Program-made: the position numbers and the translations under genes | Assembly (NCBI RefSeq): GCF_017052655.1 | Contig: NZ_JAFIDC010000001.1 | Span: 558,001-622,000 of the forward strand | DNA length: 64,000 bases | Source of the DNA: Acholeplasma equirhinis | Lineage (GTDB): Bacteria; Bacillota_I; Bacilli_A; Acholeplasmatales; Acholeplasmataceae | Direction of reading: 5' to 3' | The notes under the pieces: generated by a model | Databases searched by the model: none | What the model saw: the letters and a program-made list of their open reading frames with translations, nothing else | What the model was told of the DNA's origin: nothing | Part shown: one piece after another, positions 1-64,000 of the stretch | Layout: each line of letters opens with the position of its first letter | Numbering within the stretch: the stretch's first letter is position 1

Positions 1-1328
1 TTTGTGTATTCAAAGGTGATATTATCACCTACAATTTGTGCAGGTTTTTCTAGATAAACTCGACGATTACCAAAAAAGTCAATCTCATCCCCTACATTGA
101 TGTTTTGGAACATATTAGAAACGACAATTTCGTTTTGTTCTTCTGGCATTCTACCTTCAATAATAAATTGTGGTGTATTTGAAATTGAGTAAGTGGTATC
201 TAATTTAAAATTGTATAACTGGAAGGTAGAGTCATCAGCATAGACTTGTAGGTTACTAAAGTTATTAATATCAATATATGTAAAGTCTTTATACACATAA
301 TGATTACCACCTTGTAATGCACTTAATGCATTATAGTCAGACGCAGTCATTGTTTGATTATCTTTTCTTAATACATAAAATCTATTATCTGTTGTCCAGT
401 CTGTATAAAATTCAAAATAATTTGAATTACCACCAGTGTAGCCATCACCAAATAGATTATTTCTAGCTTGATCCATTAGGAAGGTGTATGCAAACGTAAA
501 CACAGTCATAATTACAATCTGAAATAATAGGAAGAAAAATGTTCTTCTTGGTGTTGTAAATAAATTTCTAAGTGAGAACTTAATTACAGATGGTACTGTC
601 ATAACTTTTAAGGTTGGTTGTTCTGGAGCTTGTGGTGCTTCAGTCTTTTTTAAGACTTTATCTTCAACCACTTCACCATCATGCATTTTAATCTTTCTTG
701 TTGCATACTGCTTAACTTGATCAAAATCATGGGTAACAATAACAACTAACTTCTCTTTAGAAACTTCATGTAATAAATCAATGATTTGTTTACTTGACTC
801 TGAGTCTAAATTTCCGGTAGGTTCATCTGCAACAATTATTGGACAGTCTTTAGCAAGTGCTCTTGCGATAACTGCTCTTTGTTTTTGTCCACCTGAAAGT
901 TTTGCAGCTTTATGATGGATATGAGATTTTAATCCAACTTTTTCGATTAACTCAAGTGCACGTTGTTTTCTTAAATGTCTTGGGTAATTTTGGATTTCTA
1001 GTGCAAGCATAACATTTTGATACACAGAATATGAATCAATAATGTTATAACTTTGGAAAATAAATCCGATATATTTTGCACGATAAAGTTCCCAATCTCT
1101 ATTCGTGTAATGTGATGTTTCTTCATTTTGAATGTATATTTCGCCGTCTTCATAACTATCAAGTCCTGAAATAACATTGAGTAATGTTGATTTACCTGAA
1201 CCGGATTCCCCAGTTACTGCAACAAATTCTCCCAAATTAAATTCAGTGGAGATTTTACGCATCCCAACAGATACACCATCCCCAGACTTATAGAATTTAG
1301 AGACGTTATCTAATTTGATTAAGCTCAT
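1..1328 (-). CDS. ABC transporter, ATPase fused to permease (MacB-like), 3' end missing
   Basis: The frame is open from the ATG at 1328 to the window edge, giving about 442 residues of a longer protein. The N-terminal 230 residues are an ABC ATPase: Walker A GESGSGKST, signature LSGGQKQR and Walker B VADEPTGNLDSES are all visible. A short linker leads into a membrane segment (FLLFQIVIMTVFTFAYTFLM) followed by an extracytoplasmic part, as in MacB/LolCDE-type exporters with ATPase and FtsX-like permease in one chain. An AGAGGAT Shine-Dalgarno sequence precedes the ATG. The gene is separated from the upstream glucan operon by a terminator at 1492-1511. The substrate cannot be told from the sequence. 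Confidence 0.85.
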   Translation of the reverse strand, partial: MSLIKLDNVSKFYKSGDGVSVGMRKISTEFNLGEFVAVTGESGSGKSTLLNVISGLDSYEDGEIYIQNEETSHYTNRDWELYRAKYIGFIFQSYNIIDSYSVYQNVMLALEIQNYPRHLRKQRALELIEKVGLKSHIHHKAAKLSGGQKQRAVIARALAKDCPIIVADEPTGNLDSESSKQIIDLLHEVSKEKLVVIVTHDFDQVKQYATRKIKMHDGEVVEDKVLKKTEAPQAPEQPTLKVMTVPSVIKFSLRNLFTTPRRTFFFLLFQIVIMTVFTFAYTFLMDQARNNLFGDGYTGGNSNYFEFYTDWTTDNRFYVLRKDNQTMTASDYNALSALQGGNHYVYKDFTYIDINNFSNLQVYADDSTFQLYNFKLDTTYSISNTPQFIIEGRMPEEQNEIVVSNMFQNINVGDEIDFFGNRRVYLEKPAQIVGDNITFEYT

Positions 1329-1491
1329 ATTTTCTTATCCTCTTTATTTATATTCACATTTATATTTTAATATAAGTTTCATAAATACCAACCGATTTCA
1401 TTTATATATTCACAATATCCACTATATAATACATAAAATCAGTTTAAAAACCTTTTTATTTAATACGAATTAAAATGTTCATACAAAAAGA

Positions 1492-1511
1492 AAACCCCTA
1501 AAAAGGGGTTT
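1492..1511 (-). terminator. Rho-independent terminator of the left glucan operon
   Basis: A 7-bp stem AAACCCC/GGGGTTT with a 6-base loop is followed on the minus strand by TCTTTTTG. It lies directly behind the stop codon of the exported laminarinase gene and closes the operon that begins near 21368. Confidence 0.85.
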
Positions 1512-1514
1512 AAA

Positions 1515-2639
1515 CTACGTTTTTGTAAAAGTGAACGGTTCTGAGAATTCACCTGTTTTACCAACAAAGTCAACAGCCCTTACTGTAATTTCATAAGTTC
1601 CTGCAGATAGTGTGGTTAACATGATTTGATTTAGGTTAGTCTTTTTATAGAACTCACCATTCACATAAACCTCATAATATTCAACACCGTGATCATCTTC
1701 TGCTTTAGGCCACCAAATTGAATTAGCAAGTTGTGTAGTTTTAGCAATCGTACCAACCTTAGTTGGTTCAAAACCATCATAATATAAATAATCTTTTTGA
1801 TAAACTCTGACGTAATCTACTTGCATACTGGTAGGGAAAATAGAATCGACAACACCTTGTGACCCACCCCATGTACCACCAACTGCCACATTTAAAATCA
1901 AGAAGAAATATTGATCAAATGGAAAAGCTTTCCAATATTCAACATCTTGATTAGAAAGTGGGTTATATGCAAACACACCAAGACCAACAGGTTCTCCATC
2001 TACATAAATTCTGATTGAACCTGGTTCCCAAATCATCTCATATATATGAAATTCATCAGAAACATTTGGTACTGTTTTTGAATAACCAATGTTTGTACCT
2101 AAATTATGATTATATTTTGTGGTATGAGTATTGGTATGAATTCTATTATTTTCATAGCCAACATGTTCCATAATATCAATTTCACCAGAATGTGGCCAAC
2201 CACCATATTTACTTTCTGTTGGCATCATCCAAATTGCTGACCATGTACCACGTCCAGTAGGCATTTTAGCTCTCACTTGAACTCTTCCATATAACCAGTC
2301 ACCTTTATATTTAGTTGTTAGTCTACTTGATGTGTATTCTCTACCTTGAAATGATTCTTTTTTAGCAGTAATTGTTAATAAACCATCAGAAACTGTTGTA
2401 TTTTGAGGTTTATAGAATTGTAATTCCTGATTTCCCCAACCATTACCACCAAGTTCATAATTCCATTTGGTTTGATCAAGTTCATCACCATCAAATTCAT
2501 CGTTCCATACTGAAACCCAACCACCATCTAAATAAGGTACGACTGCACCAGGGTTTGGATCTTTCTTTTGGCCCTCTTCAGTACATGCAGTTAATACTAA
2601 GAGTAATGTAAATATAAATATTGCTGTTAATTTCTTCAT
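1515..2639 (-). CDS. Exported GH16 endo-beta-1,3-glucanase (laminarinase) lipoprotein
   Basis: The 374-residue product starts with a lipoprotein signal (lipobox LTAC, Cys19), so it should be anchored on the outer face of the membrane. The GH16 catalytic motif GEIDIMEHVG is complete at residues 152-161, with nucleophile Glu153, Asp155 and acid/base Glu158. The intact E-x-D-x-x-E form with Met is typical of laminarinases. Residues from about 295 to the end look like a fibronectin-III-type module. It is the last gene of the left glucan operon, 9 bases after a permease gene. It probably cuts laminarin-type glucan at the surface into oligosaccharides for import. Substrate preference between beta-1,3 and mixed-linkage glucan is inferred from the family and the neighbours. 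Confidence 0.9.
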   Translation of the reverse strand: MKKLTAIFIFTLLLVLTACTEEGQKKDPNPGAVVPYLDGGWVSVWNDEFDGDELDQTKWNYELGGNGWGNQELQFYKPQNTTVSDGLLTITAKKESFQGREYTSSRLTTKYKGDWLYGRVQVRAKMPTGRGTWSAIWMMPTESKYGGWPHSGEIDIMEHVGYENNRIHTNTHTTKYNHNLGTNIGYSKTVPNVSDEFHIYEMIWEPGSIRIYVDGEPVGLGVFAYNPLSNQDVEYWKAFPFDQYFFLILNVAVGGTWGGSQGVVDSIFPTSMQVDYVRVYQKDYLYYDGFEPTKVGTIAKTTQLANSIWWPKAEDDHGVEYYEVYVNGEFYKKTNLNQIMLTTLSAGTYEITVRAVDFVGKTGEFSEPFTFTKT

Positions 2640-2648
2640 GAATACCTC

Positions 2649-3602
2649 CTATTCACCTGTAATACCTGTTCTATCAATACTTTCAGTGAATTGTTTTTGT
2701 CCAATGAAGTAAATTACCAAGAGTGGCAAGATAGAAATTAGGTTCGCTGCTAAGACAACCGCTTCATTTAATTCCGCTCCAGGTGTACCTGGTGGAAATA
2801 GTGTACTATATGAATCTCTAAATTTAGTAATTAATAAAGGTAATGTTCTTGAATCACCTGTAAATAATGATGTTAAGAAAGTTTCATTCCAATACCATAC
2901 AAATGAGAATAATAGAACAATAACAATTGAAGGAATTGCTAAAGGTAATGCAATACTTCTAAAGATTCTAAATTGTCCTGCACCATCCACTTCTGCTGAT
3001 TCATATAATGCAGAAGGAATTGTTTTAAAGAATTGATAGAAAATTAATATATAAATTGCTTGATTCAAGCCTTGTCCAAAGAAACCAGGTAATAACATTG
3101 CCCATTCACTAGATAGTATACCTAATGAACGATAAATTCCGATTGTTGATACCATAGTAACTTGTGAAGGCAGAATGAATGTGGCTAACATAAATATAAA
3201 TAAGATTTTCTTTAATGGGAAATCAAATTTTGCAAATCCATAACCAATAATTGCAGATGTTGAAGTTACAATGACTGATGCTTTAAGTACATAACTTGAA
3301 GTTGAGAAGAAAGAATCTAAATAAACATTATTTGCAGGATCCCACATTTTTAAGACAATGAAAGCTTGTTCAAAGTTTTTGAATGTAATATTTCTTGGTA
3401 CCCATTTTACACCATCATTAATTAAATCCTCAACACTCATAAATGATGTCACTGTCATGAATAAAATTGGATATAAATATACATACGCAAATGAGATTAA
3501 TAAGGTATAGACAACAAGTTTATAAAAGAGTCCATCATAAAATCTCATTCCAAACATGATGCGCTTTAATTTTTTCTTGAATGATTGTGCTTTAGTTTTC
3601 AT
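2649..3602 (-). CDS. Sugar ABC transporter permease, MalG/LplC type (pair 2)
   Basis: The 317-residue protein has six or so membrane helices and the cytoplasmic EAA loop ESAEVDGAGQ...LPLAIPSI that contacts the ATPase in CUT1 importers. The N-terminus carries the usual MalG-type amphipathic and first membrane segments. Its start codon overlaps the stop of the preceding permease gene by one base (TAATG), so translation is probably coupled. It should form a heterodimer with the product of 3602-4723. This is the second permease pair of the operon, the other being 9157-10974. Confidence 0.88.
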   Translation of the reverse strand: MKTKAQSFKKKLKRIMFGMRFYDGLFYKLVVYTLLISFAYVYLYPILFMTVTSFMSVEDLINDGVKWVPRNITFKNFEQAFIVLKMWDPANNVYLDSFFSTSSYVLKASVIVTSTSAIIGYGFAKFDFPLKKILFIFMLATFILPSQVTMVSTIGIYRSLGILSSEWAMLLPGFFGQGLNQAIYILIFYQFFKTIPSALYESAEVDGAGQFRIFRSIALPLAIPSIVIVLLFSFVWYWNETFLTSLFTGDSRTLPLLITKFRDSYSTLFPPGTPGAELNEAVVLAANLISILPLLVIYFIGQKQFTESIDRTGITGE

Positions 3603-4723
3603 TAACGGCTCTCCTTTCTCTTAATTGAAAGCAGACCTACATAGAATCCCATGACAACTACCATCAATATAAAGTATATCCATGCCATTGATGCTGCATA
3701 ACCGTATCCATGCCAATTGACATCAAGTGAACTACCAAATATCATATGAATTTGGGTTAAGTTTAAGATACCACCCGGTTCAACAAAACTTGACATAGAG
3801 ACAACTACATAAACAACATTGATGCTAATAAATGGTTTGATCGAAGGTAATGTAATCTTCCAAAAGTTATCCCAAGGTGATGCACCATCAATACTTGATG
3901 CTTCATAAATACTCTTATCAATTTTTTGTAGTGCAGCAAGGAAGATTAGAATCGGAATACCAGCATACCACAAGACGAGTAATAAACTATTAAGGAGTGC
4001 CATAACAGGATCTGCAATCCATTCACCTAAATTATTTGCAATATATAAAATAACTGCATTGTTTTCTAAACTTGGCAGAGAAACTGCACCTTGTGTGGTT
4101 AATTCTGTAATAATTGGTCCTGTTGAAATGATGACAGGTAAGAAGAATATTGTTCGCCATAAACCTTTACCCTTAATTGGTTGGTTAATCAACATTGCAA
4201 TAATCATTGAGAAAATAATGACGAGTGGTACAGATAACATCATCTTACCAAGATAACCAACATACATTGGTAATAATCTTTGGTCTTGTAAGATATTAAA
4301 ATAGTTATTCATTCCATGGAATGATGAATTAATTCCAGTTGAGGTTGTAAAGTAACTTTCAGTAAAGCTTAAATAAAATGAATAAACAAGTGGATATAAC
4401 GTAAAGACTAAGAAACCAATTAACCATAGTGAAATAAATAAGAACCCATAAAAGATATCTCTACCTTTTCTGGTATTTTTGAATCTAATACCAAATAGTC
4501 TGATATGTAGGTTATCGATTTTTAGTAAGGCATTATGGGTTAGAAAATGACCGATTTTACCTAAAACTGGTGTCACATATTGATACCACTTATCACCAAT
4601 CCATCGCCATGCAATGACAAAATATCGTAGGAAATAATGATAAGTGTAGTGTTTAAAATCTTTCTTTAATTTACTAAAGAATGATTTGATACTGCTAAAG
4701 AAGGTGCGTATTTTTTTCATCAT
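3602..4723 (-). CDS. Sugar ABC transporter permease, MalF/LplB type, with long N-terminal extension (pair 2)
   Basis: The 373-residue product has a MalF-type core with an EAA loop (YEASSIDGAS...ITLPSIKP). About 85 basic, aromatic residues precede the first clear membrane helix (YGFLFISLWLIGFLVF). That is longer than in pair 1, and its role is unknown. The gene overlaps the end of the DUF5696-like gene by four bases and its own stop overlaps the next permease start, so the three are tightly coupled. It probably pairs with 2649-3602 in a channel for glucan oligosaccharides. Confidence 0.87.
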   Translation of the reverse strand: MMKKIRTFFSSIKSFFSKLKKDFKHYTYHYFLRYFVIAWRWIGDKWYQYVTPVLGKIGHFLTHNALLKIDNLHIRLFGIRFKNTRKGRDIFYGFLFISLWLIGFLVFTLYPLVYSFYLSFTESYFTTSTGINSSFHGMNNYFNILQDQRLLPMYVGYLGKMMLSVPLVIIFSMIIAMLINQPIKGKGLWRTIFFLPVIISTGPIITELTTQGAVSLPSLENNAVILYIANNLGEWIADPVMALLNSLLLVLWYAGIPILIFLAALQKIDKSIYEASSIDGASPWDNFWKITLPSIKPFISINVVYVVVSMSSFVEPGGILNLTQIHMIFGSSLDVNWHGYGYAASMAWIYFILMVVVMGFYVGLLSIKRKESR

Positions 4724-7107
4724 ACCACCTCATAATCTTGTGCATTGATTGTAATACCATCAACGCTATAATTTGTATTTGAGTAATTCACATAAATCTT
4801 TTTATTGTTTGAATAAGTAATTCTAACAATACCAAGTTCAAGCACATCTCTAGCAATAATCTTTTCACCTAAGACATGTTTTAATGCATCATTAACATAA
4901 TGATAAGTTTCAACAACTTCTTCTTTGTAGTTACTAAATGATGTTGTATAGAAATTTGATGCATCTGTAAATCTCATCTTATAAGTTTCTTCATATGTAA
5001 GTACAAAACTTGGATTCATACCAAAATCAATTAGATTTAAAATGCGATCTTTACCTAAAGCATTAAAGTTTAAGTAACTTGTGAAATAACTAATGTACCC
5101 CTTTAAAACTAACGGCAACATTGGTACTAAATCACTATAATAAGTAAATTGTGAATTACCAATTGTCATATTTAAATAGCTGCCAAGGGCTTTATATAAA
5201 TAGAAACTTGGTTGATACATTTGACTATTTGGATAAAGTGATGCAATATCTTGATAATAAGAAATTGAATCTGTTCTGTCGTAGTATTGTCCACTGTTAC
5301 TAAATCCAAATGGACTATATGTAATACCATCTAACGCTATACCATCTGTTAGATAATAATCAAATCCACTCTTATCTTCGTTTGCCATTCTTAAACTGCT
5401 CCAAGGGAAAAGATCATATCTTTGATAAACTAAATTATCTAAATCAGATATATCGTTACTCATACGAATACGTGTAATATTATATGCAACATCGCTAAAG
5501 TAATTGATTCTAGGACCTTTCGATGTTGCGAAACGATAATCTTGATGCATGTAATATCCATTACCATCACCTTTTAAGGTTTGACCTAATGATCTAAACT
5601 GATTGACGTTTTCAACTAAGATTTGTCGATATGGTGCACGATCAGTAAAACCATCTTCACTCCATCCATATAAGGTAACTTGTTGATTTAAAATCTCATT
5701 TTCTTTGAAATGATGATACATTTCTTTAATTTGATCAATCGATGACATAACGACTTTATTTGTTCCAATAAATGATGCTTCACGTTCGGTCATAATATAA
5801 GATGTTTGAAGCGGTATTTGATTTTGATTAATCTTTTCTCTTTCAGATAAGATACCTTCATCAACTAATGTTTCTTGGAAGTCTTTTGCCATACCTACGT
5901 AACTTGCATCTTCACCACTTAAGAAGCGATAAGAGATATCTAAATTACCATTTAAATAACCTGGTAAGATTGCTTCTGCACCACTACCATCTCTAGAGAT
6001 GACTGCATAATATATATTTCTAACTGAATATTGAATGTGCATACTGTTAAATTTAGTGTTTGCACCAGCAAATGTACCTTGAAGATTTGCATGTTCAGAA
6101 CCTTCTTTTACGAATGCATAAAAGGCATTTTCACCTTCTAAATGTGTAACTCCAAAAATTGGTAACGTTAAATTAGGAATATAGTTTTGATTGTATCCTG
6201 CATCATTGCCATAGAATCGAGCGTTAAATGTTGTATTGTGATTACGATCGAGTCGAACAAGTGCACCAATACCATCAGGTATCATGAAATAACCTGGTAC
6301 ATTTGTTTCTTTTGTCGCACCAAAGTTAGGGAATAAATGAATATTTAATAGTCTAAAACGATCATCATTTTCTTCAATTGAGTCTTTATTTAAGAATGTG
6401 TCAAACCCTTTATCTGTTAAAGAAATTTCAACATCAAATTCGAATTTATAAGGACGTAAATTAATATGTGCAATGAGTTTATTTGTTGAACTGTTCACTG
6501 TATAAGTGATTTTTGCATCATTATGTTTCGCATCTGTTGCGTTAGGATTGATTGCATAAATTAATAAATCATTAGGAATATTTTCGTTTTCTTGATAATA
6601 TCTAGCATCTGCAATTGATAGAATACTTTCTCTAATAATTGCAGATGATCGAATAGCGGTTGTTCTAACAAAATCTACCCAAATACCTGAATTACCATGA
6701 TTTCTATAGGTTCTGTTACCATCTGATCCAACATAGAATAAATTCATTGAACTCCATAAATAACCAGTGTCTTTGTTTCTTAACATAATACCAAATGATA
6801 AATCATTGAAATAAAGTTCAAATTGATCGTTTTCTAATACGAATTCATAATTTATTGTTTCTAAATCTTCTTTTGAAAAATCAGGTTTGAAATTATCCTC
6901 ATAGTTTTGAAGTCTAGCAGGATCGATATTGGTTGGTTGAGTGTATCTTGAACTTGATAATAAACTCTCAGTGATATATGGATAATTATCAACAACTGAA
7001 GGGACATCATTAAAGTGGGTAGGTCCGACATTTGCAAAAGCAACCGTGGTCGCGATTGTACCAATAATCATGAGTAAACCTGTGAATTTTTTAATTAAAC
7101 TAACCAC
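4720..7107 (-). CDS. Exported DUF5696-like protein of the glucan importer cassette
   Basis: The 795-residue protein has a hydrophobic N-terminal segment (residues 5-25) that should export it. A stretch FELYFNDLSFGIMLRNKDTG near residue 95, then a block with SYIMTER and VTLYGWSEDG near residues 440-500, match what I recall of DUF5696 proteins of Paenibacillus and Clostridia, which sit beside carbohydrate ABC transporters. The fold is probably all-beta followed by a barrel-like part, but I see no catalytic signature I can name. It overlaps both neighbours (Yip1 protein upstream, permease downstream), which points to a fixed role with the transporter. A glycan-binding or hydrolytic function is possible but unproven. 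Confidence 0.65.
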   Translation of the reverse strand: MVSLIKKFTGLLMIIGTIATTVAFANVGPTHFNDVPSVVDNYPYITESLLSSSRYTQPTNIDPARLQNYEDNFKPDFSKEDLETINYEFVLENDQFELYFNDLSFGIMLRNKDTGYLWSSMNLFYVGSDGNRTYRNHGNSGIWVDFVRTTAIRSSAIIRESILSIADARYYQENENIPNDLLIYAINPNATDAKHNDAKITYTVNSSTNKLIAHINLRPYKFEFDVEISLTDKGFDTFLNKDSIEENDDRFRLLNIHLFPNFGATKETNVPGYFMIPDGIGALVRLDRNHNTTFNARFYGNDAGYNQNYIPNLTLPIFGVTHLEGENAFYAFVKEGSEHANLQGTFAGANTKFNSMHIQYSVRNIYYAVISRDGSGAEAILPGYLNGNLDISYRFLSGEDASYVGMAKDFQETLVDEGILSEREKINQNQIPLQTSYIMTEREASFIGTNKVVMSSIDQIKEMYHHFKENEILNQQVTLYGWSEDGFTDRAPYRQILVENVNQFRSLGQTLKGDGNGYYMHQDYRFATSKGPRINYFSDVAYNITRIRMSNDISDLDNLVYQRYDLFPWSSLRMANEDKSGFDYYLTDGIALDGITYSPFGFSNSGQYYDRTDSISYYQDIASLYPNSQMYQPSFYLYKALGSYLNMTIGNSQFTYYSDLVPMLPLVLKGYISYFTSYLNFNALGKDRILNLIDFGMNPSFVLTYEETYKMRFTDASNFYTTSFSNYKEEVVETYHYVNDALKHVLGEKIIARDVLELGIVRITYSNNKKIYVNYSNTNYSVDGITINAQDYEVV

Positions 7108-9157
7108 GATTCGTCACCTCCCTAATCACATCATCAAATAAGCCAACAACTTCATTTAAAAGTAGGTAAACAATAGCTGAGAATACTAGAATCATTAAAG
7201 CTGTAAAGATTGAAATTAAAATGTTACCTAGTGTTGGTGTGACATCATAAAAATGAATTTCCTTAACCATTAACACAACATAAATACCTGTGATAACTAG
7301 TCCAATTAAGAATAAGAAATCATAGATGAACGCTTCATTGAGTGTTAAGTAATGAGATAAAACAGTCAGAATTGGTAAAGTAATGATCATTGGAATTAAG
7401 ATATATGCTGTACCTTGGAATACATCACTTAATTTACCTTCACCTTCTCTAATCGAACATACTAAGTAATTCGATACAATCCATAAACCTAAAGGTAAGA
7501 AAATAAAGATTGCTTGTTGAGAAAACTCAATTTCTGCTGGAATAAATGAATTGAATAAGAAACTTGTTTGATAAATCCAGAAGATATATGCTGCAAAGAA
7601 TAAAAGAATTAATGTAAGTGCTGTAAAGTTAGAACTCTTCTTTTCTCTTTTAATACCATAAAAACCATCTTCGGGATGTCTTAAGGTATAGAAACCGTAG
7701 GCAAGTTCTTGATAGTATTTAAATCGCATTAAGAATTGATGTGCTTTTTTGAATGGATACTTTAAGTATTGTCCAAATTTCAAGAAAATATTTAAGATTA
7801 GTAAGACAATTAATGAAAGTAAAACGGTAATAATGAGTGGGCCAGATGATAACAGTTGAACGTTTCTAACTTCCCAATATGCATCACTATAACCATTTCT
7901 ATCTCGTGCAATTTCGTATGCTACCATTGCATTTTCATAATCACCTTCTGCAAAGTAAGCATCCGCAATACCTTTGTTTGCCATATCGAATAAGGCATTC
8001 ATTTTAAGGACATTTTGCCATGGTGTGAGTGATTCAATGTATTTACCGTCTTGATAGAGTTCAATCGCCTCATGAACTAAATTTGCAAAGTCTGTTGGTA
8101 CAAAAATTTGTAAAGCTTTTGTTTCAGCATCAATGACATAGATATTATTCTTATCATCTACTGCAATACCGCGAGGTTGTTTAAATAAACCTTTTTGACC
8201 GTTTGTATCCGTACCTGAGAAGATAAATAATGTTTCACCATCTGGTGCGTATTCTGTAATAAATCCTTTTGCAGATACTGTATAAATTGTACCGATTGGT
8301 CCAACGAAGATATCTTCGATATCGCTAAACCCAAAGTTTGATTGAGAATAAACATAGTTTGCAATATTTAATTTTAAATAACCGGATTGTTCTTTAGTCG
8401 TTGTTAAAATGAGTCCATTTTGATCCACACCAACATTATAAACAGGCAGTGGAATCATTTTAAACCAATCTCTTCTTTGTTGTTCGTTAAAGAACAAACT
8501 ACGGACCATATTTTCAAACGTTTGTGGTATTTGATTACCACCAAAGAAACCAGTGAATGTACCGTTGTTTTCATATTTTGCAAGACCATTAATGTTACCT
8601 GCAAGTAAAATATAAACAACGTTACCTTGGTCTGAAATAATTTTAGTTGGTTCAAACACTTCATTTGCACCAAAATATGGTGTATTTGTAGGTCTTTCAT
8701 ATGTGACTGCAACTTCATATTGAAAATTATCTGGATTATATACAAACTTATAAGCTTTTTTAGCCTGTAAGTCAGCAACATAAATATTGCCATCTTTACC
8801 AATATGTACACCAGTTGGTCTAAGTAGGATACCTTCACCAATTTTTTCAACTAAATCATTATTTAAATTATATTTAACGATATACCCCTGATAACTTGAT
8901 CCAACGGATACATAATCCGCAATATAAATATTGTCATCTTTATCAATTGTTAAATCAGATGGATTATTTAATGTAATATCATCTAAGTTATATTGTATAG
9001 ATAAAGGTAAATAAGCATCTTGAGTAGGTACTAAAGAGCTTCTTGACGTACTCCATGTAAAAGTCGTATAAGGTAGTCCATTCGCACTTACCTCAGGTGT
9101 GACTAAGAATACTGTCAGTATTAAAATAAGAAAGAGTAAAATTCCAGATTTTTTCAT
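7100..9157 (-). CDS. Membrane protein with NHL-repeat, TPR and Yip1-like domains
   Basis: The 685-residue product has a signal peptide (1-26). An extracytoplasmic beta-propeller follows at about residues 40-350 with NHL repeats such as LTIDKDDNIYIADY, VHIGKDGNIYVADL and IAVDDKNNIYVID. Then come a TPR-like pair at about 370-430 and a six-helix membrane domain of Yip1 type to the C-terminus. The start codon abuts the stop of the upstream permease gene (shared base), and its end overlaps the next gene by eight bases. Such proteins occur with two permease pairs in some Firmicute sugar loci. A scaffold or ligand-docking role for the importer is inference from position. Confidence 0.75.
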   Translation of the reverse strand: MKKSGILLFLILILTVFLVTPEVSANGLPYTTFTWSTSRSSLVPTQDAYLPLSIQYNLDDITLNNPSDLTIDKDDNIYIADYVSVGSSYQGYIVKYNLNNDLVEKIGEGILLRPTGVHIGKDGNIYVADLQAKKAYKFVYNPDNFQYEVAVTYERPTNTPYFGANEVFEPTKIISDQGNVVYILLAGNINGLAKYENNGTFTGFFGGNQIPQTFENMVRSLFFNEQQRRDWFKMIPLPVYNVGVDQNGLILTTTKEQSGYLKLNIANYVYSQSNFGFSDIEDIFVGPIGTIYTVSAKGFITEYAPDGETLFIFSGTDTNGQKGLFKQPRGIAVDDKNNIYVIDAETKALQIFVPTDFANLVHEAIELYQDGKYIESLTPWQNVLKMNALFDMANKGIADAYFAEGDYENAMVAYEIARDRNGYSDAYWEVRNVQLLSSGPLIITVLLSLIVLLILNIFLKFGQYLKYPFKKAHQFLMRFKYYQELAYGFYTLRHPEDGFYGIKREKKSSNFTALTLILLFFAAYIFWIYQTSFLFNSFIPAEIEFSQQAIFIFLPLGLWIVSNYLVCSIREGEGKLSDVFQGTAYILIPMIITLPILTVLSHYLTLNEAFIYDFLFLIGLVITGIYVVLMVKEIHFYDVTPTLGNILISIFTALMILVFSAIVYLLLNEVVGLFDDVIREVTNRG

Positions 9158-10032
9158 TATTTAATACCTGAATGCGCCATGGTATTCATGACTTTACCTT
9201 GTAAGAATATGAATAATAATAGATTTGGTAAGAACATAATTAAACCTGCTGCGGCAGCCATACCTTGACCAGCAACAGTATTACCTTGTGATGCAGTTAA
9301 ACTCATCATAAAGAATGCTAGTGTTCTCTTTGATTCATCATCAATATATAAAGTTGATGCTGAAACATCATTCCATAAAGCTTGAAAAGCTAAAATACCT
9401 ACAGTTGTGACTGCTGGCATGATAATGGGAATGATGATTTTAAAGAATATCTGCATTTCTGTTGCACCATCAATTTTTGCAGATTCAATGAGTTCATTTG
9501 GTACTTGATCGATGAACTGTTTAAGTAAGAACATTGCAACAGGCATGACAACTACCGGTAAAATATGAACTAAATAATTATCAATTAAACCCATTTGTGC
9601 AATGATTAAATATCTTGGAATTTGAACAGCAATTGGTACGAACATTAACGCTAAAGTATTTAATTCAAAGAGTAATTTTTTACCTTTAAACTTTAGTTTA
9701 GATAATCCATAAGCTGATAAACCTGTAAATAATATCGTTAAAACAACACCAGATACAGTTACTAAGATACTATTAACTAAATATCTAGAGAATGGTACAC
9801 CAGATGCATTTGCAACTGTAGCAAGTTGTGTAAAGTTATCAAATGTTGGATTAACTACAAAGAATCTAGGTGGGTATGCAAATAACTCTGATTGTGGTTT
9901 AAATGCATGGTTTAAAATGAAGATAATTGGAAGCAGCATGAAAATTGCTAGTGGAACAATCACTAGATAGAACTTAAGTTGTGAAGGATGGAAATTCGTT
10001 GGATTTATTTTTGTACCTTGATAACTAGCCAT
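9157..10032 (-). CDS. Sugar ABC transporter permease, MalG type (pair 1)
   Basis: This 291-residue CUT1 permease has about six helices and the EAA loop IESAKIDGATEMQIF...IPIIMPAV. It lies three bases behind its probable partner (10036-10974) and shares a base with the following Yip1-protein gene. No ATPase gene occurs in the operon, so a shared MsmX/MsmK-like ATPase encoded elsewhere would have to energise it. That is known for many Gram-positive CUT1 systems. Confidence 0.9.
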   Translation of the reverse strand: MASYQGTKINPTNFHPSQLKFYLVIVPLAIFMLLPIIFILNHAFKPQSELFAYPPRFFVVNPTFDNFTQLATVANASGVPFSRYLVNSILVTVSGVVLTILFTGLSAYGLSKLKFKGKKLLFELNTLALMFVPIAVQIPRYLIIAQMGLIDNYLVHILPVVVMPVAMFLLKQFIDQVPNELIESAKIDGATEMQIFFKIIIPIIMPAVTTVGILAFQALWNDVSASTLYIDDESKRTLAFFMMSLTASQGNTVAGQGMAAAAGLIMFLPNLLLFIFLQGKVMNTMAHSGIK

Positions 10033-10035
10033 AGT

Positions 10036-10974
10036 CTACTCCTTCTCTCCTAATAGATTAAAGGTAACTTTTGAAATTGCGTAAACCAAGATCAAAAGTA
10101 CAACCGATATACTTGCAGCATAACCCATCATATATCGAATGAATCCAAAGTCTTCAATGTGGTTAACAATTAATTGACCTGCATATTGTGGTGTTGGATT
10201 TGATCCTGATAATTGAACACCAATACCACCTGCTTGGAATGTTGAAACAACTGCCATCACCGCACCGAATAACATTTGAGGTTTCATTGAAGGAATTGTA
10301 ATATATAAAATTTCTTGTGCACGATTTCTAATACCATCGACATATGCAGCCTCATAAAGTGTTTGGTCAATATTTAGAACACCTGCTAACATTGCAAGGA
10401 AACCAACCCCCATTGAGCTCCATAATGAGACAATAATCATAATATTCATTAAATATTCTGGTGATTGTAAGAATTGAATTGGTTCTAAGATTAATCCCCA
10501 ATTTAATAACATACTATTTAAATAACCAGATGCATCACCTGAGAAGATAATTTGCCACATGGTCGACATTGCAACACCCATTGTTAAGGATGGTGAATAT
10601 AATATGATTGCAAATATTGTTCTAGGTGTTTTTGGTATTTGTGCAAGCATCCATGCAAGTAAAAACGATAAGATATATCCAATTGGACCAACAATTAATG
10701 CAAACTTAATCGTATTCGATAAAACATATTGCATAAATACTGTATCAATACTGATTAATTCAATATAGTTTCTAATACCAACATAAGTTGGTGCTTGAAT
10801 AGCGTTAAAGTAAGTAAATGATAAAACAATAGCTGCAACGACTGGAATCACGATGAAAATAATGAATAATGTCCAGTATGGAATAATAAACCATGCAGGT
10901 CCATTCATTTTAGTTAATGGATCAAATTGAATTGTTTTAGTAAACCAGGTTGGTTTCTTTTGTTGTGCTTCCAT
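10036..10974 (-). CDS. Sugar ABC transporter permease, MalF type (pair 1)
   Basis: The 312-residue protein has a short cytoplasmic N-terminus, a first helix at about 28-52 and the EAA loop [14 protein letters not shown]...TIPSMKPQ. It directly follows the tethered solute-binding protein gene (shared base at 10974), so that protein and the two permeases probably form one import complex. The substrate is inferred from the operon to be beta-1,3-gluco-oligosaccharides. Confidence 0.9.
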
Positions 10975-13900
10975 TATCTTTCCTCCAACCAGTAGTCAAC
11001 GTTATTCATATTTGGAACTGGATAGTTTTTAACAATTACTCCATCAACAACATATCCAAATTCAGCCATTTTATAAAGAATTTCACGATTTGATACACGG
11101 ACTGCATTATCTAGTGCTTGTCTTGGATTTGTACCATCAAAGACGATTGTTGTCCAAGCATTTGATATTTCACGTTCAACCATATAAGTACCCGGAATTC
11201 TTGGTGCTTCAAGTGCATAATTCCATTGTGCCAACACAATATCACGATAAACCTTTGGCATTGAAACGGTTGCGAATGCATCTAAGTTTGCTGTATTCCA
11301 GAAATAAGCTTTACCATAAGTTGCTTGAAGTGTAAATGCAAACTCACTTTGTACCGGTGTTGACATCCACCACTTTAAGAAATCCCAAGCAGCATCTTTT
11401 TTATTTGTTGCAGATAAAATCATATTTGCTTGAGCACCAGATGCACTATAACGCACAATTTCATCTTTAGATTGATCATAATAACCTGGATGTAAATCCA
11501 TGCTCCATAGACCATCTAATTCTTTAGCAGCTGTTTGAAGTAGAATATACGTAGATAAGTCAGAAATACCGATCGGTAATGTACCATATCTAAAGTTATT
11601 ATAGAAACTTGCAACATATTTTGGAATGTTATATAAAGTGAATAAATCACTCATTAATTTAATACCTTGTAGTGTCTCTTCACTATTAATTGCAGTGCTC
11701 ATACCGTTATCACTATATAAGTCACCACCAAATTGATAAATAAATGGTAATGTTGCAACAAATGGTTTCAAACCAGTATATTGAGCAAGCGGTACGAAGT
11801 AATTTAAGCCATATGATTGTAAAATCGGTAAAATTTCAATAATTTCTTCCCATGTTTGTGGAATATCTGTAATACCAATAGAATCTAAGATATCACGACG
11901 ATAATAAGTTACCCAGAAGTTTTGAGTTTCAGGTATACCAAAAACACCATCTTCAAAGATAAATGGTATCATTGCACCTTTAGAAAAGTGTGAAACAAGT
12001 TCTTGATAGCCTTCAAATTGACGTAGATCAAGTGAAGCATCACGAATTGCAAAATCATAAGGAATCCAGTGATCAACACCAAGTGCAACATCTGGTGATT
12101 TACCTGATGTATTTGCAAGAATGAGTTTATTTTGATTTGGCATTTGAGATAGTGTGACACGATAAGGACCATTAAATTGTTGGTCAATCATCGCTTGCAT
12201 AATTTCAATATATTGTCTTGGGTGATTTACCCAAACAACAAGTTCATCATCACTGCCGTTATTAATTGAATAAGGATTGTTAATAAATGATAAAACTAAA
12301 CGTTTTGTACCTTCCCAAAGATTAACGAATAAATTACTATGTGGAGAAGGTAACGCAGCATCATAAGAAATCATTGTTCTTTCTAATTCAAGTGGTGATG
12401 TCATTAAACGTTGCATCAAGAAACCAAGTAATTGGTTTACAGATGAATCACCATCAGAAAACTGTACCATTCTTGATGGTAATCTATTGATTTCTTCTGC
12501 AATGGACATCAGTCTTGATGCAGCGACTCTTAAATTGATAATTTCAGAAGGATTATTGATTGTACTTAAAATAGATAATTCATTATAAAGATCTTCAAGT
12601 TCATAAGCCCATGATCTAATATCACCTTGTGCACTAGGGAAATAAATTTCAATATCCCAGTCACGATATGGATCAGTTCCACCTGCAGTATAACGTTTAA
12701 CATCTAATGCAAGTGATTGAATTTTAGACATAATTTCACGAATCTTTTCAATCGCATTTCTGTAAGGATAAAGCACGGATTCAAAAGTGATTTCATGCAT
12801 ACCAGCGTCTAAATATATGAAGTAAGGATTATTCTCACTATCAACTAAAGTTCTATTGATAAAACTTGTTGTATATGGGAACGCAACTGCTTCGAAATCT
12901 TTAAAAGGTACTTCTCCATCGATATAAACTTTACGGAATGTTGCCATATCACGTAATGCATACTGACGATATTTAACACTTAACGTATAAAAACCACTCT
13001 CTGGAGCTTCAACTTGATACGTTAAGCTTTGTCCACCGTTTTGCCATGAATCAGAGAATACAACATTTAATCTTAAGAATTGCGTGTCATAATACATATG
13101 TGAGGCATCTTGGTCTGGACGCAATCTAATTGATGCATCTGAACGTCTTGAAATATTTCTTGCAGATACTTCACTATAAGCTTTATGTACATCGCTTAAA
13201 TTTTTACCTTGAAGATATGCTTCGTACGTAGGAATATTTTCTTCAGAAACTAAGTATATTTGACCGATTAATAATTCCGCATTAACATAATGAATACTAA
13301 TTTCATCATTTGATTTTAATGGGAATAAGAATAAACCTGGATGCAGACCCTTTTGGTCATTGATTTTATGATGCATCCAACCTTTTGTTTTTTCTGATTG
13401 TGGTTGAATTTCATTAAAATATCGATCTAACTTAAATTCATCAGTTTCAAATACCCAAATTGAAGGTAAAACAATTGTTTTTGCCTCATAATAAGGATTT
13501 TGTCCATTAATACGAATATCAATTTGTGTTGCATCAATAAGACTTGTTAACTCATAAAAATCAATCGCTAGATGATATAAACCATCATTTAATACACCAA
13601 CATTGAATGAGATTGTATTGTCAGAATCTAATAATGCAATATCGCTTGTTGTATTGCTAAATGCTTGATATGCTGCATATTCTTCACTATAGATTTCATT
13701 CGTACCATCAATGATATTAGCATTATATTGGTCAACTAAAAATGCTTCATTGATGTTCACAATTTGTTTGTTGCTATTAGCAACCTTAAATGAAGAATAA
13801 TAAACAACATCACTCTGCGTGATGGTTGGTTCATAACGATATGATAAATCACTACCATCAATGTAATGATTTAGAGTTTGTGGTTGTAAAAAGGATAACA

Positions 13901-14132
13901 CAACAACTAAAAGTAAGACTGAACCTAATGTTATGAAAATCGTCTTTTTAACTGGAATGATGACTAAAAAATCCTTAATTTTTGTTGTTATCTTTTTTAC
14001 AAATTGATGCCATTTTGAAACAGGTCTAGGACCTTTAATTTTTTGATTTCTATAATAGTTAATTAAATAAATTGTAAATCCTATTAAAAATAATAGGATT
14101 AAACTGTAAAATGTAATTTCTATAAAACCCAC
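10974..14132 (-). CDS. Giant membrane-tethered solute-binding protein with carbohydrate-binding-like modules
   Basis: The 1052-residue protein begins with two hydrophobic helices (about residues 8-27 and 63-83) and has no lipobox, so it is anchored by membrane helices. The long middle part (about 85-620) looks like tandem beta-sandwich modules, with phrases such as [14 protein letters not shown] and [14 protein letters not shown] typical of carbohydrate-binding folds. From about residue 635 to the end a family-1 extracellular solute-binding domain is evident ([56 protein letters not shown]). The usual binding protein has 400-500 residues, so this one is more than twice as long. It is coupled to permease pair 1. 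Confidence 0.82.
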
Positions 14133-14158
14133 GGTGAACCCCTTTTTCTAAATGATGC

Positions 14159-14184
14159 GTGTGAGAGGAAAAAACCTCTCACAC
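14159..14184 (-). other. Intercistronic hairpin between binding-protein and transporter genes
   Basis: A perfect 10-bp stem GTGTGAGAGG/CCTCTCACAC with a 6-base loop lies between the stop of the lipoprotein gene (14201) and the start of the tethered binding-protein gene (14132). On the minus strand it is not followed by a T-tract, so it is unlikely to be a full terminator. As in malE-malF type operons, it may protect the upstream mRNA and let the binding protein be made in excess. Confidence 0.75.
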
Positions 14185-14200
14185 ACATACATTCTAGTTT

Positions 14201-15646
14201 TTATGAACCGCTATTAGGATTACCTAATTCGTTTTTCTTTTGATTGTACAATTCGTTTGCTTTAGTGTTCCATTCAACTGCAAATTGTGGCACTGCAGAT
14301 GGACCTTGAGTGACTAAAGCTTGCCATGAATAGGCATTGTTTTCAACATCGGTTGCCCAAGTCCAGAAATCTTTATAGCCTGGTAACCATTTATCTAAGT
14401 CTGGTTTAGCTTTTTCAATGTGTTGGAAAATATAACTTACACCTTCAATACCATCAACCATTTCTTCTACTCTTTCCCAAATTTCAGGATAATCAGCGAT
14501 TGGGAAACGGTCTAAATAAGATGGTATAACACCATCTGCTTCTTCAGCAGCACGACGTTCTTCTAAGACATCTAAACGTGCAGCCCAACCTTGACGGCCA
14601 TAAGTCATCCATTTAGCAAGTAAATATGCTTCTTCTGGATTTTTAGTTTGGCTTGAAACTGCTTGATAGTCAAGAATAACTGGCGGGTATAAACCTTCAG
14701 ATCCTTGTGGGTATGGCCAGAAACCTAAATCAAATACACCATTATCTTTAGCAGTTTTAATCACGTTAAATTGCCAAGAACCTTCGATATCCATTGCACC
14801 ATAACCGGTAGAGATTAAATAACCACCTAGGTGAGGATATGTATCGTATTGTTCTTGTGTGAAGTTTTGTAATGTACCATCAGTTAACATTTGAAGTTTA
14901 ACTTTTTCTTGCATTGCAAAGATCCATTCATCAGATGTGTAATTGAATTTTTCACCATCAAATGTATCATACATAACATCTGCATTGTTCATTGTTGGCC
15001 AAACTTGTTGGAAATCTGGTGATCCATACCATGTATCAAGTGCGATGACTGTATTTTGAGGATCTGTAAATGTTGGAGATTTGATTGCTTTAACAATTTC
15101 AATAAATTCTGAATATGTCCAGTCTTTTACAGGGTAACCATCTTCATCAATACGGTATTTACCTTCTACTGTTGTAAGGTTAGCTTTTTCAAAGATTGTT
15201 AAATTGATCATGATACCTTTTAAAAATTGGAATGAAGGAATTGCATATCTTTTACCATTATATACAGCAGTATCTGCAATATATGGATAGACTAGTTCTG
15301 CATCTTCATCTTTGTCCCAATACTCTGCAACATCAAGTGCAAGTTCTGAAACAACGATTGTTGGTACGTTATCTGTTGCAAATACGTCTGGTAAGATACC
15401 TACTGTAGCAGCAAGTTGAAGGTTACCAGTGAATTCAGCACCAGATCCACCAATATCAGTTCTTAATTGAACATCAATATGTGGATATGCTTCTTCAAAA
15501 GCGTCAATAAGTTTTTGATTCATGTCTTGATCTCCCCAGTCAGCATAAGAAAGCTGGATACGATTTTCGACATCTGGAGTATCACCACATGCTACAAGCA
15601 ATGTAGCAAGGATTAACCCCACAATCAATGTATATATTTTTTTCAT
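14201..15646 (-). CDS. Sugar ABC transporter solute-binding lipoprotein
   Basis: The 481-residue product carries a lipoprotein signal (lipobox LVAC, Cys20) and a family-1 solute-binding fold: IQLSYADWGDQDMNQKLIDAFEEAYP at the mature N-terminus, then GGYLISTGYGAMDIEGSWQF and NPEEAYLLAKWMTYGRQGW. It lies 12 bases after the carbohydrate-binding lipoprotein gene. It is the second solute-binding protein of the operon and could deliver oligosaccharides to permease pair 1 or 2. The hairpin behind it suggests that it is expressed more strongly than the permeases. Confidence 0.9.
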   Translation of the reverse strand: MKKIYTLIVGLILATLLVACGDTPDVENRIQLSYADWGDQDMNQKLIDAFEEAYPHIDVQLRTDIGGSGAEFTGNLQLAATVGILPDVFATDNVPTIVVSELALDVAEYWDKDEDAELVYPYIADTAVYNGKRYAIPSFQFLKGIMINLTIFEKANLTTVEGKYRIDEDGYPVKDWTYSEFIEIVKAIKSPTFTDPQNTVIALDTWYGSPDFQQVWPTMNNADVMYDTFDGEKFNYTSDEWIFAMQEKVKLQMLTDGTLQNFTQEQYDTYPHLGGYLISTGYGAMDIEGSWQFNVIKTAKDNGVFDLGFWPYPQGSEGLYPPVILDYQAVSSQTKNPEEAYLLAKWMTYGRQGWAARLDVLEERRAAEEADGVIPSYLDRFPIADYPEIWERVEEMVDGIEGVSYIFQHIEKAKPDLDKWLPGYKDFWTWATDVENNAYSWQALVTQGPSAVPQFAVEWNTKANELYNQKKNELGNPNSGS

Positions 15647-15658
15647 GTAAACCTCCTA

Positions 15659-18223
15659 TTAGAAATTAGGGTAGATAAAGACTTGTGAAATTTCAAATGT
15701 TCCTGGAAGTGATGTTAAATCTCCACCTAATGTACCAAAGTCTAATTCAAACTTAATATTTTCTTTTGGTACTGAAACTGTAAAGTTAATTGTAATTGTA
15801 TGTACAGTATCTGCAGTCACTGCAAAGTCATGACTACCACCTTCAAGCATTGATGAGAAACCTTCGTTTGGTAAAACTAAGTTTACTCTTAAGTCTCTTG
15901 ATACTGAAGATTTAATTTGAAGCACTAATGTATATTCACCAGCTGCAAGTGTAATACCTTCTTGATAGAAATGAGGGATGTAAGCTTCTGCACCAAGTGT
16001 TGTTACAGTAATAACAGCTTTACCAGGTTCCCAAGTCATTGAATTACCTTCAGCAAAGAAGTTCCAGCCATAAGGTTGATCCATTGTTCCGTTGTAAACA
16101 GATGCAATTGGTTGATTTCCCTCACCTTGTTTAGTAATTGAAACGTTATCTAAGAAGATAGACACTAAGCCTTCTTCAAATGATGCAAATGCACCACCGA
16201 ATTCAAATTTAAGTACTTCTTCACCATTTACTTCAGCAGGTGTAGTAAGTTCTAATATAAATGTTTGTTTACCTGTTGTTAAGTTAACTGTTCTATCAGC
16301 TTCTAGAATGAAGTTTGCCCAGTTTGATGGGTTAGCAACAAGTGGATTCACTGTCATTGGTTGTGATGCATACATATCAAATTTAAGAAGATAAGTTGTA
16401 TTAGGTTCTAATTCCAGAACACCTACTTCTGTATCGCCACCAAATGCTGTAACGTCTTGCATAATTTGAAGTTTCCAACCTTCTCCACCAGCCATAAATT
16501 TAGTAATATGCATAGCGAATTGGCCATCTTCAATACCGAAGGTTGCTTCACTACCTTCCCAGGAGTTATAGAATCCTCTCCAACCAGAAATTGCAAAATC
16601 ACTGTTTGTAAGTGGGAAATCGTATGTTAATTCATGTAAACCAACATGATGGAATGTAACTTCACCATCAGCAAATCCAGGTTGATTACCTAATTCAAAT
16701 GTAAATCTAACAACATGTGTTGGTTGAGTAACTGTAAAGATAAATTCGATACTTGTAGCTGTTGTACCAATTTGTAAACCGTCTTTACGTCCATATTCAA
16801 CCCATTGACCATGACCGATTGCTACATTCATGCTTCTTGCAACTTCTGCAGAAACAATCGCAACAAATTTATAAGTATGACCTTGTTTTAATTCAACATT
16901 TTGTGTTTCTGGTTTAGTTAATTGAACTGCCCAAGCAGCTTCACCACCACCAGTAATATCAAGTGTTAATGAACCTTCAGTTGTATCTTGTGTTACATTA
17001 ACTTGTGGACCACCTTCTGCATACCAAACAGTCCATGTATCATCTTCAGCGATTGGTTTTGTGAAATCAGAATTTAATTCTGCAAATAAGTTATCTCCAA
17101 ATAATAAGTCAACGACATTAACAATTGATTCTTCTTCAGATTCATTTCCTAATGTATCTTCAACAAAGTATACGATTCTAAATTGACCAGGAGTTGATGT
17201 ATCTACTGAATCAACTTCATTATCATCTTCATCAAAGATAGTAACTTCGATTTCTGCAGTGTAATCTTTAGCTTCACCAACATCATACGCAGTTACACCA
17301 GCAAGTGGATTGAATGTTGAACCAACTGTAATGTTTTGTTCAGCAATAATACCTGATAATACTGGACCTTCAGTATCTGGATCAGCTGTTGCTTCTTCAA
17401 CTTTAATATCATCAAAATAGATCGTTGTAGAAACAGCATTTTGATTAACTGTACCTAATTCAAATAAGATTGCACCTTTAGTATTCGTTGGTTTACCCAT
17501 TGTAAATTTATATGAGTAAGTTGCCCAAGATGTTGTAATGTCTTTATATATTGTTTGACCAGGTTTGAAGTCATTGAAGTATGGATCAGATGGTAATAAT
17601 TCACCAACTTGAAGATTAATCTTCTTAGGATCGTTTGCTTTTGCTTTAAATGATACTTCGTATGTCTTACCTTGTTCAAAAGTAATACCGTCTTGTCCAA
17701 ATCTTGGTGTCCAAGCATTAGCACCAACAGTCATTTCAACTTTTAAAGCACCATCTTCAACAGAAAGTTGCATTGCAGCACCATCTGCAACATAGTTAAC
17801 TGCTGGATTGTTCCAGAATGATAGACCTTGAGAGAAGTCACCATTTTGAATCATCGCATCACCTGTAGGTTCTGGTGTTAAAACAGTTATTTGTCTAAAT
17901 GTTTCTGCTTTAACTGCACCAACTTGAACAGTATATTTGACCTCAATAGCTTGCGGTGTTGATGTATTTAAAGTACCGTCAGCTTGTAAGTCACCTTTTG
18001 CAACAGCTAATGAAGTAAATGTGATTTCATCATCATAATATTTACCGTCATTACCTTTTGCTCTAACACCAGTTAAAACGTTAAAAGGCTCCCCAAATGG
18101 CACTTCAACGTTACTAGTTCCTTCAAACATAATTGAAGTTAATTGAACTGTTGTTTCACATGCTACTAGCACCAGTGTTGTCATAAACGCGAATGCTACT
18201 AACATTAGTTTACGTATGCTCAT
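15659..18223 (-). CDS. Surface lipoprotein with four CBM4/9-like modules and Ig-like domains
   Basis: The 854-residue lipoprotein (lipobox LVAC, Cys22) has no catalytic domain I can see. Its order is an Ig-like domain (about 27-115), a first carbohydrate-binding module starting at NGDFSQGLSFWNN (about 125-280), a second Ig-like domain (about 285-375), and three more modules starting at LNSDFTKPIAEDDTW, NSDFAISGWRGFYNSW and NGTMDQPYGWNFFAEG. The repeating N-x-(D/M) start and W-rich binding sheet are typical of CBM families 4 and 9. It lies two bases after the large phosphorylase gene. It probably holds polysaccharide at the surface for the exported laminarinase. Confidence 0.85.
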   Translation of the reverse strand: MSIRKLMLVAFAFMTTLVLVACETTVQLTSIMFEGTSNVEVPFGEPFNVLTGVRAKGNDGKYYDDEITFTSLAVAKGDLQADGTLNTSTPQAIEVKYTVQVGAVKAETFRQITVLTPEPTGDAMIQNGDFSQGLSFWNNPAVNYVADGAAMQLSVEDGALKVEMTVGANAWTPRFGQDGITFEQGKTYEVSFKAKANDPKKINLQVGELLPSDPYFNDFKPGQTIYKDITTSWATYSYKFTMGKPTNTKGAILFELGTVNQNAVSTTIYFDDIKVEEATADPDTEGPVLSGIIAEQNITVGSTFNPLAGVTAYDVGEAKDYTAEIEVTIFDEDDNEVDSVDTSTPGQFRIVYFVEDTLGNESEEESIVNVVDLLFGDNLFAELNSDFTKPIAEDDTWTVWYAEGGPQVNVTQDTTEGSLTLDITGGGEAAWAVQLTKPETQNVELKQGHTYKFVAIVSAEVARSMNVAIGHGQWVEYGRKDGLQIGTTATSIEFIFTVTQPTHVVRFTFELGNQPGFADGEVTFHHVGLHELTYDFPLTNSDFAISGWRGFYNSWEGSEATFGIEDGQFAMHITKFMAGGEGWKLQIMQDVTAFGGDTEVGVLELEPNTTYLLKFDMYASQPMTVNPLVANPSNWANFILEADRTVNLTTGKQTFILELTTPAEVNGEEVLKFEFGGAFASFEEGLVSIFLDNVSITKQGEGNQPIASVYNGTMDQPYGWNFFAEGNSMTWEPGKAVITVTTLGAEAYIPHFYQEGITLAAGEYTLVLQIKSSVSRDLRVNLVLPNEGFSSMLEGGSHDFAVTADTVHTITINFTVSVPKENIKFELDFGTLGGDLTSLPGTFEISQVFIYPNF

Positions 18224-18225
18224 AT

Positions 18226-21200
18226 TTAAATATCCTCCTTTTTGATATACGCAATAATTTTGTTAAACTTTTTATTCCGAATTTCTTCGGCTTTAAGACC
18301 TTTAATTTGTGATCCTAAGATAACTTCTCTGACATCATCTTTCACAAGTTCATAATGTGAAATGAGAACACCTTTATCATATGTATTTGAATTTGAAGTA
18401 TTTATGTATTCAACCTCGATTGTTTTAAAGAGATTTGTACGTACTTTACCATCTTTGAAATAATCTTTACGTAAGATAGGGTGTAATTCAAATGTAAGAT
18501 TGCCATCGATAACTTTAAATAAATCTTTTCCTAAGAACATGTATCGCCAAATGGATAACATTTCTGAGGTTGAGCCTGAAAGTCTTGCAACAAAACCTTG
18601 ACCATGTTTCGTTTTATCTAAGTTTGAAGAAGTTACAATAAAACTTGAATTTTCTAATGGACTTCTACCATAAACTTTTGGATCCATAAAACATGTGAAG
18701 TTTGTTTCAGTTTCATCATAGAATGTGTCATATAACCCAGCTTTAATGAGTGATAACACATATTTATATGTCATGTGAAGGAAGTTTGATTCACGTTCTA
18801 ACCAACCTTTTTGGAATGCTTTAATTCTGCCTATTTCATCAGGCATTTCATCAAGTGGGACAGATGTTTGATAGAACTTCATCTTCTGATCATATAATTT
18901 AGATTGTTTAACGGCATTATAGATTTCTTTAGCTTCTTCAGTTTTTGCAAGTTTTGCAAGATATCTAGCTGGAGCTTCTAAGAATGGAACGATTGGATTA
19001 AGTTCAAATGATTTCACTCTAACAAGTGGTAATCCATAATCACCAATGATATCTTGACCATCTTTTTGAATCTTTTCAAATTCTTTTGCCTCATACGTAA
19101 GATATGTTGGTATAACTGGTGCAAGATCTTTTGCTTTTTTAATTCCTTCTTTAAGAATTTCATCTAGATGATCTATGAGGTTAATAAATGAACTTGCTGT
19201 GTATTCATAAACTTCTTGATCTGCTTTTAAGACTTCTCGATAGTGTTCAAGTGCATCAATTCTAGTTTCAAAATCTTTTGCAATTTTGAGATTTGAACCT
19301 AGTTCAGCAGTAGATTTTAAAATGTATACAGGTTCTGTTTGATATTTAAGTAATAATTTTTTAACAAATTTAGTTAGTTTTCTTAACTCGATTGTTTCCC
19401 CAACACCTGAACCAAAGAGTCCAGGTAAACCATTCATCGCATCATTCCAACCAGGTTTTCCTGCTTCATACATAATACCAATACCCAGTGGATCGAGTGC
19501 TCCGAATTTGGAAAGTATTAATGTGATTAACTTGCCTATTAAGTTGACCCTTAAGGTCGCATCACGCCCTTTTAACCATGTATCTGGTTGTCCATGATGA
19601 TGTTTAATTGCATCGTATTGTCTAACTTTGCCTTGTTTCGTTAGAACATATTTTTGATCTCTTGGTTTAACATCAACCGGTGATTTAAAGAATGGATACT
19701 TCATATCATCGAAAAGTAATTTCTTTTCTTTATCTGGATATATTGCTAAATATAGTTCAATTAAGTCATAAAGATACGTAAAGTGATCTTGCCAGTAACC
19801 TTCACCAAAATGTGCAATGAATTCTACTTTAGAATCTTTTAGAATTTGATGCATTGATTCTTCTAAATTAAGTGGTGTTTTAACAAGGACCTCAGCAATC
19901 ATGCCTAAGCTAAATAAATCTTTTAAAACTTCATCAAGTTCTTTGATTCCAAAAGGTTTACCTTCGTATCTAAACTTGATACCTTCAATTGAAAGTGGAT
20001 TATAACCATCTGCTTGAATCAGAGAACCAAATTGATAGATATTAAAGTCATCAATTTCAGGATAGAACAATAAATCATTTCTTCTGTTTTGTAAAACGTC
20101 TCTAAAGTTACCATTACCTTGAGAATAAAATCTCGGTTCTAGTGAAAAGAAATTATAATCTCTTTCTAAATCACCGTGTTTTCTTGAGAATAAATGATAT
20201 GCACCAAAACCATCTTTTGTTTCAATTGGAAGTGGTACTCCACCACGCATTAAATTATCTAGATAACATTGTTTCAAGTATGCATCAAATATTGGATGTG
20301 CAGTTTCAGTCTTAATGTCATCTAAGAGTTCATCATGCAATTTTTTGTTTTCTTCTTGTTTAGAAAGTAAATCTTTTAGTGTTAATGTTTTAACAATTGT
20401 TTCTAAATCATTTCTATTTTCAGCGTGTCCAATAACTGAAACTTGCGTATATGATTCAGTTAAATCAAATTCACTCATTGTAAAACCAGAAGGAACTTGA
20501 TTTATATGTGTTTGATGACCATTAAATAAATTTTTTTCATCTAAACCATGCGGTAATTGAAGACTTGAGTCATTTTTAAAGATTAATCGATAATCATATA
20601 CATATTTAGATTGTTTAACTTTATCTTGTTTTGTAAAGTAATAATTACCGAAATCTACTTTTTTAACTTCTGCTGTGTCTTCAGTTGACGCAGATAATTT
20701 GTAGAATAAATAATCTTTATAATCAAGTGCTAACATCCAAGATTGAAGTAGATTAGACACTGCCTTATATCCACCGTAATCAATACCAGCAGGTAAAATC
20801 TGTGCTAGTCCATCTACAAGAAGTAATGATTGGGGTTCTTTTTTTAAATTCTTTAACACGACTTTTCTTGCAAGTCCTGCAAATGTCATGTTAGGCAGTG
20901 TATAATATGTTACTTCTACTTTGATTCCTAATTGTTCATTTGTTTCTTCGATCATTAGTTGATGACGATCGATGATCATTTTTTGATTTTTATTATCTTC
21001 TTTGAAAAACTCATGAATCCTATCATTGACTTTTACAAATGTTCTAAAGCCAATAGTTCTTGTGTACATATATGCAAGATTACCTGGATAAAATTCTAAA
21101 ATCGCACCGTTTTTATCTCTTAGTCCAAAAGACGAAATAGCTTGACCACGATTGATGTAAAAACTCCAAAGTGGTTTGCCAAGCTTACCTGCTATACCTG

Positions 21201-21273
21201 AGAGAAATGATGCGAAAGGTTTATCTTTTTGATAATCTTCAATGATGTAACTTTGATTTTGTAAATACCCCAT
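18226..21273 (-). CDS. Large beta-glucan phosphorylase, GH94-like (GH161 candidate)
   Basis: The 1015-residue protein lacks an export signal and should be cytoplasmic. It resembles GH94-clan phosphorylases: a beta-sandwich N-terminal half, a segment QGNGNFRDVLQN at about 386-397, and the motif GWNDAMNGLPGLFGSG at 608-623, where Asp611 fits the general acid. It is about 200 residues longer than the GH94 enzyme of the neighbouring operon and diverges from it. The family GH161 (beta-1,3-glucan phosphorylases of about 1000-1100 residues) is the best match I can recall, though GH149 is an alternative. It should convert beta-1,3-gluco-oligosaccharides and phosphate to glucose 1-phosphate. It is the first gene behind the double-operator promoter. 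Confidence 0.75.
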   Translation of the reverse strand: MGYLQNQSYIIEDYQKDKPFASFLSGIAGKLGKPLWSFYINRGQAISSFGLRDKNGAILEFYPGNLAYMYTRTIGFRTFVKVNDRIHEFFKEDNKNQKMIIDRHQLMIEETNEQLGIKVEVTYYTLPNMTFAGLARKVVLKNLKKEPQSLLLVDGLAQILPAGIDYGGYKAVSNLLQSWMLALDYKDYLFYKLSASTEDTAEVKKVDFGNYYFTKQDKVKQSKYVYDYRLIFKNDSSLQLPHGLDEKNLFNGHQTHINQVPSGFTMSEFDLTESYTQVSVIGHAENRNDLETIVKTLTLKDLLSKQEENKKLHDELLDDIKTETAHPIFDAYLKQCYLDNLMRGGVPLPIETKDGFGAYHLFSRKHGDLERDYNFFSLEPRFYSQGNGNFRDVLQNRRNDLLFYPEIDDFNIYQFGSLIQADGYNPLSIEGIKFRYEGKPFGIKELDEVLKDLFSLGMIAEVLVKTPLNLEESMHQILKDSKVEFIAHFGEGYWQDHFTYLYDLIELYLAIYPDKEKKLLFDDMKYPFFKSPVDVKPRDQKYVLTKQGKVRQYDAIKHHHGQPDTWLKGRDATLRVNLIGKLITLILSKFGALDPLGIGIMYEAGKPGWNDAMNGLPGLFGSGVGETIELRKLTKFVKKLLLKYQTEPVYILKSTAELGSNLKIAKDFETRIDALEHYREVLKADQEVYEYTASSFINLIDHLDEILKEGIKKAKDLAPVIPTYLTYEAKEFEKIQKDGQDIIGDYGLPLVRVKSFELNPIVPFLEAPARYLAKLAKTEEAKEIYNAVKQSKLYDQKMKFYQTSVPLDEMPDEIGRIKAFQKGWLERESNFLHMTYKYVLSLIKAGLYDTFYDETETNFTCFMDPKVYGRSPLENSSFIVTSSNLDKTKHGQGFVARLSGSTSEMLSIWRYMFLGKDLFKVIDGNLTFELHPILRKDYFKDGKVRTNLFKTIEVEYINTSNSNTYDKGVLISHYELVKDDVREVILGSQIKGLKAEEIRNKKFNKIIAYIKKEDI

Positions 21274-21290
21274 AAACTCTCCTTATTTGA

Positions 21291-21302
21291 GAAATCGGTT
21301 TC
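21291..21302. promoter_or_regulatory. LacI-type operator O1 (left operon)
   Basis: GAAATCGGTTTC is a near-palindrome with a central CG, as expected of a LacI-family site. It lies between the Shine-Dalgarno sequence of the 18226-21273 gene and O2. Identical copies are at 21347 and 29170. Confidence 0.8.
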
Positions 21303-21346
21303 CCCATACATACAAATTAATTTAGTTACTATGTAATATCTTTTAT

Positions 21347-21358
21347 GAAATCGGTTTC
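21347..21358. promoter_or_regulatory. LacI-type operator O2 (left operon)
   Basis: This second identical copy of GAAATCGGTTTC is 56 bases from O1 and begins about 10 bases downstream of the predicted transcription start. Binding here would block initiation or early elongation. The regulator gene ends 90 bases upstream. Confidence 0.82.
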
Positions 21359-21374
21359 CTTAAAGTTCACTTTT

Positions 21375-21403
21375 ATCTTATCATGAAATGAATGCGTTTT
21401 CAA
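21375..21403 (-). promoter_or_regulatory. Promoter of the left glucan operon
   Basis: On the minus strand TTGAAA (21403-21398) and TAAGAT (21380-21375) are separated by 17 bases, a good sigma-A layout. The start would be near 21368, directly upstream of O2. Confidence 0.7.
21389..21402. promoter_or_regulatory. cre-like site over the -35 box
   Basis: TGAATGCGTTTTCA matches the cre consensus TGWAANCGNTNWCA with one mismatch. It covers the -35 box of the left operon promoter, where CcpA binding would repress. Confidence 0.55.
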
Positions 21404-21447
21404 TAAATTTAATTTGATTTTCCTATTAGTGACTACAAGTTGCATAT

Positions 21448-22467
21448 TTATGCTTCTTTTGTAGACTCCCTTTTAATTAATTTTGTATCGATTAATGTAA
21501 CGTCTGGTACTTCTGTGTCAGGATTTTCTATCATAGATAGTAATGTTTTAGCTGCTGTTTCACCTAAGATTTTACGATCTTGCATCATGGTTGTTAAACT
21601 TGGTGTGACATATCTTGCAACTGGGATGTCATCAAATCCAATGACTTGAATTTGATTTGGTACATCAATTTTATGATCTTGAAATGCTTTTAATACACCT
21701 AATGAAATTTCATCTGATGAAACAAATAAAACTTCAGGTAAGTCTTCATTACCAAGTAAATTTAGAGTTGCTTGATAACCTGATGTAAATCCAAATCCTT
21801 GTGCATATACGATATGTTTCTCATTAATCGGTAAATTAAAGGCATTCATATATTTCTTATATGCATTGAAACGTTGTTCAAAGGCTTTTGATTGTTGTGG
21901 ACCAACAACCATACCAATTTTCTTTTTATTTAATTTTTGAACTGAGTATTCTAATATTGATTTAACTGCATGATCATTATCTGAAACAACAGCTTTTAAG
22001 CCCTTTAAAACCATATCAGTTGAAACAACAGGAATTTCAGAACCGATTAATTCTTCGATACCTTTATCATTGTAGTTGCCAACAACGATATATACGCCAT
22101 CAACTTTTTTATTCATACACCATTTTAAATATGAAAGTCGATTCTTGCCTAATTTAGTAACAATAAATGACAGTTCATAACCTTCATTTTCAACATATGT
22201 TTTAAAGTGTTGAAGAACACTTGAAAAGAATGGATGTTCTAATCCAATGTTTAATTCTTCACTAAAAATAACACCAATTGTTTTTGAAGACTTACTCTTA
22301 AGCATTCTTGCAGACATGGTTGGTACATAACCAACCTTTTCAATGTACTCAAGAATGCGTGTTCTTGTTGCTTCACTAACTTTTCCTGTATTATTCAAAA
22401 CTTTTGAAATCGTTCCTGGTGATACATCCAGTTCTTTTGCTAAAGTATAAATATTTTGTTTTTTCAT
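21448..22467 (-). CDS. LacI-family repressor of the glucan regulon
   Basis: The 339-residue protein has an N-terminal LacI helix-turn-helix and hinge (about 6-60: TLAKELDVSPGTISKVLNN, then VGYVPTMSARMLKS) followed by a periplasmic-binding-like ligand domain. It is the last gene of the right operon, 12 bases behind the cytoplasmic GH16 gene. Because an operator copy sits at that operon's promoter, the repressor would control its own synthesis. The likely inducer is a short beta-1,3-gluco-oligosaccharide such as laminaribiose, which is inference from the operon content. Confidence 0.92.
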   Translation of the reverse strand: MKKQNIYTLAKELDVSPGTISKVLNNTGKVSEATRTRILEYIEKVGYVPTMSARMLKSKSSKTIGVIFSEELNIGLEHPFFSSVLQHFKTYVENEGYELSFIVTKLGKNRLSYLKWCMNKKVDGVYIVVGNYNDKGIEELIGSEIPVVSTDMVLKGLKAVVSDNDHAVKSILEYSVQKLNKKKIGMVVGPQQSKAFEQRFNAYKKYMNAFNLPINEKHIVYAQGFGFTSGYQATLNLLGNEDLPEVLFVSSDEISLGVLKAFQDHKIDVPNQIQVIGFDDIPVARYVTPSLTTMMQDRKILGETAAKTLLSMIENPDTEVPDVTLIDTKLIKRESTKEA

Positions 22468-22479
22468 TTTGTGCCTCTT

Positions 22480-23193
22480 CTATTGAAATACTTTTATATA
22501 ATCGACTAAAAACTCAACCGGGAAGATTGAATCATCAATCGATCCACCCCAAGTACCTCCGATTGCTAAATTGATAATCATATAAAATTGATCATCAAAT
22601 GGCCAATCAGCATAGTCTTTCTTATCCTCTTTTTTAACCTCAGTTAAGAATATATCATCTACATAGTATTTAAATCCAGTTTCAGTCCACTCCAATCTAA
22701 ATACATGGAAATCATCCGTAATACCTTCTATTTTTTGACTAAAATGAAAATTATTACCTTTAACATGGTTATAATTTTTTGAATGTAATGAGAAATGGAC
22801 TTTTTCTTGATCTTTACCAACATGTTCCATTAAATCAATTTCACCACATTCAGGCCATCTAATACCTTCATTTCTTTTTTCACCTAAAAACCAAAATGCA
22901 GGCCATGTACCTAAACCTTTTGGAATTTTCATTCGAACTTCAAATGTACCGTATTTAAATCCAACTTTTTGGTAGGAGGTAAGTTTTGCTGAAGTATAGT
23001 TTCTGTGTTCAAATTGTTCTTTTTTTGCAACGATATGTAAAATGCTATCCTTTACATAAACATTATCTAATCTATTTGTATAAAATTGATCTTCTTGGTT
23101 ACCAAAACCAGAACCACCAACTTCAATATTCCAAACGTCTTGATTAGGTAAACCCTCACCTAAAAAATGTTCTTCAAATATGAGCTTTTTCAT
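22480..23193 (-). CDS. Cytoplasmic GH16 endo-beta-1,3-glucanase
   Basis: I place the start at the ATG at 23193 (237 residues), because GGAG stands 8 bases upstream and the reading frame further upstream overlaps the cupin gene and has no family similarity. The product starts directly with the catalytic fold (KLIFEEHFLGEGLPNQDVW) and has no signal peptide. The motif GEIDLMEHVG at 117-126 is intact (Glu118, Asp120, Glu123). Together with the exported paralogue at 1515-2639 it suggests that imported oligosaccharides are long enough to need a second endo-cut inside the cell. It overlaps the end of the cupin gene by 20 bases. Confidence 0.88.
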   Translation of the reverse strand: MKKLIFEEHFLGEGLPNQDVWNIEVGGSGFGNQEDQFYTNRLDNVYVKDSILHIVAKKEQFEHRNYTSAKLTSYQKVGFKYGTFEVRMKIPKGLGTWPAFWFLGEKRNEGIRWPECGEIDLMEHVGKDQEKVHFSLHSKNYNHVKGNNFHFSQKIEGITDDFHVFRLEWTETGFKYYVDDIFLTEVKKEDKKDYADWPFDDQFYMIINLAIGGTWGGSIDDSIFPVEFLVDYIKVFQ

Positions 23194-23587
23194 ATGCTTT
23201 CTCCAACAACCCATGTGCTTCTTGATCAAGATAAATTCGTGGTGAATTTTCATAGGATGTATTTTCTTCTTCAATAATAAGTAATTGGCAATCGGTACTA
23301 AAAGTATGTGTATGGAAAACACCTTTTTTAACATTATAAACTTTATTTGGTTCTAAATTAACAGAATCAAAACCAATAACTTTACCGTCAATAACTTCTG
23401 CAAAGTAAAGTGTTGCATTTCCACGAAGTAAGACAAATGCTTCATCAGTTTCATTATGTGCTTCGACGTAATTTATATTTTGAATTAAGAGTTCATCTGT
23501 ATAATTTAAAATTGCCAAACGCCATGAACTATATGAGAACAACTTTTTATATCCAACACCTTCAAAACTGTGAATTTCATAGTTCAT
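23174..23587 (-). CDS. Small cupin-fold protein
   Basis: The 137-residue protein shows both cupin motifs: AHNETDEAFVLLRG (His44, Glu49) and GVFHTHTF (His92, His94). It overlaps the GH94 gene start-side neighbour by 11 bases and the GH16 gene by 20 bases, so it belongs firmly to the operon. Cupins in sugar operons can be sugar isomerases or epimerases (mutarotase-like helpers) or sensors. Nothing in the sequence decides between these, and I leave the function open. Confidence 0.72.
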   Translation of the reverse strand: MNYEIHSFEGVGYKKLFSYSSWRLAILNYTDELLIQNINYVEAHNETDEAFVLLRGNATLYFAEVIDGKVIGFDSVNLEPNKVYNVKKGVFHTHTFSTDCQLLIIEEENTSYENSPRIYLDQEAHGLLEKAYEKAHI

Positions 23588-26063
23588 CTAAGTAAACCTC
23601 CAGATTGTCTTTTAAATCACTCAAGTTTTCAATAACTTGTCCCTGTGATATCATTTTCACAATTTTGTAATTGCCATAATCTAGATGTTTTTCATTGTGA
23701 TATGTAACTTTAACTTTGTTACCTTTAATAATTGTTGTAATTGAGGCTTTACCATTGATGAAGTCAGTTTGAGTAAGTTTAGGCTCAAGCATTAATTTAC
23801 CGAGCACTAATTTGATACCAAAAACTTCATCGCGTAACAGTTTTAATAACCAACTTGCTGAACCTGTTAAGTATAGATATTTCCCTACTGCTTGATCATT
23901 AAAATATTCAGGAATACCGGCAAGTACTTGTGCGTCTTTATCAAGTGCTTTGTTGATTAATGTTTGGAAACCTTCTTTTCCTAATGAAACTAAGTTGTAT
24001 CGATAGAGTCCATAAATGTACATGATTGCCATATGAGAGAACATTGCACCGTTTTCTTTATGACCATATTGGAATCCATATGCTCTGCCTAATTCCATCA
24101 TAACTTTGTCGTAGTTTGTATTGAGTAAATATCCACCAAACTCAGGTCTAAAGAGTAGTTTTTTAGTGGTATCTGCAACTGCTTCTGCATCTTCTTGATC
24201 AAGCGTTTCTGAAAGTAATGCCATTGCTTGACCAGTTAAATTCATTGTCTCTTCATTATCGACTAAATCACCAAAATTGTTGACATAACTTTGCAAATGA
24301 CTTTGCTTAATCCATGCAAATTGCTCAATATGTCTTAATCTTCTAAAGTAATGAATTTCAAGTTTTTGAATGAGTTCATTTTTATCGACTAAAATGATTC
24401 TGTCATTAAAATGTTTAACTCTGTTGAAAAATGAATGTAAATCAATTTTTTCATTAATTAAAAGATATAAGCTTTCAAACATTTCAATTGGACCATCAAG
24501 TTCGGTAATTAAATCTGCTAATACTTTTAAATTATTTGCATAAAAATGCGTAAATGCTATTGTTTCACCTAAATCATGTGCCATATCAAGTCCATCGTTC
24601 CAGTCAGCATCTTCTAGTTTGACAAATCCATGTTTTCCAGTATTCAAATGTGCAACCATATTTTGTAGAAGTAAGTGTTCTAAAACTGTACCATGATACG
24701 TTGTATTCGATAGCTTTAATTTATGGTCTTCAGAAATATTTTCTTTTATTTGATGAGTATAATGTGTAAATTGGTCATCAAAATAACTTTGTTTCTTTAA
24801 TAGAAACTCCAAATTACCAGTTTCATCGATATACATTTTAGTTGTTAAAAGTGGCCATGCACCATGGTCTGACCAAACTCTCACAATTTTATTTCTATCT
24901 GCTACAAATTCACCTGGTTTATCACCGATGATTGTCGCATTCGAACCATCGATTCTAATACCTGCAAAATTATTGAATAATAATTCATTTACTGACGAAT
25001 CATTGAACATAATTAAGGAAAGTAAATCTTGCCATAAATCTCGCCAACCTCTACCACCACGACCATAATCATGATGCGGTAAATAAGAATTTCCAAAATA
25101 TCTTCTTAATACCGGTTGAAGTGTTACCCATTCTAACAATTCAGAAGTTTCTTTATTTTCAATTTCAAAATTTAATTTATCAGTATATGATTTAAAATGC
25201 GCTTCAACTTTTTTAAGTTCATCTTCAAAAGTCTTTGAATCAAAATATTTCTCTGATACTTTTTCTAGATCATCTTCTTTTGAAACACCTATGACTACAG
25301 TTAAAACTTTAGATTCATTTGGTTTTAAAATAAACTTTTCAAAGCCAATTGCCCCAATTACTTCATAGCCATTTGCTGGTTTCGTATCTTTTAGATTCAA
25401 TCCTCTTGGGAAATTCAACGAACCACCATTGATAAAATCATCTAGATTACTTATGATTCTATTGACTTTAATGTCTTTAATATCTGCAAATACTGAGTAG
25501 GTATAATGATTTTCTAAATGTCCTCTTTCATCAAATGATAATGTTGGTTTCATCAAAATACCATTTGATTTATGCATTGTACGATTTAATAGTGATGTTA
25601 CATGTCTATGATCTCTTAAATTATCTGCACTTCTTCCATACAAAGGAATTGCTGTAATCGTATCAACTTCAAGCACTTTTAATGAATTATTTTTTATTTC
25701 AATTTTATGGACTTCAACTAAATCATCAACAGGTATAAATGATGTTGTTGAAAGATCAAATAATGCGTTTTTTCTCAAAACTTTTTGATATAAACCACCA
25801 ATCGTTAGATAAACTTCATCATTTTGTTGAATTTCAGTGTCACCATTTAAAAAGTATCTTTGTCCATTGACAGTAAAAATAACATTTCTTGAGAGTTGAT
25901 GTTTAAATAAAGATAATTCTGAAACTGGTTCTAAGACAAAATGATGATGATCAAGTTTTAAATCACCACCAAAATAAGGGGTAATTGAAGCTTTTAATCC
26001 CTTTAAATTAAAAAGTGGTAAGTAATGACCATAATTTTTATCTAATTTGATGATTTTTTCCAT
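23577..26063 (-). CDS. GH94 phosphorylase, probably laminaribiose phosphorylase
   Basis: The 828-residue cytoplasmic protein has the GH94 layout: N-terminal beta-sandwich, helical linker, (alpha/alpha)6 barrel with DYGRGGRGWRDLWQD at 332-346, and ADWNDGLD at 486-493, where Asp490 fits the catalytic general acid. GH94 enzymes split disaccharides such as cellobiose, laminaribiose or chitobiose with phosphate. A laminaribiose phosphorylase of this family has been characterised from Acholeplasma laidlawii, and the beta-1,3-glucan context makes that activity the best guess. It yields glucose 1-phosphate plus glucose and saves one ATP. It starts 7 bases after the GH3 gene. Confidence 0.83.
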   Translation of the reverse strand: MEKIIKLDKNYGHYLPLFNLKGLKASITPYFGGDLKLDHHHFVLEPVSELSLFKHQLSRNVIFTVNGQRYFLNGDTEIQQNDEVYLTIGGLYQKVLRKNALFDLSTTSFIPVDDLVEVHKIEIKNNSLKVLEVDTITAIPLYGRSADNLRDHRHVTSLLNRTMHKSNGILMKPTLSFDERGHLENHYTYSVFADIKDIKVNRIISNLDDFINGGSLNFPRGLNLKDTKPANGYEVIGAIGFEKFILKPNESKVLTVVIGVSKEDDLEKVSEKYFDSKTFEDELKKVEAHFKSYTDKLNFEIENKETSELLEWVTLQPVLRRYFGNSYLPHHDYGRGGRGWRDLWQDLLSLIMFNDSSVNELLFNNFAGIRIDGSNATIIGDKPGEFVADRNKIVRVWSDHGAWPLLTTKMYIDETGNLEFLLKKQSYFDDQFTHYTHQIKENISEDHKLKLSNTTYHGTVLEHLLLQNMVAHLNTGKHGFVKLEDADWNDGLDMAHDLGETIAFTHFYANNLKVLADLITELDGPIEMFESLYLLINEKIDLHSFFNRVKHFNDRIILVDKNELIQKLEIHYFRRLRHIEQFAWIKQSHLQSYVNNFGDLVDNEETMNLTGQAMALLSETLDQEDAEAVADTTKKLLFRPEFGGYLLNTNYDKVMMELGRAYGFQYGHKENGAMFSHMAIMYIYGLYRYNLVSLGKEGFQTLINKALDKDAQVLAGIPEYFNDQAVGKYLYLTGSASWLLKLLRDEVFGIKLVLGKLMLEPKLTQTDFINGKASITTIIKGNKVKVTYHNEKHLDYGNYKIVKMISQGQVIENLSDLKDNLEVYLDEL

Positions 26064-26070
26064 AGGTCTC

Positions 26071-29000
26071 CTATCCGTGTTTGACCGCTTTTATTTGTTT
26101 AAATGTAATCCCCGATTTATTAAACTTAAATGTCAGTGTATGATGTCCTTTATCCATTAAGACAAATGTTCTTGTTTCTATCATTTCACCGTTTGTTCCA
26201 TGAATTGTTAAAGTTGACTTATGATGATTGTCAACAAAAATAGAGAAAGGTATTTGAGCAAGATTGTTGTCTTTAGCTGAAAGTTGGAACTCAAGTATAT
26301 ATTTTCCTTTAGATTCAACATCTACCTGATAACTGATTAAATCATTTTTATTTGTTACTTCAAGATTTTCATCAATCAAAATACCTTCTGTTTTTTGAAC
26401 AATTGAATCAAATGATAGTAATGCACTTTCCCATGCACCACCCTTGAGTTGGATTCTTGGTTCATCTTTTAATTTATTTAAGTCAACCAGTGGTTTAGAT
26501 TGATCAAGGTAATCTTTAGTATAAAAATGATAAATAGATTGTTCACCTTGATTCGTTTTAACCAGTGTTGCATGATTGAACTTTTCATTTAATTCAATTA
26601 AATCAACATAAGCACTTAAACTTTCGAATGTATCTTCATTTTCAAACACATGTATAAATTCTAAATTGTTAAGTTTGTAAGTTTTTTTATTTAAATTAAG
26701 CATTGAAATTGTCGGTATGTAAGTTTTATCTTTTATGACCTTTAACCAGCTTCTATGATGATATTTATATGGTTTAAATTCAATGTTGTGAAGACTTGCA
26801 AATGCAGGTGATTTCATCACATAACCTAATATATGTTTAGCTGTTTCTTGTAGCTGTGAAAGATGTAGTGATCCTTCTTCTATTGAATTTTTCGTATTGT
26901 CTTGATTAGAATTTGATTTGGCATCACTAATAACCATGTAGATATCATTTGTTGAAATGATCATAGCTTTTGTGTTGGTTTTAGTACCTTCACCACCAAA
27001 ATCATTCATTTTAGCCCACCAGTCAGTCATAATAAAGCCTTTAAAGCCCCATTCATCACGGACGAGTTTCTTATTAACTTCATAATTTGATGCAGTCCAA
27101 ATGCCATTTACAGGGTTGTACGATGTCATGATGACATCTGCTCCACCATCTTTGATTGCAATCTCAAATCCTTTTAAATAGATTTCTCTTTGTGCACGTT
27201 CTGAAATGACTGCATCAACATTAAATCGATCGGTTTCTTGATTATTTCCAAATAAATGTTTTAAACTACCTGAAACACCCGCTTTATGTAATCCTTTGAT
27301 AAAACTTGATGCCATTAAACCTGTGAGTAATGGATCTTCACTAAAGTATTCAAAGTTTCTGCCATTTAATGGGTGACGCATGATATTCATACCAGGTCCT
27401 AATAAAACATCGATATTATAACCGCGCATTTCAAGACCAACTAAATAATAAAGTGATTCTACTAAATCTAAATTAAAAGTCGATGCAAGATGTGTACCAA
27501 TTGGTGTGGATGATGCTAAGAAACCTGAATCCATTCTAATACCTGATGGTCCATCTGCTGCACAAAGAATTGGTACACCTCTTTGTTTAAGTTCTTCAGT
27601 CACACCACCAAATGCCGCTGCAGTTCCGGGAGTTACTTTTGGTGATGACATACCTTCACCACGTGTTAATTCTATAAGTTGATTTATCTCAAGTGAACTG
27701 ATAAATGAATCTAAACTTTCTTTTTTCAAAAATACATCTTTTAAGTTGATTTCTTTTTCTACTTTTTCAATTGGTTTTTTAAGTTCAGATTGAATACGTT
27801 GATTGTAGTCAACTGTTCTTAATGGAACATCAACAAATGTTTCATTTAAGTTCAAATCTGGTTTTAGACGTTTAAATTGAATATTTGGTGCATTGATTTC
27901 AGTAGAAATTGCAGTAATAAGATCATCCTTAATTTGAATTTGTCCATATTTAGATATATTTCTAACTGAATTACCAATATAAAATTGATATAATCCTTTT
28001 TCTAAAACATAACTGGATTTATAAATTAAACCTTCATCATCATATGAGGCTAATTTAAACAAATCAATTTCAAATGAAATATTTGTATCTTCATTAGGTT
28101 TTAAAAGTTTAGTTTTTGAGAAAGCTGTCAGTACTTTTTTTGGTTTACCAAGTAAACCTTGAGGTGCCTCATAATAAATTTGAATGACTTCTTTACCATC
28201 AAATTCACCAATATTCTTAACATTTACTGTGAATTTAATAGTTTTATCTTCAACATCAAACGATACTGGTGTCACAAGAAAATCTGTATATGTTAGACCG
28301 AATCCAAATGGGAATCTCACTCTATCCTTTTTAAATGTTTCAAAATATCTATACCCAACATAAATATCTTCTTCATAAAAAATTCTAGTAGGTTTTCCAA
28401 ATGTCTTATTAGATGGATAGTCTTCCAACTTTCTAGAAATTGTCATTGGTAATTTACCTGATGGTGTGACATAGCCTGTTAAAACATCCACTAAACCTAA
28501 TGCGCCATACATTCCACCATGCCAAGCAAGTACCAAACTATCAATTTTATATTGATCCATAAATGATAAATCGATTACACTACCAACATTTAAAATAACA
28601 ACAGTATGTTTAAATTTTGATGTGACTTGTTTAAGAAGTTTTTCTTCGTTATCTGTTAAATAATAACTTCCCTTTTGTTGTGAATGATCTCTGTCTTCAC
28701 CTGCAGTTCGTCCAAAAACAATGATTGCTACATCATTTCTTTTACTTGCAGCTAAAATTAGTTTGTCATCAAGTTCCATTTCAACTTGTGCCCATGGTTC
28801 TGATGCCCATTGACCAGATCCTTGATCAAATGGATGTTCTTCTATCCATTTTTGGTATGTCTCAAAGATTTGATCATCTACAGAAACACGCGGATTACGT
28901 TTAAGTGATTCAATGATAGAAGGTACATAATTCACATTGACTAATCCACCGGAACCAGTTCCAGATTTGTAATAATCAAATTGAATTCTTCCAAAAACTG

Positions 29001-29145
29001 CGATTCTCTTTTCTAAAAGAGGTAATAATTTACCGTTATTTTTTAATAAAACAACCCCTTCAGTGGATGCATAGTAAGAAAAACTAGCAAGTTCGCTTAA
29101 GGGGTTCATTTGATTAATCTTAATTTGTTCTTTTTTATGTAACAT
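26071..29145 (-). CDS. GH3 beta-glucosidase with permuted domain order
   Basis: The 1024-residue cytoplasmic protein contains both GH3 domains in reversed order. The (alpha/beta)6 domain comes first (about 25-280, with GRTAGEDRDH at 145-154, Glu150 being the likely acid/base), followed by a fibronectin-like part (about 290-400). The TIM barrel follows at about 480-770, with KHLFGNNQETDR at 629-640 and the nucleophile Asp708 in MTDWWA. A beta-sandwich of about 100 residues ends the protein. Such permuted enzymes are known, for example in Ruminococcus and Butyrivibrio. It is the first gene of the right operon, directly behind an operator, and probably hydrolyses short beta-gluco-oligosaccharides. 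Confidence 0.88.
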   Translation of the reverse strand: MLHKKEQIKINQMNPLSELASFSYYASTEGVVLLKNNGKLLPLLEKRIAVFGRIQFDYYKSGTGSGGLVNVNYVPSIIESLKRNPRVSVDDQIFETYQKWIEEHPFDQGSGQWASEPWAQVEMELDDKLILAASKRNDVAIIVFGRTAGEDRDHSQQKGSYYLTDNEEKLLKQVTSKFKHTVVILNVGSVIDLSFMDQYKIDSLVLAWHGGMYGALGLVDVLTGYVTPSGKLPMTISRKLEDYPSNKTFGKPTRIFYEEDIYVGYRYFETFKKDRVRFPFGFGLTYTDFLVTPVSFDVEDKTIKFTVNVKNIGEFDGKEVIQIYYEAPQGLLGKPKKVLTAFSKTKLLKPNEDTNISFEIDLFKLASYDDEGLIYKSSYVLEKGLYQFYIGNSVRNISKYGQIQIKDDLITAISTEINAPNIQFKRLKPDLNLNETFVDVPLRTVDYNQRIQSELKKPIEKVEKEINLKDVFLKKESLDSFISSLEINQLIELTRGEGMSSPKVTPGTAAAFGGVTEELKQRGVPILCAADGPSGIRMDSGFLASSTPIGTHLASTFNLDLVESLYYLVGLEMRGYNIDVLLGPGMNIMRHPLNGRNFEYFSEDPLLTGLMASSFIKGLHKAGVSGSLKHLFGNNQETDRFNVDAVISERAQREIYLKGFEIAIKDGGADVIMTSYNPVNGIWTASNYEVNKKLVRDEWGFKGFIMTDWWAKMNDFGGEGTKTNTKAMIISTNDIYMVISDAKSNSNQDNTKNSIEEGSLHLSQLQETAKHILGYVMKSPAFASLHNIEFKPYKYHHRSWLKVIKDKTYIPTISMLNLNKKTYKLNNLEFIHVFENEDTFESLSAYVDLIELNEKFNHATLVKTNQGEQSIYHFYTKDYLDQSKPLVDLNKLKDEPRIQLKGGAWESALLSFDSIVQKTEGILIDENLEVTNKNDLISYQVDVESKGKYILEFQLSAKDNNLAQIPFSIFVDNHHKSTLTIHGTNGEMIETRTFVLMDKGHHTLTFKFNKSGITFKQIKAVKHG

Positions 29146-29169
29146 ATGCTTATTCCCTATAAGTATGAA

Positions 29170-29181
29170 GAAATCGGTTTC
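29170..29181. promoter_or_regulatory. LacI-type operator O3 (right operon)
   Basis: GAAATCGGTTTC, identical to O1 and O2, begins right at the predicted transcription start of the GH3 operon. Occupancy by the repressor encoded in the same operon would shut it off. Confidence 0.85.
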
Positions 29182-29189
29182 CTAATTTC

Positions 29190-29217
29190 ATTATAGAGAA
29201 ATAAAAATAAAATTCAA
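29190..29217 (-). promoter_or_regulatory. Promoter of the right glucan operon
   Basis: TTGAAT (29217-29212) and a perfect TATAAT (29195-29190) are 16 bases apart on the minus strand. The start would lie near 29183, next to O3. Confidence 0.78.
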
Positions 29218-29246
29218 GTCTTTTAACTACTTTCTGTTAACTTTTT

Positions 29247-29260
29247 TGAAATCGCTTACT
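29247..29260. promoter_or_regulatory. cre-like site upstream of the right operon promoter
   Basis: TGAAATCGCTTACT agrees with the cre consensus except at the last base. It lies about 30 bases upstream of the -35 box and overlaps the end of the preceding gene. Confidence 0.5.
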
Positions 29261-29987
29261 TAATCTTGCTTCTTTGGATAGCTTTATAGGTGTAATAACC
29301 ACCAAATAATAATGCAACCACACCTAAATAAATACCAATGTAAAACATTAAACCTTCAGTTAGGATAGGTTTAATATTCATTTCACGTTCTAAATCTTCT
29401 GTGGTCCAACCTAATTCAAAATCGGATTCATCAAAAGCATCTAAATCAATATCAAGTACTAGACTAACAAAAGTATCACCTTCATAATCTTTAACTTCAA
29501 TTGAAATTAAATCACTTTCTTCTAAAACAATGAATTGATAAATGAATCCAAGTTGATCTTGATTATAGTTAAATGATAAAGCTAAATATTTATATGACTC
29601 ATGAACTTTAGTATCTAATAAGATTTCATTTGAACTGTTTTTAAATATAAATTGAGTTAAATCATTTGGATCTTCATTTGAGGATGCTCTTAAAATTGCA
29701 CCATTTGGAACAGTAAAAGTTATTAATTGGTGAGTTAATTCTCCTTCATATTCTGTTACAATCCAATATGTTTCTGAAACGAAGCCATTATTTTCCGTTC
29801 TTTCTAATGACTTAAAATATTTAACTTGATATGCGACAAAGTTATCAAAATCTAAGTCGTTTTTTACTTCATTATGAAGTCTTTCCTGTAGTTTTGCAGT
29901 TTCTCCATAAACGATTGAACTCATTCCTAAGAAAAATACAACCAGTAATCCGATGACTGCGATAATAATTGCTGCTAATTTGCTCAT
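29256..29987 (-). CDS. Hypothetical protein with two terminal membrane helices
   Basis: The 243-residue protein has a hydrophobic N-terminal helix (about 4-27) and a second helix near the C-terminus (about 212-235), with an acidic extracytoplasmic region between. No lipobox and no domain that I recognise. It lies alone between the PII-like gene and the glucan operon and has the same orientation as both. The gap of 53 bases upstream contains a terminator, so it is probably transcribed separately. Confidence 0.65.
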   Translation of the reverse strand: MSKLAAIIIAVIGLLVVFFLGMSSIVYGETAKLQERLHNEVKNDLDFDNFVAYQVKYFKSLERTENNGFVSETYWIVTEYEGELTHQLITFTVPNGAILRASSNEDPNDLTQFIFKNSSNEILLDTKVHESYKYLALSFNYNQDQLGFIYQFIVLEESDLISIEVKDYEGDTFVSLVLDIDLDAFDESDFELGWTTEDLEREMNIKPILTEGLMFYIGIYLGVVALLFGGYYTYKAIQRSKIK

Positions 29988-30009
29988 AATTTCACCTTCT
30001 AAGTTTAGA

Positions 30010-30035
30010 AAAAACGCGATATTTCACGCGTTTTT
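30010..30035 (-). terminator. Terminator behind the PII-like genes
   Basis: The stem AAAAACGCG/CGCGTTTTT has an 8-base loop and a T-tract on the minus strand (TTTTTTC). It follows the gene ending at 30041. Confidence 0.8.
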
Positions 30036-30040
30036 ATTTT

Positions 30041-30385
30041 TTATTGTTCAGAATCTTCTGGTAATGGATCAAATGAGAAACCAATTGAATCAGTTACCTT
30101 GAGTGAAAAACATAATCCTTGTGCTTCGCTGTTAATACCATATTGATCTGTGATTGCTTGCATCAATGTATCTCTTTGTTCATCTTTACATACAACAAGT
30201 AAGACGTCTTTTTCTGGATGTAATGTAATTCCAAAGAATTTTGCTTTTTCAGTAGATAATGAGCTTCGGCCATGTAGAATCGTACCACCACGTGCACCAG
30301 CTTTTCTAGCTGCTTTCATTGCATCATAAGCAAAGCCATGATTGGCAATATATACAATTAATGTTTGTCCAGTTTGAGCATTCAT
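30041..30385 (-). CDS. PII-like signalling protein (second of two)
   Basis: The 114-residue protein resembles the P-II family: a start TLIVYIANHGFAYDAMKAARKAGARGGTILHGR, with the GxRGGT(I/V) loop, and a second strand ITLHPEKDVLLVVC. In DUF1538 operons such proteins occur next to the transporter and are thought to control it through nucleotide binding. Nothing here shows a uridylylation tyrosine in a clear T-loop. It lies two bases behind another PII-like gene. Confidence 0.78.
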   Translation of the reverse strand: MNAQTGQTLIVYIANHGFAYDAMKAARKAGARGGTILHGRSSLSTEKAKFFGITLHPEKDVLLVVCKDEQRDTLMQAITDQYGINSEAQGLCFSLKVTDSIGFSFDPLPEDSEQ

Positions 30386-30387
30386 TA

Positions 30388-30717
30388 CTAATTTTCTCCT
30401 TTTAATTGATCATTTAGCATCTTTAATGCGGCACTGGAGATGCTGTTTAGACTCATAGCACAGGCGACACCCATACCACGCTTAGTAAATTCGAATTCTT
30501 CTTCTAAATGATTTAAGATTGGTGACACATCTTCATTATTTGCTAAAGCAAAGACAACATCTTTATCGTTTTCAGCTAAAGATAATGCATCTAGAATTTC
30601 TGTTGGTGCAGTACCTTTGCCGATAAAGGTTACTGCAGTCAAGAGGTTTAATTCTTGACAGCTTTTTAGCATACTTGATGTGCGTCCTTTATCTGTAATG
30701 ATTAATAATAACTTCAT
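30388..30717 (-). CDS. PII-like protein (first of two)
   Basis: The 109-residue product (KLLLIITDKGRTSSMLKSC, then VTFIGKGTAPTEILDAL) has the ferredoxin-like pattern of P-II proteins but lacks the RGGT loop of its neighbour and is more divergent. Its ATG overlaps the TGA of the DUF1538 gene (ATGA), so it is translationally coupled to the transporter. It could form a mixed trimer with the 30041-30385 product, which is speculation. Confidence 0.65.
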   Translation of the reverse strand: MKLLLIITDKGRTSSMLKSCQELNLLTAVTFIGKGTAPTEILDALSLAENDKDVVFALANNEDVSPILNHLEEEFEFTKRGMGVACAMSLNSISSAALKMLNDQLKGEN

Positions 30718-32207
30718 ACATTTTCCTCACTTTCAAGAGAAATGACTTCTTCTTTTGTTGATAAGTCTTTTGCTCGATGAGCTTGTAGTTTTGATAATAA
30801 ACCAAGAATTTGAATTGTAATTAGTGGTGTCATTGCAACAAACGCAACAAGTCCAAATGCATCTGTTAGGATGTTTGCTTTTGTTGGATCTATACCAACA
30901 CCTGCTCCAAATACAAATGGCATCAGGAATGCAGATGTTAATGCACCAGAGACAGCTCCACCGGAGTCAAGTGCAATCGCATAGAAAATCTTTGGTGTAA
31001 AGAACATCATGAAAATAATAATAATATAAGCTGGTAAGATTATCCACCAAATATTCAATCCTGTCAAGACTCTGACCATTGCAAGTCCAACAGAAATTGC
31101 TACCCCAACGGATAATGAAACGAGCATCATTCGTTTAGTTACAACACCAGCAGATACATCTTCTACAAGTTTATTTAAAACCATAACCGAAGGTTCTGCA
31201 GCAATTGAAATGTAACCAAACAACATACCTAAAGGAATTAATGCCCACTTAAATGTACTTTCAGCAAAAAATTTACCCATGTCATGAGCAAGATTAACAA
31301 GTCCTGCATTTGCTCCAGTTAAGAATAATACTAAACCAATATATACATATAAAAATGCAATTAATACTTTAATTACTTTTTGTGTCTGGAATTTAAATAC
31401 TGTAACTTGGAAAATTCCAAAGAATAAAATAAATGGTAATATTGCAACTAACATTGAAACTGCATTAGACTTTAAATAATCAATAAAAGTACTTTGTAAA
31501 TCAAGATCTGGAGTTACAGGACTAAAGAAAAATCCTAAAACTAATACTGAAATAATAGGTCCAATACTTGCAATACCTATTAGACCGAATGAATCGATAT
31601 CAGCATCTTTATCCCCACGGGCTTTAGCAAGACCATAACCAAGAGACATAATAAATGGTACGGCCATTGGTCCTGTTGTAACTCCACCTGAGTCAAAAGC
31701 AACTGGAATAAATGATGGATTAAAAATAGCAACGATTCCTGCAACACCAAATACTAACCCATAACCAATAATTGTTAATGTTCTTAAATCAAATTGAAAA
31801 ATAATACGCAAAAGTGCGATGACAACAAAAATCCCTGTACCAATTGATACAGTACTGATTAATACAAACGGATTAACAACAGCTTGGAATTGGTCTCCCA
31901 AGACCCATAGTGCTGGTTCTGCAAGTGTAATTAATAAGCCGACAGTAAAGATTACTCCAACTAATAGCCAAAGATTTTTTCTTTGAACTAAATAATTTCC
32001 AATTTCTGATGCAATTGTCATCATGGACGCTTCTGCCCCCATCGAGAAAATTGCTAATCCTAATGTAAGTAAGACTGCACCAATTAAGAAATTCATAATT
32101 AAAGTACCATCTAAACCAATTAATAAGCTGAGTAAAGCAACACTAATTGTCATTGGAATGACTGCAGTTGCTGATTCTATAATTTTAGCAAATAATAATT
32201 TACGCAT
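30714..32207 (-). CDS. DUF1538 membrane transporter (UmpAB-like, two repeats in one chain)
   Basis: The 497-residue protein has about 12 helices in two similar halves. Each half contains a signature, LGLAIFSMGAEASMM in the first and GMLFGYISIAAEPSVMVLN in the second, with further repeats around DSGGVTTGPMAVPFIMSLG and DSGGAVSGALTSAFLMPF. DUF1538 proteins called UmpA and UmpB have been described as a two-component cation/proton antiporter, and here both halves are in one gene. The linked PII-like genes suggest control by energy or nitrogen status. The transported ion is not shown by the sequence. Confidence 0.8.
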   Translation of the reverse strand: MRKLLFAKIIESATAVIPMTISVALLSLLIGLDGTLIMNFLIGAVLLTLGLAIFSMGAEASMMTIASEIGNYLVQRKNLWLLVGVIFTVGLLITLAEPALWVLGDQFQAVVNPFVLISTVSIGTGIFVVIALLRIIFQFDLRTLTIIGYGLVFGVAGIVAIFNPSFIPVAFDSGGVTTGPMAVPFIMSLGYGLAKARGDKDADIDSFGLIGIASIGPIISVLVLGFFFSPVTPDLDLQSTFIDYLKSNAVSMLVAILPFILFFGIFQVTVFKFQTQKVIKVLIAFLYVYIGLVLFLTGANAGLVNLAHDMGKFFAESTFKWALIPLGMLFGYISIAAEPSVMVLNKLVEDVSAGVVTKRMMLVSLSVGVAISVGLAMVRVLTGLNIWWIILPAYIIIIFMMFFTPKIFYAIALDSGGAVSGALTSAFLMPFVFGAGVGIDPTKANILTDAFGLVAFVAMTPLITIQILGLLSKLQAHRAKDLSTKEEVISLESEENV

Positions 32208-32284
32208 AGCAAGTCCTTCCTTTCTAATTTATTGTAACATAAATAAACTTACTTTCTCAGTCCTTTATAAAATAAAGTATAAAA

Positions 32285-32309
32285 AATGGAATGCTTTTGA
32301 CATTCCATT
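32285..32309 (-). terminator. Terminator behind the 70-residue protein gene
   Basis: The 9-bp stem AATGGAATG/CATTCCATT is followed by TTTTT on the minus strand. It separates the small membrane protein gene from the DUF1538 operon. Confidence 0.8.
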
Positions 32310-32313
32310 ATTT

Positions 32314-32526
32314 CTATTTTCCTTCTAATGCAATTAAGCTGACAAGTAGTAATAAAAGTGGTTGATAAACTGTTGACCAAACAATCGCAACAACTGCTTG
32401 AACTTGTGTCCATAAATCACTTGAAGATTCCCACGCATCAACGTACAGTTGGAATGAATTCAAGAATAATGATGCAAATACAACACCTGCAACAATTACA
32501 CCTGCTAAACCAATAAGTCTTCTCAT
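32314..32526 (-). CDS. Small membrane protein
   Basis: The 70-residue product has a hydrophobic segment at each end (IGLAGVIVAGVVFASLFL and VYQPLLLLLVSLIALEG) with an acidic tryptophan-containing middle. The gene has its own ribosome-binding site (GGAGG before the ATG region) and a terminator. I do not recognise a family. The gap of 67 bases to the upstream 156-residue gene holds a further terminator. Confidence 0.6.
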   Translation of the reverse strand: MRRLIGLAGVIVAGVVFASLFLNSFQLYVDAWESSSDLWTQVQAVVAIVWSTVYQPLLLLLVSLIALEGK

Positions 32527-32578
32527 TTTTTACTTCCTCCCTCTATTTATACTAATCATACACAAAAATATAAAAAAA

Positions 32579-32597
32579 ATGAACCAAAATGGCTCAT
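32579..32597 (-). terminator. Terminator at the stop codon of the 156-residue protein gene
   Basis: On the minus strand ATGAGCC and GGTTCAT pair with one G-U, followed by eight T residues. The stem includes the TGA stop codon of the gene. Confidence 0.7.
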
Positions 32598-33064
32598 TCT
32601 TCTTCGACAGGTTTTAAGAATACTTTCAATACCCAGAACCCAATCCATACTGCAGCTGAAATTGCTGCATAAGCGATAGCTGAAGATTGAACTTCAACAG
32701 GATCCATAGCTAAGTAAGGAGTTAATTCTTTAAATGATGCAGGGTTAATCGCGCTAACTTCATTGAATTGGAATGCAGGTATAGATAATGTTGCAAAACG
32801 TATTTCACCATCAGGTAGTGAATCATGTGCTAAATCAATTTGGATTACTACAAATTGGAAGTTTTGAGTAAGATAGAAATGACTAAATGACACTTCTACA
32901 CCTTCAATTGAGTTTTCCTCTTCAATCTCTTCTGCAATGCTTTCACTTGCCTCTTGAAGCATTCCGTTTAAACTTTGTAATCCAAATCCATAAGCATAAT
33001 ATAAACCTGAACCAATCAGTGCAAGTAAGCCTAACACTGAGATAAATGTAAATAGACCTCTCAT
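32594..33064 (-). CDS. Hypothetical protein with N- and C-terminal membrane helices
   Basis: The 156-residue protein has a hydrophobic helix at about 4-25, an acidic segment (SESIAEEIEEENS), a beta-rich extracytoplasmic part and a C-terminal helix (about 128-148). The overall plan is like that of the protein at 29256-29987. No known domain was recognised. It stands alone with a terminator behind it. Confidence 0.6.
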   Translation of the reverse strand: MRGLFTFISVLGLLALIGSGLYYAYGFGLQSLNGMLQEASESIAEEIEEENSIEGVEVSFSHFYLTQNFQFVVIQIDLAHDSLPDGEIRFATLSIPAFQFNEVSAINPASFKELTPYLAMDPVEVQSSAIAYAAISAAVWIGFWVLKVFLKPVEEE

Positions 33065-33142
33065 CGTTTCCTCCCCTAATAAGATTACTTTCTATTATAA
33101 TGATTTTTTATAAAAATTAAAGTCGAACTCTATATTTTGAGT

Positions 33143-34948
33143 TTAAAAATTGTTATTTTCAGACATTTCAATGATTTCTTCAATCGTACTTCCAATAAAC
33201 TCAATTGTTTCATTAAGCGGTTTATCCGTTGTTAAGTCAATGCCTACCATCATTGCAAGCTCTAAAGGTTTCTTTGTTCCACCAGCCTTTAAAACTTCGA
33301 TCCAACTTTCAGGTTTAATCACACCTTCAAAAATCTTTTTAGAAACTAAAGTACCTAATGTAAGACCTGCTGAATAAGTATAAGGATATAACCCCATGAA
33401 ATAATGTGGTTGACGCATCCAAGTTAAACCAGCCCAATCTGGAATTTCAACAGCATCTCCCCAGAACTTGCGAAGTTGAGTGAGTTTGATGTTGTTTAAT
33501 ACATTCGCTGATAATGGTTCACCTTTATCCATTTTTTCATAAACTTCTCTTTGGAATGCAGCTTCTAATAAATGTGTAACAAAGTTATGATAATAAGTTC
33601 TAGAAATCATCACGGATTTAATCCAACGTTTCGTCCTTAAATCTTTTGCTTTATTTGCTAAGTGACGACTCATAATTAGTTCATTTGTCGTTGAAGGTGC
33701 TTCAATAAAATAAAGTGAAGGTCTTGTATTGAATATGTTTTGGTATTTGTTAGCGTATTGGAAATGACCAGCGTGTCCAATTTCATGTGCAAGTACCATA
33801 ACCTCATCCATTTGACCATTCCAATTAATTAAAATGTAAGAATTAGCACCATAAGGTGATGAACAAAATCCACCTGTTGATTTACCTTGATTTTGAGGGA
33901 AATCAATCCATCTTTCATCAAATGAACGTCGTACAATTTCTAAATACTCCGGTCCCATGATAGATAGACCATCCATTAATAAATCTTTTGATTCTTCTAT
34001 TGTTACTTTAGGCTCAAAATCATGATCTACTGCAATCTTTAAATCTGCATAAGTTATTTTATCTAAACCATTCACCTTTTGAAGTAACTTAGCATACTTT
34101 CTCATGTATGGTGCTAAGTTTTCCATGATTAAATCAATTTGACGATCCATGAATGCACGAGGTACTTTTTGACCATGTAAAAGATAATCAAATACAGACT
34201 TAAAACCTCTAATATCAGCCATTGCTTTTTCTTTTAAAAGTTGCGTTTGATAGTTGCTTGCAAGACCGTTTTGGTATTCTTTTAATTTTGCATAGAAAGT
34301 TTCATATGCAGTGCGTCTAACTTTAGTATTTGGTTCATATTCATATTCATTTTCAAATAAAGTAAATGAATTAGGATATGTAACACCATCAATTTCAAAA
34401 TCGTTAAATTTCATATCTGCTAATTTAAAACGATTATAATTTCCATATGGAGCATTTAAAACTGGTGATAAGTTGATTAATACTTTTTCAGCTTCTTTTG
34501 ATAAAGCATATTTACGATCTTCTAAAGTTTCTTCTAAATAAAGAGCATGATCCTTATTTTGAGATATTGCTTCTCTGATAACTTCTTCTGGTACTTCTTT
34601 AAGTTCAGTTGAAACAAATGACATCATTTTTGATAGTTTTTGGAATCGCATCATCCCTCTACCACTTCTCATTTGATTCTCTTCTGAGATAGAATCTCCA
34701 GATTGGTGAAGTGATGCATATGCTGAAAGTCTAACCATTACTTCTTGATTTTTTCTTACTTCAGTTAAACATGCATTAATGGTTTTTGCATCTTGAAGTT
34801 TACCTTCAAATTTTGCTTGAAAGTCAGCAATAGACTTTTCTAGGTTAGAAAATGCATTTTCGTATGATGATTCATCATTAAATAATTGATAAAGATCCCA
34901 TGTGTATTTAACTTCTACTTCACTTCTTTTAGGTAATTGTTTCTTCAT
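33143..34948 (-). CDS. pepF: Oligoendopeptidase F (M3 metallopeptidase)
   Basis: I place the start at the ATG at 34948 (601 residues). The frame extends 16 codons further upstream, but that extension runs into a terminator hairpin and is not conserved in the family. The zinc motif HEIGH lies at about 388-392 within VLAHEIGHAGHFQYAN, and the downstream glutamate region YFIEAPSTTNELIMS is present. PepF enzymes are cytoplasmic and degrade peptides of about 7 to 17 residues. The length is normal for PepF. The Shine-Dalgarno AAGGA is about 11 bases from the ATG, slightly far. Confidence 0.92.
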   Translation of the reverse strand: MKKQLPKRSEVEVKYTWDLYQLFNDESSYENAFSNLEKSIADFQAKFEGKLQDAKTINACLTEVRKNQEVMVRLSAYASLHQSGDSISEENQMRSGRGMMRFQKLSKMMSFVSTELKEVPEEVIREAISQNKDHALYLEETLEDRKYALSKEAEKVLINLSPVLNAPYGNYNRFKLADMKFNDFEIDGVTYPNSFTLFENEYEYEPNTKVRRTAYETFYAKLKEYQNGLASNYQTQLLKEKAMADIRGFKSVFDYLLHGQKVPRAFMDRQIDLIMENLAPYMRKYAKLLQKVNGLDKITYADLKIAVDHDFEPKVTIEESKDLLMDGLSIMGPEYLEIVRRSFDERWIDFPQNQGKSTGGFCSSPYGANSYILINWNGQMDEVMVLAHEIGHAGHFQYANKYQNIFNTRPSLYFIEAPSTTNELIMSRHLANKAKDLRTKRWIKSVMISRTYYHNFVTHLLEAAFQREVYEKMDKGEPLSANVLNNIKLTQLRKFWGDAVEIPDWAGLTWMRQPHYFMGLYPYTYSAGLTLGTLVSKKIFEGVIKPESWIEVLKAGGTKKPLELAMMVGIDLTTDKPLNETIEFIGSTIEEIIEMSENNNF

Positions 34949-34990
34949 GTTATAATCCATCCTTTTTGATATTTTAGCACTTTTAATTAA

Positions 34991-35012
34991 AAGCACATGT
35001 CGCCATGTGCTT
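34991..35012 (-). terminator. Terminator of the GGDEF/HD-GYP gene
   Basis: The stem AAGCACATG/CATGTGCTT has a 4-base loop and A/T-tracts on both sides. It lies just behind the stop at 35017 and supports the internal start chosen for pepF. Confidence 0.8.
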
Positions 35013-35016
35013 TTTT

Positions 35017-37017
35017 TTAATCATTTTCTACTTCTTCAATAATATTCACAAAGATTTTAACGAGTTCAGGGTCAAATTGCGTACCACTGCATCGCTTAAT
35101 TTCGTTTACTGCATCTTCTTTAGAAAGTGGGTCACGATAAGTTCTCTTACTAATCATTGCATCATATGCATCTGCAATTGAAACAATTCTTGCACGAATA
35201 GGTATTTCTTCACCTTTTAATCCACGAGGATATCCCTTACCATCAAAACGTTCATGGTGCGATAAAATGTCTCGGGCAATTTCTGAGTATTCTGGTGCAG
35301 TTGAGATGATTCTAAATCCAATTTCAGGATGTCGTTTAATGGTTTCCCACTCCTCATCTGTTAGCTTACCAGGTTTATTTAAAATGGCTTCATCAATAGC
35401 AATTTTACCAATATCATGCAAACTTGAAATCGCACGTAATAGATTCAACTCATCTTTTTTCATTTGAAGGTGTTTACCAATACCAACACAAATTGCTGCT
35501 ACACGTTTTGAATGCATCTCTTCTCTTGGGTTTTTTTCGTGTAATGATTGAAGAATCGTTTTAATAAATTCACTTCTGTGTGAATCAGATTCGAATAACT
35601 TATGTCGATACATAAGCTCTTCCGAAAGTTTAATAACATCTCTAAATTTAATCTCTTTAGTCTTTACTGCAATACCGTATGACAGTGATAGTGTAATACC
35701 ACTTAATTTTTCTTGATCAAGACTGAATAACACTTTTTCCATAATTGAGGTTGCAGTTTTTTGATCCATATTGGGTTGAATGATGACAAACTCATCACCG
35801 CCCATTCGACATACAAAACCAGTTTCACTAAAGTATTCTTCTAAAATTTTGCTTGCTCGAATAAGTACTTGGTCACCCATTCTATGTCCAAATGTATCAT
35901 TGACAAGTTTTAAACCATTAATATCACATGAAATAACTGCAATTAGTTCAATATTTGATTCTTGTAGTTTACCTATCTTTTCTTCAAAGTATCGACGATT
36001 ATAAACACCTGTTAATGCATCATGATATGAGAGTTTAATAATTAATTCCTCATATGTTTTTTGTTCAGTAACGTTTCTAACAAATACGGTAATACCAGTA
36101 ATTTCACCGTCTTTAATAATTGGTGAGAATATTTCTTCTAAATATTTACCTCTTACATCCTCGACTTCAGATGTTGTTGAAAGGGGATTACCTTTTAAAA
36201 CCTTTTCAAAAGTTTGTAGATAGCGTGTTTTCATTGAATCACTGTTTAATAATTTTAAGAAATTATCACCCACTTGGATATCAATGTCATAGTATCGTTT
36301 CATCTCATGAAAATGGAATTGATTAAAGGTTAAATAATTAAAATTTTTATCAAGTGCATAAATTTCAATGGTACGATTATATTCAGCAGTATACTTCATT
36401 AAGAGTTGTTGTGCTTGTTCTAATTTTGATAGTGCAATACGATTTTTCTGCTGATCCATGATCACACCTAAATACATCGTAATAATTGGGAATAATACGA
36501 TAAATGGAATTAACATGACTTGAATAACCATCATATTATTAGGTAGTGTAAGGAACATTGAAATTGTAATGATATGTACAACAAGACCAATAATGAAATA
36601 TTCTAAATATTTATTCTTAAATTTAATATTGTGTGTTAAATATTTCCAATAAATACCAATTGCACCAGAAAAGATGACAGTTGCTACTCCAACTAACGTA
36701 CCACTACCACCTAAAAATATACGATATGAAATTGCGATAACAGCTGATATGATGGTTGCAATAGGTCCAAAAAATAATCCAGAAATTGTAAATACTAAAG
36801 TTCGAGTGTCGAAAATAATACCATCTTGAAAATTAAAAGGATTGGACATGATGAAAAGAGTCGCAGCACCGATGACGAGTCCTGCAAATATTTGTTTACT
36901 TATTTTGGTGTTTTTTATTTCAAAGTTTGAGGTTGCATATAAAAGTACCAAAACTAACAAAATAAGAATGTTATTTGATAAATCAATTATGATACCAAAA
37001 ATTTTATTCCAATCCAT
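35017..37017 (-). CDS. Membrane GGDEF and HD-GYP protein with LytS-like sensor
   Basis: The 666-residue protein starts with five or six membrane helices resembling the 5TM LytS/YhcK sensor (about 1-190). A PAS-like domain (about 205-325), a GGDEF domain with an intact MGGDEF motif (about 335-490) and an HD-GYP domain follow. The HD-GYP has LHDIGK, then HHERFDGKGYPRG, so the metal site looks complete. It could both make and degrade c-di-GMP or a related dinucleotide. The inhibitory RxxD site is missing upstream of GGDEF. AAGAGG precedes the ATG. Confidence 0.9.
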   Translation of the reverse strand: MDWNKIFGIIIDLSNNILILLVLVLLYATSNFEIKNTKISKQIFAGLVIGAATLFIMSNPFNFQDGIIFDTRTLVFTISGLFFGPIATIISAVIAISYRIFLGGSGTLVGVATVIFSGAIGIYWKYLTHNIKFKNKYLEYFIIGLVVHIITISMFLTLPNNMMVIQVMLIPFIVLFPIITMYLGVIMDQQKNRIALSKLEQAQQLLMKYTAEYNRTIEIYALDKNFNYLTFNQFHFHEMKRYYDIDIQVGDNFLKLLNSDSMKTRYLQTFEKVLKGNPLSTTSEVEDVRGKYLEEIFSPIIKDGEITGITVFVRNVTEQKTYEELIIKLSYHDALTGVYNRRYFEEKIGKLQESNIELIAVISCDINGLKLVNDTFGHRMGDQVLIRASKILEEYFSETGFVCRMGGDEFVIIQPNMDQKTATSIMEKVLFSLDQEKLSGITLSLSYGIAVKTKEIKFRDVIKLSEELMYRHKLFESDSHRSEFIKTILQSLHEKNPREEMHSKRVAAICVGIGKHLQMKKDELNLLRAISSLHDIGKIAIDEAILNKPGKLTDEEWETIKRHPEIGFRIISTAPEYSEIARDILSHHERFDGKGYPRGLKGEEIPIRARIVSIADAYDAMISKRTYRDPLSKEDAVNEIKRCSGTQFDPELVKIFVNIIEEVEND

Positions 37018-37099
37018 AGATACCTCTTATTAGAATTAGGTGTATACTCCCCATGTTTTTATTATAACAATAAATTAATGTTATAACCTTTAAAACAAA

Positions 37100-37134
37100 A
37101 AAACCTCGAAATATAACACAATTTTCGAGGTTTT
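37100..37134 (-). terminator. Terminator of the RibBA-like gene
   Basis: A 12-bp stem AAAACCTCGAAA/TTTCGAGGTTTT is followed by TTT-rich sequence on the minus strand, directly after the stop at 37139. Confidence 0.85.
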
Positions 37135-37138
37135 AACA

Positions 37139-38311
37139 CTATTTATCAAATTTTAATAGGTGTCCCATTTTTTCTTTTTTAATCTTTAAATACATTTCAT
37201 TTCTTTCATTGTGATTGAGTTGGATTGGCACACGTTCAACAATTTCTAAACCATATCCTAAAAGACCTGAAATTTTAAGTGGGTTATTTGTCATTAATCT
37301 AATCTTTCTAACTCCTAAATCTTTTAAGATTTGAGCACCAATTCCATAATCTCTTAAGTCTTCTTCAAATCCAAGTGCAAGATTTGCTTCCACTGTATCT
37401 AAGCCTTGATCTTGAAGTGCATAAGCTTTAATTTTATTAATTAAACCAATGCCACGACCCTCTTGACGCATGTAAAGTAAAATGCCACGACCTTCTTTTT
37501 CAATTGCATCTAGTGCTGCTTGAAGTTGTTCACCACAATCACACTTCAATGAACCAAATGCATCTCCCGTTAAACATTCAGAATGCACTCTTAATAAAAC
37601 GGGTTCATTTGAATCAATTTCACCTTTAACAAGTGCAACATGGTGTTCACCTGAAATTGCATTTTCAAATCCAACCATTCTAAATGTTCCATGATATGTT
37701 GGTAAAATTGCTTCCGCTGCTTTCTTAATCAAACTTTCTTTTGAATGACGATATCTAATCAGTGAAGCAATCGTGATTAGTGGCATTTTATTTTCTTTTG
37801 AAAACTTTTCAACTGCTTCTAATTTGAGTGGTTCACCTTTTGAATTCGTAACTAAAATAGATAACGCTAATGCTTTATAACCACCAAGTTTTGAAAGATC
37901 AACAGATGCTTCACTATGACCTGCACGTTTTAATACACCACCATCATGTGTCATTATAGGCACTAATTTGGAAGGTAATTTAAAATTGTCTTCCATTTTT
38001 TGATCAAGTAATGACTTTAATATTTGAAGCAATCCAAAACTATCTAGGTTTTCTTTCAAATTAACTTTTAATGGATTTAATGCAGATTCATACGTTGCAT
38101 CAATATTTAAGTCTTTAAAGTAATCTCTTGGTGCATTTAATTTCATATATGCAGGATTAAGTGATGTAATGAATTTTAAATCATCTAATGTTATTTTTTC
38201 TATCGGATAAACAATAGTGCCCGTATTATCTAGATCGTAATCATCAACAATAACTACAGGTCTACCTTCTTTAACTAATGGCATAATATCTAGTATTTCA
38301 TTGAATGTCAT
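37139..38311 (-). CDS. RibBA-like protein: intact GTP cyclohydrolase II, degenerate DHBP synthase half
   Basis: The 390-residue protein aligns with bifunctional RibBA. The C-terminal GTP cyclohydrolase II half (about 200-390) is complete: zinc cysteines 246, 257 and 259 in [17 protein letters not shown], then [11 protein letters not shown] and [13 protein letters not shown]. The N-terminal half keeps [18 protein letters not shown] (122-139) but the catalytic loop, normally DDEDRENEGD, reads [10 protein letters not shown] (23-32), and the central segment with the usual RHGTA and AADRA motifs is replaced. DHBP synthase activity is therefore doubtful. No other riboflavin genes occur in the window and I see no FMN riboswitch upstream. 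Confidence 0.85.
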
Positions 38312-38431
38312 ATTTCCTCCTAGTCTACTTAAAAATATACAGGTATGTATACGTTTAAACGTGTTAACTTTTTAAGTCTTTTATTGTTACTATATTTTAT
38401 TACATATAGATTATTTTAAGGTGAAATATAC

Positions 38432-38447
38432 ATTTCGAATTTGAAAT
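38432..38447. promoter_or_regulatory. MhqR-like operator candidate
   Basis: ATTTCGAATTTGAAAT differs by one base from the perfect palindrome ATTTCGAATTCGAAAT at 60398-60413. It lies in the divergent region between the RibBA-like gene and the methyltransferase gene. Confidence 0.4.
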
Positions 38448-38521
38448 AAATTATTTATACCTTAATTTAATCTATTTAGTTTAGATTCTGGGTCTTATAT
38501 CTCTATTATATCACTCATATC

Positions 38522-38539
38522 AAATGATAATTATCATTT
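38522..38539. promoter_or_regulatory. Fur-family-like palindrome
   Basis: AAATGATAATTATCATTT is a perfect 18-bp palindrome with the TGATAAT/ATTATCA arms of Fur-type boxes, but without the usual central base. It lies about 20 bases upstream of the TATAAT at 38559-38564 that serves the plus-strand gene, so it covers the -35 region. Confidence 0.45.
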
Positions 38540-38583
38540 AAGGCTCATCTTCTCATGATATAATTGTCCGTGAGGTAATTTAT

Positions 38584-39765
38584 ATGACAAGCTTAAAATT
38601 ATTTTTAAAACCAAAAGAAGAAATAAGAATTAAAAACGGTGAAAACTTTGTTTATTCAAACGAAATTGATCGTTTTGAAGGTGATATCAAAAGTGGTAGT
38701 CAAATCAATGTTTTCAGCTCACGAAATGAATTTTTAGGTACAGGGTTTTTAAATACAAATTCTAAAATCTTTGTAAGAATCATTTCTAGAAAAGATATTA
38801 CATTAGACAAAGATTACTTTAAACAATTAATCAAACTAGCAAATGATGCAAGACTTGACCTAGGTTACAAAAATACATATCGACTATTCTTCAGCGAAGC
38901 AGACGGTATTCCAGGTTTAATTATTGATAAATATGGAGCATATTTAGTCATTCAGATTTCATCTTACGGTATTGATCAAAGAAAAGATATGTTTGTAGAG
39001 ATCCTTAAAGAACTCTTTAATCCAAAAGGTATTTATGAACGATCTGATATGCCTTCTAGAACTAAAGAAGGATTAGAACTCTTTAAAGGTGAACTTTACG
39101 GTTCTGTACCAGATGAACTAGAAATCTATGAAAACCATATTAAATTATATGTAGACGTTAAAAACGGACAAAAAACTGGAACATTCTTAGACCAGAAACA
39201 AAATCATGCAGCAATTAAACCTTATGTTAAAAATAAAGAAGTGTTAGACTGCTTTTCTCATATTGGTGGGTTCGCATTACATGCAGCAAGCTTTGGTGCG
39301 AAAAGTGTACTAGCACTTGATATATCAAAAGATGCTGTAAATCAGATTAAGAGAAATGCAGAATTAAATCAGCTTAATAATGTTAATACTGAAGTTTGTG
39401 ATGTCTTTGATAAATTAAGAGAATTTGTTAGATTAGGTAAGAAATTTGATGTCATTATTCTAGATCCACCAGCTTTTACTAAGAAAAAGGAAGATATTAG
39501 CAAAGCATATCAAGGTTATAAAGAAATCAACCTACAAGCAATGAAGATCCTTAATTCAGGTGGTTATTTAATCACATGTAGTTGTTCACATTATATGTAT
39601 CCAGATTTATTCCTACAAATGATTGGTGAAGCATCTAGTGATTCAAAAAGAAAAGTTCAAATGATTGACTTTAAAATCCAAGATATGGATCATCCTGTCA
39701 TCTTCACTGCAGATCAATCATTATATTTAAAATATGTCGTTTTAAGAGTGAATGATTACATTTAA
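38584..39765 (+). CDS. Class I SAM-dependent rRNA methyltransferase, RlmI type
   Basis: The 393-residue protein has an N-terminal PUA-like domain (about 1-80), a linker with NGQKTGTFLDQK and a Rossmann methyltransferase domain with VLDCFSHIGGFALHA (SAM site) and ILDPPAFTKKKEDI. A C-terminal segment ITCSCSHYMYPD carries the cysteine typical of the RlmI/RlmK group. These enzymes methylate a cytosine in 23S rRNA. GTGAGG precedes the ATG, and TATAAT at 38559 is the likely -10 box. Confidence 0.9.
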   Translation: MTSLKLFLKPKEEIRIKNGENFVYSNEIDRFEGDIKSGSQINVFSSRNEFLGTGFLNTNSKIFVRIISRKDITLDKDYFKQLIKLANDARLDLGYKNTYRLFFSEADGIPGLIIDKYGAYLVIQISSYGIDQRKDMFVEILKELFNPKGIYERSDMPSRTKEGLELFKGELYGSVPDELEIYENHIKLYVDVKNGQKTGTFLDQKQNHAAIKPYVKNKEVLDCFSHIGGFALHAASFGAKSVLALDISKDAVNQIKRNAELNQLNNVNTEVCDVFDKLREFVRLGKKFDVIILDPPAFTKKKEDISKAYQGYKEINLQAMKILNSGGYLITCSCSHYMYPDLFLQMIGEASSDSKRKVQMIDFKIQDMDHPVIFTADQSLYLKYVVLRVNDYI

Positions 39766-39888
39766 TGAAACATTTCTGAAAACTATTTTCAAAAGTTTAA
39801 AAATATATTAAAATAAAGCATTATTCTTTGTAATTAAAAATAATTAAGTATAATTTACCCTGTGAAGTAAGGAAAGGAGGGGAATTAT

Positions 39889-40542
39889 ATGAAAAGAATC
39901 GTGCTTTTTTTAATTGTTACATACTTATCATTTGGTCTGATTGGTTGCCAAATTGATGATCTTATTGATGAAGATCAAGATAACACAGTTGTACTTGGAG
40001 GCGAATATCAACCAGAAAGTATTTTAAGTAAATTAGGGGAAACTTATTTCATTCGATTCAATTTAATTGATGAGGATGATGAAACAGTTGAATATGTGAT
40101 TGCAAAATCAGGTAATATTGAACTTTACACTTCTACAGAGGCTACTTATTTATTTGAAGGTGATAAAGTCTATGAACTCGATTTAGAAGCCGAAACTAAG
40201 ACTGAATTACCAGAATACATGTTTGAAATCTTAAGATTATCTCAAGAAATTACATTAACATTTATGGTTGAATGGGCTGAAGACTTAGGTTATGCAGCTA
40301 ATTTCATAAAGTCAGAAACTTATCTAAATCGCACAGTATCCATTTATGAATACAACTTCGGTTACGCTGGTACATTTATCAAAGCAAGTTATACAATCGA
40401 CAATCTAACTAAAATCGCGTTAAAGTTCGAATATGAAACGAACTTAGGTAAATTTGGTTGGTCTGTAGATGAATTCAAATTATCAGATATAAACCTTACA
40501 AGTTATGTTGCATTTGAATCTGTTGAATCAGATTTAGAGTAA
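39889..40542 (+). CDS. Hypothetical lipoprotein
   Basis: The 217-residue protein has a lipoprotein signal (lipobox LIGC, Cys20) followed by an acidic linker and a beta-rich domain with repeated YVIAKSGNIELYTS-like strands. A strong AAAGGAGG ribosome-binding site precedes the ATG. No family was recognised. Its natural terminator appears to have been split by the IS3 element that begins at 40574. Confidence 0.75.
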   Translation: MKRIVLFLIVTYLSFGLIGCQIDDLIDEDQDNTVVLGGEYQPESILSKLGETYFIRFNLIDEDDETVEYVIAKSGNIELYTSTEATYLFEGDKVYELDLEAETKTELPEYMFEILRLSQEITLTFMVEWAEDLGYAANFIKSETYLNRTVSIYEYNFGYAGTFIKASYTIDNLTKIALKFEYETNLGKFGWSVDEFKLSDINLTSYVAFESVESDLE

Positions 40543-40547
40543 TAAAG

Positions 40548-40557
40548 AAAAACCACC
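40548..40557 (+). terminator. Left arm of a terminator split by the IS3 element
   Basis: AAAACCACC here is the exact complement of GGTGGTTTT at 41907-41915 on the far side of the IS3 element, and that arm is followed by ATTTTTAAC. Rejoining the flanks would give a bidirectional terminator between the lipoprotein gene and the ABC-2 operon. Confidence 0.6.
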
Positions 40558-40573
40558 GGTTGAGTTAGTTCCC

Positions 40574-40605
40574 TTAAAACGGACAATTAAATAAAAAACC
40601 TAGAG
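40574..40605 (+). repeat. Left terminal inverted repeat of the IS3 element
   Basis: It starts TTAAAACGGACAAT and ends CCTAGAG. The orfB stop codon (40587-40589) lies inside it. The right copy is at 41859-41889. Confidence 0.85.
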
Positions 40606-41489
40606 AGAGCTTGTTTTCGATATTGAATCGGAGCGAGCTCTTTTATTTTCTTTTGTAATCTTTCTTCATTGTAATACTTAATATAATCCTCAACTTTTAA
40701 AATCATTTCAGATTCGCTCATTTTATCGTTCAAATACACACATTCACTCTTTAATGAACTAAACCAAGTTTCTATTGGACTATTATCCACACAGCTTCCT
40801 TTAAATGATGCACTCTGTTTAATGTTATTTTCTTTTAATAAATTTGAATACACTTGTGATGTGAATTGTGCCCCTTGATCAGAGTGAATAATTAATCCTA
40901 ATCTTTGATGCTGCGGGACATCACTAATCGCCATTTTTACTGTATTTAACACGAAATCATGGCTCATAAATCTAGATATTTTATAACTTACTATACTTTT
41001 GTCATACATATCTTTTATTGCACATAGATAGAGTATGCGCTCTTTACAGAAAAGATAACTAATATCTATACTCCATTTTTCATTTGGGCGTTCTGTGGTA
41101 AAATCTCTCTTGAGGAGATTAGGTATCTTGATGTGTGGTCTAGCGCCCCATCTAAACTTTTTCTTCCTAATGATTGACTGAACTTGATTCAGTCTCATAT
41201 AACGGTACACGGAATATCTTGTCAGGATGAGGCCGTGTACTTTTTTTATATTCATTTGGAGCCGCTCGATTCCTTGTCTTTTATCCTTAAAATATTGGTC
41301 TAATATAATTTTGTTTATTGCTTCATTGTAGGATTTATATTTTGGCTTACCTAGGGCGATCCAATCATAATAACCGCTTCGTGAACACTTTAACCTTTGG
41401 CATAAATTCTTGATTGAATACCTACACTTTAATTTATCAATTATTTGACACTTTTCTTTTGATTCCTTAAGTAAGCTATCTGTTTTTTT
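40587..41489 (-). CDS. IS3 transposase orfB (DDE integrase core)
   Basis: The frame is open from the slippery run at 41489 to the stop at 40587, about 300 residues, which is the normal orfB length. It begins KKTDSLLKESKEKCQIIDKL and has no good ATG of its own before 41255, as expected for a product made by -1 frameshifting from orfA. The catalytic triad is present: Asp in WSIDISYLF (about 142), Asp in IHSDQGAQF (about 204) and Glu in DNSPIETWF (about 240). The last two are separated by 35 residues, the DD35E spacing of IS3. The element therefore looks functional. Confidence 0.88.
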   Translation of the reverse strand, partial: KKTDSLLKESKEKCQIIDKLKCRYSIKNLCQRLKCSRSGYYDWIALGKPKYKSYNEAINKIILDQYFKDKRQGIERLQMNIKKVHGLILTRYSVYRYMRLNQVQSIIRKKKFRWGARPHIKIPNLLKRDFTTERPNEKWSIDISYLFCKERILYLCAIKDMYDKSIVSYKISRFMSHDFVLNTVKMAISDVPQHQRLGLIIHSDQGAQFTSQVYSNLLKENNIKQSASFKGSCVDNSPIETWFSSLKSECVYLNDKMSESEMILKVEDYIKYYNEERLQKKIKELAPIQYRKQALSRFFI

Positions 41490-41824
41490 ATATCTTCATA
41501 TACCTTTAACTCTTCAATTAATTGTTCTTTACTCATATCTTCATACTTGATTGGTTGTTTAGGTCTACCTTTGTTTGGTGTTGTTTCTTTGGTTGCTATA
41601 CCACGTCTATCTACTGTTGTTCCAAATGTTTGATATTGTTTAACCCATCTTCGAACCACAGATGAATCTACATCCAATTGTTTTGCTAAAGTAGTATAAC
41701 CACTTGATTTACCAGTTAGATAATTAATTACTATTTCATTTTTTTCTTCAATTGTATATTGTCTATGTTTGATTGTTTTTCTTTCTCTCATTTTCTTTCC
41801 TCCTTTAAAAACTATCTTAAACAA
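41441..41824 (-). CDS. IS3 transposase orfA (helix-turn-helix)
   Basis: The 127-residue product has a helix-turn-helix at about 25-65 (YTIEEKNEIVINYL, YTTLAKQLDVDSSVVRRWVKQY) and a C-terminal leucine-zipper-like segment (MSKEQLIEELKVYEDIKKQIAYL). It binds the inverted repeats and supplies the N-terminus of the OrfAB transposase. GGAGG precedes the start. A frameshift signal of seven A residues lies near its 3' end. Confidence 0.88.
   Translation of the reverse strand: MFKIVFKGGKKMRERKTIKHRQYTIEEKNEIVINYLTGKSSGYTTLAKQLDVDSSVVRRWVKQYQTFGTTVDRRGIATKETTPNKGRPKQPIKYEDMSKEQLIEELKVYEDIKKQIAYLRNQKKSVK
41483..41489 (-). promoter_or_regulatory. Programmed -1 frameshift site (A7)
   Basis: On the minus strand AAAAAAA followed by C is read ATA-AAA-AAA-CAG in orfA and AAA-AAA-ACA in orfB. 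This is the standard IS3-type slippery sequence joining orfA to orfB. Confidence 0.75.
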
Positions 41825-41858
41825 AAAATAGAGCTACATGCATTAGTTTGCATATAAC

Positions 41859-41889
41859 TCTAGGTTTTTTTTATTATTGTCCGTTTTAA
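41859..41889 (-). repeat. Right terminal inverted repeat of the IS3 element
   Basis: Read on the minus strand it starts TTAAAACGGACAAT and ends CCTAGAG, pairing with the left repeat. The inner A-rich stretch differs at a few bases. Confidence 0.85.
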
Positions 41890-41906
41890 TTAAATAGTTT
41901 CGTTTA

Positions 41907-41915
41907 GGTGGTTTT
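41907..41915 (+). terminator. Right arm of the terminator split by IS3
   Basis: GGTGGTTTT complements the arm at 40548-40557. The T-rich continuation ATTTTT would have ended plus-strand transcripts. Confidence 0.6.
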
Positions 41916-41919
41916 ATTT

Positions 41920-42720
41920 TTAACTTCCTGCAGATTCATATCGTTTGATACCTTGACTCCAAACAAGTAAAGAAACACCTATCATGCATGTAGATGCAAT
42001 AACAACATAGAGTACTTGCTCCCAAACATTTCCACCAAATAAAAGTGCTTCTACCGGGAAAAATATAACAACAGAGAAAGGGAGAATATATGTAAGTACG
42101 AAACGAATCGCTTGATGGAAAATTTGAATAGGATATTTTGCAAAATTTGAAAAATCATAGATTGTTGTCATAACTTCAATACTTCGCTTTGTCCAAAAAG
42201 AGATCGATGCAAACGTAAGTTTAGTTGCAAAAAAGAACAACATTGAAAAGATGACACAAACGATTAAAGCAAATATATTTGAAACGGTCCATGTAATTGT
42301 GACATATGGTGTAAAGAAAATTAAGAAGAAAATACCTAAAATGAGTTCACCAAATCCTTCTAATTGAATCATTTCAACAACAAGTTGAAATAATGGATTT
42401 AATGGTTTAATTAAGTATTTATCTAAAATTCCTCTTGCAATACCACCATTTGATAATTGCCATACTTGGTCAGATAAAATATGATCGAGTGCTTTAGGAA
42501 TTAAATAGAATCCATATAAGAATCCCATCATATTGACATCCCATCCATTTAATGACGGAATCGCACCAACGGTTAAATATAGTGTGAAGAATAGTAATGC
42601 ATTTTCGATTAAGAACCCAAATATACCTACAAATGCATCAAATCTATAAGATAATCTTGCTTTAATTGAACGTGATACATAGATAGGATAAAGTTTTAAA
42701 TATTTTTTCATCTTAACCAC
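41920..42720 (-). CDS. ABC-2 type permease (DUF990-like), second subunit
   Basis: The 266-residue protein has about six helices and the features of the ABC-2 permease group often annotated DUF990 (YLKLYPIYVSRSIKARLSYRFD, NGGIARGILDKYLIKPLNPLFQ). A start three codons later (MKKYLKL) is possible. It overlaps the preceding permease gene by 8 bases. With 42713-43537 and the ATPase 43518-44519 it makes a complete exporter. The substrate is unknown. Confidence 0.85.
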   Translation of the reverse strand: MVKMKKYLKLYPIYVSRSIKARLSYRFDAFVGIFGFLIENALLFFTLYLTVGAIPSLNGWDVNMMGFLYGFYLIPKALDHILSDQVWQLSNGGIARGILDKYLIKPLNPLFQLVVEMIQLEGFGELILGIFFLIFFTPYVTITWTVSNIFALIVCVIFSMLFFFATKLTFASISFWTKRSIEVMTTIYDFSNFAKYPIQIFHQAIRFVLTYILPFSVVIFFPVEALLFGGNVWEQVLYVVIASTCMIGVSLLVWSQGIKRYESAGS

Positions 42721-43537
42721 CTACGCTCACAATATGTTTTTTAAGTTTATTAAAGCTTAGGTTACATAAGAAACCTAAGACGAGTACCCATACAAACTGA
42801 ATTAAAATTGTATATAAAATATCAATATCTTGTATTCTTCCCATTAAAATAAGAATCGGATTTTCAATCATACTTTGGAAAGGTAAAAACTTTAATGTAA
42901 TTTGTAACCATTCTGGAAAGAATGCACTTGGTAGTAAACTACCAGATAAAAATGATAACATGATGTTTCTAATTAACATTAGACCGAATAAAGCATTTGT
43001 AAATATTGCAATCTCCCCAATTAAGAAACCTAAATGGTCAGAAATAATAAATGAAAGAATTGCACTTACTACAAATAAAAGTAAATTTAAAATATTTGGT
43101 AAATCTACACCTAGTACAAAATAAAGTAATCCGTTTGCAACGAAAAATAGTGGAATAAATAAAAGAATAATAGTTGATAAGAAATTACCAAAACTACTTG
43201 CTAAAATACGATAACGATAACTCATTGGTCTAATTAATGAAAGCGCGATACCCCCTTCATAAATATCTTCACCAACTATCCAAAATGAAATTGATGAAAA
43301 GACTAATGTTGATGCAATTCTTGCATAGATTAAATAAGTCACCATTTCATTAAATGTCATACCATTAATGACATCAACAGGTGAATTAGCATAAATTGCT
43401 GACCATAGAAAATATAAAATCAGGAGAGAAACAATATCACCAAGCAACCAACCAAACGCACTAAACTTATATGCAAACCCTGAAAGTATGCCACCTTTAG
43501 AGAATGCCCAATATTTTCTAAGCCTTCTTAGTTTCAT
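42713..43537 (-). CDS. ABC-2 type permease, first subunit
   Basis: The 274-residue protein has about six helices and a segment EDIYEGGIALSLIRPMSYRYRIL, the counterpart of the GILDKYLIKPLNPL segment in its neighbour, so the two are paralogous subunits. Its start lies inside the ATPase gene (20-base overlap) and its end inside the next gene, so all three are one transcription and translation unit. Confidence 0.85.
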   Translation of the reverse strand: MKLRRLRKYWAFSKGGILSGFAYKFSAFGWLLGDIVSLLILYFLWSAIYANSPVDVINGMTFNEMVTYLIYARIASTLVFSSISFWIVGEDIYEGGIALSLIRPMSYRYRILASSFGNFLSTIILLFIPLFFVANGLLYFVLGVDLPNILNLLLFVVSAILSFIISDHLGFLIGEIAIFTNALFGLMLIRNIMLSFLSGSLLPSAFFPEWLQITLKFLPFQSMIENPILILMGRIQDIDILYTILIQFVWVLVLGFLCNLSFNKLKKHIVSVGG

Positions 43538-44519
43538 AAATTTTCTTCACGATATTTTCTAAAGAATTTTCTTCAATCTTAATATCTTCTATTTGGAATA
43601 TTTCAAAGATAGTTTTTAAAACTGAATTAACAGGTGTTTTTGCATGATTAAAAGATAGATGGATATATCCACCATCTTCACATACATCTGCTTTATCTTT
43701 AAGTTTAGATTGTAGATCTTCTAGTTTGGTTAAATCTTTGGATGTGAATGAAATATTCCTCATATCACCAAATTTATTTTTAATCGTTTTAAGTGATCCA
43801 TCATATAGAATTTGACCTTCATCAAGGATGATGACTCTATTACATAAATCTGTAATATCATCCATGTTATGAGTTGTTAAGATTATTGTTGTTTGATATT
43901 GAGAATGAATTTGTTTAATTGCTTCGATCATTTTATCTTTAACAAGCACATCAAGCCCGATTGTCGGTTCATCTAAGAACAAGATTTTAGGATTATGAAT
44001 AAGACTTGCAGCCAAATCTGCACGCATTCTTTGACCTAATGATAATGTTCTTACCTGTTGATTGATAAACTCATCTAAACCAAGAACTTCTTTTAAGAAC
44101 TGATATCGTTCCTTATAATCAGCTTCAGAAACATCATAAATCTCTTTTAAAATAACAAGTGACTCAATCAATGGTAGATCCCACCAAAGTTGTGTTCTTT
44201 GCCCAAAGACAACACCGATATTATTTAACACATGTTTTCTTTGTTTAGAGTCGTATGGCTTATAACCATCAACAGTTATTTCTCCTGATGTTGGGGTTAA
44301 AATACCACACATCATTTTAATGGTTGTTGATTTACCGGCACCATTTGCACCAATATAACCAACAATTTCCCCTTTTTCTACACTGAATGAAATGTCTTTT
44401 ACAGCTTCAACAGTGTCATATTTCATACTAAATAAAGTCTTTAACATGCCAAGAATTCCAGGTTTTCTGACTGGTCTTTTAAAGTTCTTCTTGGCACTCT
44501 TTACTTCAATGACTGCCAT
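43518..44519 (-). CDS. ABC transporter ATPase (exporter type)
   Basis: The 333-residue protein has Walker A GANGAGKST, signature LSLGQRMRADLA, Walker B ILFLDEPTIGLD and a switch histidine in TTHNMDD. An N-terminal extension of about 40 residues and a C-terminal regulatory part (about 245-333) are typical of DrrA/NatA-like ATPases working with ABC-2 permeases. It is the first gene of the operon, transcribed from the 224-base gap upstream. Confidence 0.9.
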   Translation of the reverse strand: MAVIEVKSAKKNFKRPVRKPGILGMLKTLFSMKYDTVEAVKDISFSVEKGEIVGYIGANGAGKSTTIKMMCGILTPTSGEITVDGYKPYDSKQRKHVLNNIGVVFGQRTQLWWDLPLIESLVILKEIYDVSEADYKERYQFLKEVLGLDEFINQQVRTLSLGQRMRADLAASLIHNPKILFLDEPTIGLDVLVKDKMIEAIKQIHSQYQTTIILTTHNMDDITDLCNRVIILDEGQILYDGSLKTIKNKFGDMRNISFTSKDLTKLEDLQSKLKDKADVCEDGGYIHLSFNHAKTPVNSVLKTIFEIFQIEDIKIEENSLENIVKKIYETKKA

Positions 44520-44687
44520 ATTTATCTTATCCTCGCTTCTTAATATAATTATAAAGAAATCTAATTCAAACTTCTCGTTATTCTATAATGCGGTATCGTT
44601 TACATATTTTTTATCAAGAGAAAGGCATCAAACCTATCATTTCTAATAAACTTGCTCACAATGCCATCATTACACGCATATAAGCAA

Positions 44688-44715
44688 AGACCAGAACATT
44701 TTAGCATTCTGGTCT
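44688..44715 (-). terminator. Terminator of the LURP-one gene
   Basis: The 9-bp stem AGACCAGAA/TTCTGGTCT has a 10-base loop. The T-tract on the minus strand is short (TTTGCTT), so efficiency may be moderate. Confidence 0.6.
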
Positions 44716-44743
44716 CTTAAAAATAGATTTAATTTATTTCATT

Positions 44744-45247
44744 TTAACCGTGATGATTGTCACCATAGCGATCATTATGCGTTAATGAATCAATACCGAT
44801 GACAAGTGATACCATGAGTGGAATATTTTCACCATCTAAAATATCAATTTCATAGGTATCGCCCCATGATAACCATTTCTTATTAACAGCAGCTACAACA
44901 CGTCCATTTTTGATAATTGCGAAATTATATGCTAAGATTTGTCCTGAAATTTCAAAATGTTCACCTTTAATATCTGCTGAATATTTTGGAATAAAGAAAG
45001 TGAAATGTTTTTTAATAACGCCAATTGGTTGTTCGTTTGCATCTTGAATGTCTAAATAACGATTAAAGAAATGAAGGATTCGATGAGAAAAATTATAAAG
45101 AACTTTCCCATTACGATCAACTAATGACATTTTTCCACGCCAAGAGAAGATTTTTCCATCTATTTTATATTGTAAATTTTGATTTGCATCATAAACATTA
45201 TAAGTATCAGCAATTGCGAATATTTTTTGTTTAATATATAGTTTCAT
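44744..45247 (-). CDS. LURP-one-related (YxjI-like) protein
   Basis: The 167-residue protein has the repeating beta-strand pattern of the LURP-one/tubby-like fold (YNVYDANQNLQYKIDGKIFSWRGKMSLVD, then IGVIKKHFTFFIPKYSADI). A hydrophobic C-terminal segment (IPLMVSLVIGIDSL) matches the single helix of these barrels. Family members are small and poorly characterised, with a possible lipid or membrane link in the tubby relatives. It is a single gene with its own terminator. Confidence 0.8.
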   Translation of the reverse strand: MKLYIKQKIFAIADTYNVYDANQNLQYKIDGKIFSWRGKMSLVDRNGKVLYNFSHRILHFFNRYLDIQDANEQPIGVIKKHFTFFIPKYSADIKGEHFEISGQILAYNFAIIKNGRVVAAVNKKWLSWGDTYEIDILDGENIPLMVSLVIGIDSLTHNDRYGDNHHG

Positions 45248-45319
45248 TTAAGTACCTATCCTTTACATACTCATTGTAATAAATATCAGAAGAAATTGCA
45301 TTAAAAAAGTTTAAATTTT

Positions 45320-45964
45320 TTATGCAAAAATGAGCTCATGAAGTTCTTTTACTGATTGTACTAAATATTTAGGATTCAGTTTAATAAGTTCATCATAATC
45401 TCTAAAGCCATATGAGACAGCAATGCAATCAATTCCTGTGTTTTTTGCAGTTTCTAAATCAACTTCACTATCTCCAATATAAACTGATTCTACTTTTGTC
45501 ATATTGAGTGAATTAATTGCAAGTTCCACCATATCTGGAGCTGGTTTTTTCTTAATATCTTCTCTTTGGCCAAGAACATAATCAAATAAACCATTAAAGA
45601 TTGAATCTGCAAGTTCTTTTACAACATTATCTGCTTTATTTGATACAAGTGCTAATTTATTTCCCTTTGATTTTAATACCTTCAATAAATCAATGATGCC
45701 ATCATAAGCTTTCGTTTTAATATTTGAATGGGATTCATAATAACTTTTAAATGATTCAAATGCTTTTTCAATATCAACATTGTAGCCTTCAAATGCTTTT
45801 TCAGTTAAATTTCTAATACCGTGTCCTAAAAATCTTCTTATATCTGACTTAGATCTAAATGGTGCATTAAATTGTTGTAAGGTATAATTCATACTATCAG
45901 TTAAATCATCTAATGTATCTAGAACTGTACCATCTAAATCGAATAAATATAATTTATATTTCAT
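45320..45964 (-). CDS. HAD-family phosphatase, phosphoglycolate phosphatase-like
   Basis: The 214-residue protein has the HAD motifs in order: FDLDGTVLDT (nucleophile Asp9, acid Asp11), LALVSNKAD (motif II), Lys in KKPAPDM (motif III) and YIGDSEVDLETAKNTG (motif IV). The helical cap between motifs I and II places it in subfamily IA, near Gph and PpaX. The natural substrate cannot be told. It stands alone. Confidence 0.88.
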   Translation of the reverse strand: MKYKLYLFDLDGTVLDTLDDLTDSMNYTLQQFNAPFRSKSDIRRFLGHGIRNLTEKAFEGYNVDIEKAFESFKSYYESHSNIKTKAYDGIIDLLKVLKSKGNKLALVSNKADNVVKELADSIFNGLFDYVLGQREDIKKKPAPDMVELAINSLNMTKVESVYIGDSEVDLETAKNTGIDCIAVSYGFRDYDELIKLNPKYLVQSVKELHELIFA

Positions 45965-46020
45965 GTGTTCATCTCTTTTCTAAACTAGAAACATTATAGC
46001 AAGTTTTTATTAAAATAAAA

Positions 46021-46040
46021 AGGTTCGATTAAATGAACCT
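46021..46040 (-). terminator. Terminator of the MBL-fold gene
   Basis: The stem AGGTTC/GAACCT is followed on the minus strand by TTTTTATTTT. It lies six bases behind the stop at 46046. Confidence 0.75.
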
Positions 46041-46045
46041 AATCA

Positions 46046-46729
46046 TTATGATTTTTTATACATTCCACCATGATAACAATAATACGTTTTAACATCCATT
46101 TTCATTAACTTATCAAATGATTTAACTGCATCTTCCATGTTAAATGTGAAACTTGGGTTTGCAATTGCTGGTAAATGATTTTCTAAAACTATAGCATCAC
46201 CAGATATTACTACATTTTCATTAATTATTTCAATTGATATATGACCAGGTGTGTGTCCGGGAGTAGAAATTACTTTAACACCACCACACCAAGGTAATAT
46301 TTCACCATCATTTAAATAATAATCAACATTTACTGGTTCTAAACTTTCTAGAATCGAAATAAATCTATGTGCAAACTCTTTTTCACTATCAGGTACTAAA
46401 TGTAAGGTTGATTCTGCTTGTTGCTGACGAAGTGGTTTTTCTTTTTTAGTAATCCAAATCGATTCTATTTCTGATGCGTAAACTTTGATTTTCGGATTTG
46501 CAAGCTTAATTTTTGCTGCACTTCCCACATGGTCATGATCATGATGTGTTAGCACTAACCCTGTTAGTTTATCGATACTTAATTGATGTTTATTAAGTGC
46601 ATCTGAAATTAAATCTATACTACCAATTGGTCCTGAATCTACAAGTATGACATTAGTATCGTCTTGCAATAACATTAGATGAACCATGCCTTGACCAAAT
46701 GGAATAGGTAAATCAATAATTTTATTCAT
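46046..46729 (-). CDS. MBL-fold metallo-hydrolase (YflN-like)
   Basis: The 227-residue protein has the metallo-beta-lactamase fold with the metal motif THHDHDHVG (His62, Asp64, Asp66, His67), the H-x-D-x-D-H variant found in YflN-like proteins. A second metal histidine lies in STPGHTPGHIS, a bridging Asp in VVISGDAIV, and the last histidine in YYCYHGG. Substrates of this subfamily are mostly unknown thioesters or lactones. It is a single gene. Confidence 0.85.
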   Translation of the reverse strand: MNKIIDLPIPFGQGMVHLMLLQDDTNVILVDSGPIGSIDLISDALNKHQLSIDKLTGLVLTHHDHDHVGSAAKIKLANPKIKVYASEIESIWITKKEKPLRQQQAESTLHLVPDSEKEFAHRFISILESLEPVNVDYYLNDGEILPWCGGVKVISTPGHTPGHISIEIINENVVISGDAIVLENHLPAIANPSFTFNMEDAVKSFDKLMKMDVKTYYCYHGGMYKKS

Positions 46730-46868
46730 TACTTAAACCTCTATTTTAGATAGATAAATTCTACTTATCTTTGTATACTTATTTTATTTCATTTTATGAT
46801 TTTTAAATCTACAATTTGCTGTTATACTAAATTTAAAGCATAAAATACAATACAATCGGGGATACATA

Positions 46869-47651
46869 ATGAAAAATATTAAAAAAATTTGGATTGTTAT
46901 ATTGTTAACTTTATTACTTATGGGTTGTGTACCAAGTAATTCAGATAATGATTTGCCAGATGACAAAGATCCAGATGATGAACCACAAATTGAAGACCCA
47001 ATCGGATACCCATTCGATTGGCAAATTGAATTTGAGGTTAATACTGAAAATGAAACCATAAAAATAATTGCTCATTTTGATGATGATTTGGCACTTCATG
47101 AAACTATTGAGTTTGGAATATTATATTTATTTACAAACGAAGAAATTAACTTACATGAAAATTATGGACCAACAAACAAATATACAAAGTATACGTTTAG
47201 TTCGAACTTAACTTATACAATTCATGATATTGACTCAGTTAATTACAACATTAATCTTAAAGTAAGACTTTACTATGTAACTGACGGATATGCCTTCTAT
47301 TCAAATATTTCTACCTTTAACCTTTATGAACAAAAGAAAAATGATACAGATACATTCGCAATCAAAATCAAGGATTTCGTTGAAGGTAATATCACAATCA
47401 CCTCCATTGAGTTAATTATAAATTATACAAATTATACAATCACATCTAAACCTGAATATCTTAATATTCAAATTGCGTATGACTTCAAAGAAGTCACCCT
47501 TACAATTACACCAACAGAATCAAAATATCGCTTTAACGAAAACATTTCATTAATAATTAATAACAAAAACCAAAATATCAAGTTTAAAACAATTGAAAAT
47601 AATATTCTAACTATTAAGTTTAATGATCCAAATTGGTCTGGAATTTACTAA
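46869..47651 (+). CDS. Hypothetical lipoprotein with acidic linker
   Basis: The 260-residue product has a lipoprotein signal (lipobox LMGC, Cys19) and an acidic linker (DNDLPDDKDPDDEPQIED), followed by two beta-rich, Ig-like halves with many N, I and T residues. CGGGG is found 10 bases ahead of the ATG. I recognise no family. It stands just upstream of the peptide cassette but is cut off from it by a terminator. Confidence 0.72.
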   Translation: MKNIKKIWIVILLTLLLMGCVPSNSDNDLPDDKDPDDEPQIEDPIGYPFDWQIEFEVNTENETIKIIAHFDDDLALHETIEFGILYLFTNEEINLHENYGPTNKYTKYTFSSNLTYTIHDIDSVNYNINLKVRLYYVTDGYAFYSNISTFNLYEQKKNDTDTFAIKIKDFVEGNITITSIELIINYTNYTITSKPEYLNIQIAYDFKEVTLTITPTESKYRFNENISLIINNKNQNIKFKTIENNILTIKFNDPNWSGIY

Positions 47652-47674
47652 AACACCGACAAAAAAGGTGTTTT
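47650..47674 (+). terminator. Terminator of the 46869-47651 lipoprotein gene
   Basis: The stem AAAACACC/GGTGTTTT has a 9-base loop and is followed by TTTT-G-TTTTT on the plus strand. Confidence 0.85.
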
Positions 47675-47744
47675 TTTTGTTTTTAGATGAAAATATCTTT
47701 CTAAAAATGAAAATATTACAAATTCGAAACTTTTGATTTTTATA

Positions 47745-47758
47745 TGAAAGCGTTTTTA
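47745..47758. promoter_or_regulatory. cre-like site at the peptide cassette promoter
   Basis: TGAAAGCGTTTTTA matches the cre consensus except for one base. It lies directly upstream of TATACT (47761-47766), the likely -10 box, so CcpA bound here would block the promoter. The arm AAAGCGTT is repeated inverted at 47785-47792. Confidence 0.5.
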
Positions 47759-47825
47759 GATATACTAATCTTAAACAACAAGCTAACGCTTTGAATTCCA
47801 AAATAAAAAAAGAACGGGGGATCTT

Positions 47826-47942
47826 ATGGAAAATCTTATTAAGCGTTGTTACGAAACTCCTTCTATCGAAATTACTGAATTCGATGAGAAGGTACATGCC
47901 AATTCGACATCAGTACCGGTCGATTCATGGTTTGCGGATTAA
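47826..47942 (+). CDS. 38-residue peptide, candidate precursor of a processing system
   Basis: The small gene has an ATG seven bases or so behind a GGGGG ribosome-binding site and ends TAA at 47940-47942, 15 bases ahead of the next gene. The peptide reads MENLIKRCYETPSIEITEF then DEKVHANSTSVPVDSWFAD. The first half (YETPSIEITEF) is the leader pattern Y-x-x-P-x-(I/V)-E-I-x-x-F seen in small peptides encoded next to HprK-like or PqqD-like genes in Firmicutes and Bacteroidetes. The tail is polar and ends in WFAD. VHA before NSTS looks like a signal-peptidase-type cleavage site (Val at -3, Ala at -1). Codons such as TCG, CCG and GCG are rare in the surroundings. Confidence 0.7.
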   Translation: MENLIKRCYETPSIEITEFDEKVHANSTSVPVDSWFAD

Positions 47943-47957
47943 AGGGAGACTTAAAAC

Positions 47958-49967
47958 ATGAAAAAGGTATGGGGATTAATATTTCTACTAATGGCTGCAG
48001 TAACAGCCAGTTTATCACTTGCTTATGCAGCAGGTCCTGTAACATCAGTTGATGGTGCATCAATTCGTACAACTGGTGTTCAAGGTTTACGCTTCTATGC
48101 AAATGTAGAAGATTTAGAATCAGTTCACGGTTTCTATCTATTATATGGTGATGCTGATGTAGCTGATTTAGAAGCTGCTTTACCAGAAATGTTACATAAT
48201 GGTAAAACAGTTTTCAAAGCACCGGTTGAGGGTGCAGATCAAGATGGACAATTTAGTGTTGTCTTAACTGGTATTCCTGATAGAGGATATATGCAAAAAA
48301 TAACTGCAATTCCTTATGCAGTTGTTGATGATGAAGAAGTTTATGGTGAACCCGTCACTAGATCAGTTGCTGAAGTTGCTCAAAAAATGACTTTAGCAGG
48401 TGATGGTGATGCAGGTACACAAGCAATTCTTAACTATGTCCATAATAATTATCTTTCAATTGAATCATTATCATATGGTCAATATGTAGTTTCAGGCTTA
48501 TACACTGCTGATATTGATGTAATTCGTGCAGAATTAGTTAAAGATTGGAACACAAGATTTGGAACAAGTTGGGTTGATTTAGATGCATCTACTTTTGCAG
48601 CAAGCGCAAGAGTTGGTGGGCAAGGTTCACAAGGTTCAAGCACTACACTTGTAGGTACTAATCTACTCAAGTTTTTCCAAGATGAAACTTTTGGTCCAAA
48701 ATGGTGGTGGCTACTTGAATATATGAATGCATATGGTGGAGGAACAATTCATCCTCAAAGACAAGCTCAAGCTCTCATGAATGGTGGAGTGAATTCAACT
48801 CTTGCAACTGTCTTCTGGGGAGACCACTTTGTTTATGCAGTATATAATTTACTAAAAGTTGACAACAAAACTGGCTGGAGTGTTTCAACATTGACATTTA
48901 CTAAGGTTGATAATACAAGTATTGACAGATTGTATCAAATTGCAAATTACAACAATTCAATTATGAAAGATTTGTCAACTGTTGAATTATTACCAAAAGG
49001 TACACAAGTCACTTTACCTTCTTCAGCGGAATTATTTACAGGTTATACAAATTCTAATTTTACAATTTCAGGTTCAACTGTAACATTTGCAGCCAATTAT
49101 ACACTCAACAATATTGTAAGTTTACGTGTTAATAGAACTGCAATCAATTATTCAATTCAATATTTTGATGGTGATGATGCATTATCACTCTCTCCAACGT
49201 CTTATACAATCGCTTCATCTGAAATTACATTACCAATTCCTGTCAAAGATGGCTATTCATTTGAAGGTTGGTATGACAATCCGTCATTTGATGGTTCACC
49301 AATTACAAAAATTTCTACTGGATCAACAGGAAATAAAGTTTATCACGCAAAATTTGAAGCCACTGGTTTCTCACCAGTAACTATTACATATCAATTAAAT
49401 GGTGGATCATTGAATAATGCTGATACAATTTTCTTCAAATCAACTCATAATCATACAGTTACATTATTTGCAAATAGTGGTAATGGTAGTCAATTACATT
49501 TGGCTACAGCTAAAATTGGAATTTATTGGTATCATATAGCATTAAAACCAACTGCAATCGCCGGTGTATATGAAGTTACATCAAAAGGTACAGGATCTGA
49601 TTGGACAAAACCAGCAGATTCACCATATGTCCTAGCATTCCACGATAGTTTAGCAACAAATAAAGCTGCTATGCAAGCATTTTATAATAATGCAAGCGTA
49701 GGTAAACATGTCGTTATTAGTGGAACAATTCCAGCATCAACTTCAGCTAATGCAATCTCACTCGGAATTGGTTTAATTACAAATACATCCGTAATTTATC
49801 AAAATGTCACTTATAATTATCTAAACGATGAGCGACCATTCATTACACCAATAAAAGATGGTTCAACTTTTGGAGGTTGGTATACTACTCCAGATTTCTC
49901 TGGTTCAGCAGTAGAAACATTCATAGGTTTACCTTCAACTGTTACACTTTATGCTAAGTGGAACTAA
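47958..49967 (+). CDS. Secreted protein with a cassette-specific domain and InlB-type repeats
   Basis: The 669-residue protein has a signal peptide (1-25, ending AYAAG), no lipobox and no wall anchor. Residues about 33-370 form a domain shared with the C-terminus of the protein at 51135-53738 (SIRTTGVQGLRFYANV, FSVVLTGIPDRGY, TRSVAEVAQKM, LLKFFQDETFGPKWWWLLEYM). After that come Listeria-Bacteroides (InlB B-type) repeats, as in DGYSFEGWYDNPSFDGSPI and DGSTFGGWYTTPDFSGSAV, the last ending in TLYAKWN. GGGAG stands 9 bases ahead of the ATG. Binding or adhesion is likely but not shown. Confidence 0.82.
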   Translation: MKKVWGLIFLLMAAVTASLSLAYAAGPVTSVDGASIRTTGVQGLRFYANVEDLESVHGFYLLYGDADVADLEAALPEMLHNGKTVFKAPVEGADQDGQFSVVLTGIPDRGYMQKITAIPYAVVDDEEVYGEPVTRSVAEVAQKMTLAGDGDAGTQAILNYVHNNYLSIESLSYGQYVVSGLYTADIDVIRAELVKDWNTRFGTSWVDLDASTFAASARVGGQGSQGSSTTLVGTNLLKFFQDETFGPKWWWLLEYMNAYGGGTIHPQRQAQALMNGGVNSTLATVFWGDHFVYAVYNLLKVDNKTGWSVSTLTFTKVDNTSIDRLYQIANYNNSIMKDLSTVELLPKGTQVTLPSSAELFTGYTNSNFTISGSTVTFAANYTLNNIVSLRVNRTAINYSIQYFDGDDALSLSPTSYTIASSEITLPIPVKDGYSFEGWYDNPSFDGSPITKISTGSTGNKVYHAKFEATGFSPVTITYQLNGGSLNNADTIFFKSTHNHTVTLFANSGNGSQLHLATAKIGIYWYHIALKPTAIAGVYEVTSKGTGSDWTKPADSPYVLAFHDSLATNKAAMQAFYNNASVGKHVVISGTIPASTSANAISLGIGLITNTSVIYQNVTYNYLNDERPFITPIKDGSTFGGWYTTPDFSGSAVETFIGLPSTVTLYAKWN

Positions 49968-49980
49968 CTAATTAACAATA

Positions 49981-50011
49981 AAAGGCACTGTAGAAACCCT
50001 ATGGTGCCTTT
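49981..50011 (+). terminator. Weak terminator or attenuator inside the cassette
   Basis: The 8-bp stem AAAGGCAC/GTGCCTTT has a 15-base loop but only a short T-tract (TTTCTATT). It may reduce transcription into the kinase-fusion gene that starts at 50035. Confidence 0.55.
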
Positions 50012-50034
50012 CTATTAACTTATAAAGGATTTAT

Positions 50035-51138
50035 ATGCTATATAAAATTGCAGATTTAATTGTTAAAATGAATCCTCAATATGATCCATTAACGTTTCAA
50101 GCCACACAGTATTTGGTAAGTGGTGATTTTGATGTTGATATTGATATTCCAGATTTATCTGAACATGTTCAAAAATATCAACATGAAAATAATCACTTAA
50201 CACTAGGTGAAGCCGAGTATATGATTTATGGTTCCTACTTTTATACTAAGTTAATTAAATTTAATGGCTTTTTCCTACATTCTTCTGCAGTTGTATACCA
50301 AGATAAGGCATATTTGTTTTCAGCACCAAGTGGTACAGGTAAATCAACACACGCGGCTTTATGGGCTACAAATTTAAATGCTTATATTTTAAATGATGAT
50401 AAACCTGCAATCAGATTAATTAATGATAAGTTTATCGTATATGGCACACCATTCACAGGTAAAACAAATACTGGTGTAAACAAGAAAGTCGAACTTGGAA
50501 ATATAATTTTCTTAGAACGCAGCTTAGAAAATTATATACATCAAATTTCAAATGAACAATCTTTAAAATTTTTCTTACGAGAAACAATTCGTCCATTTAA
50601 AGAGGAAAACATGGAACTCGTCTTAAATCTTTATCAAAAACTAGCAACTAAACATCCATTTTACCTTCTTGGTTGTAACGTAAGTATTGATGCTTTATAT
50701 ACAGCTTTGCATGGACTTAATCTAATAAGCAGTATAGAAAAAACATTACTAACCAAAGGATTTGTTGTTACAAATGTTTATGGAAGAAGCATGTTACCTC
50801 TCTTAAGAGAAAATATTGATCAAGTCTTAATAAAAAAAACAGACACATATCATATATACGATGTTGTTTTATTTAAATCTAATGATAAACTAGTTTTACA
50901 TAGAATCATAAAAATAAAAGGTGATACATACTATATCACCGGTGACAATCAGTATAAATTAGAACATGTCTATAAAAACCAAATAAAAGGGAAAATGAAA
51001 GCTTTTTATAAAGAAGGTAAAGAAATCCCTGTTAACGATACAGAATATTTAAAATACGTCAAAAGAATCACACGTACAAGACTTCTTCGTGCAATCATCC
51101 GAAAACTATCAAAGAAGAAAGGAAATCATCAAATATGA
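50035..51138 (+). CDS. HprK-like kinase fused to an ER-type signal-peptidase-like domain
   Basis: The 367-residue protein has two parts. Residues about 75-235 resemble HPr kinase/PEP carboxykinase-like P-loop proteins: LHSSAVVYQDKAYLFSAPSG with Walker A APSGTGKST (97-105), LNDDKPAIR (119-127), YGTPFTGK. Residues about 240-345 match the S26/S24 peptidase core: YGRSMLPLL with Ser252, then LVLHRIIKIKGDTYYITGDNQ with His289 and Asp304, the Ser-His-Asp set of ER/SipW-type enzymes. No membrane helix is visible, so it is probably cytoplasmic or peripheral. Related kinases and peptidases are usually separate genes beside a small Y-x-x-P peptide gene. The stop overlaps the next ATG (ATGA). Confidence 0.8.
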   Translation: MLYKIADLIVKMNPQYDPLTFQATQYLVSGDFDVDIDIPDLSEHVQKYQHENNHLTLGEAEYMIYGSYFYTKLIKFNGFFLHSSAVVYQDKAYLFSAPSGTGKSTHAALWATNLNAYILNDDKPAIRLINDKFIVYGTPFTGKTNTGVNKKVELGNIIFLERSLENYIHQISNEQSLKFFLRETIRPFKEENMELVLNLYQKLATKHPFYLLGCNVSIDALYTALHGLNLISSIEKTLLTKGFVVTNVYGRSMLPLLRENIDQVLIKKTDTYHIYDVVLFKSNDKLVLHRIIKIKGDTYYITGDNQYKLEHVYKNQIKGKMKAFYKEGKEIPVNDTEYLKYVKRITRTRLLRAIIRKLSKKKGNHQI

Positions 51139-53738
51139 CAATCATCAAAAGATTCACAGCAATCATCTTCTTAATCATTTTAAGTTTCGTTGTTTCATTT
51201 AATGAGACCTATAGTGCTGATGACTTTATTACAACTACTTCAGTTAATGACTACGGTCAAGAGTTAAGAGCAGTGTGGATGTCACCTATTACAGGTGAGA
51301 TACCAAATAACGTCACTGAACAATCTTGGAAGAATTTATTCTTAAATGAAACCTTCCCAATGCTTGCGTACTATAACTACAATACAATCATTATTCATTT
51401 TAGAACACATAATAATGCTTATTATAATTCAACACTCAATCCAAAAGCAACTCAATTTGCTAATATAAACTTTAATGTATTTGACCCAATGGCTTGGTTA
51501 ATTGAGGAAGCACATAATCGTGGTATTGAAGTACACGCTTGGTTAAATCCTTATCGTGTAACACTAGGACAAGCATTTCCACAAGCTAACCCAGCTTCAA
51601 ATTCATCAAATCTTTTAACTTATAATAGTTCTACAATTTTAAATCCTGGTCTTCCAAATGTTAGAGAGTTTCTTTATGATACTGTGGAAGAGATTATTCA
51701 AAATTATGATGTTGATGCTATTCACTTTGATGATTACTTCTATACAAACTTAGGTGCAAATGGATCACTCTCAACAGCACCAACAATTATTTCCGAACCA
51801 GACCAATCAACTTTTGAAACATATGGTGTTGGTTATAATCATACAAATGCCGTTTCAAAAGCAAACTGGCGTCGTGAACAAGTAAATATTTTTGTCGAAG
51901 GTGTACATTACGTTATTAAATCTTACAATGAGACAAACGGTAAACATATTCAATTTGGTATTGCACCAACTGGTGTTTATAAAAATGGTAATGGTGTCGT
52001 TACATATGATGCAAATGGATTACCAGTAACAACTGGTTCACAAACTAATGGTCAAGAACACTATAACTCATATTTATTTGCAGATAGTCTGCATTGGTTA
52101 AAAAATGGATGGTTAGATTATTTTATGCCTCAATCTTATTGGGCAGACAATCATCCAGCTGCAAGTTATACAAAAGTTATGGGTTGGTGGGATAAAGTTT
52201 TTAAAAATTTAAATGTGAATCTTTATTCTGGACTTGGTCTTTATATGGCCGCATCTGCAAATGAAACTTATAATTGGAAAGCAAACGATACTGAACTTAA
52301 TCTTCAAATGAATATCTTACACGGACTTGAATATGTAGAAGGATTTTCAGTATACAATTATCCAAACTTAAAAATTGGATATCAAGAAAGAAATAATCCT
52401 TCAAATATTGTCGCAAGACATGTCAACAATGCGAAATCACACTGGTCTAAAATAGCAATCTTCCCTGAACTTAAGAGTATGGAACCAGTATTAGTAGATC
52501 CAATTACAAGTATGGAACATCAAGGTGGTACATTATCATTTAACTCAGTTGAAAATGCAAAATTCTACTACATTTATCGTTCTACTGAAGAAATAACTTA
52601 TGATGCATCAGAAATCATTGGTGTTGTAAGACATCAAGATTTACCAATATTAACCTATCAAACAAATGATTTAAATAATACTTACAATTATTCTATAAGA
52701 GTCTTATCACCAACAAATCATTTATCTGATGAACCTAATTTATCTGAAAATGCAATAATGATTCCTGGTGCTTCAATTAGAAATCAAGATGCAAACTTAC
52801 AACAAGGTCTAAGATTCTATGCTGAACTTGTTGATGGATTTATTCCTGAAGAAAAAGGATTCTACGTTGTTTATGGTGTTGCATCCAAAGCACAACTTCA
52901 AACAGCAATCAATAATCCAATTGGTGGTAAAACCATATTAAATGGTAAAGAAGTCTTTAAAGCGTCTGTAGAAGGACTAGATGAAGATAACAGATTCTCA
53001 GTTGTATTAACGGGTATACCTGAAATTGGATATGCAACTAAAATCTCAGTTTTCGCCTACTACATCCAAAATAGTAAAGAAACAATAACAATTACAGTAT
53101 CAACAAGATCAATTGCACAAGTTGCTATTAATATGGCTAAAACTAATGAATCAACTACTGCTTCTTTAGCAATCATTGAATCAGTTAAACAAAACTTTAA
53201 TGTGCTACATACAACTATTGATGGCATTGCTGTTACGGGTAGTATTTATGAAGTTGATCGATTAAAACTTAAATCTGAATTCTTAACGGATTACAATAAT
53301 AAATTTGGTAATGCATTAACAGCATCATCTACACCATTGCAATACAAAAATCAATTTTCAACTGGATTAACTGAAGCAGATAATATAACAAAGAATGTAT
53401 CAAATTCAAATTTATACAAATTCTTTAATGATCCAATATATCAAGCTAAATGGGGTTGGATATTAGATTATTTCATAAGTATTGATGGTACATTACATGT
53501 TGAAAGACAGTCAATGGCACTTAAAGGTGATGGAACTTATGCTGATTATCAATTATGGAATTTCATCCATTTCTCAGCAACACTATATAATTTCTTTAAT
53601 CGAGAACATGAAACACTAAACTATACTGCAATTAACTTCTCTCCAAGTTCAACATCTAACTTAAATTATCAAAAAGTTGCATTATTTAGTAATTCAATTT
53701 TAATTGATATCGATGATTATCAAGTAACTTTAAAATAA
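51135..53738 (+). CDS. Secreted GHL10 family protein with the shared cassette domain
   Basis: The 867-residue protein has a signal peptide (about 1-27). Residues about 40-440 are a glycosidase-like GHL10 (PF02638, YngK-like) barrel: QELRAVWMSPI, VHAWLNPYRV and AIHFDDYFY are all present. A fibronectin-like part (about 445-540) leads into the domain also found at the N-terminus of the 47958-49967 product (about 545-865: SIRNQDANLQQGLRFYAEL, FSVVLTGIPEIGY, STRSIAQVAINM). The ATG lies within the stop of the kinase-fusion gene, so translation is coupled. GHL10 proteins act on carbohydrates, possibly surface glycans, but the substrate is not known. Confidence 0.85.
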   Translation: MTIIKRFTAIIFLIILSFVVSFNETYSADDFITTTSVNDYGQELRAVWMSPITGEIPNNVTEQSWKNLFLNETFPMLAYYNYNTIIIHFRTHNNAYYNSTLNPKATQFANINFNVFDPMAWLIEEAHNRGIEVHAWLNPYRVTLGQAFPQANPASNSSNLLTYNSSTILNPGLPNVREFLYDTVEEIIQNYDVDAIHFDDYFYTNLGANGSLSTAPTIISEPDQSTFETYGVGYNHTNAVSKANWRREQVNIFVEGVHYVIKSYNETNGKHIQFGIAPTGVYKNGNGVVTYDANGLPVTTGSQTNGQEHYNSYLFADSLHWLKNGWLDYFMPQSYWADNHPAASYTKVMGWWDKVFKNLNVNLYSGLGLYMAASANETYNWKANDTELNLQMNILHGLEYVEGFSVYNYPNLKIGYQERNNPSNIVARHVNNAKSHWSKIAIFPELKSMEPVLVDPITSMEHQGGTLSFNSVENAKFYYIYRSTEEITYDASEIIGVVRHQDLPILTYQTNDLNNTYNYSIRVLSPTNHLSDEPNLSENAIMIPGASIRNQDANLQQGLRFYAELVDGFIPEEKGFYVVYGVASKAQLQTAINNPIGGKTILNGKEVFKASVEGLDEDNRFSVVLTGIPEIGYATKISVFAYYIQNSKETITITVSTRSIAQVAINMAKTNESTTASLAIIESVKQNFNVLHTTIDGIAVTGSIYEVDRLKLKSEFLTDYNNKFGNALTASSTPLQYKNQFSTGLTEADNITKNVSNSNLYKFFNDPIYQAKWGWILDYFISIDGTLHVERQSMALKGDGTYADYQLWNFIHFSATLYNFFNREHETLNYTAINFSPSSTSNLNYQKVALFSNSILIDIDDYQVTLK

Positions 53739-53742
53739 CGAA

Positions 53743-53769
53743 AAAACAGAGCATTTATAGCTCTGTTTT
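53743..53769 (+). terminator. Terminator of the peptide cassette
   Basis: The 10-bp stem AAAACAGAGC/GCTCTGTTTT has a 7-base loop and is followed by ATTTAT. It sits between convergent genes and may act in both directions. Confidence 0.85.
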
Positions 53770-53783
53770 ATTTATAGACAAAT

Positions 53784-54377
53784 TTAATTGAGTTTAAGAT
53801 AATCGATATCTACTAATTGATAACTAATCTCTCGATAATAACCATTTTGTCCAAAATAATATAGATTATCTTTGCGATTATACACAATATCAATAATTGT
53901 AAAGTAAAAACTAAATGTATAAGCTGAAATTGATTCTGGAATGACAATGGTTTCTGAATGATTAAACACTTTATCTTTATATGATTCATTGATTACTTTA
54001 TATTGATCAGTATTAAATTCTTCCAAACTAATTTCTTTAATAAAATATGCATCTTCCAAATTTTTATAATCTATTAATCCATTATTTGAACCTAAGAAGT
54101 TATCAATGGTGAATATTTCATCAGAAAAATATAAAGCCATTGAATGTATTTCATAATCAACATCCGAATAAGTAGGAACATGATTAAATGTTCCATAATG
54201 AAATTCTAGTTTGAAATTTTCAAAATAAAAGTATTTAGTATCACTTGATACTGCGACAGTTACTGTGTTCATTGGTGCAAGTTCATATCCAAAACCAACT
54301 CGATACGTGTTATCATTAGTACAACTTGTTAAAAATATGGTAATAATCAACAATGAAATGATGGTTAACTTTTTCAT
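53784..54377 (-). CDS. Hypothetical lipoprotein
   Basis: The 197-residue protein has a lipoprotein signal (lipobox LTSC, Cys19) and a beta-rich domain (FYFENFKLEFHYGTF, ISAYTFSFYFTIIDIVYN). No family was recognised. It faces the end of the peptide cassette across a shared terminator and is otherwise a single gene. Confidence 0.7.
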   Translation of the reverse strand: MKKLTIISLLIITIFLTSCTNDNTYRVGFGYELAPMNTVTVAVSSDTKYFYFENFKLEFHYGTFNHVPTYSDVDYEIHSMALYFSDEIFTIDNFLGSNNGLIDYKNLEDAYFIKEISLEEFNTDQYKVINESYKDKVFNHSETIVIPESISAYTFSFYFTIIDIVYNRKDNLYYFGQNGYYREISYQLVDIDYLKLN

Positions 54378-54503
54378 TCATTTCTCCAATTCAATAAGTA
54401 TCGTTATAAATGTTTTTAAATAATATTTATTTTTTCTATTATACATTAAATTTTTTTATATATATGATACTTAAATTCTTCAAATCAAATCTTACGATTA
54501 TTT

Positions 54504-55586
54504 CTAGTTAATCGGTGGAATAAATACTTCCACACGATCTCTACCTTTGGCTTTAGCTTGATATAGCGCTTGGTCTGCTTCAGTTAAATAATCATCAATT
54601 GTATTATTTGGATTGATTTTAACAATAGATATACCAACACTAATCGATATTTTATTATTTGGTACATTAAATGTTTTTAACGATGTTCTTAATTCTTCTG
54701 CTAGTTTTAAAAGACCATATTTAGTCATGTTCGGTCCGATACCAACAAATTCTTCTCCACCAAATCGATAAAAAGTCGTATCGTATTTAACTTGTAGGCT
54801 TAATAATGTTCGACCCAGTTCTTCTAAGCATTTATCTCCAATCAAATGACCATGTGTATCATTGTATTCTTTAAAATAGTCAACATCAAACATCATAATT
54901 GCTACATCATGTATATTTGATTCATTGAGAGTTTTTAAATCTTGATATAGTTTTCTTCTATTATATAGTTTGGTTAAAAAATCCATTTCTTTTTCAATAT
55001 TCAGTTGACGCTGAATTTCAAATGTCTTTAATCTGGTTATTAAGAAAATACGCCCAAATAAAATACCTAACATTAAACTCGTTACTGTATTCACAAAATC
55101 TGTGGTGCCAAGATCAATTCCTTTAAACACATATGCATGAATAAGATGAATCACAAATAGTAAAATTGTAAATAAATTAACTCGACTAGATTTATCGATG
55201 ACAATCAACGGTACAATAACAAAGAAAGTTAAAAGTGTACCTGCAGGTCGATCACTAAATCTAATAATGCTTAAATAGAAAAATAACCCATAATAAACAA
55301 ATCCGAAAAGGTAAGCAAAAACAAGTGGGAATTGTTGACTCTTCCTCACTTTGAATATAATGAAAATTAAACATACCAATCCAAAAGTAATTAAATAAGC
55401 TGGTAAAGTTTCCAACATGCTTTGTTTAAATATTGAAAATAAAAGCGGAATAATTAAAGCGATGATCGATACAACAAACATTTTTGGTACAATTTGCTTA
55501 TTATAATTATGAATCGCTTCTTTATTATTTTCAAATAAATCATTTGAATTGGTAAATGCAGTTTGAAAGAAAGCTTTCAAAGTCAT
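54504..55586 (-). CDS. Membrane GGDEF protein (diguanylate cyclase)
   Basis: The 360-residue protein has about six membrane helices (30-190) and a C-terminal GGDEF domain (about 195-355) with DFLTKLYNRRKLYQDL at its start and YRFGGEEF near residue 285. The substrate-binding Asn and Asp positions are kept (DVDYFKEYNDTHGHLIGD), so it is probably active. The inhibitory RxxD motif is absent (KYDT in its place). It is a single gene. Confidence 0.88.
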   Translation of the reverse strand: MTLKAFFQTAFTNSNDLFENNKEAIHNYNKQIVPKMFVVSIIALIIPLLFSIFKQSMLETLPAYLITFGLVCLIFIIFKVRKSQQFPLVFAYLFGFVYYGLFFYLSIIRFSDRPAGTLLTFFVIVPLIVIDKSSRVNLFTILLFVIHLIHAYVFKGIDLGTTDFVNTVTSLMLGILFGRIFLITRLKTFEIQRQLNIEKEMDFLTKLYNRRKLYQDLKTLNESNIHDVAIMMFDVDYFKEYNDTHGHLIGDKCLEELGRTLLSLQVKYDTTFYRFGGEEFVGIGPNMTKYGLLKLAEELRTSLKTFNVPNNKISISVGISIVKINPNNTIDDYLTEADQALYQAKAKGRDRVEVFIPPIN

Positions 55587-55711
55587 GCAACACCTCTAAA
55601 TTTATTGTTCTACTAATCAAATTATAGCATTTATTTATACAAATCGTTGAGATTTTATAATTAGATACATTTTAACTAAATTTATAGTTAAAAACTACAT
55701 GATTTAAACAA

Positions 55712-55740
55712 AAAAGGTTTGAAATTTATTCAAACCTTTT
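55712..55740 (-). terminator. Terminator of the GyrI-like gene
   Basis: The 10-bp stem AAAAGGTTTG/CAAACCTTTT has a 9-base loop and is followed by TTTGTTT on the minus strand. Confidence 0.85.
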
Positions 55741-55745
55741 ATTTT

Positions 55746-56222
55746 CTATATATTTTCAACAGGACAAAGCAAATAATTCTTTGACGTTTTTGGTTCAGTA
55801 TAGTCACAAATAGCACCACTAAGTCTCAAATTTCTATCTGGAATAATTTTATTTATGATCTCATCAAATAATTCTGTGTATTCACCAGACTCAACCAACA
55901 CTTTCAAATATGTTCTTTCGGGTAAAATCCATTTAGTCCAACCCATCGGTGCTTCAACATCTTTAGAAACTTCAATACCTGCTAAATAATATCCTCGAGA
56001 AAAATTATCTGACCAAGGCATAAATGACATGGATTCGTCACTCATAGCACCCCAAAAGCCTATAAATGAACCATCTACTTCCTTCATTGCAAGTGCTGCA
56101 ACCTCTTCAAAGTGTGAATTAGCTTCTTCCCAAAGTTCCATCACAATATTACGTTCTTTCGTACATAAACCTGCTTTTCCAATAATCGCAATCTCAGGTA
56201 ACTTTATGGCATTGATTTCCAT
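55746..56222 (-). CDS. GyrI-like / AraC effector-binding domain protein
   Basis: I place the start at the ATG at 56222 (158 residues), because GAGAG stands 7 bases ahead and the product then begins MEINAIKLPEIAIIG, the usual first strand of the family. The SHS2-type fold shows in AIIGKAGLCTKERN, AGIEVSKDVEAPMGWTKWILPERTYLKV and AICDYTEPKTSKNYLLCPV. Such domains bind small hydrophobic or cationic ligands, or hydrolyse them. There is no DNA-binding domain, so it is a free-standing effector-binding protein. Confidence 0.8.
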   Translation of the reverse strand: MEINAIKLPEIAIIGKAGLCTKERNIVMELWEEANSHFEEVAALAMKEVDGSFIGFWGAMSDESMSFMPWSDNFSRGYYLAGIEVSKDVEAPMGWTKWILPERTYLKVLVESGEYTELFDEIINKIIPDRNLRLSGAICDYTEPKTSKNYLLCPVENI

Positions 56223-56415
56223 ATCATACTCTCTTTCTAGATAGAAAATCACTTATTTTATAAATAAGTATTTTTATCTTTCATATCATCTTAAAAAATA
56301 ACTTGAACTTTATAACTTTAGTGTATCATAATAGCTTTTATGATTCGAGGTATAACGTATACTTTAGATAATTTTACACACTCTCAAACAATTTAACTTA
56401 ATCTACCAAAATAAA

Positions 56416-56443
56416 AAGGTCTGATAATAAATTATCAAACCTT
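56416..56443 (-). terminator. Terminator of the DISM-GGDEF gene
   Basis: A 12-bp stem with one G-U pair (AAGGTTTGATAA/TTATCAGACCTT on the minus strand) is followed by TTTTATTTT. Confidence 0.8.
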
Positions 56444-58055
56444 ATTGTTGTTGTTTAATTTTACGATATTGATACATCATGGTATCAGCAAGATTAAAGA
56501 GTTCAGTTTGATCAACTGTAACTTCTCTATGAATGGCTGAACCAACTGATATACCAAATTCATAAGGTGTAGTCTTATTAACTGCTTTGACTAAACCTTC
56601 CAATATCACTAATTTTTCTTCATATATTGATGGATTTGGGTTTAAATAGATACATGCAAATTCATCTCCACCAATACGGTAGCACACACCATAATCTTTA
56701 AATACTTCTTGCATGATATCATAAGCTTTCTTAATCGCTTCATCACCTGCAACATGACCAAATGTATCATTAATTTTCTTTAAATTATCTAAATCAAACA
56801 AAATCAGTCTTAAATCTTTAAGTTTCTTATCATCTGCATAGATAAGATCTAAGTCTATTTCAAACGCAAGTCTATTCTTACCTTGTATAACGTGATCCAT
56901 ATAAGCTAACTTTTGATAAACTTCAGTTTCATAGCTCTTCTTTAATCTTGAAACAATATAATTAATGTAATTAATTAAAATATACGCCATAATAACCACG
57001 ATACCAATCGATAAATACAGTGATGTATATTCAAATCCACCAAGAATGAAGTTAATAAATTCAAATACACCAAATATGATAATAATAATTAAGGATTTAA
57101 AGATTTTAATCGATTCCAGATTCTTATGATTTTTATAATCTAAGATGAGTGAAACAGTTGCAAGAATAATACCTACTACAATCCAAAGTTGTGAATAAAT
57201 CACAGTCTCAAAATAATCTTGAATGCCAGTAAAATGAAGTACTGTAATTGCAATAAAATGTGCAACAAATAGATACTTTAACCAAATCAACATTTTCTTA
57301 TAATCTTTAAGTACATACTCAGTTAGATAGATAATCATAGGTATTGGGAAAATTGGAATAGAAATATATGCTAGCGTACCAATGAGTAATTGACTACCGG
57401 TAAAAAACTGCAACATTTTAGATTCAGCGATAATCCAAAAAGATAAAGTGACTGCAAATAGTCCCATGTAGACATAACCTTTATCTCTTGCATAACTCAT
57501 GAAGAAATTAGAGATCATGACAATTAAACCAATTGTAAGCACTATGACACCTAGAGCTAATCTAGGCATATATGTATTCATTAAATACTTATAAATCATA
57601 ATCTCACTGCCATAAAACATTTCATTAACTGTTCCAGACATTGAGCTATAAGGTGACACTAATATAATTTTTAATATCTTACCTTCAGATTGATTTGATA
57701 CAGGTATTGTATGCCATGTTGAAGCGTAAGGTTCTAATTGATTATGACCATAAGTTTTTTCATAGATTAATACATCTTCTAAATATACTTTTATATCTTG
57801 AAGGGATGTTCTAAATAAAATAAATTGTTGATCATTAAAATCCACACTGAGTTCATGTGTAATTTCATATGGTGTATGTTTTTCTACGTTTAGATTGATA
57901 GGAAGCGTGATTGGCTGATTATTATAAACCCAACCTTCATCCATTCCATTTGGGGTATCAATGTTAATTTTCAATTGATCGAATCCAATAAAAAATAAAC
58001 TTAAAAAAACTGCTATAACTGCTAGCAAGATAAAATACGGTTTATATGCTTTGAT
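56442..58055 (-). CDS. 7TM-DISM sensor GGDEF protein; start codon uncertain
   Basis: The protein (about 537 residues) has an N-terminal helix, an extracytoplasmic DISM-type beta-sandwich (about 30-160), seven membrane helices (about 165-375) and a GGDEF domain with YRIGGDEFACIY. The frame also has an ATG at 58085, but that ATG is part of a likely -10 box (TATAAT-G), so it should not be in the mRNA. A GGAGAGGGGGG ribosome-binding site then stands ahead of an ATC codon at 58055 as the best start. This would be a rare AUC start. If the ATG is used after all, the protein gains 10 residues. The RxxD site is absent. Confidence 0.82.
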   Translation of the reverse strand: MKAYKPYFILLAVIAVFLSLFFIGFDQLKINIDTPNGMDEGWVYNNQPITLPINLNVEKHTPYEITHELSVDFNDQQFILFRTSLQDIKVYLEDVLIYEKTYGHNQLEPYASTWHTIPVSNQSEGKILKIILVSPYSSMSGTVNEMFYGSEIMIYKYLMNTYMPRLALGVIVLTIGLIVMISNFFMSYARDKGYVYMGLFAVTLSFWIIAESKMLQFFTGSQLLIGTLAYISIPIFPIPMIIYLTEYVLKDYKKMLIWLKYLFVAHFIAITVLHFTGIQDYFETVIYSQLWIVVGIILATVSLILDYKNHKNLESIKIFKSLIIIIIFGVFEFINFILGGFEYTSLYLSIGIVVIMAYILINYINYIVSRLKKSYETEVYQKLAYMDHVIQGKNRLAFEIDLDLIYADDKKLKDLRLILFDLDNLKKINDTFGHVAGDEAIKKAYDIMQEVFKDYGVCYRIGGDEFACIYLNPNPSIYEEKLVILEGLVKAVNKTTPYEFGISVGSAIHREVTVDQTELFNLADTMMYQYRKIKQQQ

Positions 58056-58083
58056 AGGATTCCCCCCCTCTCCTATGCTAAAC

Positions 58084-58111
58084 ATTATACTATCTAAGTC
58101 TTCTCTCCCAA
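58084..58111 (-). promoter_or_regulatory. Promoter of the DISM-GGDEF gene
   Basis: TTGGGA (58111-58106) and TATAAT (58089-58084) are 16 bases apart on the minus strand. The -10 box runs into the upstream ATG of the gene. Confidence 0.55.
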
Positions 58112-58216
58112 GAATGGATAGATGTATCGTTTACATTTCTTATAATAAAATTATACCATTTATTTATGAAAGTAAATGCGTGAGTTTTCATTATTCTACG
58201 TTTAAAATGAAAATAA

Positions 58217-58240
58217 AACCAGAACTTGAATGCTCTGGTT
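58217..58240 (-). terminator. Terminator of the M42 peptidase gene
   Basis: The stem AACCAGA/TCTGGTT is followed by TTATTTTCATTTT on the minus strand, directly behind the stop at 58247. Confidence 0.75.
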
Positions 58241-58246
58241 AAAAAT

Positions 58247-59281
58247 TTACTTAATTAAGTATGTATAAATTAATTTTAAAGTATTTTCAATACCTTTTAA
58301 ATGGGTACGTTCCATACCATGTGAAGCAGAAACACCACTTCCAATTAATGCACCTTTAATATCACGGCCTGAACGTCTTGCAGCACCAACATCACTACCA
58401 TAATATGGGAAGATATCAACTGTAAATGTTAAATTATTTTCCTTAGCCATATTGATTAATCTGGTTGTGAGTTCATAATCATATGGACCACCAGAATCTT
58501 TCGCACAAATTGACACTGCATATTCAGAGCCTGCTAAATCAAGTCCAATACATCCCATATCAAGTGTGACAAATTCACTAATACTAGAATCAATAACTGC
58601 TGCACCATGTCCAACTTCTTCATATGTTACAAAATAAATTTTTGTATCATATTTAAATTGAATATTGTTTTCAGATGTATATTTTAATAGATTTAATAGG
58701 ATGACAACAGATGCTTTGTCATCAACAAATCGTGTCTTTAAGAATCCTGAATCTGTAATTGTAAACTTTGTATCATAAGCAACAATATCACCATTTTGAA
58801 TACCAAGTTTTTCAACATCAGCTTTAGTGAATACTTCTTCATCTAATCTAACTTCTAATTCATCAATATCTCTTGACTTAGTGTTTGCATCTTTAAAGAC
58901 ATGAACTGCAGGTGATGTAGATAATATGGTACCTGTATATTTTCTACCATCTCTGGTGTAAATTGTACAATATTCACCATCAAGTGTCGGTGTTGAAGGA
59001 CCTCCAAGTAAAGTTAATGCTAATTTACCATTTGGTTTAATTGATCTAACCATTAAACCAAGTGTATCTGTGTGTGCAGATGTTGCAACAACTTTAGATG
59101 AGTCTAAACCTTTGATTGATACTTCTAAAGCACCAGTGTTTAAAATTTTAGATTCATAACCAAATGAATCGATGTATGCTTTAACTTTGTTAATAATGTT
59201 TTCTGTGTATCCAGTTGGAGAATCGCACGTAAATATATCCTCTGCTGTTTTCTTGAAATATGTTTTATTAAATTCAATCAT
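58247..59281 (-). CDS. M42 family metallopeptidase (aminopeptidase/endoglucanase-type)
   Basis: I choose the ATG at 59281 because AAGGAG is 8 bases from it but only 2 bases from the ATG two codons earlier. The product has about 344 residues. The metal and catalytic residues of M42 are visible in order: TSAHTDTLGL, RFVDDKASVV, YEEVGHGAAV, VTLDMGCIGLDL and the C-terminal SHGMERTHLKG. M42 enzymes are cytoplasmic dodecameric aminopeptidases. It is a single gene. Confidence 0.88.
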   Translation of the reverse strand: MIEFNKTYFKKTAEDIFTCDSPTGYTENIINKVKAYIDSFGYESKILNTGALEVSIKGLDSSKVVATSAHTDTLGLMVRSIKPNGKLALTLLGGPSTPTLDGEYCTIYTRDGRKYTGTILSTSPAVHVFKDANTKSRDIDELEVRLDEEVFTKADVEKLGIQNGDIVAYDTKFTITDSGFLKTRFVDDKASVVILLNLLKYTSENNIQFKYDTKIYFVTYEEVGHGAAVIDSSISEFVTLDMGCIGLDLAGSEYAVSICAKDSGGPYDYELTTRLINMAKENNLTFTVDIFPYYGSDVGAARRSGRDIKGALIGSGVSASHGMERTHLKGIENTLKLIYTYLIK

Positions 59282-59330
59282 AATCATTTCTCCTTATATA
59301 CTTAAATATTATATCAATTTAAAAAGAAAA

Positions 59331-59351
59331 AAGTCTGATATTTCAGACCTT
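59331..59351 (-). terminator. Terminator of the ring-cleaving dioxygenase gene
   Basis: The stem GTCTGA/TCAGAC with an extra G-U pair is followed by TTTTTTC on the minus strand. Confidence 0.8.
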
Positions 59352-59373
59352 TTTTAAAAATTGATAAATTAAA

Positions 59374-60360
59374 TTATAAATATTCTTTTTTAAAAGTTTT
59401 ATCGCTTCGCTTTGTATCAAATTGTCTAACGACACTTTCGACATAAGCTCTATTATTCATATATTTTGGAGGTAGTGCTAATGTTTCTCCAAGCGTTTCA
59501 TAAGTTTCTTCATGATCGATAAATCCTGGACCATCAGTTGCAAATTCAAACAAGATACCAGGATAGAGTCTTGAATATAGTGACTCAAAATAATATCGAT
59601 CGACATAACCTGATGTTTGGAATCCTAAATTGAATAAATAATTTTCCCATTCATGAATATCTTCAGTTGAAGTTACTCTAAATGCTAGGTGATGAACACC
59701 ACCAAAGCCTTGTCTATGTGGTGGTAGTATGATATTTTCTTCAACAATAATAGAACCACCATTACCTCCTAATCCAACTTCAAATAAATGATATTGCCCT
59801 TCTTTAGAAACTTTTTCAAATCCCATAACATCAACTAATACTTTTTGCATATAATCAAGACGATTTACTGTTAAAAATACAGGACCTAATCCGATAATTG
59901 AATATTCATCTGGAACTGGACCTTTTTTCCATGGTTTACCTGGTTTAACACCATTTAAATTCTCATCAGAAAAAAGTGCATATGGTTGATCATCAAAATC
60001 ATAAAAGAAAATATACTTTCTACCGAACATTTCTTTGATATCAGTATGTTTAACTTGATATTTGTCAAAACGCTTAATCCAATATTCTAAAGCTTTATTG
60101 TTTGAAACTCTAAATCCACTTCTAGAAATTTCATTAGTTCCATGAACTGCTTTCGAAATACCTTTGAAATCAAAGAAGGTCATATCAGTTCCTGCATTGC
60201 CTTCATCATCAGCAAAAAACAAGTGATATGTTTGAATGTCATCTTGGTTTACAGTTTTTTTAACAAGTCTCATACCTAATATAAAGGTGAAGAAATCATA
60301 AATCTTTTCTGCAGATGAAGTTATTGCAGTGATATGATGAATACCGTGTATTGTTGTCAT
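59374..60360 (-). CDS. Ring-cleaving dioxygenase-like VOC protein (MhqO/LinE type)
   Basis: The 328-residue protein contains two glyoxalase/VOC modules. The first opens with IHGIHHITAITSSAEKIYDFF and the second has GFGGVHHLAFRVTS. The metal ligands H, H and E are visible (HHIT, HHLAF, LFEFATDGPGF). B. subtilis MhqO and MhqA are close relatives and protect against quinones. The perfect palindrome upstream (60398-60413) resembles the MhqR box and supports the assignment. GGATG precedes the start. Confidence 0.88.
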   Translation of the reverse strand: MTTIHGIHHITAITSSAEKIYDFFTFILGMRLVKKTVNQDDIQTYHLFFADDEGNAGTDMTFFDFKGISKAVHGTNEISRSGFRVSNNKALEYWIKRFDKYQVKHTDIKEMFGRKYIFFYDFDDQPYALFSDENLNGVKPGKPWKKGPVPDEYSIIGLGPVFLTVNRLDYMQKVLVDVMGFEKVSKEGQYHLFEVGLGGNGGSIIVEENIILPPHRQGFGGVHHLAFRVTSTEDIHEWENYLFNLGFQTSGYVDRYYFESLYSRLYPGILFEFATDGPGFIDHEETYETLGETLALPPKYMNNRAYVESVVRQFDTKRSDKTFKKEYL

Positions 60361-60397
60361 ATGGATTACATCCTTTCTTGTATCTTACTTTCATTAT

Positions 60398-60413
60398 ATT
60401 TCGAATTCGAAAT
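60398..60413. promoter_or_regulatory. MhqR-like operator
   Basis: ATTTCGAATTCGAAAT is a perfect 16-bp palindrome directly ahead of the -10 box (TATAAT on the minus strand) of the dioxygenase gene. The B. subtilis MhqR box has the same CGAATTCG core. Confidence 0.65.
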
Positions 60414-60464
60414 AATTAATTAGAATTTGCTTTATAACTTGAATTATGTGAATTAGTAATAAAA

Positions 60465-60490
60465 AAGTTTGATACAAAAGTACCAAACTT
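60465..60490 (-). terminator. Terminator of tmRNA
   Basis: The stem AAGTTTG/CAAACTT with a 12-base loop is followed by TTTTATT on the minus strand. It lies 15 bases beyond the CCA end. Confidence 0.85.
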
Positions 60491-60504
60491 AATCGTTATC
60501 ATTT

Positions 60505-60852
60505 TGGTGGAACCGACGGGATTTGAACCCGTGTACGAGATTGGTCCACTATCATAGTCTACATGTTTAGTCAATTTGATGATTTAATACCGCTTAGTAA
60601 ACTGACAAAATTAGCAAGTACGAGCCGAGTGTTATTTCATTCATCCTACCTAGGCATATAGGAATGAACTAACTTGCTATCTAAGGCTAGCTTAAGTCGC
60701 AAGTATACTTAAGGTTGCCAGCTTAATCGACTATTATGCGAAAGCTAAAGTTTGAGTTTGATTTCCGGTTATTTTAACCTCGCGTTTTAAACTGCGCTAC
60801 CAGTACATGCATATGATAACTTCGTAACCCCGGCGAATCCATAAACGGTCCC
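60505..60852 (-). ncRNA. ssrA: tmRNA (transfer-messenger RNA)
   Basis: The 5' end GGGACCG and the 3' end CGGTTCC-A-CCA form a 7-bp acceptor stem with one G-U pair, and the T arm CGGGTTCAAATCCCG is intact. The start of the RNA (ATGGATTCGCCGGGGTTACG) fits tmRNA, and the length of about 348 bases is normal. The tag frame (60766 to 60737) probably reads GNQTQTLAFA, followed by tandem TAA-TAG stops, and ends in the AFA type known from Mollicutes. The resume codon is taken as GGA, which is uncertain. tmRNA rescues stalled ribosomes with SmpB. Confidence 0.93.
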
Positions 60853-60862
60853 AGGCGTAGTC

Positions 60863-60891
60863 ATTATATAACATATATATAATTTATGCAA
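60863..60891 (-). promoter_or_regulatory. tmRNA promoter
   Basis: TATAAT (60868-60863) lies ten bases ahead of the mature 5' end. TTGCAT (60891-60886) is 17 bases further upstream as a weak -35 box. Confidence 0.65.
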
Positions 60892-60897
60892 ATAAAA

Positions 60898-60915
60898 AAT
60901 GACCTTGCGGTCATT
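60898..60915 (-). terminator. Terminator of the ECF S-component gene
   Basis: The stem AATGACC/GGTCATT has a 4-base loop and is followed by TTTTTATTT on the minus strand. It insulates ssrA. Confidence 0.85.
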
Positions 60916-60920
60916 AATTA

Positions 60921-61694
60921 TTAATCATTTAAAAGTCTTAGTTCAACAATTGGAAGTTTAGATAAAACTAAGTAAATTGGTGTACCAATAAATGCTGCTG
61001 CCACTGCTTCTAAAATACCATTGAAATAAGTAATCATAAAGATTGTTTCAATGACATTTGCATCTGGTATTAATGCTTCTAAAATATCGTATGCAAATAC
61101 TGCAGCAAATGATAATACTAAGATCGTATGAATTAAAGTTCCTAAGATAAAGATTGAAGGAATTAATAAAGCTTTATAACTATGTTTTCTATACAAATGA
61201 TAATATAAAGCACCAATTGCAAGTATAATTACAACTGCAATTAAATATCTCCAAATTTGATCGAGTGAACTAAAGATGAAATTTGCACCAAAGAAAATTG
61301 TAACTGATGTTACAAGCCCAATAACAACGAGTAAGATTGCATAAGCTCTAGAATTATCGACTAATTTTCTTGTATGTTTAAATAAATAATGTACTGCTAC
61401 TGCAAATAAAAGTCTAGGAATGATTGAAATCATTGGATTTATAAATGCACCAGTGAATCCCACTTGATTCAATGATCCTTGAATTAAACTTACAACACCA
61501 AATGCTAGTGCAGGTATAAAGGCATATTTTCTTCTAAATAATACAGCTGCAATTAATACTGGTATATGAAGTATTGTAGTTTCATTACCTGGCATTAAAG
61601 TGATGAATCCAAGCCCCGGTATGAACCCCATTAAAAATATAAGTGCGACAAAAAATGATGTCAGCACTAGTTCAAAAGTTTCGTTTCTTTTCAC
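60921..61694 (-). CDS. ECF transporter S component (vitamin-type)
   Basis: The 257-residue protein has about six helices and the ECF S-component look: ALIFLMGFIPGLGFITLMPG, HIPVLIAAVLFRRKYAFIPALAFGV and FINPMISIIPRLLFAVAV. It extends further at the C-terminus than typical S components. The start codon is GTG at 61694, with GGAG 9 bases ahead. The substrate (pantothenate, niacin, another vitamin or a metal) is not recognisable. The shared EcfT/EcfA module would be encoded elsewhere. Confidence 0.85.
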   Translation of the reverse strand: MKRNETFELVLTSFFVALIFLMGFIPGLGFITLMPGNETTILHIPVLIAAVLFRRKYAFIPALAFGVVSLIQGSLNQVGFTGAFINPMISIIPRLLFAVAVHYLFKHTRKLVDNSRAYAILLVVIGLVTSVTIFFGANFIFSSLDQIWRYLIAVVIILAIGALYYHLYRKHSYKALLIPSIFILGTLIHTILVLSFAAVFAYDILEALIPDANVIETIFMITYFNGILEAVAAAFIGTPIYLVLSKLPIVELRLLND

Positions 61695-61709
61695 TTCTTA
61701 TTCTCCTTT

Positions 61710-61730
61710 TTAGGCCACTTTGGGTCCCAT
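61710..61730 (-). other. Six-codon upstream reading frame in the ECF leader
   Basis: ATG-GGA-CCC-AAA-GTG-GCC-TAA lies between the likely -10 box (TATAAT, 61748-61743) and the ribosome-binding site of the ECF gene. It would begin about six bases behind the transcription start. It may be chance. Confidence 0.25.
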
Positions 61731-61760
61731 AAGTATGAAATAATTATACCATAATGAATA

Positions 61761-62192
61761 TTATGAGGTTTTGGAATTTGCTTCAAAAATATCAAATAAA
61801 AGTTGATAATGTTTCAGTCTTAATGCAATCATTTGATCATTAGATTTAGTGGAATAAAAAACAAAATTCGATAAAAAATCTAAATACTTTATGACATGTG
61901 ATCGATCTTTAAAACATAACATCATTTGTTCAAGTGCATTTTGAATGATTTGATAAGCTCTCTTATTTGTTTTTTCAAAAATAATCGTTAAATCATTAAT
62001 GGAGATTTGATTACTAAGATATGCATCAATTTTACCCTTAGTCATTTCAATTTCTGGATAATTTATATCTAACCCTAATGAATAAAGACATTGAAGTTGC
62101 CACTGAAATAATTCATGATCTGTAACTTTTAATAAGATATTTTTAATCTCATTACCAATATTTAGTTGTTTATTAAATGGATTAATCTTCAA
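61761..62192 (-). CDS. Hypothetical helical protein
   Basis: The product has about 143 residues if it starts at the TTG at 62192, with AGGAG seven bases ahead; the frame itself extends 14 codons further to 62234 but with no ribosome-binding site there. The sequence is mostly alpha-helical (NEIKNILLKVTDHELFQWQL, KRAYQIIQNALEQMMLCF). No domain or membrane segment was recognised. It faces a divergent membrane-protein gene. Confidence 0.6.
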   Translation of the reverse strand: MKINPFNKQLNIGNEIKNILLKVTDHELFQWQLQCLYSLGLDINYPEIEMTKGKIDAYLSNQISINDLTIIFEKTNKRAYQIIQNALEQMMLCFKDRSHVIKYLDFLSNFVFYSTKSNDQMIALRLKHYQLLFDIFEANSKTS

Positions 62193-62327
62193 TTTTACTC
62201 TCCTAAACCCTCTAAAGTCGCTATATATACGCATTTACTTATACAATTAATTGATAAATTATGTTAAAAATGTTACAATGATAAAGGAATTATTATATAA
62301 TGTAAAAAACGAGGTGAATTGCAAGAA

Positions 62328-62795
62328 ATGGAAATGTTTAAAAAATATATGCCTCAAATCTCCCTTGGTGCCGGGATCTTAGTTCTATTATGTCTCTTTT
62401 TGCCGACAATATCAATTAGAACTACAACTGGTGATTACGAATTCTTAGGGATGTTCGTGGCTTTTGGATCTAACTCAACTGAATTTAAGTTTCAAATGAA
62501 TTTTGTATTATTACTTGCATTCTTATTACCTATTATCGCAGGTTTAATTCATTTTTTCACAAAGAATCATCCTAAGAAATTATTATTCCAATACATTTCA
62601 GTTACTTTATTCGTAGTTGGTGGTATCTTATTCTTCTCATCACCTGCTTTATTCCAAGCATTAACTGGTCAAGTTTTCATTGATAATGCAGCTAATCTTT
62701 ATACTGCAAATTATGGATTTGGAGCAATCTTATCAGGTGTCTTTTCAATTCTTACAGCATTAACTTCTGTAATGACTGCTTTAGTTGTTGAATAA
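62328..62795 (+). CDS. Hypothetical membrane protein with four helices
   Basis: I take the ATG at 62328 (about 155 residues), because the TTG three codons earlier is only two to three bases behind GAGGTG. Four helices are predicted (about 12-27, 58-76, 88-106 and 132-152). Nothing identifies the family. It has its own promoter region and a strong terminator. Confidence 0.65.
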   Translation: MEMFKKYMPQISLGAGILVLLCLFLPTISIRTTTGDYEFLGMFVAFGSNSTEFKFQMNFVLLLAFLLPIIAGLIHFFTKNHPKKLLFQYISVTLFVVGGILFFSSPALFQALTGQVFIDNAANLYTANYGFGAILSGVFSILTALTSVMTALVVE

Positions 62796-62816
62796 AAAAA
62801 GGCGAAAGCCTTTTTT
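62795..62816. terminator. Bidirectional terminator
   Basis: The 9-bp stem AAAAAAGGC/GCCTTTTTT with a GAAA loop serves the plus-strand gene and also overlaps the stop codon of the convergent M20 gene. Confidence 0.88.
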
Positions 62817-63942
62817 ATTTAATTAGATTTAAAGTTTTCAAAATACCTTTGTAGTAATTTAGACCATTCAATAAAACAATTTCATCAAAATTAAAGAAAT
62901 TTGAATGCAGAGGATGAATATATCCTCTTTTTTCATTTCTTGAACCTATTAATGCAAAGAACCCTGGTACTGCTTTTTGGTAATATGCAAAGTCTTCTGA
63001 GAACATATAAGGTTTAGTTTCGACAATTTCATCTTTTGACAATGATTTTTTTACAATCTCATAAAGTTCTGGTGCATTATTAACCGCTGGATAATAATCT
63101 ACAATATTTGTTTTAATTTCAACACCATACATATTAGATATACCTTCTGCCATAGAAACCATACGTGCTTTCATTGTTTCAAAAGTATGATCATCAAATC
63201 CACGCATTGTACCAGATAAGGTAACTTTATTCGCAATAATATTTCTAGCTTCTCCACCATGAATGGTACCAATTGTAATGACACCGGATTCAAGTGGATC
63301 TGTGTATCTTGAAATGATTTCATTTAAAGATGTTACAAGTTGACTAGCAGCAATAATAGCATCTTTACCTTCTTGAGGCATCGCACCATGCGCAGATGTT
63401 CCTAAAACTTCAAAATCAAATTCAGCATTACGTGCTAATAGTGGTCCTGCTTTAATTCCGACTTTACCTTCAGGTAGTCCTGGGAAAAGATGGATACCAA
63501 ATATCATTTCAACATTAAAATCAGATAATGCACCTTCTTCAATCATAACCTTAGCACCACCTGGACCTTCTTCTGCAGGCTGGAAGAGTAATACAATACT
63601 CTTTTCAGGTTCGCTTTGAGTTGATAGGAATTCTGCTAGACCTAATAACACTGACATGTGACCATCATGACCACAAGCATGCATTTTACCATCGTATTTA
63701 GATTTAAAGTCAACATTTGTTGCTTCAAATACAGGTAGTGCATCCATGTCTGAACGAAAAGCAATCGCTTTTTTTGATTTACCTTTTTTAACAGCAACTA
63801 AACCAGTTTTTGCGTATACTTTAGGTTCATACCCCCAAGATTCAAGTTTAGTTTTTACATAATTAAAAGTTTCAAATAAATCGAATTCTAGTTCTGGTAT
63901 CTGATGTAATTCACGTCTGTATTGTGTTAATTTTTCTAACAT
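62815..63942 (-). CDS. M20 family amidohydrolase (N-acyl amino acid deacetylase type)
   Basis: I choose the ATG at 63942, because AGGAAG lies 8 bases ahead. The product (about 375 residues) has the M20D residues in order: RRELHQIPELEF, RSDMDALPV, MHACGHDGHMS, QPAEEGPGGAKVM and the C-terminal FSEDFAYYQ. The family removes acyl groups from amino acids. An N-acetyldiaminopimelate deacetylase role is possible if the upstream gene belongs to the lysine pathway, but this is unproven. It begins five bases after the stop of the upstream gene. Confidence 0.87.
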   Translation of the reverse strand: MLEKLTQYRRELHQIPELEFDLFETFNYVKTKLESWGYEPKVYAKTGLVAVKKGKSKKAIAFRSDMDALPVFEATNVDFKSKYDGKMHACGHDGHMSVLLGLAEFLSTQSEPEKSIVLLFQPAEEGPGGAKVMIEEGALSDFNVEMIFGIHLFPGLPEGKVGIKAGPLLARNAEFDFEVLGTSAHGAMPQEGKDAIIAASQLVTSLNEIISRYTDPLESGVITIGTIHGGEARNIIANKVTLSGTMRGFDDHTFETMKARMVSMAEGISNMYGVEIKTNIVDYYPAVNNAPELYEIVKKSLSKDEIVETKPYMFSEDFAYYQKAVPGFFALIGSRNEKRGYIHPLHSNFFNFDEIVLLNGLNYYKGILKTLNLIK

Positions 63943-63947
63943 GAAAA

Positions 63948-64000
63948 TCACTTCCTTAAATCATCTAGGATTTTAGTTTTATCAATCGTTTTTTCGTCTT
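63948..64000 (-). CDS. C-terminal end of an unidentified gene
   Basis: The last 16 codons (DEKTIDKTKILDDLRK, then TGA at 63950-63948) of a gene that enters from the right edge. The tail resembles the end of DapH/DapD-type acetyltransferases as I recall it, but this is too short to decide. It is in one operon with the M20 gene. Confidence 0.5.
   Translation of the reverse strand, partial: DEKTIDKTKILDDLRK

Follow-up and report, generated by a model that had tools for sequence, protein, structure and literature searches.

Linear polyphosphorylated RiPPs (LPPs) have been described from the lpp cluster of Paenibacillus alginolyticus, in which an HprK kinase phosphorylates Ser3 of the core, and a YxxP leader whose last residue is T is cut off by a SipW-like Ser/His/Asp peptidase acting with an RRE (PMC13381572, 2026). 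The precursor motif of this family is YxxPxVLxHQxIxFETxxS, with YxxP being of the RRE-binding type, and a YxxP-type leader, an RRE and an HprK-like kinase are also found in lasso clusters, the paeninodin type included (PMC13381572). A further point of reference is Cwp19 of Clostridioides difficile, a GHL10 lytic transglycosylase (PMC6016235). Here we analysed a locus within a stretch of 64,000 nucleotides from Acholeplasma equirhinis (hereafter the window), which is probably a variant of the LPP-type pathway, with a matured peptide that would act at the surface together with exported partners.

Gene layout of the unit

A first-pass annotation had listed four ORFs on the plus strand, all of which proved to be real and correctly placed: a YxxP RiPP-like precursor of 38 aa (47826..47942, Shine-Dalgarno GGGGGA), a first exported protein with a signal peptide, a large domain and Flg_new (List_Bact) repeats (47958..49967), a fusion of an HprK-like kinase with a SipW/archaeal-type Ser-His signal peptidase (50035..51138), and a second exported protein with a GHL10 domain (51135..53738). 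The second exported gene (start 51135) is coupled to the end of the fusion gene (51138) by the ATGA overlap that had been reported, and the large domain said to be common to both exported proteins was recovered with about 320 aa and 33% identity, spanning residues 27-346 of the first protein (48036-48995) and the C-terminal part of the second (52749-53708). The terminators proposed at both ends were likewise found on the plus strand, with a strong one downstream (53743..53769, z -6.9) and a weaker one upstream, after the lipoprotein gene described below (47650..47674, -9 kcal/mol, z -1.2, run of 8 T). The downstream hairpin is symmetrical and was listed on the other strand too.

The genes described as one unit are divided by a strong hairpin on the same strand (49980..50011, -18.4 kcal/mol, z -4.0). 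Equivalent hairpins in the relatives G001 and G004 keep the structure and differ in sequence, and the element probably serves as an attenuator that separates the peptide/exported-protein genes from the enzyme gene, which would allow more of the peptide and the first exported protein to be produced than of the enzyme. The module, which recurs in relatives, includes the four genes but had been drawn too short, as the upstream lipoprotein gene (46869..47651, plus strand; lipobox LLLMGC, C-terminus NDPNWSGIY) had been omitted. It is a conserved partner and the fifth component of the module. The recurring module, this fifth component, the restricted distribution of the shared domain and the pairing of YxxP peptides with exported-protein genes are new here.

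A cre-like site had been claimed at the promoter, and the operator-like ATGAAAGCGTTTTTAG (47744..47759, plus strand) indeed lies at a promoter-like match (TTTATA, 47739-47744; TATACT, 47761-47766; plus strand). Taken alone it is at chance level, with 106 cre-like matches observed in the window versus 117 expected, and it was rejected as a regulatory landmark. It is kept as a comparative hint; in G001 and G004, the two relatives that keep the order of peptide and first exported gene, a ATGRAARCGYTTTTA-like element recurs 5' of the peptide.

The fusion enzyme and its putative precursor

The kinase half of the fusion comprises residues 1 to about 230 with the P-loop SAPSGTGKST (96-105) and NDDKP (120-124), and the peptidase half about 231-367 with the candidate catalytic residues S252, H289 and D304, which do not vary among 12 homologs (E310 hardly does). 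In the AlphaFold2 model (pLDDT 94.6) a PEPCK/HprK fold is predicted across residues 1-243 (Z 13.6), and HprK/P chains lead the Foldseek list (E 4e-5), where SipA, LexA and SpsB were also matched. Profile searches gave a match above cut-off to Peptidase_S24 and one under the curated cut-off to the archaeal-type TIGR02228 (E 1.5e-6), while none of the Pfam/NCBIfam HprK models scored above cut-off (HprK_rel_A, E 0.027). The protein is an HprK/PEPCK-fold kinase joined to a SipW-like Ser/His peptidase, and as it has no signal peptide, its domains are probably cytosolic.

HprK-S26 fusions are present in the host, in G001 and, on a separate branch, in L101; L048 has an HprK-RRE fusion, the HprK, RRE and S26 genes adjoin in dozens of Clostridia loci, and G155 has a single cluster with peptide, HprK, RRE, S26 and GHL10/shared-domain genes. 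No RRE was found within the locus, and the only one of the host genome, PqqD-like, is encoded at C1:1112753, about 500 kb off, in a second kinase/RRE/peptidase locus, from where it probably acts in trans on the peptide. The sole PF14907 nucleotidyltransferase of the genome lies at C1:97059, at a distance of about 510 kb, and a locus-level search showed no ABC exporter among the genes of the unit or its immediate neighbours. The combination of YxxP-type leader, RRE and HprK-like kinase would also fit a lasso-peptide or other macrocyclic RiPP cluster, which is nevertheless very improbable, as no macrolactam synthetase or transglutaminase-type B2 peptidase was seen among the ORFs around this locus or at the second one, and the SipW-like peptidase occupies the B2 place.

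The 38-aa peptide combines a YxxP leader, a signal-peptidase-like site between VHA and NS, and Ser27 at Tyr+18. The predicted leader covers residues 1-25 and ends in VHA (V/I-x-T in relatives), leaving NSTSVPVDSWFAD as the core with Ser27 as the predicted phosphorylation site. Alignment of 11 peptides showed Y9, P12, I14 and E15 to be invariant, and from such conservation we infer that the peptide is translated; in G155 the Tyr+18 position is Asn by gapless count, with a Ser three residues farther on, which counts against the LPP-type reading. In each of the five genomes whose upstream flank is complete, host included, the HprK locus contains a YxxP peptide. This linkage and the likeness to the experimentally studied LPP pathway lend strong support to the earlier proposal that the fusion processes or phosphorylates the peptide. 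Unlinking of peptide and fusion in other genomes had been named as evidence against that proposal; within the module they stay together. Other YxxP peptides, however, are encoded where there is no kinase gene, and the enzymes therefore probably act on several different precursors.

The host genome encodes five YxxP peptides, each directly 5' of an exported-protein gene, and such a gene directly follows 19 of 22 YxxP peptides against a background of 27%, although the p value of this pairing is optimistic since relatives among them are not independent samples. The peptide ORFs run up to or into the following gene, and overlaps of 7-41 nt are frequent. This arrangement fits translational coupling and could suggest that the small ORF is an upstream regulator, its translation controlling the next exported-protein gene, with the fusion acting on another substrate. 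We consider this quite improbable, as even distant peptides have the same Tyr, Pro, Ile and Glu at the protein level, the motif is of the known RRE-binding type, the peptides of G155 and G158 precede the kinase instead of an exported-protein gene, and similar peptides lie beside the same enzymes in Clostridia. As short ORFs with a simple YxxP motif near Clostridia HprK genes are only mildly enriched (39 versus 23 expected), the Clostridia peptides were selected by strand, position and a longer motif.

Exported proteins and the lipoprotein tail

Of the 160 genomes of the order, just 7 encode the shared domain; six of these carry this kinase lineage, and the seventh keeps the related peptidase. 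Its AlphaFold2 model is weak (pLDDT 66, alignment of 4), and the resemblance of residues 1-118 in this model to fibronectin III, immunoglobulin or CBM56 sandwiches (Z 7-8) may merely reflect a common arrangement. Residues 40-379 of the second exported protein form a glycosidase/lytic-transglycosylase-like GHL10 domain (Pfam GHL10, 1.2e-39, 136.8 bits versus a cut-off of 27.9), and 340 residues align with Cwp19 (5oq2; E 4e-54), so that the protein resembles an enzyme that cleaves peptidoglycan. A transpeptidase (PF00905) was not detected in five module-bearing genomes. The earlier idea that the exported pair may be effectors or receptors of the system gains weight from the joint inheritance of module and shared domain and from the genome-wide pairing of peptides with exported proteins.

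The lipoprotein end DPNWSGIY is the same in G001, G004 and G155, with the variant PNWTKPY in G158; outside the tail, these proteins are 27-42% identical. Real W[ST]GIY C-termini number five in the 160 genomes, every one at a module locus; the motif forms the extreme C-terminus, and neither a membrane helix nor a basic tail comes after it. Other W[ST]GIY matches in the DNA of 391 Clostridia genomes were discarded, as none of them ends a reading frame longer than 60 codons. Our searches turned up no description of the tail or of the shared domain.

G005 lacks this kinase and its peptide but has retained the class A-type peptidase, the tailed lipoprotein and the GHL10/shared-domain protein; the exported partners can thus be maintained independently of kinase and peptide, which counts against the LPP-type reading. 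This gene content, and the confinement of W[ST]GIY ends to loci with the shared domain, would agree with a fusion acting mainly on the exported proteins or the WSGIY lipoprotein, in sorting or processing, and with a peptide that is an accessory with a similar core. In line with this, the peptide core DNDIADPWG of the Oscillospiraceae genome G160 is repeated verbatim in a surface-layer-type protein ending in GWTGIY, and other shared-domain proteins end in DNDASWPWN. Such a role is nevertheless rather unlikely, as the fusion is probably cytosolic, the exported proteins carry either a standard signal peptide or a lipobox, and the homologous enzymes studied so far act on a YxxP peptide. Moreover, the core/tail similarity is not general: as a rule linking peptide cores to the C-terminal tails of co-encoded exported proteins it was rejected, with the own locus scoring best in 1 of 26 cases. 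The likeness is clear in L119 and L075/G160 and suggestive in L055, and the core of the window's own peptide has nothing similar among exported-protein tails.

Proposed pathway and relation to known systems

In the LPP-type pathway that we favour, the 38-aa peptide would be the precursor, its YxxPxIE leader being held in trans by the single RRE. The kinase half would phosphorylate core Ser27, and the fused peptidase would cleave after V-H-A to release a short linear phosphopeptide, about 13 residues long. Once matured, it may act at the cell surface together with the two exported proteins that carry the shared domain, one of them with GHL10, and with the WSGIY-tail lipoprotein, a role that is speculative, as would be any contact between tail and shared domain. 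Going further, one may tentatively imagine a surface-assembly system of this wall-less bacterium in which one enzyme set matures YxxP phosphopeptides in trans, each paired with an exported protein, and in which the C-terminal W[ST]GIY tail of anchored proteins docks the shared domain and the core serves as a free or competing tail. Although we regard this extension as doubtful, it would, if true, represent a ligand/receptor or sorting module of a new type, with a RiPP pathway as its basis. The locus would extend phosphopeptide RiPP chemistry to Acholeplasma-like bacteria, and its kinase-protease fusion should ease testing of the coupling between phosphorylation and cleavage. The pairing with specific exported proteins would offer a direct handle on the role of LPP peptides, with the W[ST]GIY tail and the shared domain as its marker pair.

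Sortase/LPXTG and PEP-CTERM/exosortase systems combine a short conserved C-terminal motif on surface proteins with an adjacent gene for a processing enzyme. The present locus resembles them in both respects, but it lacks a helix or basic tail after W[ST]GIY and a transpeptidase-type enzyme. With Cwp19 the exported GHL10 protein has the GHL10 domain in common, whereas it carries the shared domain instead of CWB2 cell-wall-binding repeats and comes from genomes without detected PF00905. An RRE-bound leader and an HprK-like kinase modifying a core Ser would be common ground with lasso peptides of the HprK-phosphorylated paeninodin type, but no lasso cyclase or B2 cysteine peptidase was seen at the locus.

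Compared with LPP clusters, kinase and peptidase are fused here, a discrete RRE, an NTP transferase and an MsbA-like exporter are missing from the locus, and a route for peptide export was not found there, all of which except the fusion counts against an LPP-type pathway. The same applies to the leader, which reads YExPxIE[IV] and does not match VL, HQ and FET of the LPP consensus (YETPSIEITEFDEKVHANS). The core of about 13 residues, the dedicated exported partners and the wall-less, Acholeplasma-like host, as opposed to the Bacilli member that hosts LPP, are further differences. Nevertheless, the YxxP leader peptide, the HprK-like kinase, the SipW/archaeal-type Ser-His signal peptidase, a Ser at the same Tyr+18 distance and a leader ending in a small residue are all shared with LPP, and the RRE and nucleotidyltransferase are present in the host genome, though at other loci. 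The first-pass statement that such enzyme sets have no established function was correct until May 2026 and is now outdated by LPP; the locus itself is not a canonical LPP cluster.

Gene order and transcriptional signals

The four plus-strand genes that the first-pass annotation had proposed as a candidate new system were found where it had placed them, ATGA overlap and duplicated domain (about 320 aa) included: a peptide (47826-47942), a first exported protein (47958-49967), a fusion of an HprK-like kinase with a SipW-like peptidase (50035-51138) and a GHL10/shared-domain protein (51135-53738). Of the two bounding terminators, the downstream one is strong and the upstream one weaker, and a strong internal hairpin (about 49980-50011), which separates the fusion gene from that of the first exported protein, had been overlooked. 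As its equivalents in two relatives (G001 and G004) preserve the structure with a different sequence, output of the peptide and first exported protein probably exceeds that of the enzyme. The cre-like site described at the promoter is at chance level within the window, with a similar element 5' of the peptide in G001 and G004. The cre consensus is matched perfectly at 21388-21403 (minus strand), inside a sugar-use region and immediately upstream of a gene for a LacI-type regulator (21448-22467, minus strand). A transposase-like ORF pair, IS3 type by appearance, lies at 40587-41824, about 5 kb 5' of the module.

Peptide, fusion enzyme and recognition protein

The peptide MENLIKRCYETPSIEITEFDEKVHANSTSVPVDSWFAD is preceded by a Shine-Dalgarno sequence, and four residues, Y, P, I and E, do not vary among the 11 members of its family. 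Peptides of the module to which the window locus belongs, named class A, carry V/I-x-A/T followed by x-Ser at Tyr+18 and a Trp in the core, except that in genome G155 the Ser is three residues further on. In a second group (class B) the motif is SIAxS, and Clostridia peptides often show D-[VI]-[IL]-T-x-S.

An AlphaFold2 model of the fusion (pLDDT 94.6) gave a PEPCK/HprK kinase fold for residues 1 to about 243; a structural comparison of the model with PEPCK aligned 219 residues at Z 13.6, and HprK/P chains headed the Foldseek list. The P-loop is intact and the NDDKP motif present; curated models do not call the protein an HPr kinase. The remainder has a signal-peptidase fold with SipA, LexA and SpsB among the structural matches. 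Invariant S252, H289 and D304 (12 homologs) were detected, and the sequence assigns the peptidase to the Ser-His, SipW/archaeal type, not to the Ser-Lys type; TIGR02228 matched with E 1.5e-6, under the model's curated cut-off. No RRE (PqqD-like recognition protein) domain was seen in the fusion sequence, and the structural alignment follows the kinase starting at residue 1.

The single RRE of the genome is encoded about 500 kb from the window locus, at a second locus (L004; G000:C1:1105000-1122000, positions 7324-8825 and 4365-4487, minus strand) where HprK, a PqqD-like RRE and an S26 peptidase each have a gene of their own and a YxxP peptide of the SIAxS type adjoins the gene of a large Flg_new exported protein. 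The one nucleotidyltransferase lies elsewhere, neither at the window locus nor beside the RRE. Because an RRE is present in every class A genome, and in G155 within the class A cluster itself, we infer sharing in trans as the simplest reading. In the kinase tree class A forms one clade nested among Clostridia kinases, with class B apart, which suggests that the module was gained by horizontal transfer.

Exported partners and the tailed lipoprotein

A peptide profile search led to five YxxP peptides in this genome, each with an exported-protein gene immediately downstream, and these couples are separate pairs; three (L223, 6123-6242; L224, 9012-9128; L225, about 6336-6431) lie directly 5' of that gene with no kinase genes nearby. 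Across the order, an exported-protein gene (simple signal-peptide rule) directly follows 19 of 22 peptides versus 62 of 233 other genes at the same loci, a pairing whose nominal p of 8e-9 is overstated because the 22 peptides are related. In genome G157 a peptide gene runs into the 5' end of a shared-domain gene, again with no nearby kinase.

The class A kinase lineage occurs in 6/160 genomes of the order and the shared domain in 7/160, namely the same six and G005, counts that, like those for the tail, reflect few independent origins. The close relatives G002, G003, G006 and G007 are without the shared domain. In G005 a class A kinase is missing and the one YxxP peptide lies at the class B locus, yet the genome retains a class A-type peptidase, a tailed lipoprotein and a GHL10/shared-domain protein. 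The lipoprotein, encoded upstream of the peptide (46869-47651, plus strand) and absent from the module as first annotated, ends in DPNWSGIY in five genomes, the remainder being far less conserved. When W[ST]GIY plus stop was searched in the DNA of the 160 genomes, the only long reading frames that ended in the motif were those of these five lipoproteins. Among 391 sampled Clostridia genomes, real tail proteins were detected in G160 (Oscillospiraceae) only, which also carries the shared domain, a YxxP peptide, kinase and nucleotidyltransferase; the shared domain gave a weak match in one further genome of this sample. In G177, a family member, one locus combines two tail proteins with a shared-domain protein, kinase, RRE and nucleotidyltransferase. 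Co-occurrence of tail and shared domain, G005 included, suggests a putative contact between them.

Core/tail mimicry is striking in L075 of G160 and in L119, and does not hold as a general rule. In G160 (L075, 6715-6840 and 8036-8923; L209; L204) the peptide core DNDIADPWG reappears unchanged in an SLH-type surface protein ending GWTGIY, and four other shared-domain proteins end DNDASWPWN or DNDYSDPWN. L119 (893-5707) encodes a 1604-aa protein whose C-terminus GGWETETENPEGWE matches the end GGWETDVSLPEGWM of a YxxP peptide encoded just downstream (5963-6118).

The N-terminal domain of the GHL10 protein matched Cwp19 of C. difficile (E 4e-54), the GHL10 domain of which is a peptidoglycan lytic transglycosylase (PMC6016235). 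One family search for penicillin-binding transpeptidase was positive in 0/5 module-bearing and 10/14 control genomes, consistent with a wall-less host; from this search, the substrate is therefore probably not the own cell wall.

Comparison with LPP RiPPs

Linear polyphosphorylated RiPPs (LPP), with YxxP-type precursors, were described in May 2026 by Popov et al. (PMC13381572). HprK-like LppK adds one to several phosphates to core Ser3, and SipW-like LppS (S29, H68, D93) cleaves the leader in vitro only when LppB, the RRE of the pathway, is present (PMC13381572). The window peptide and fusion follow the same logic, the Ser being equally far from the leader Tyr. The YxxPxIE leader would be bound by the RRE, Ser27 phosphorylated by the kinase half of the fusion and the peptide cleaved after VHA by its peptidase half, a maturation scheme that we regard as fairly probable. 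The short phosphopeptide might then work at the surface together with the exported partners, any specific role there being much less certain. The window locus fails as a canonical LPP cluster, because RRE, nucleotidyltransferase and exporter are missing from it and its leader consensus is not that of LPP.

HprK-RRE-S26 gene runs were found at dozens of Clostridia loci, an HprK-RRE fusion at L048 and HprK-S26 fusions in two distinct kinase lineages, that of the window and that of L101; such adjacency and fusions support a joint action of the three parts. The L101 fusion (8842-10071) is from an Erysipelotrichaceae genome and branches apart from the window lineage in the kinase tree. A single ORF at L112 (7485-9179) matches S26 peptidase and nucleotidyltransferase profiles and is another fusion within the enzyme set.

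As the LPP pathway has been described and its parts are adjacent or fused elsewhere, the enzyme set is already known and the novelty lies in the arrangement at the window. What was proposed as a candidate new system is not, on present evidence, a categorically new enzyme system; it is a real and conserved variant, equipped with new partner proteins, of a RiPP type described only very recently.
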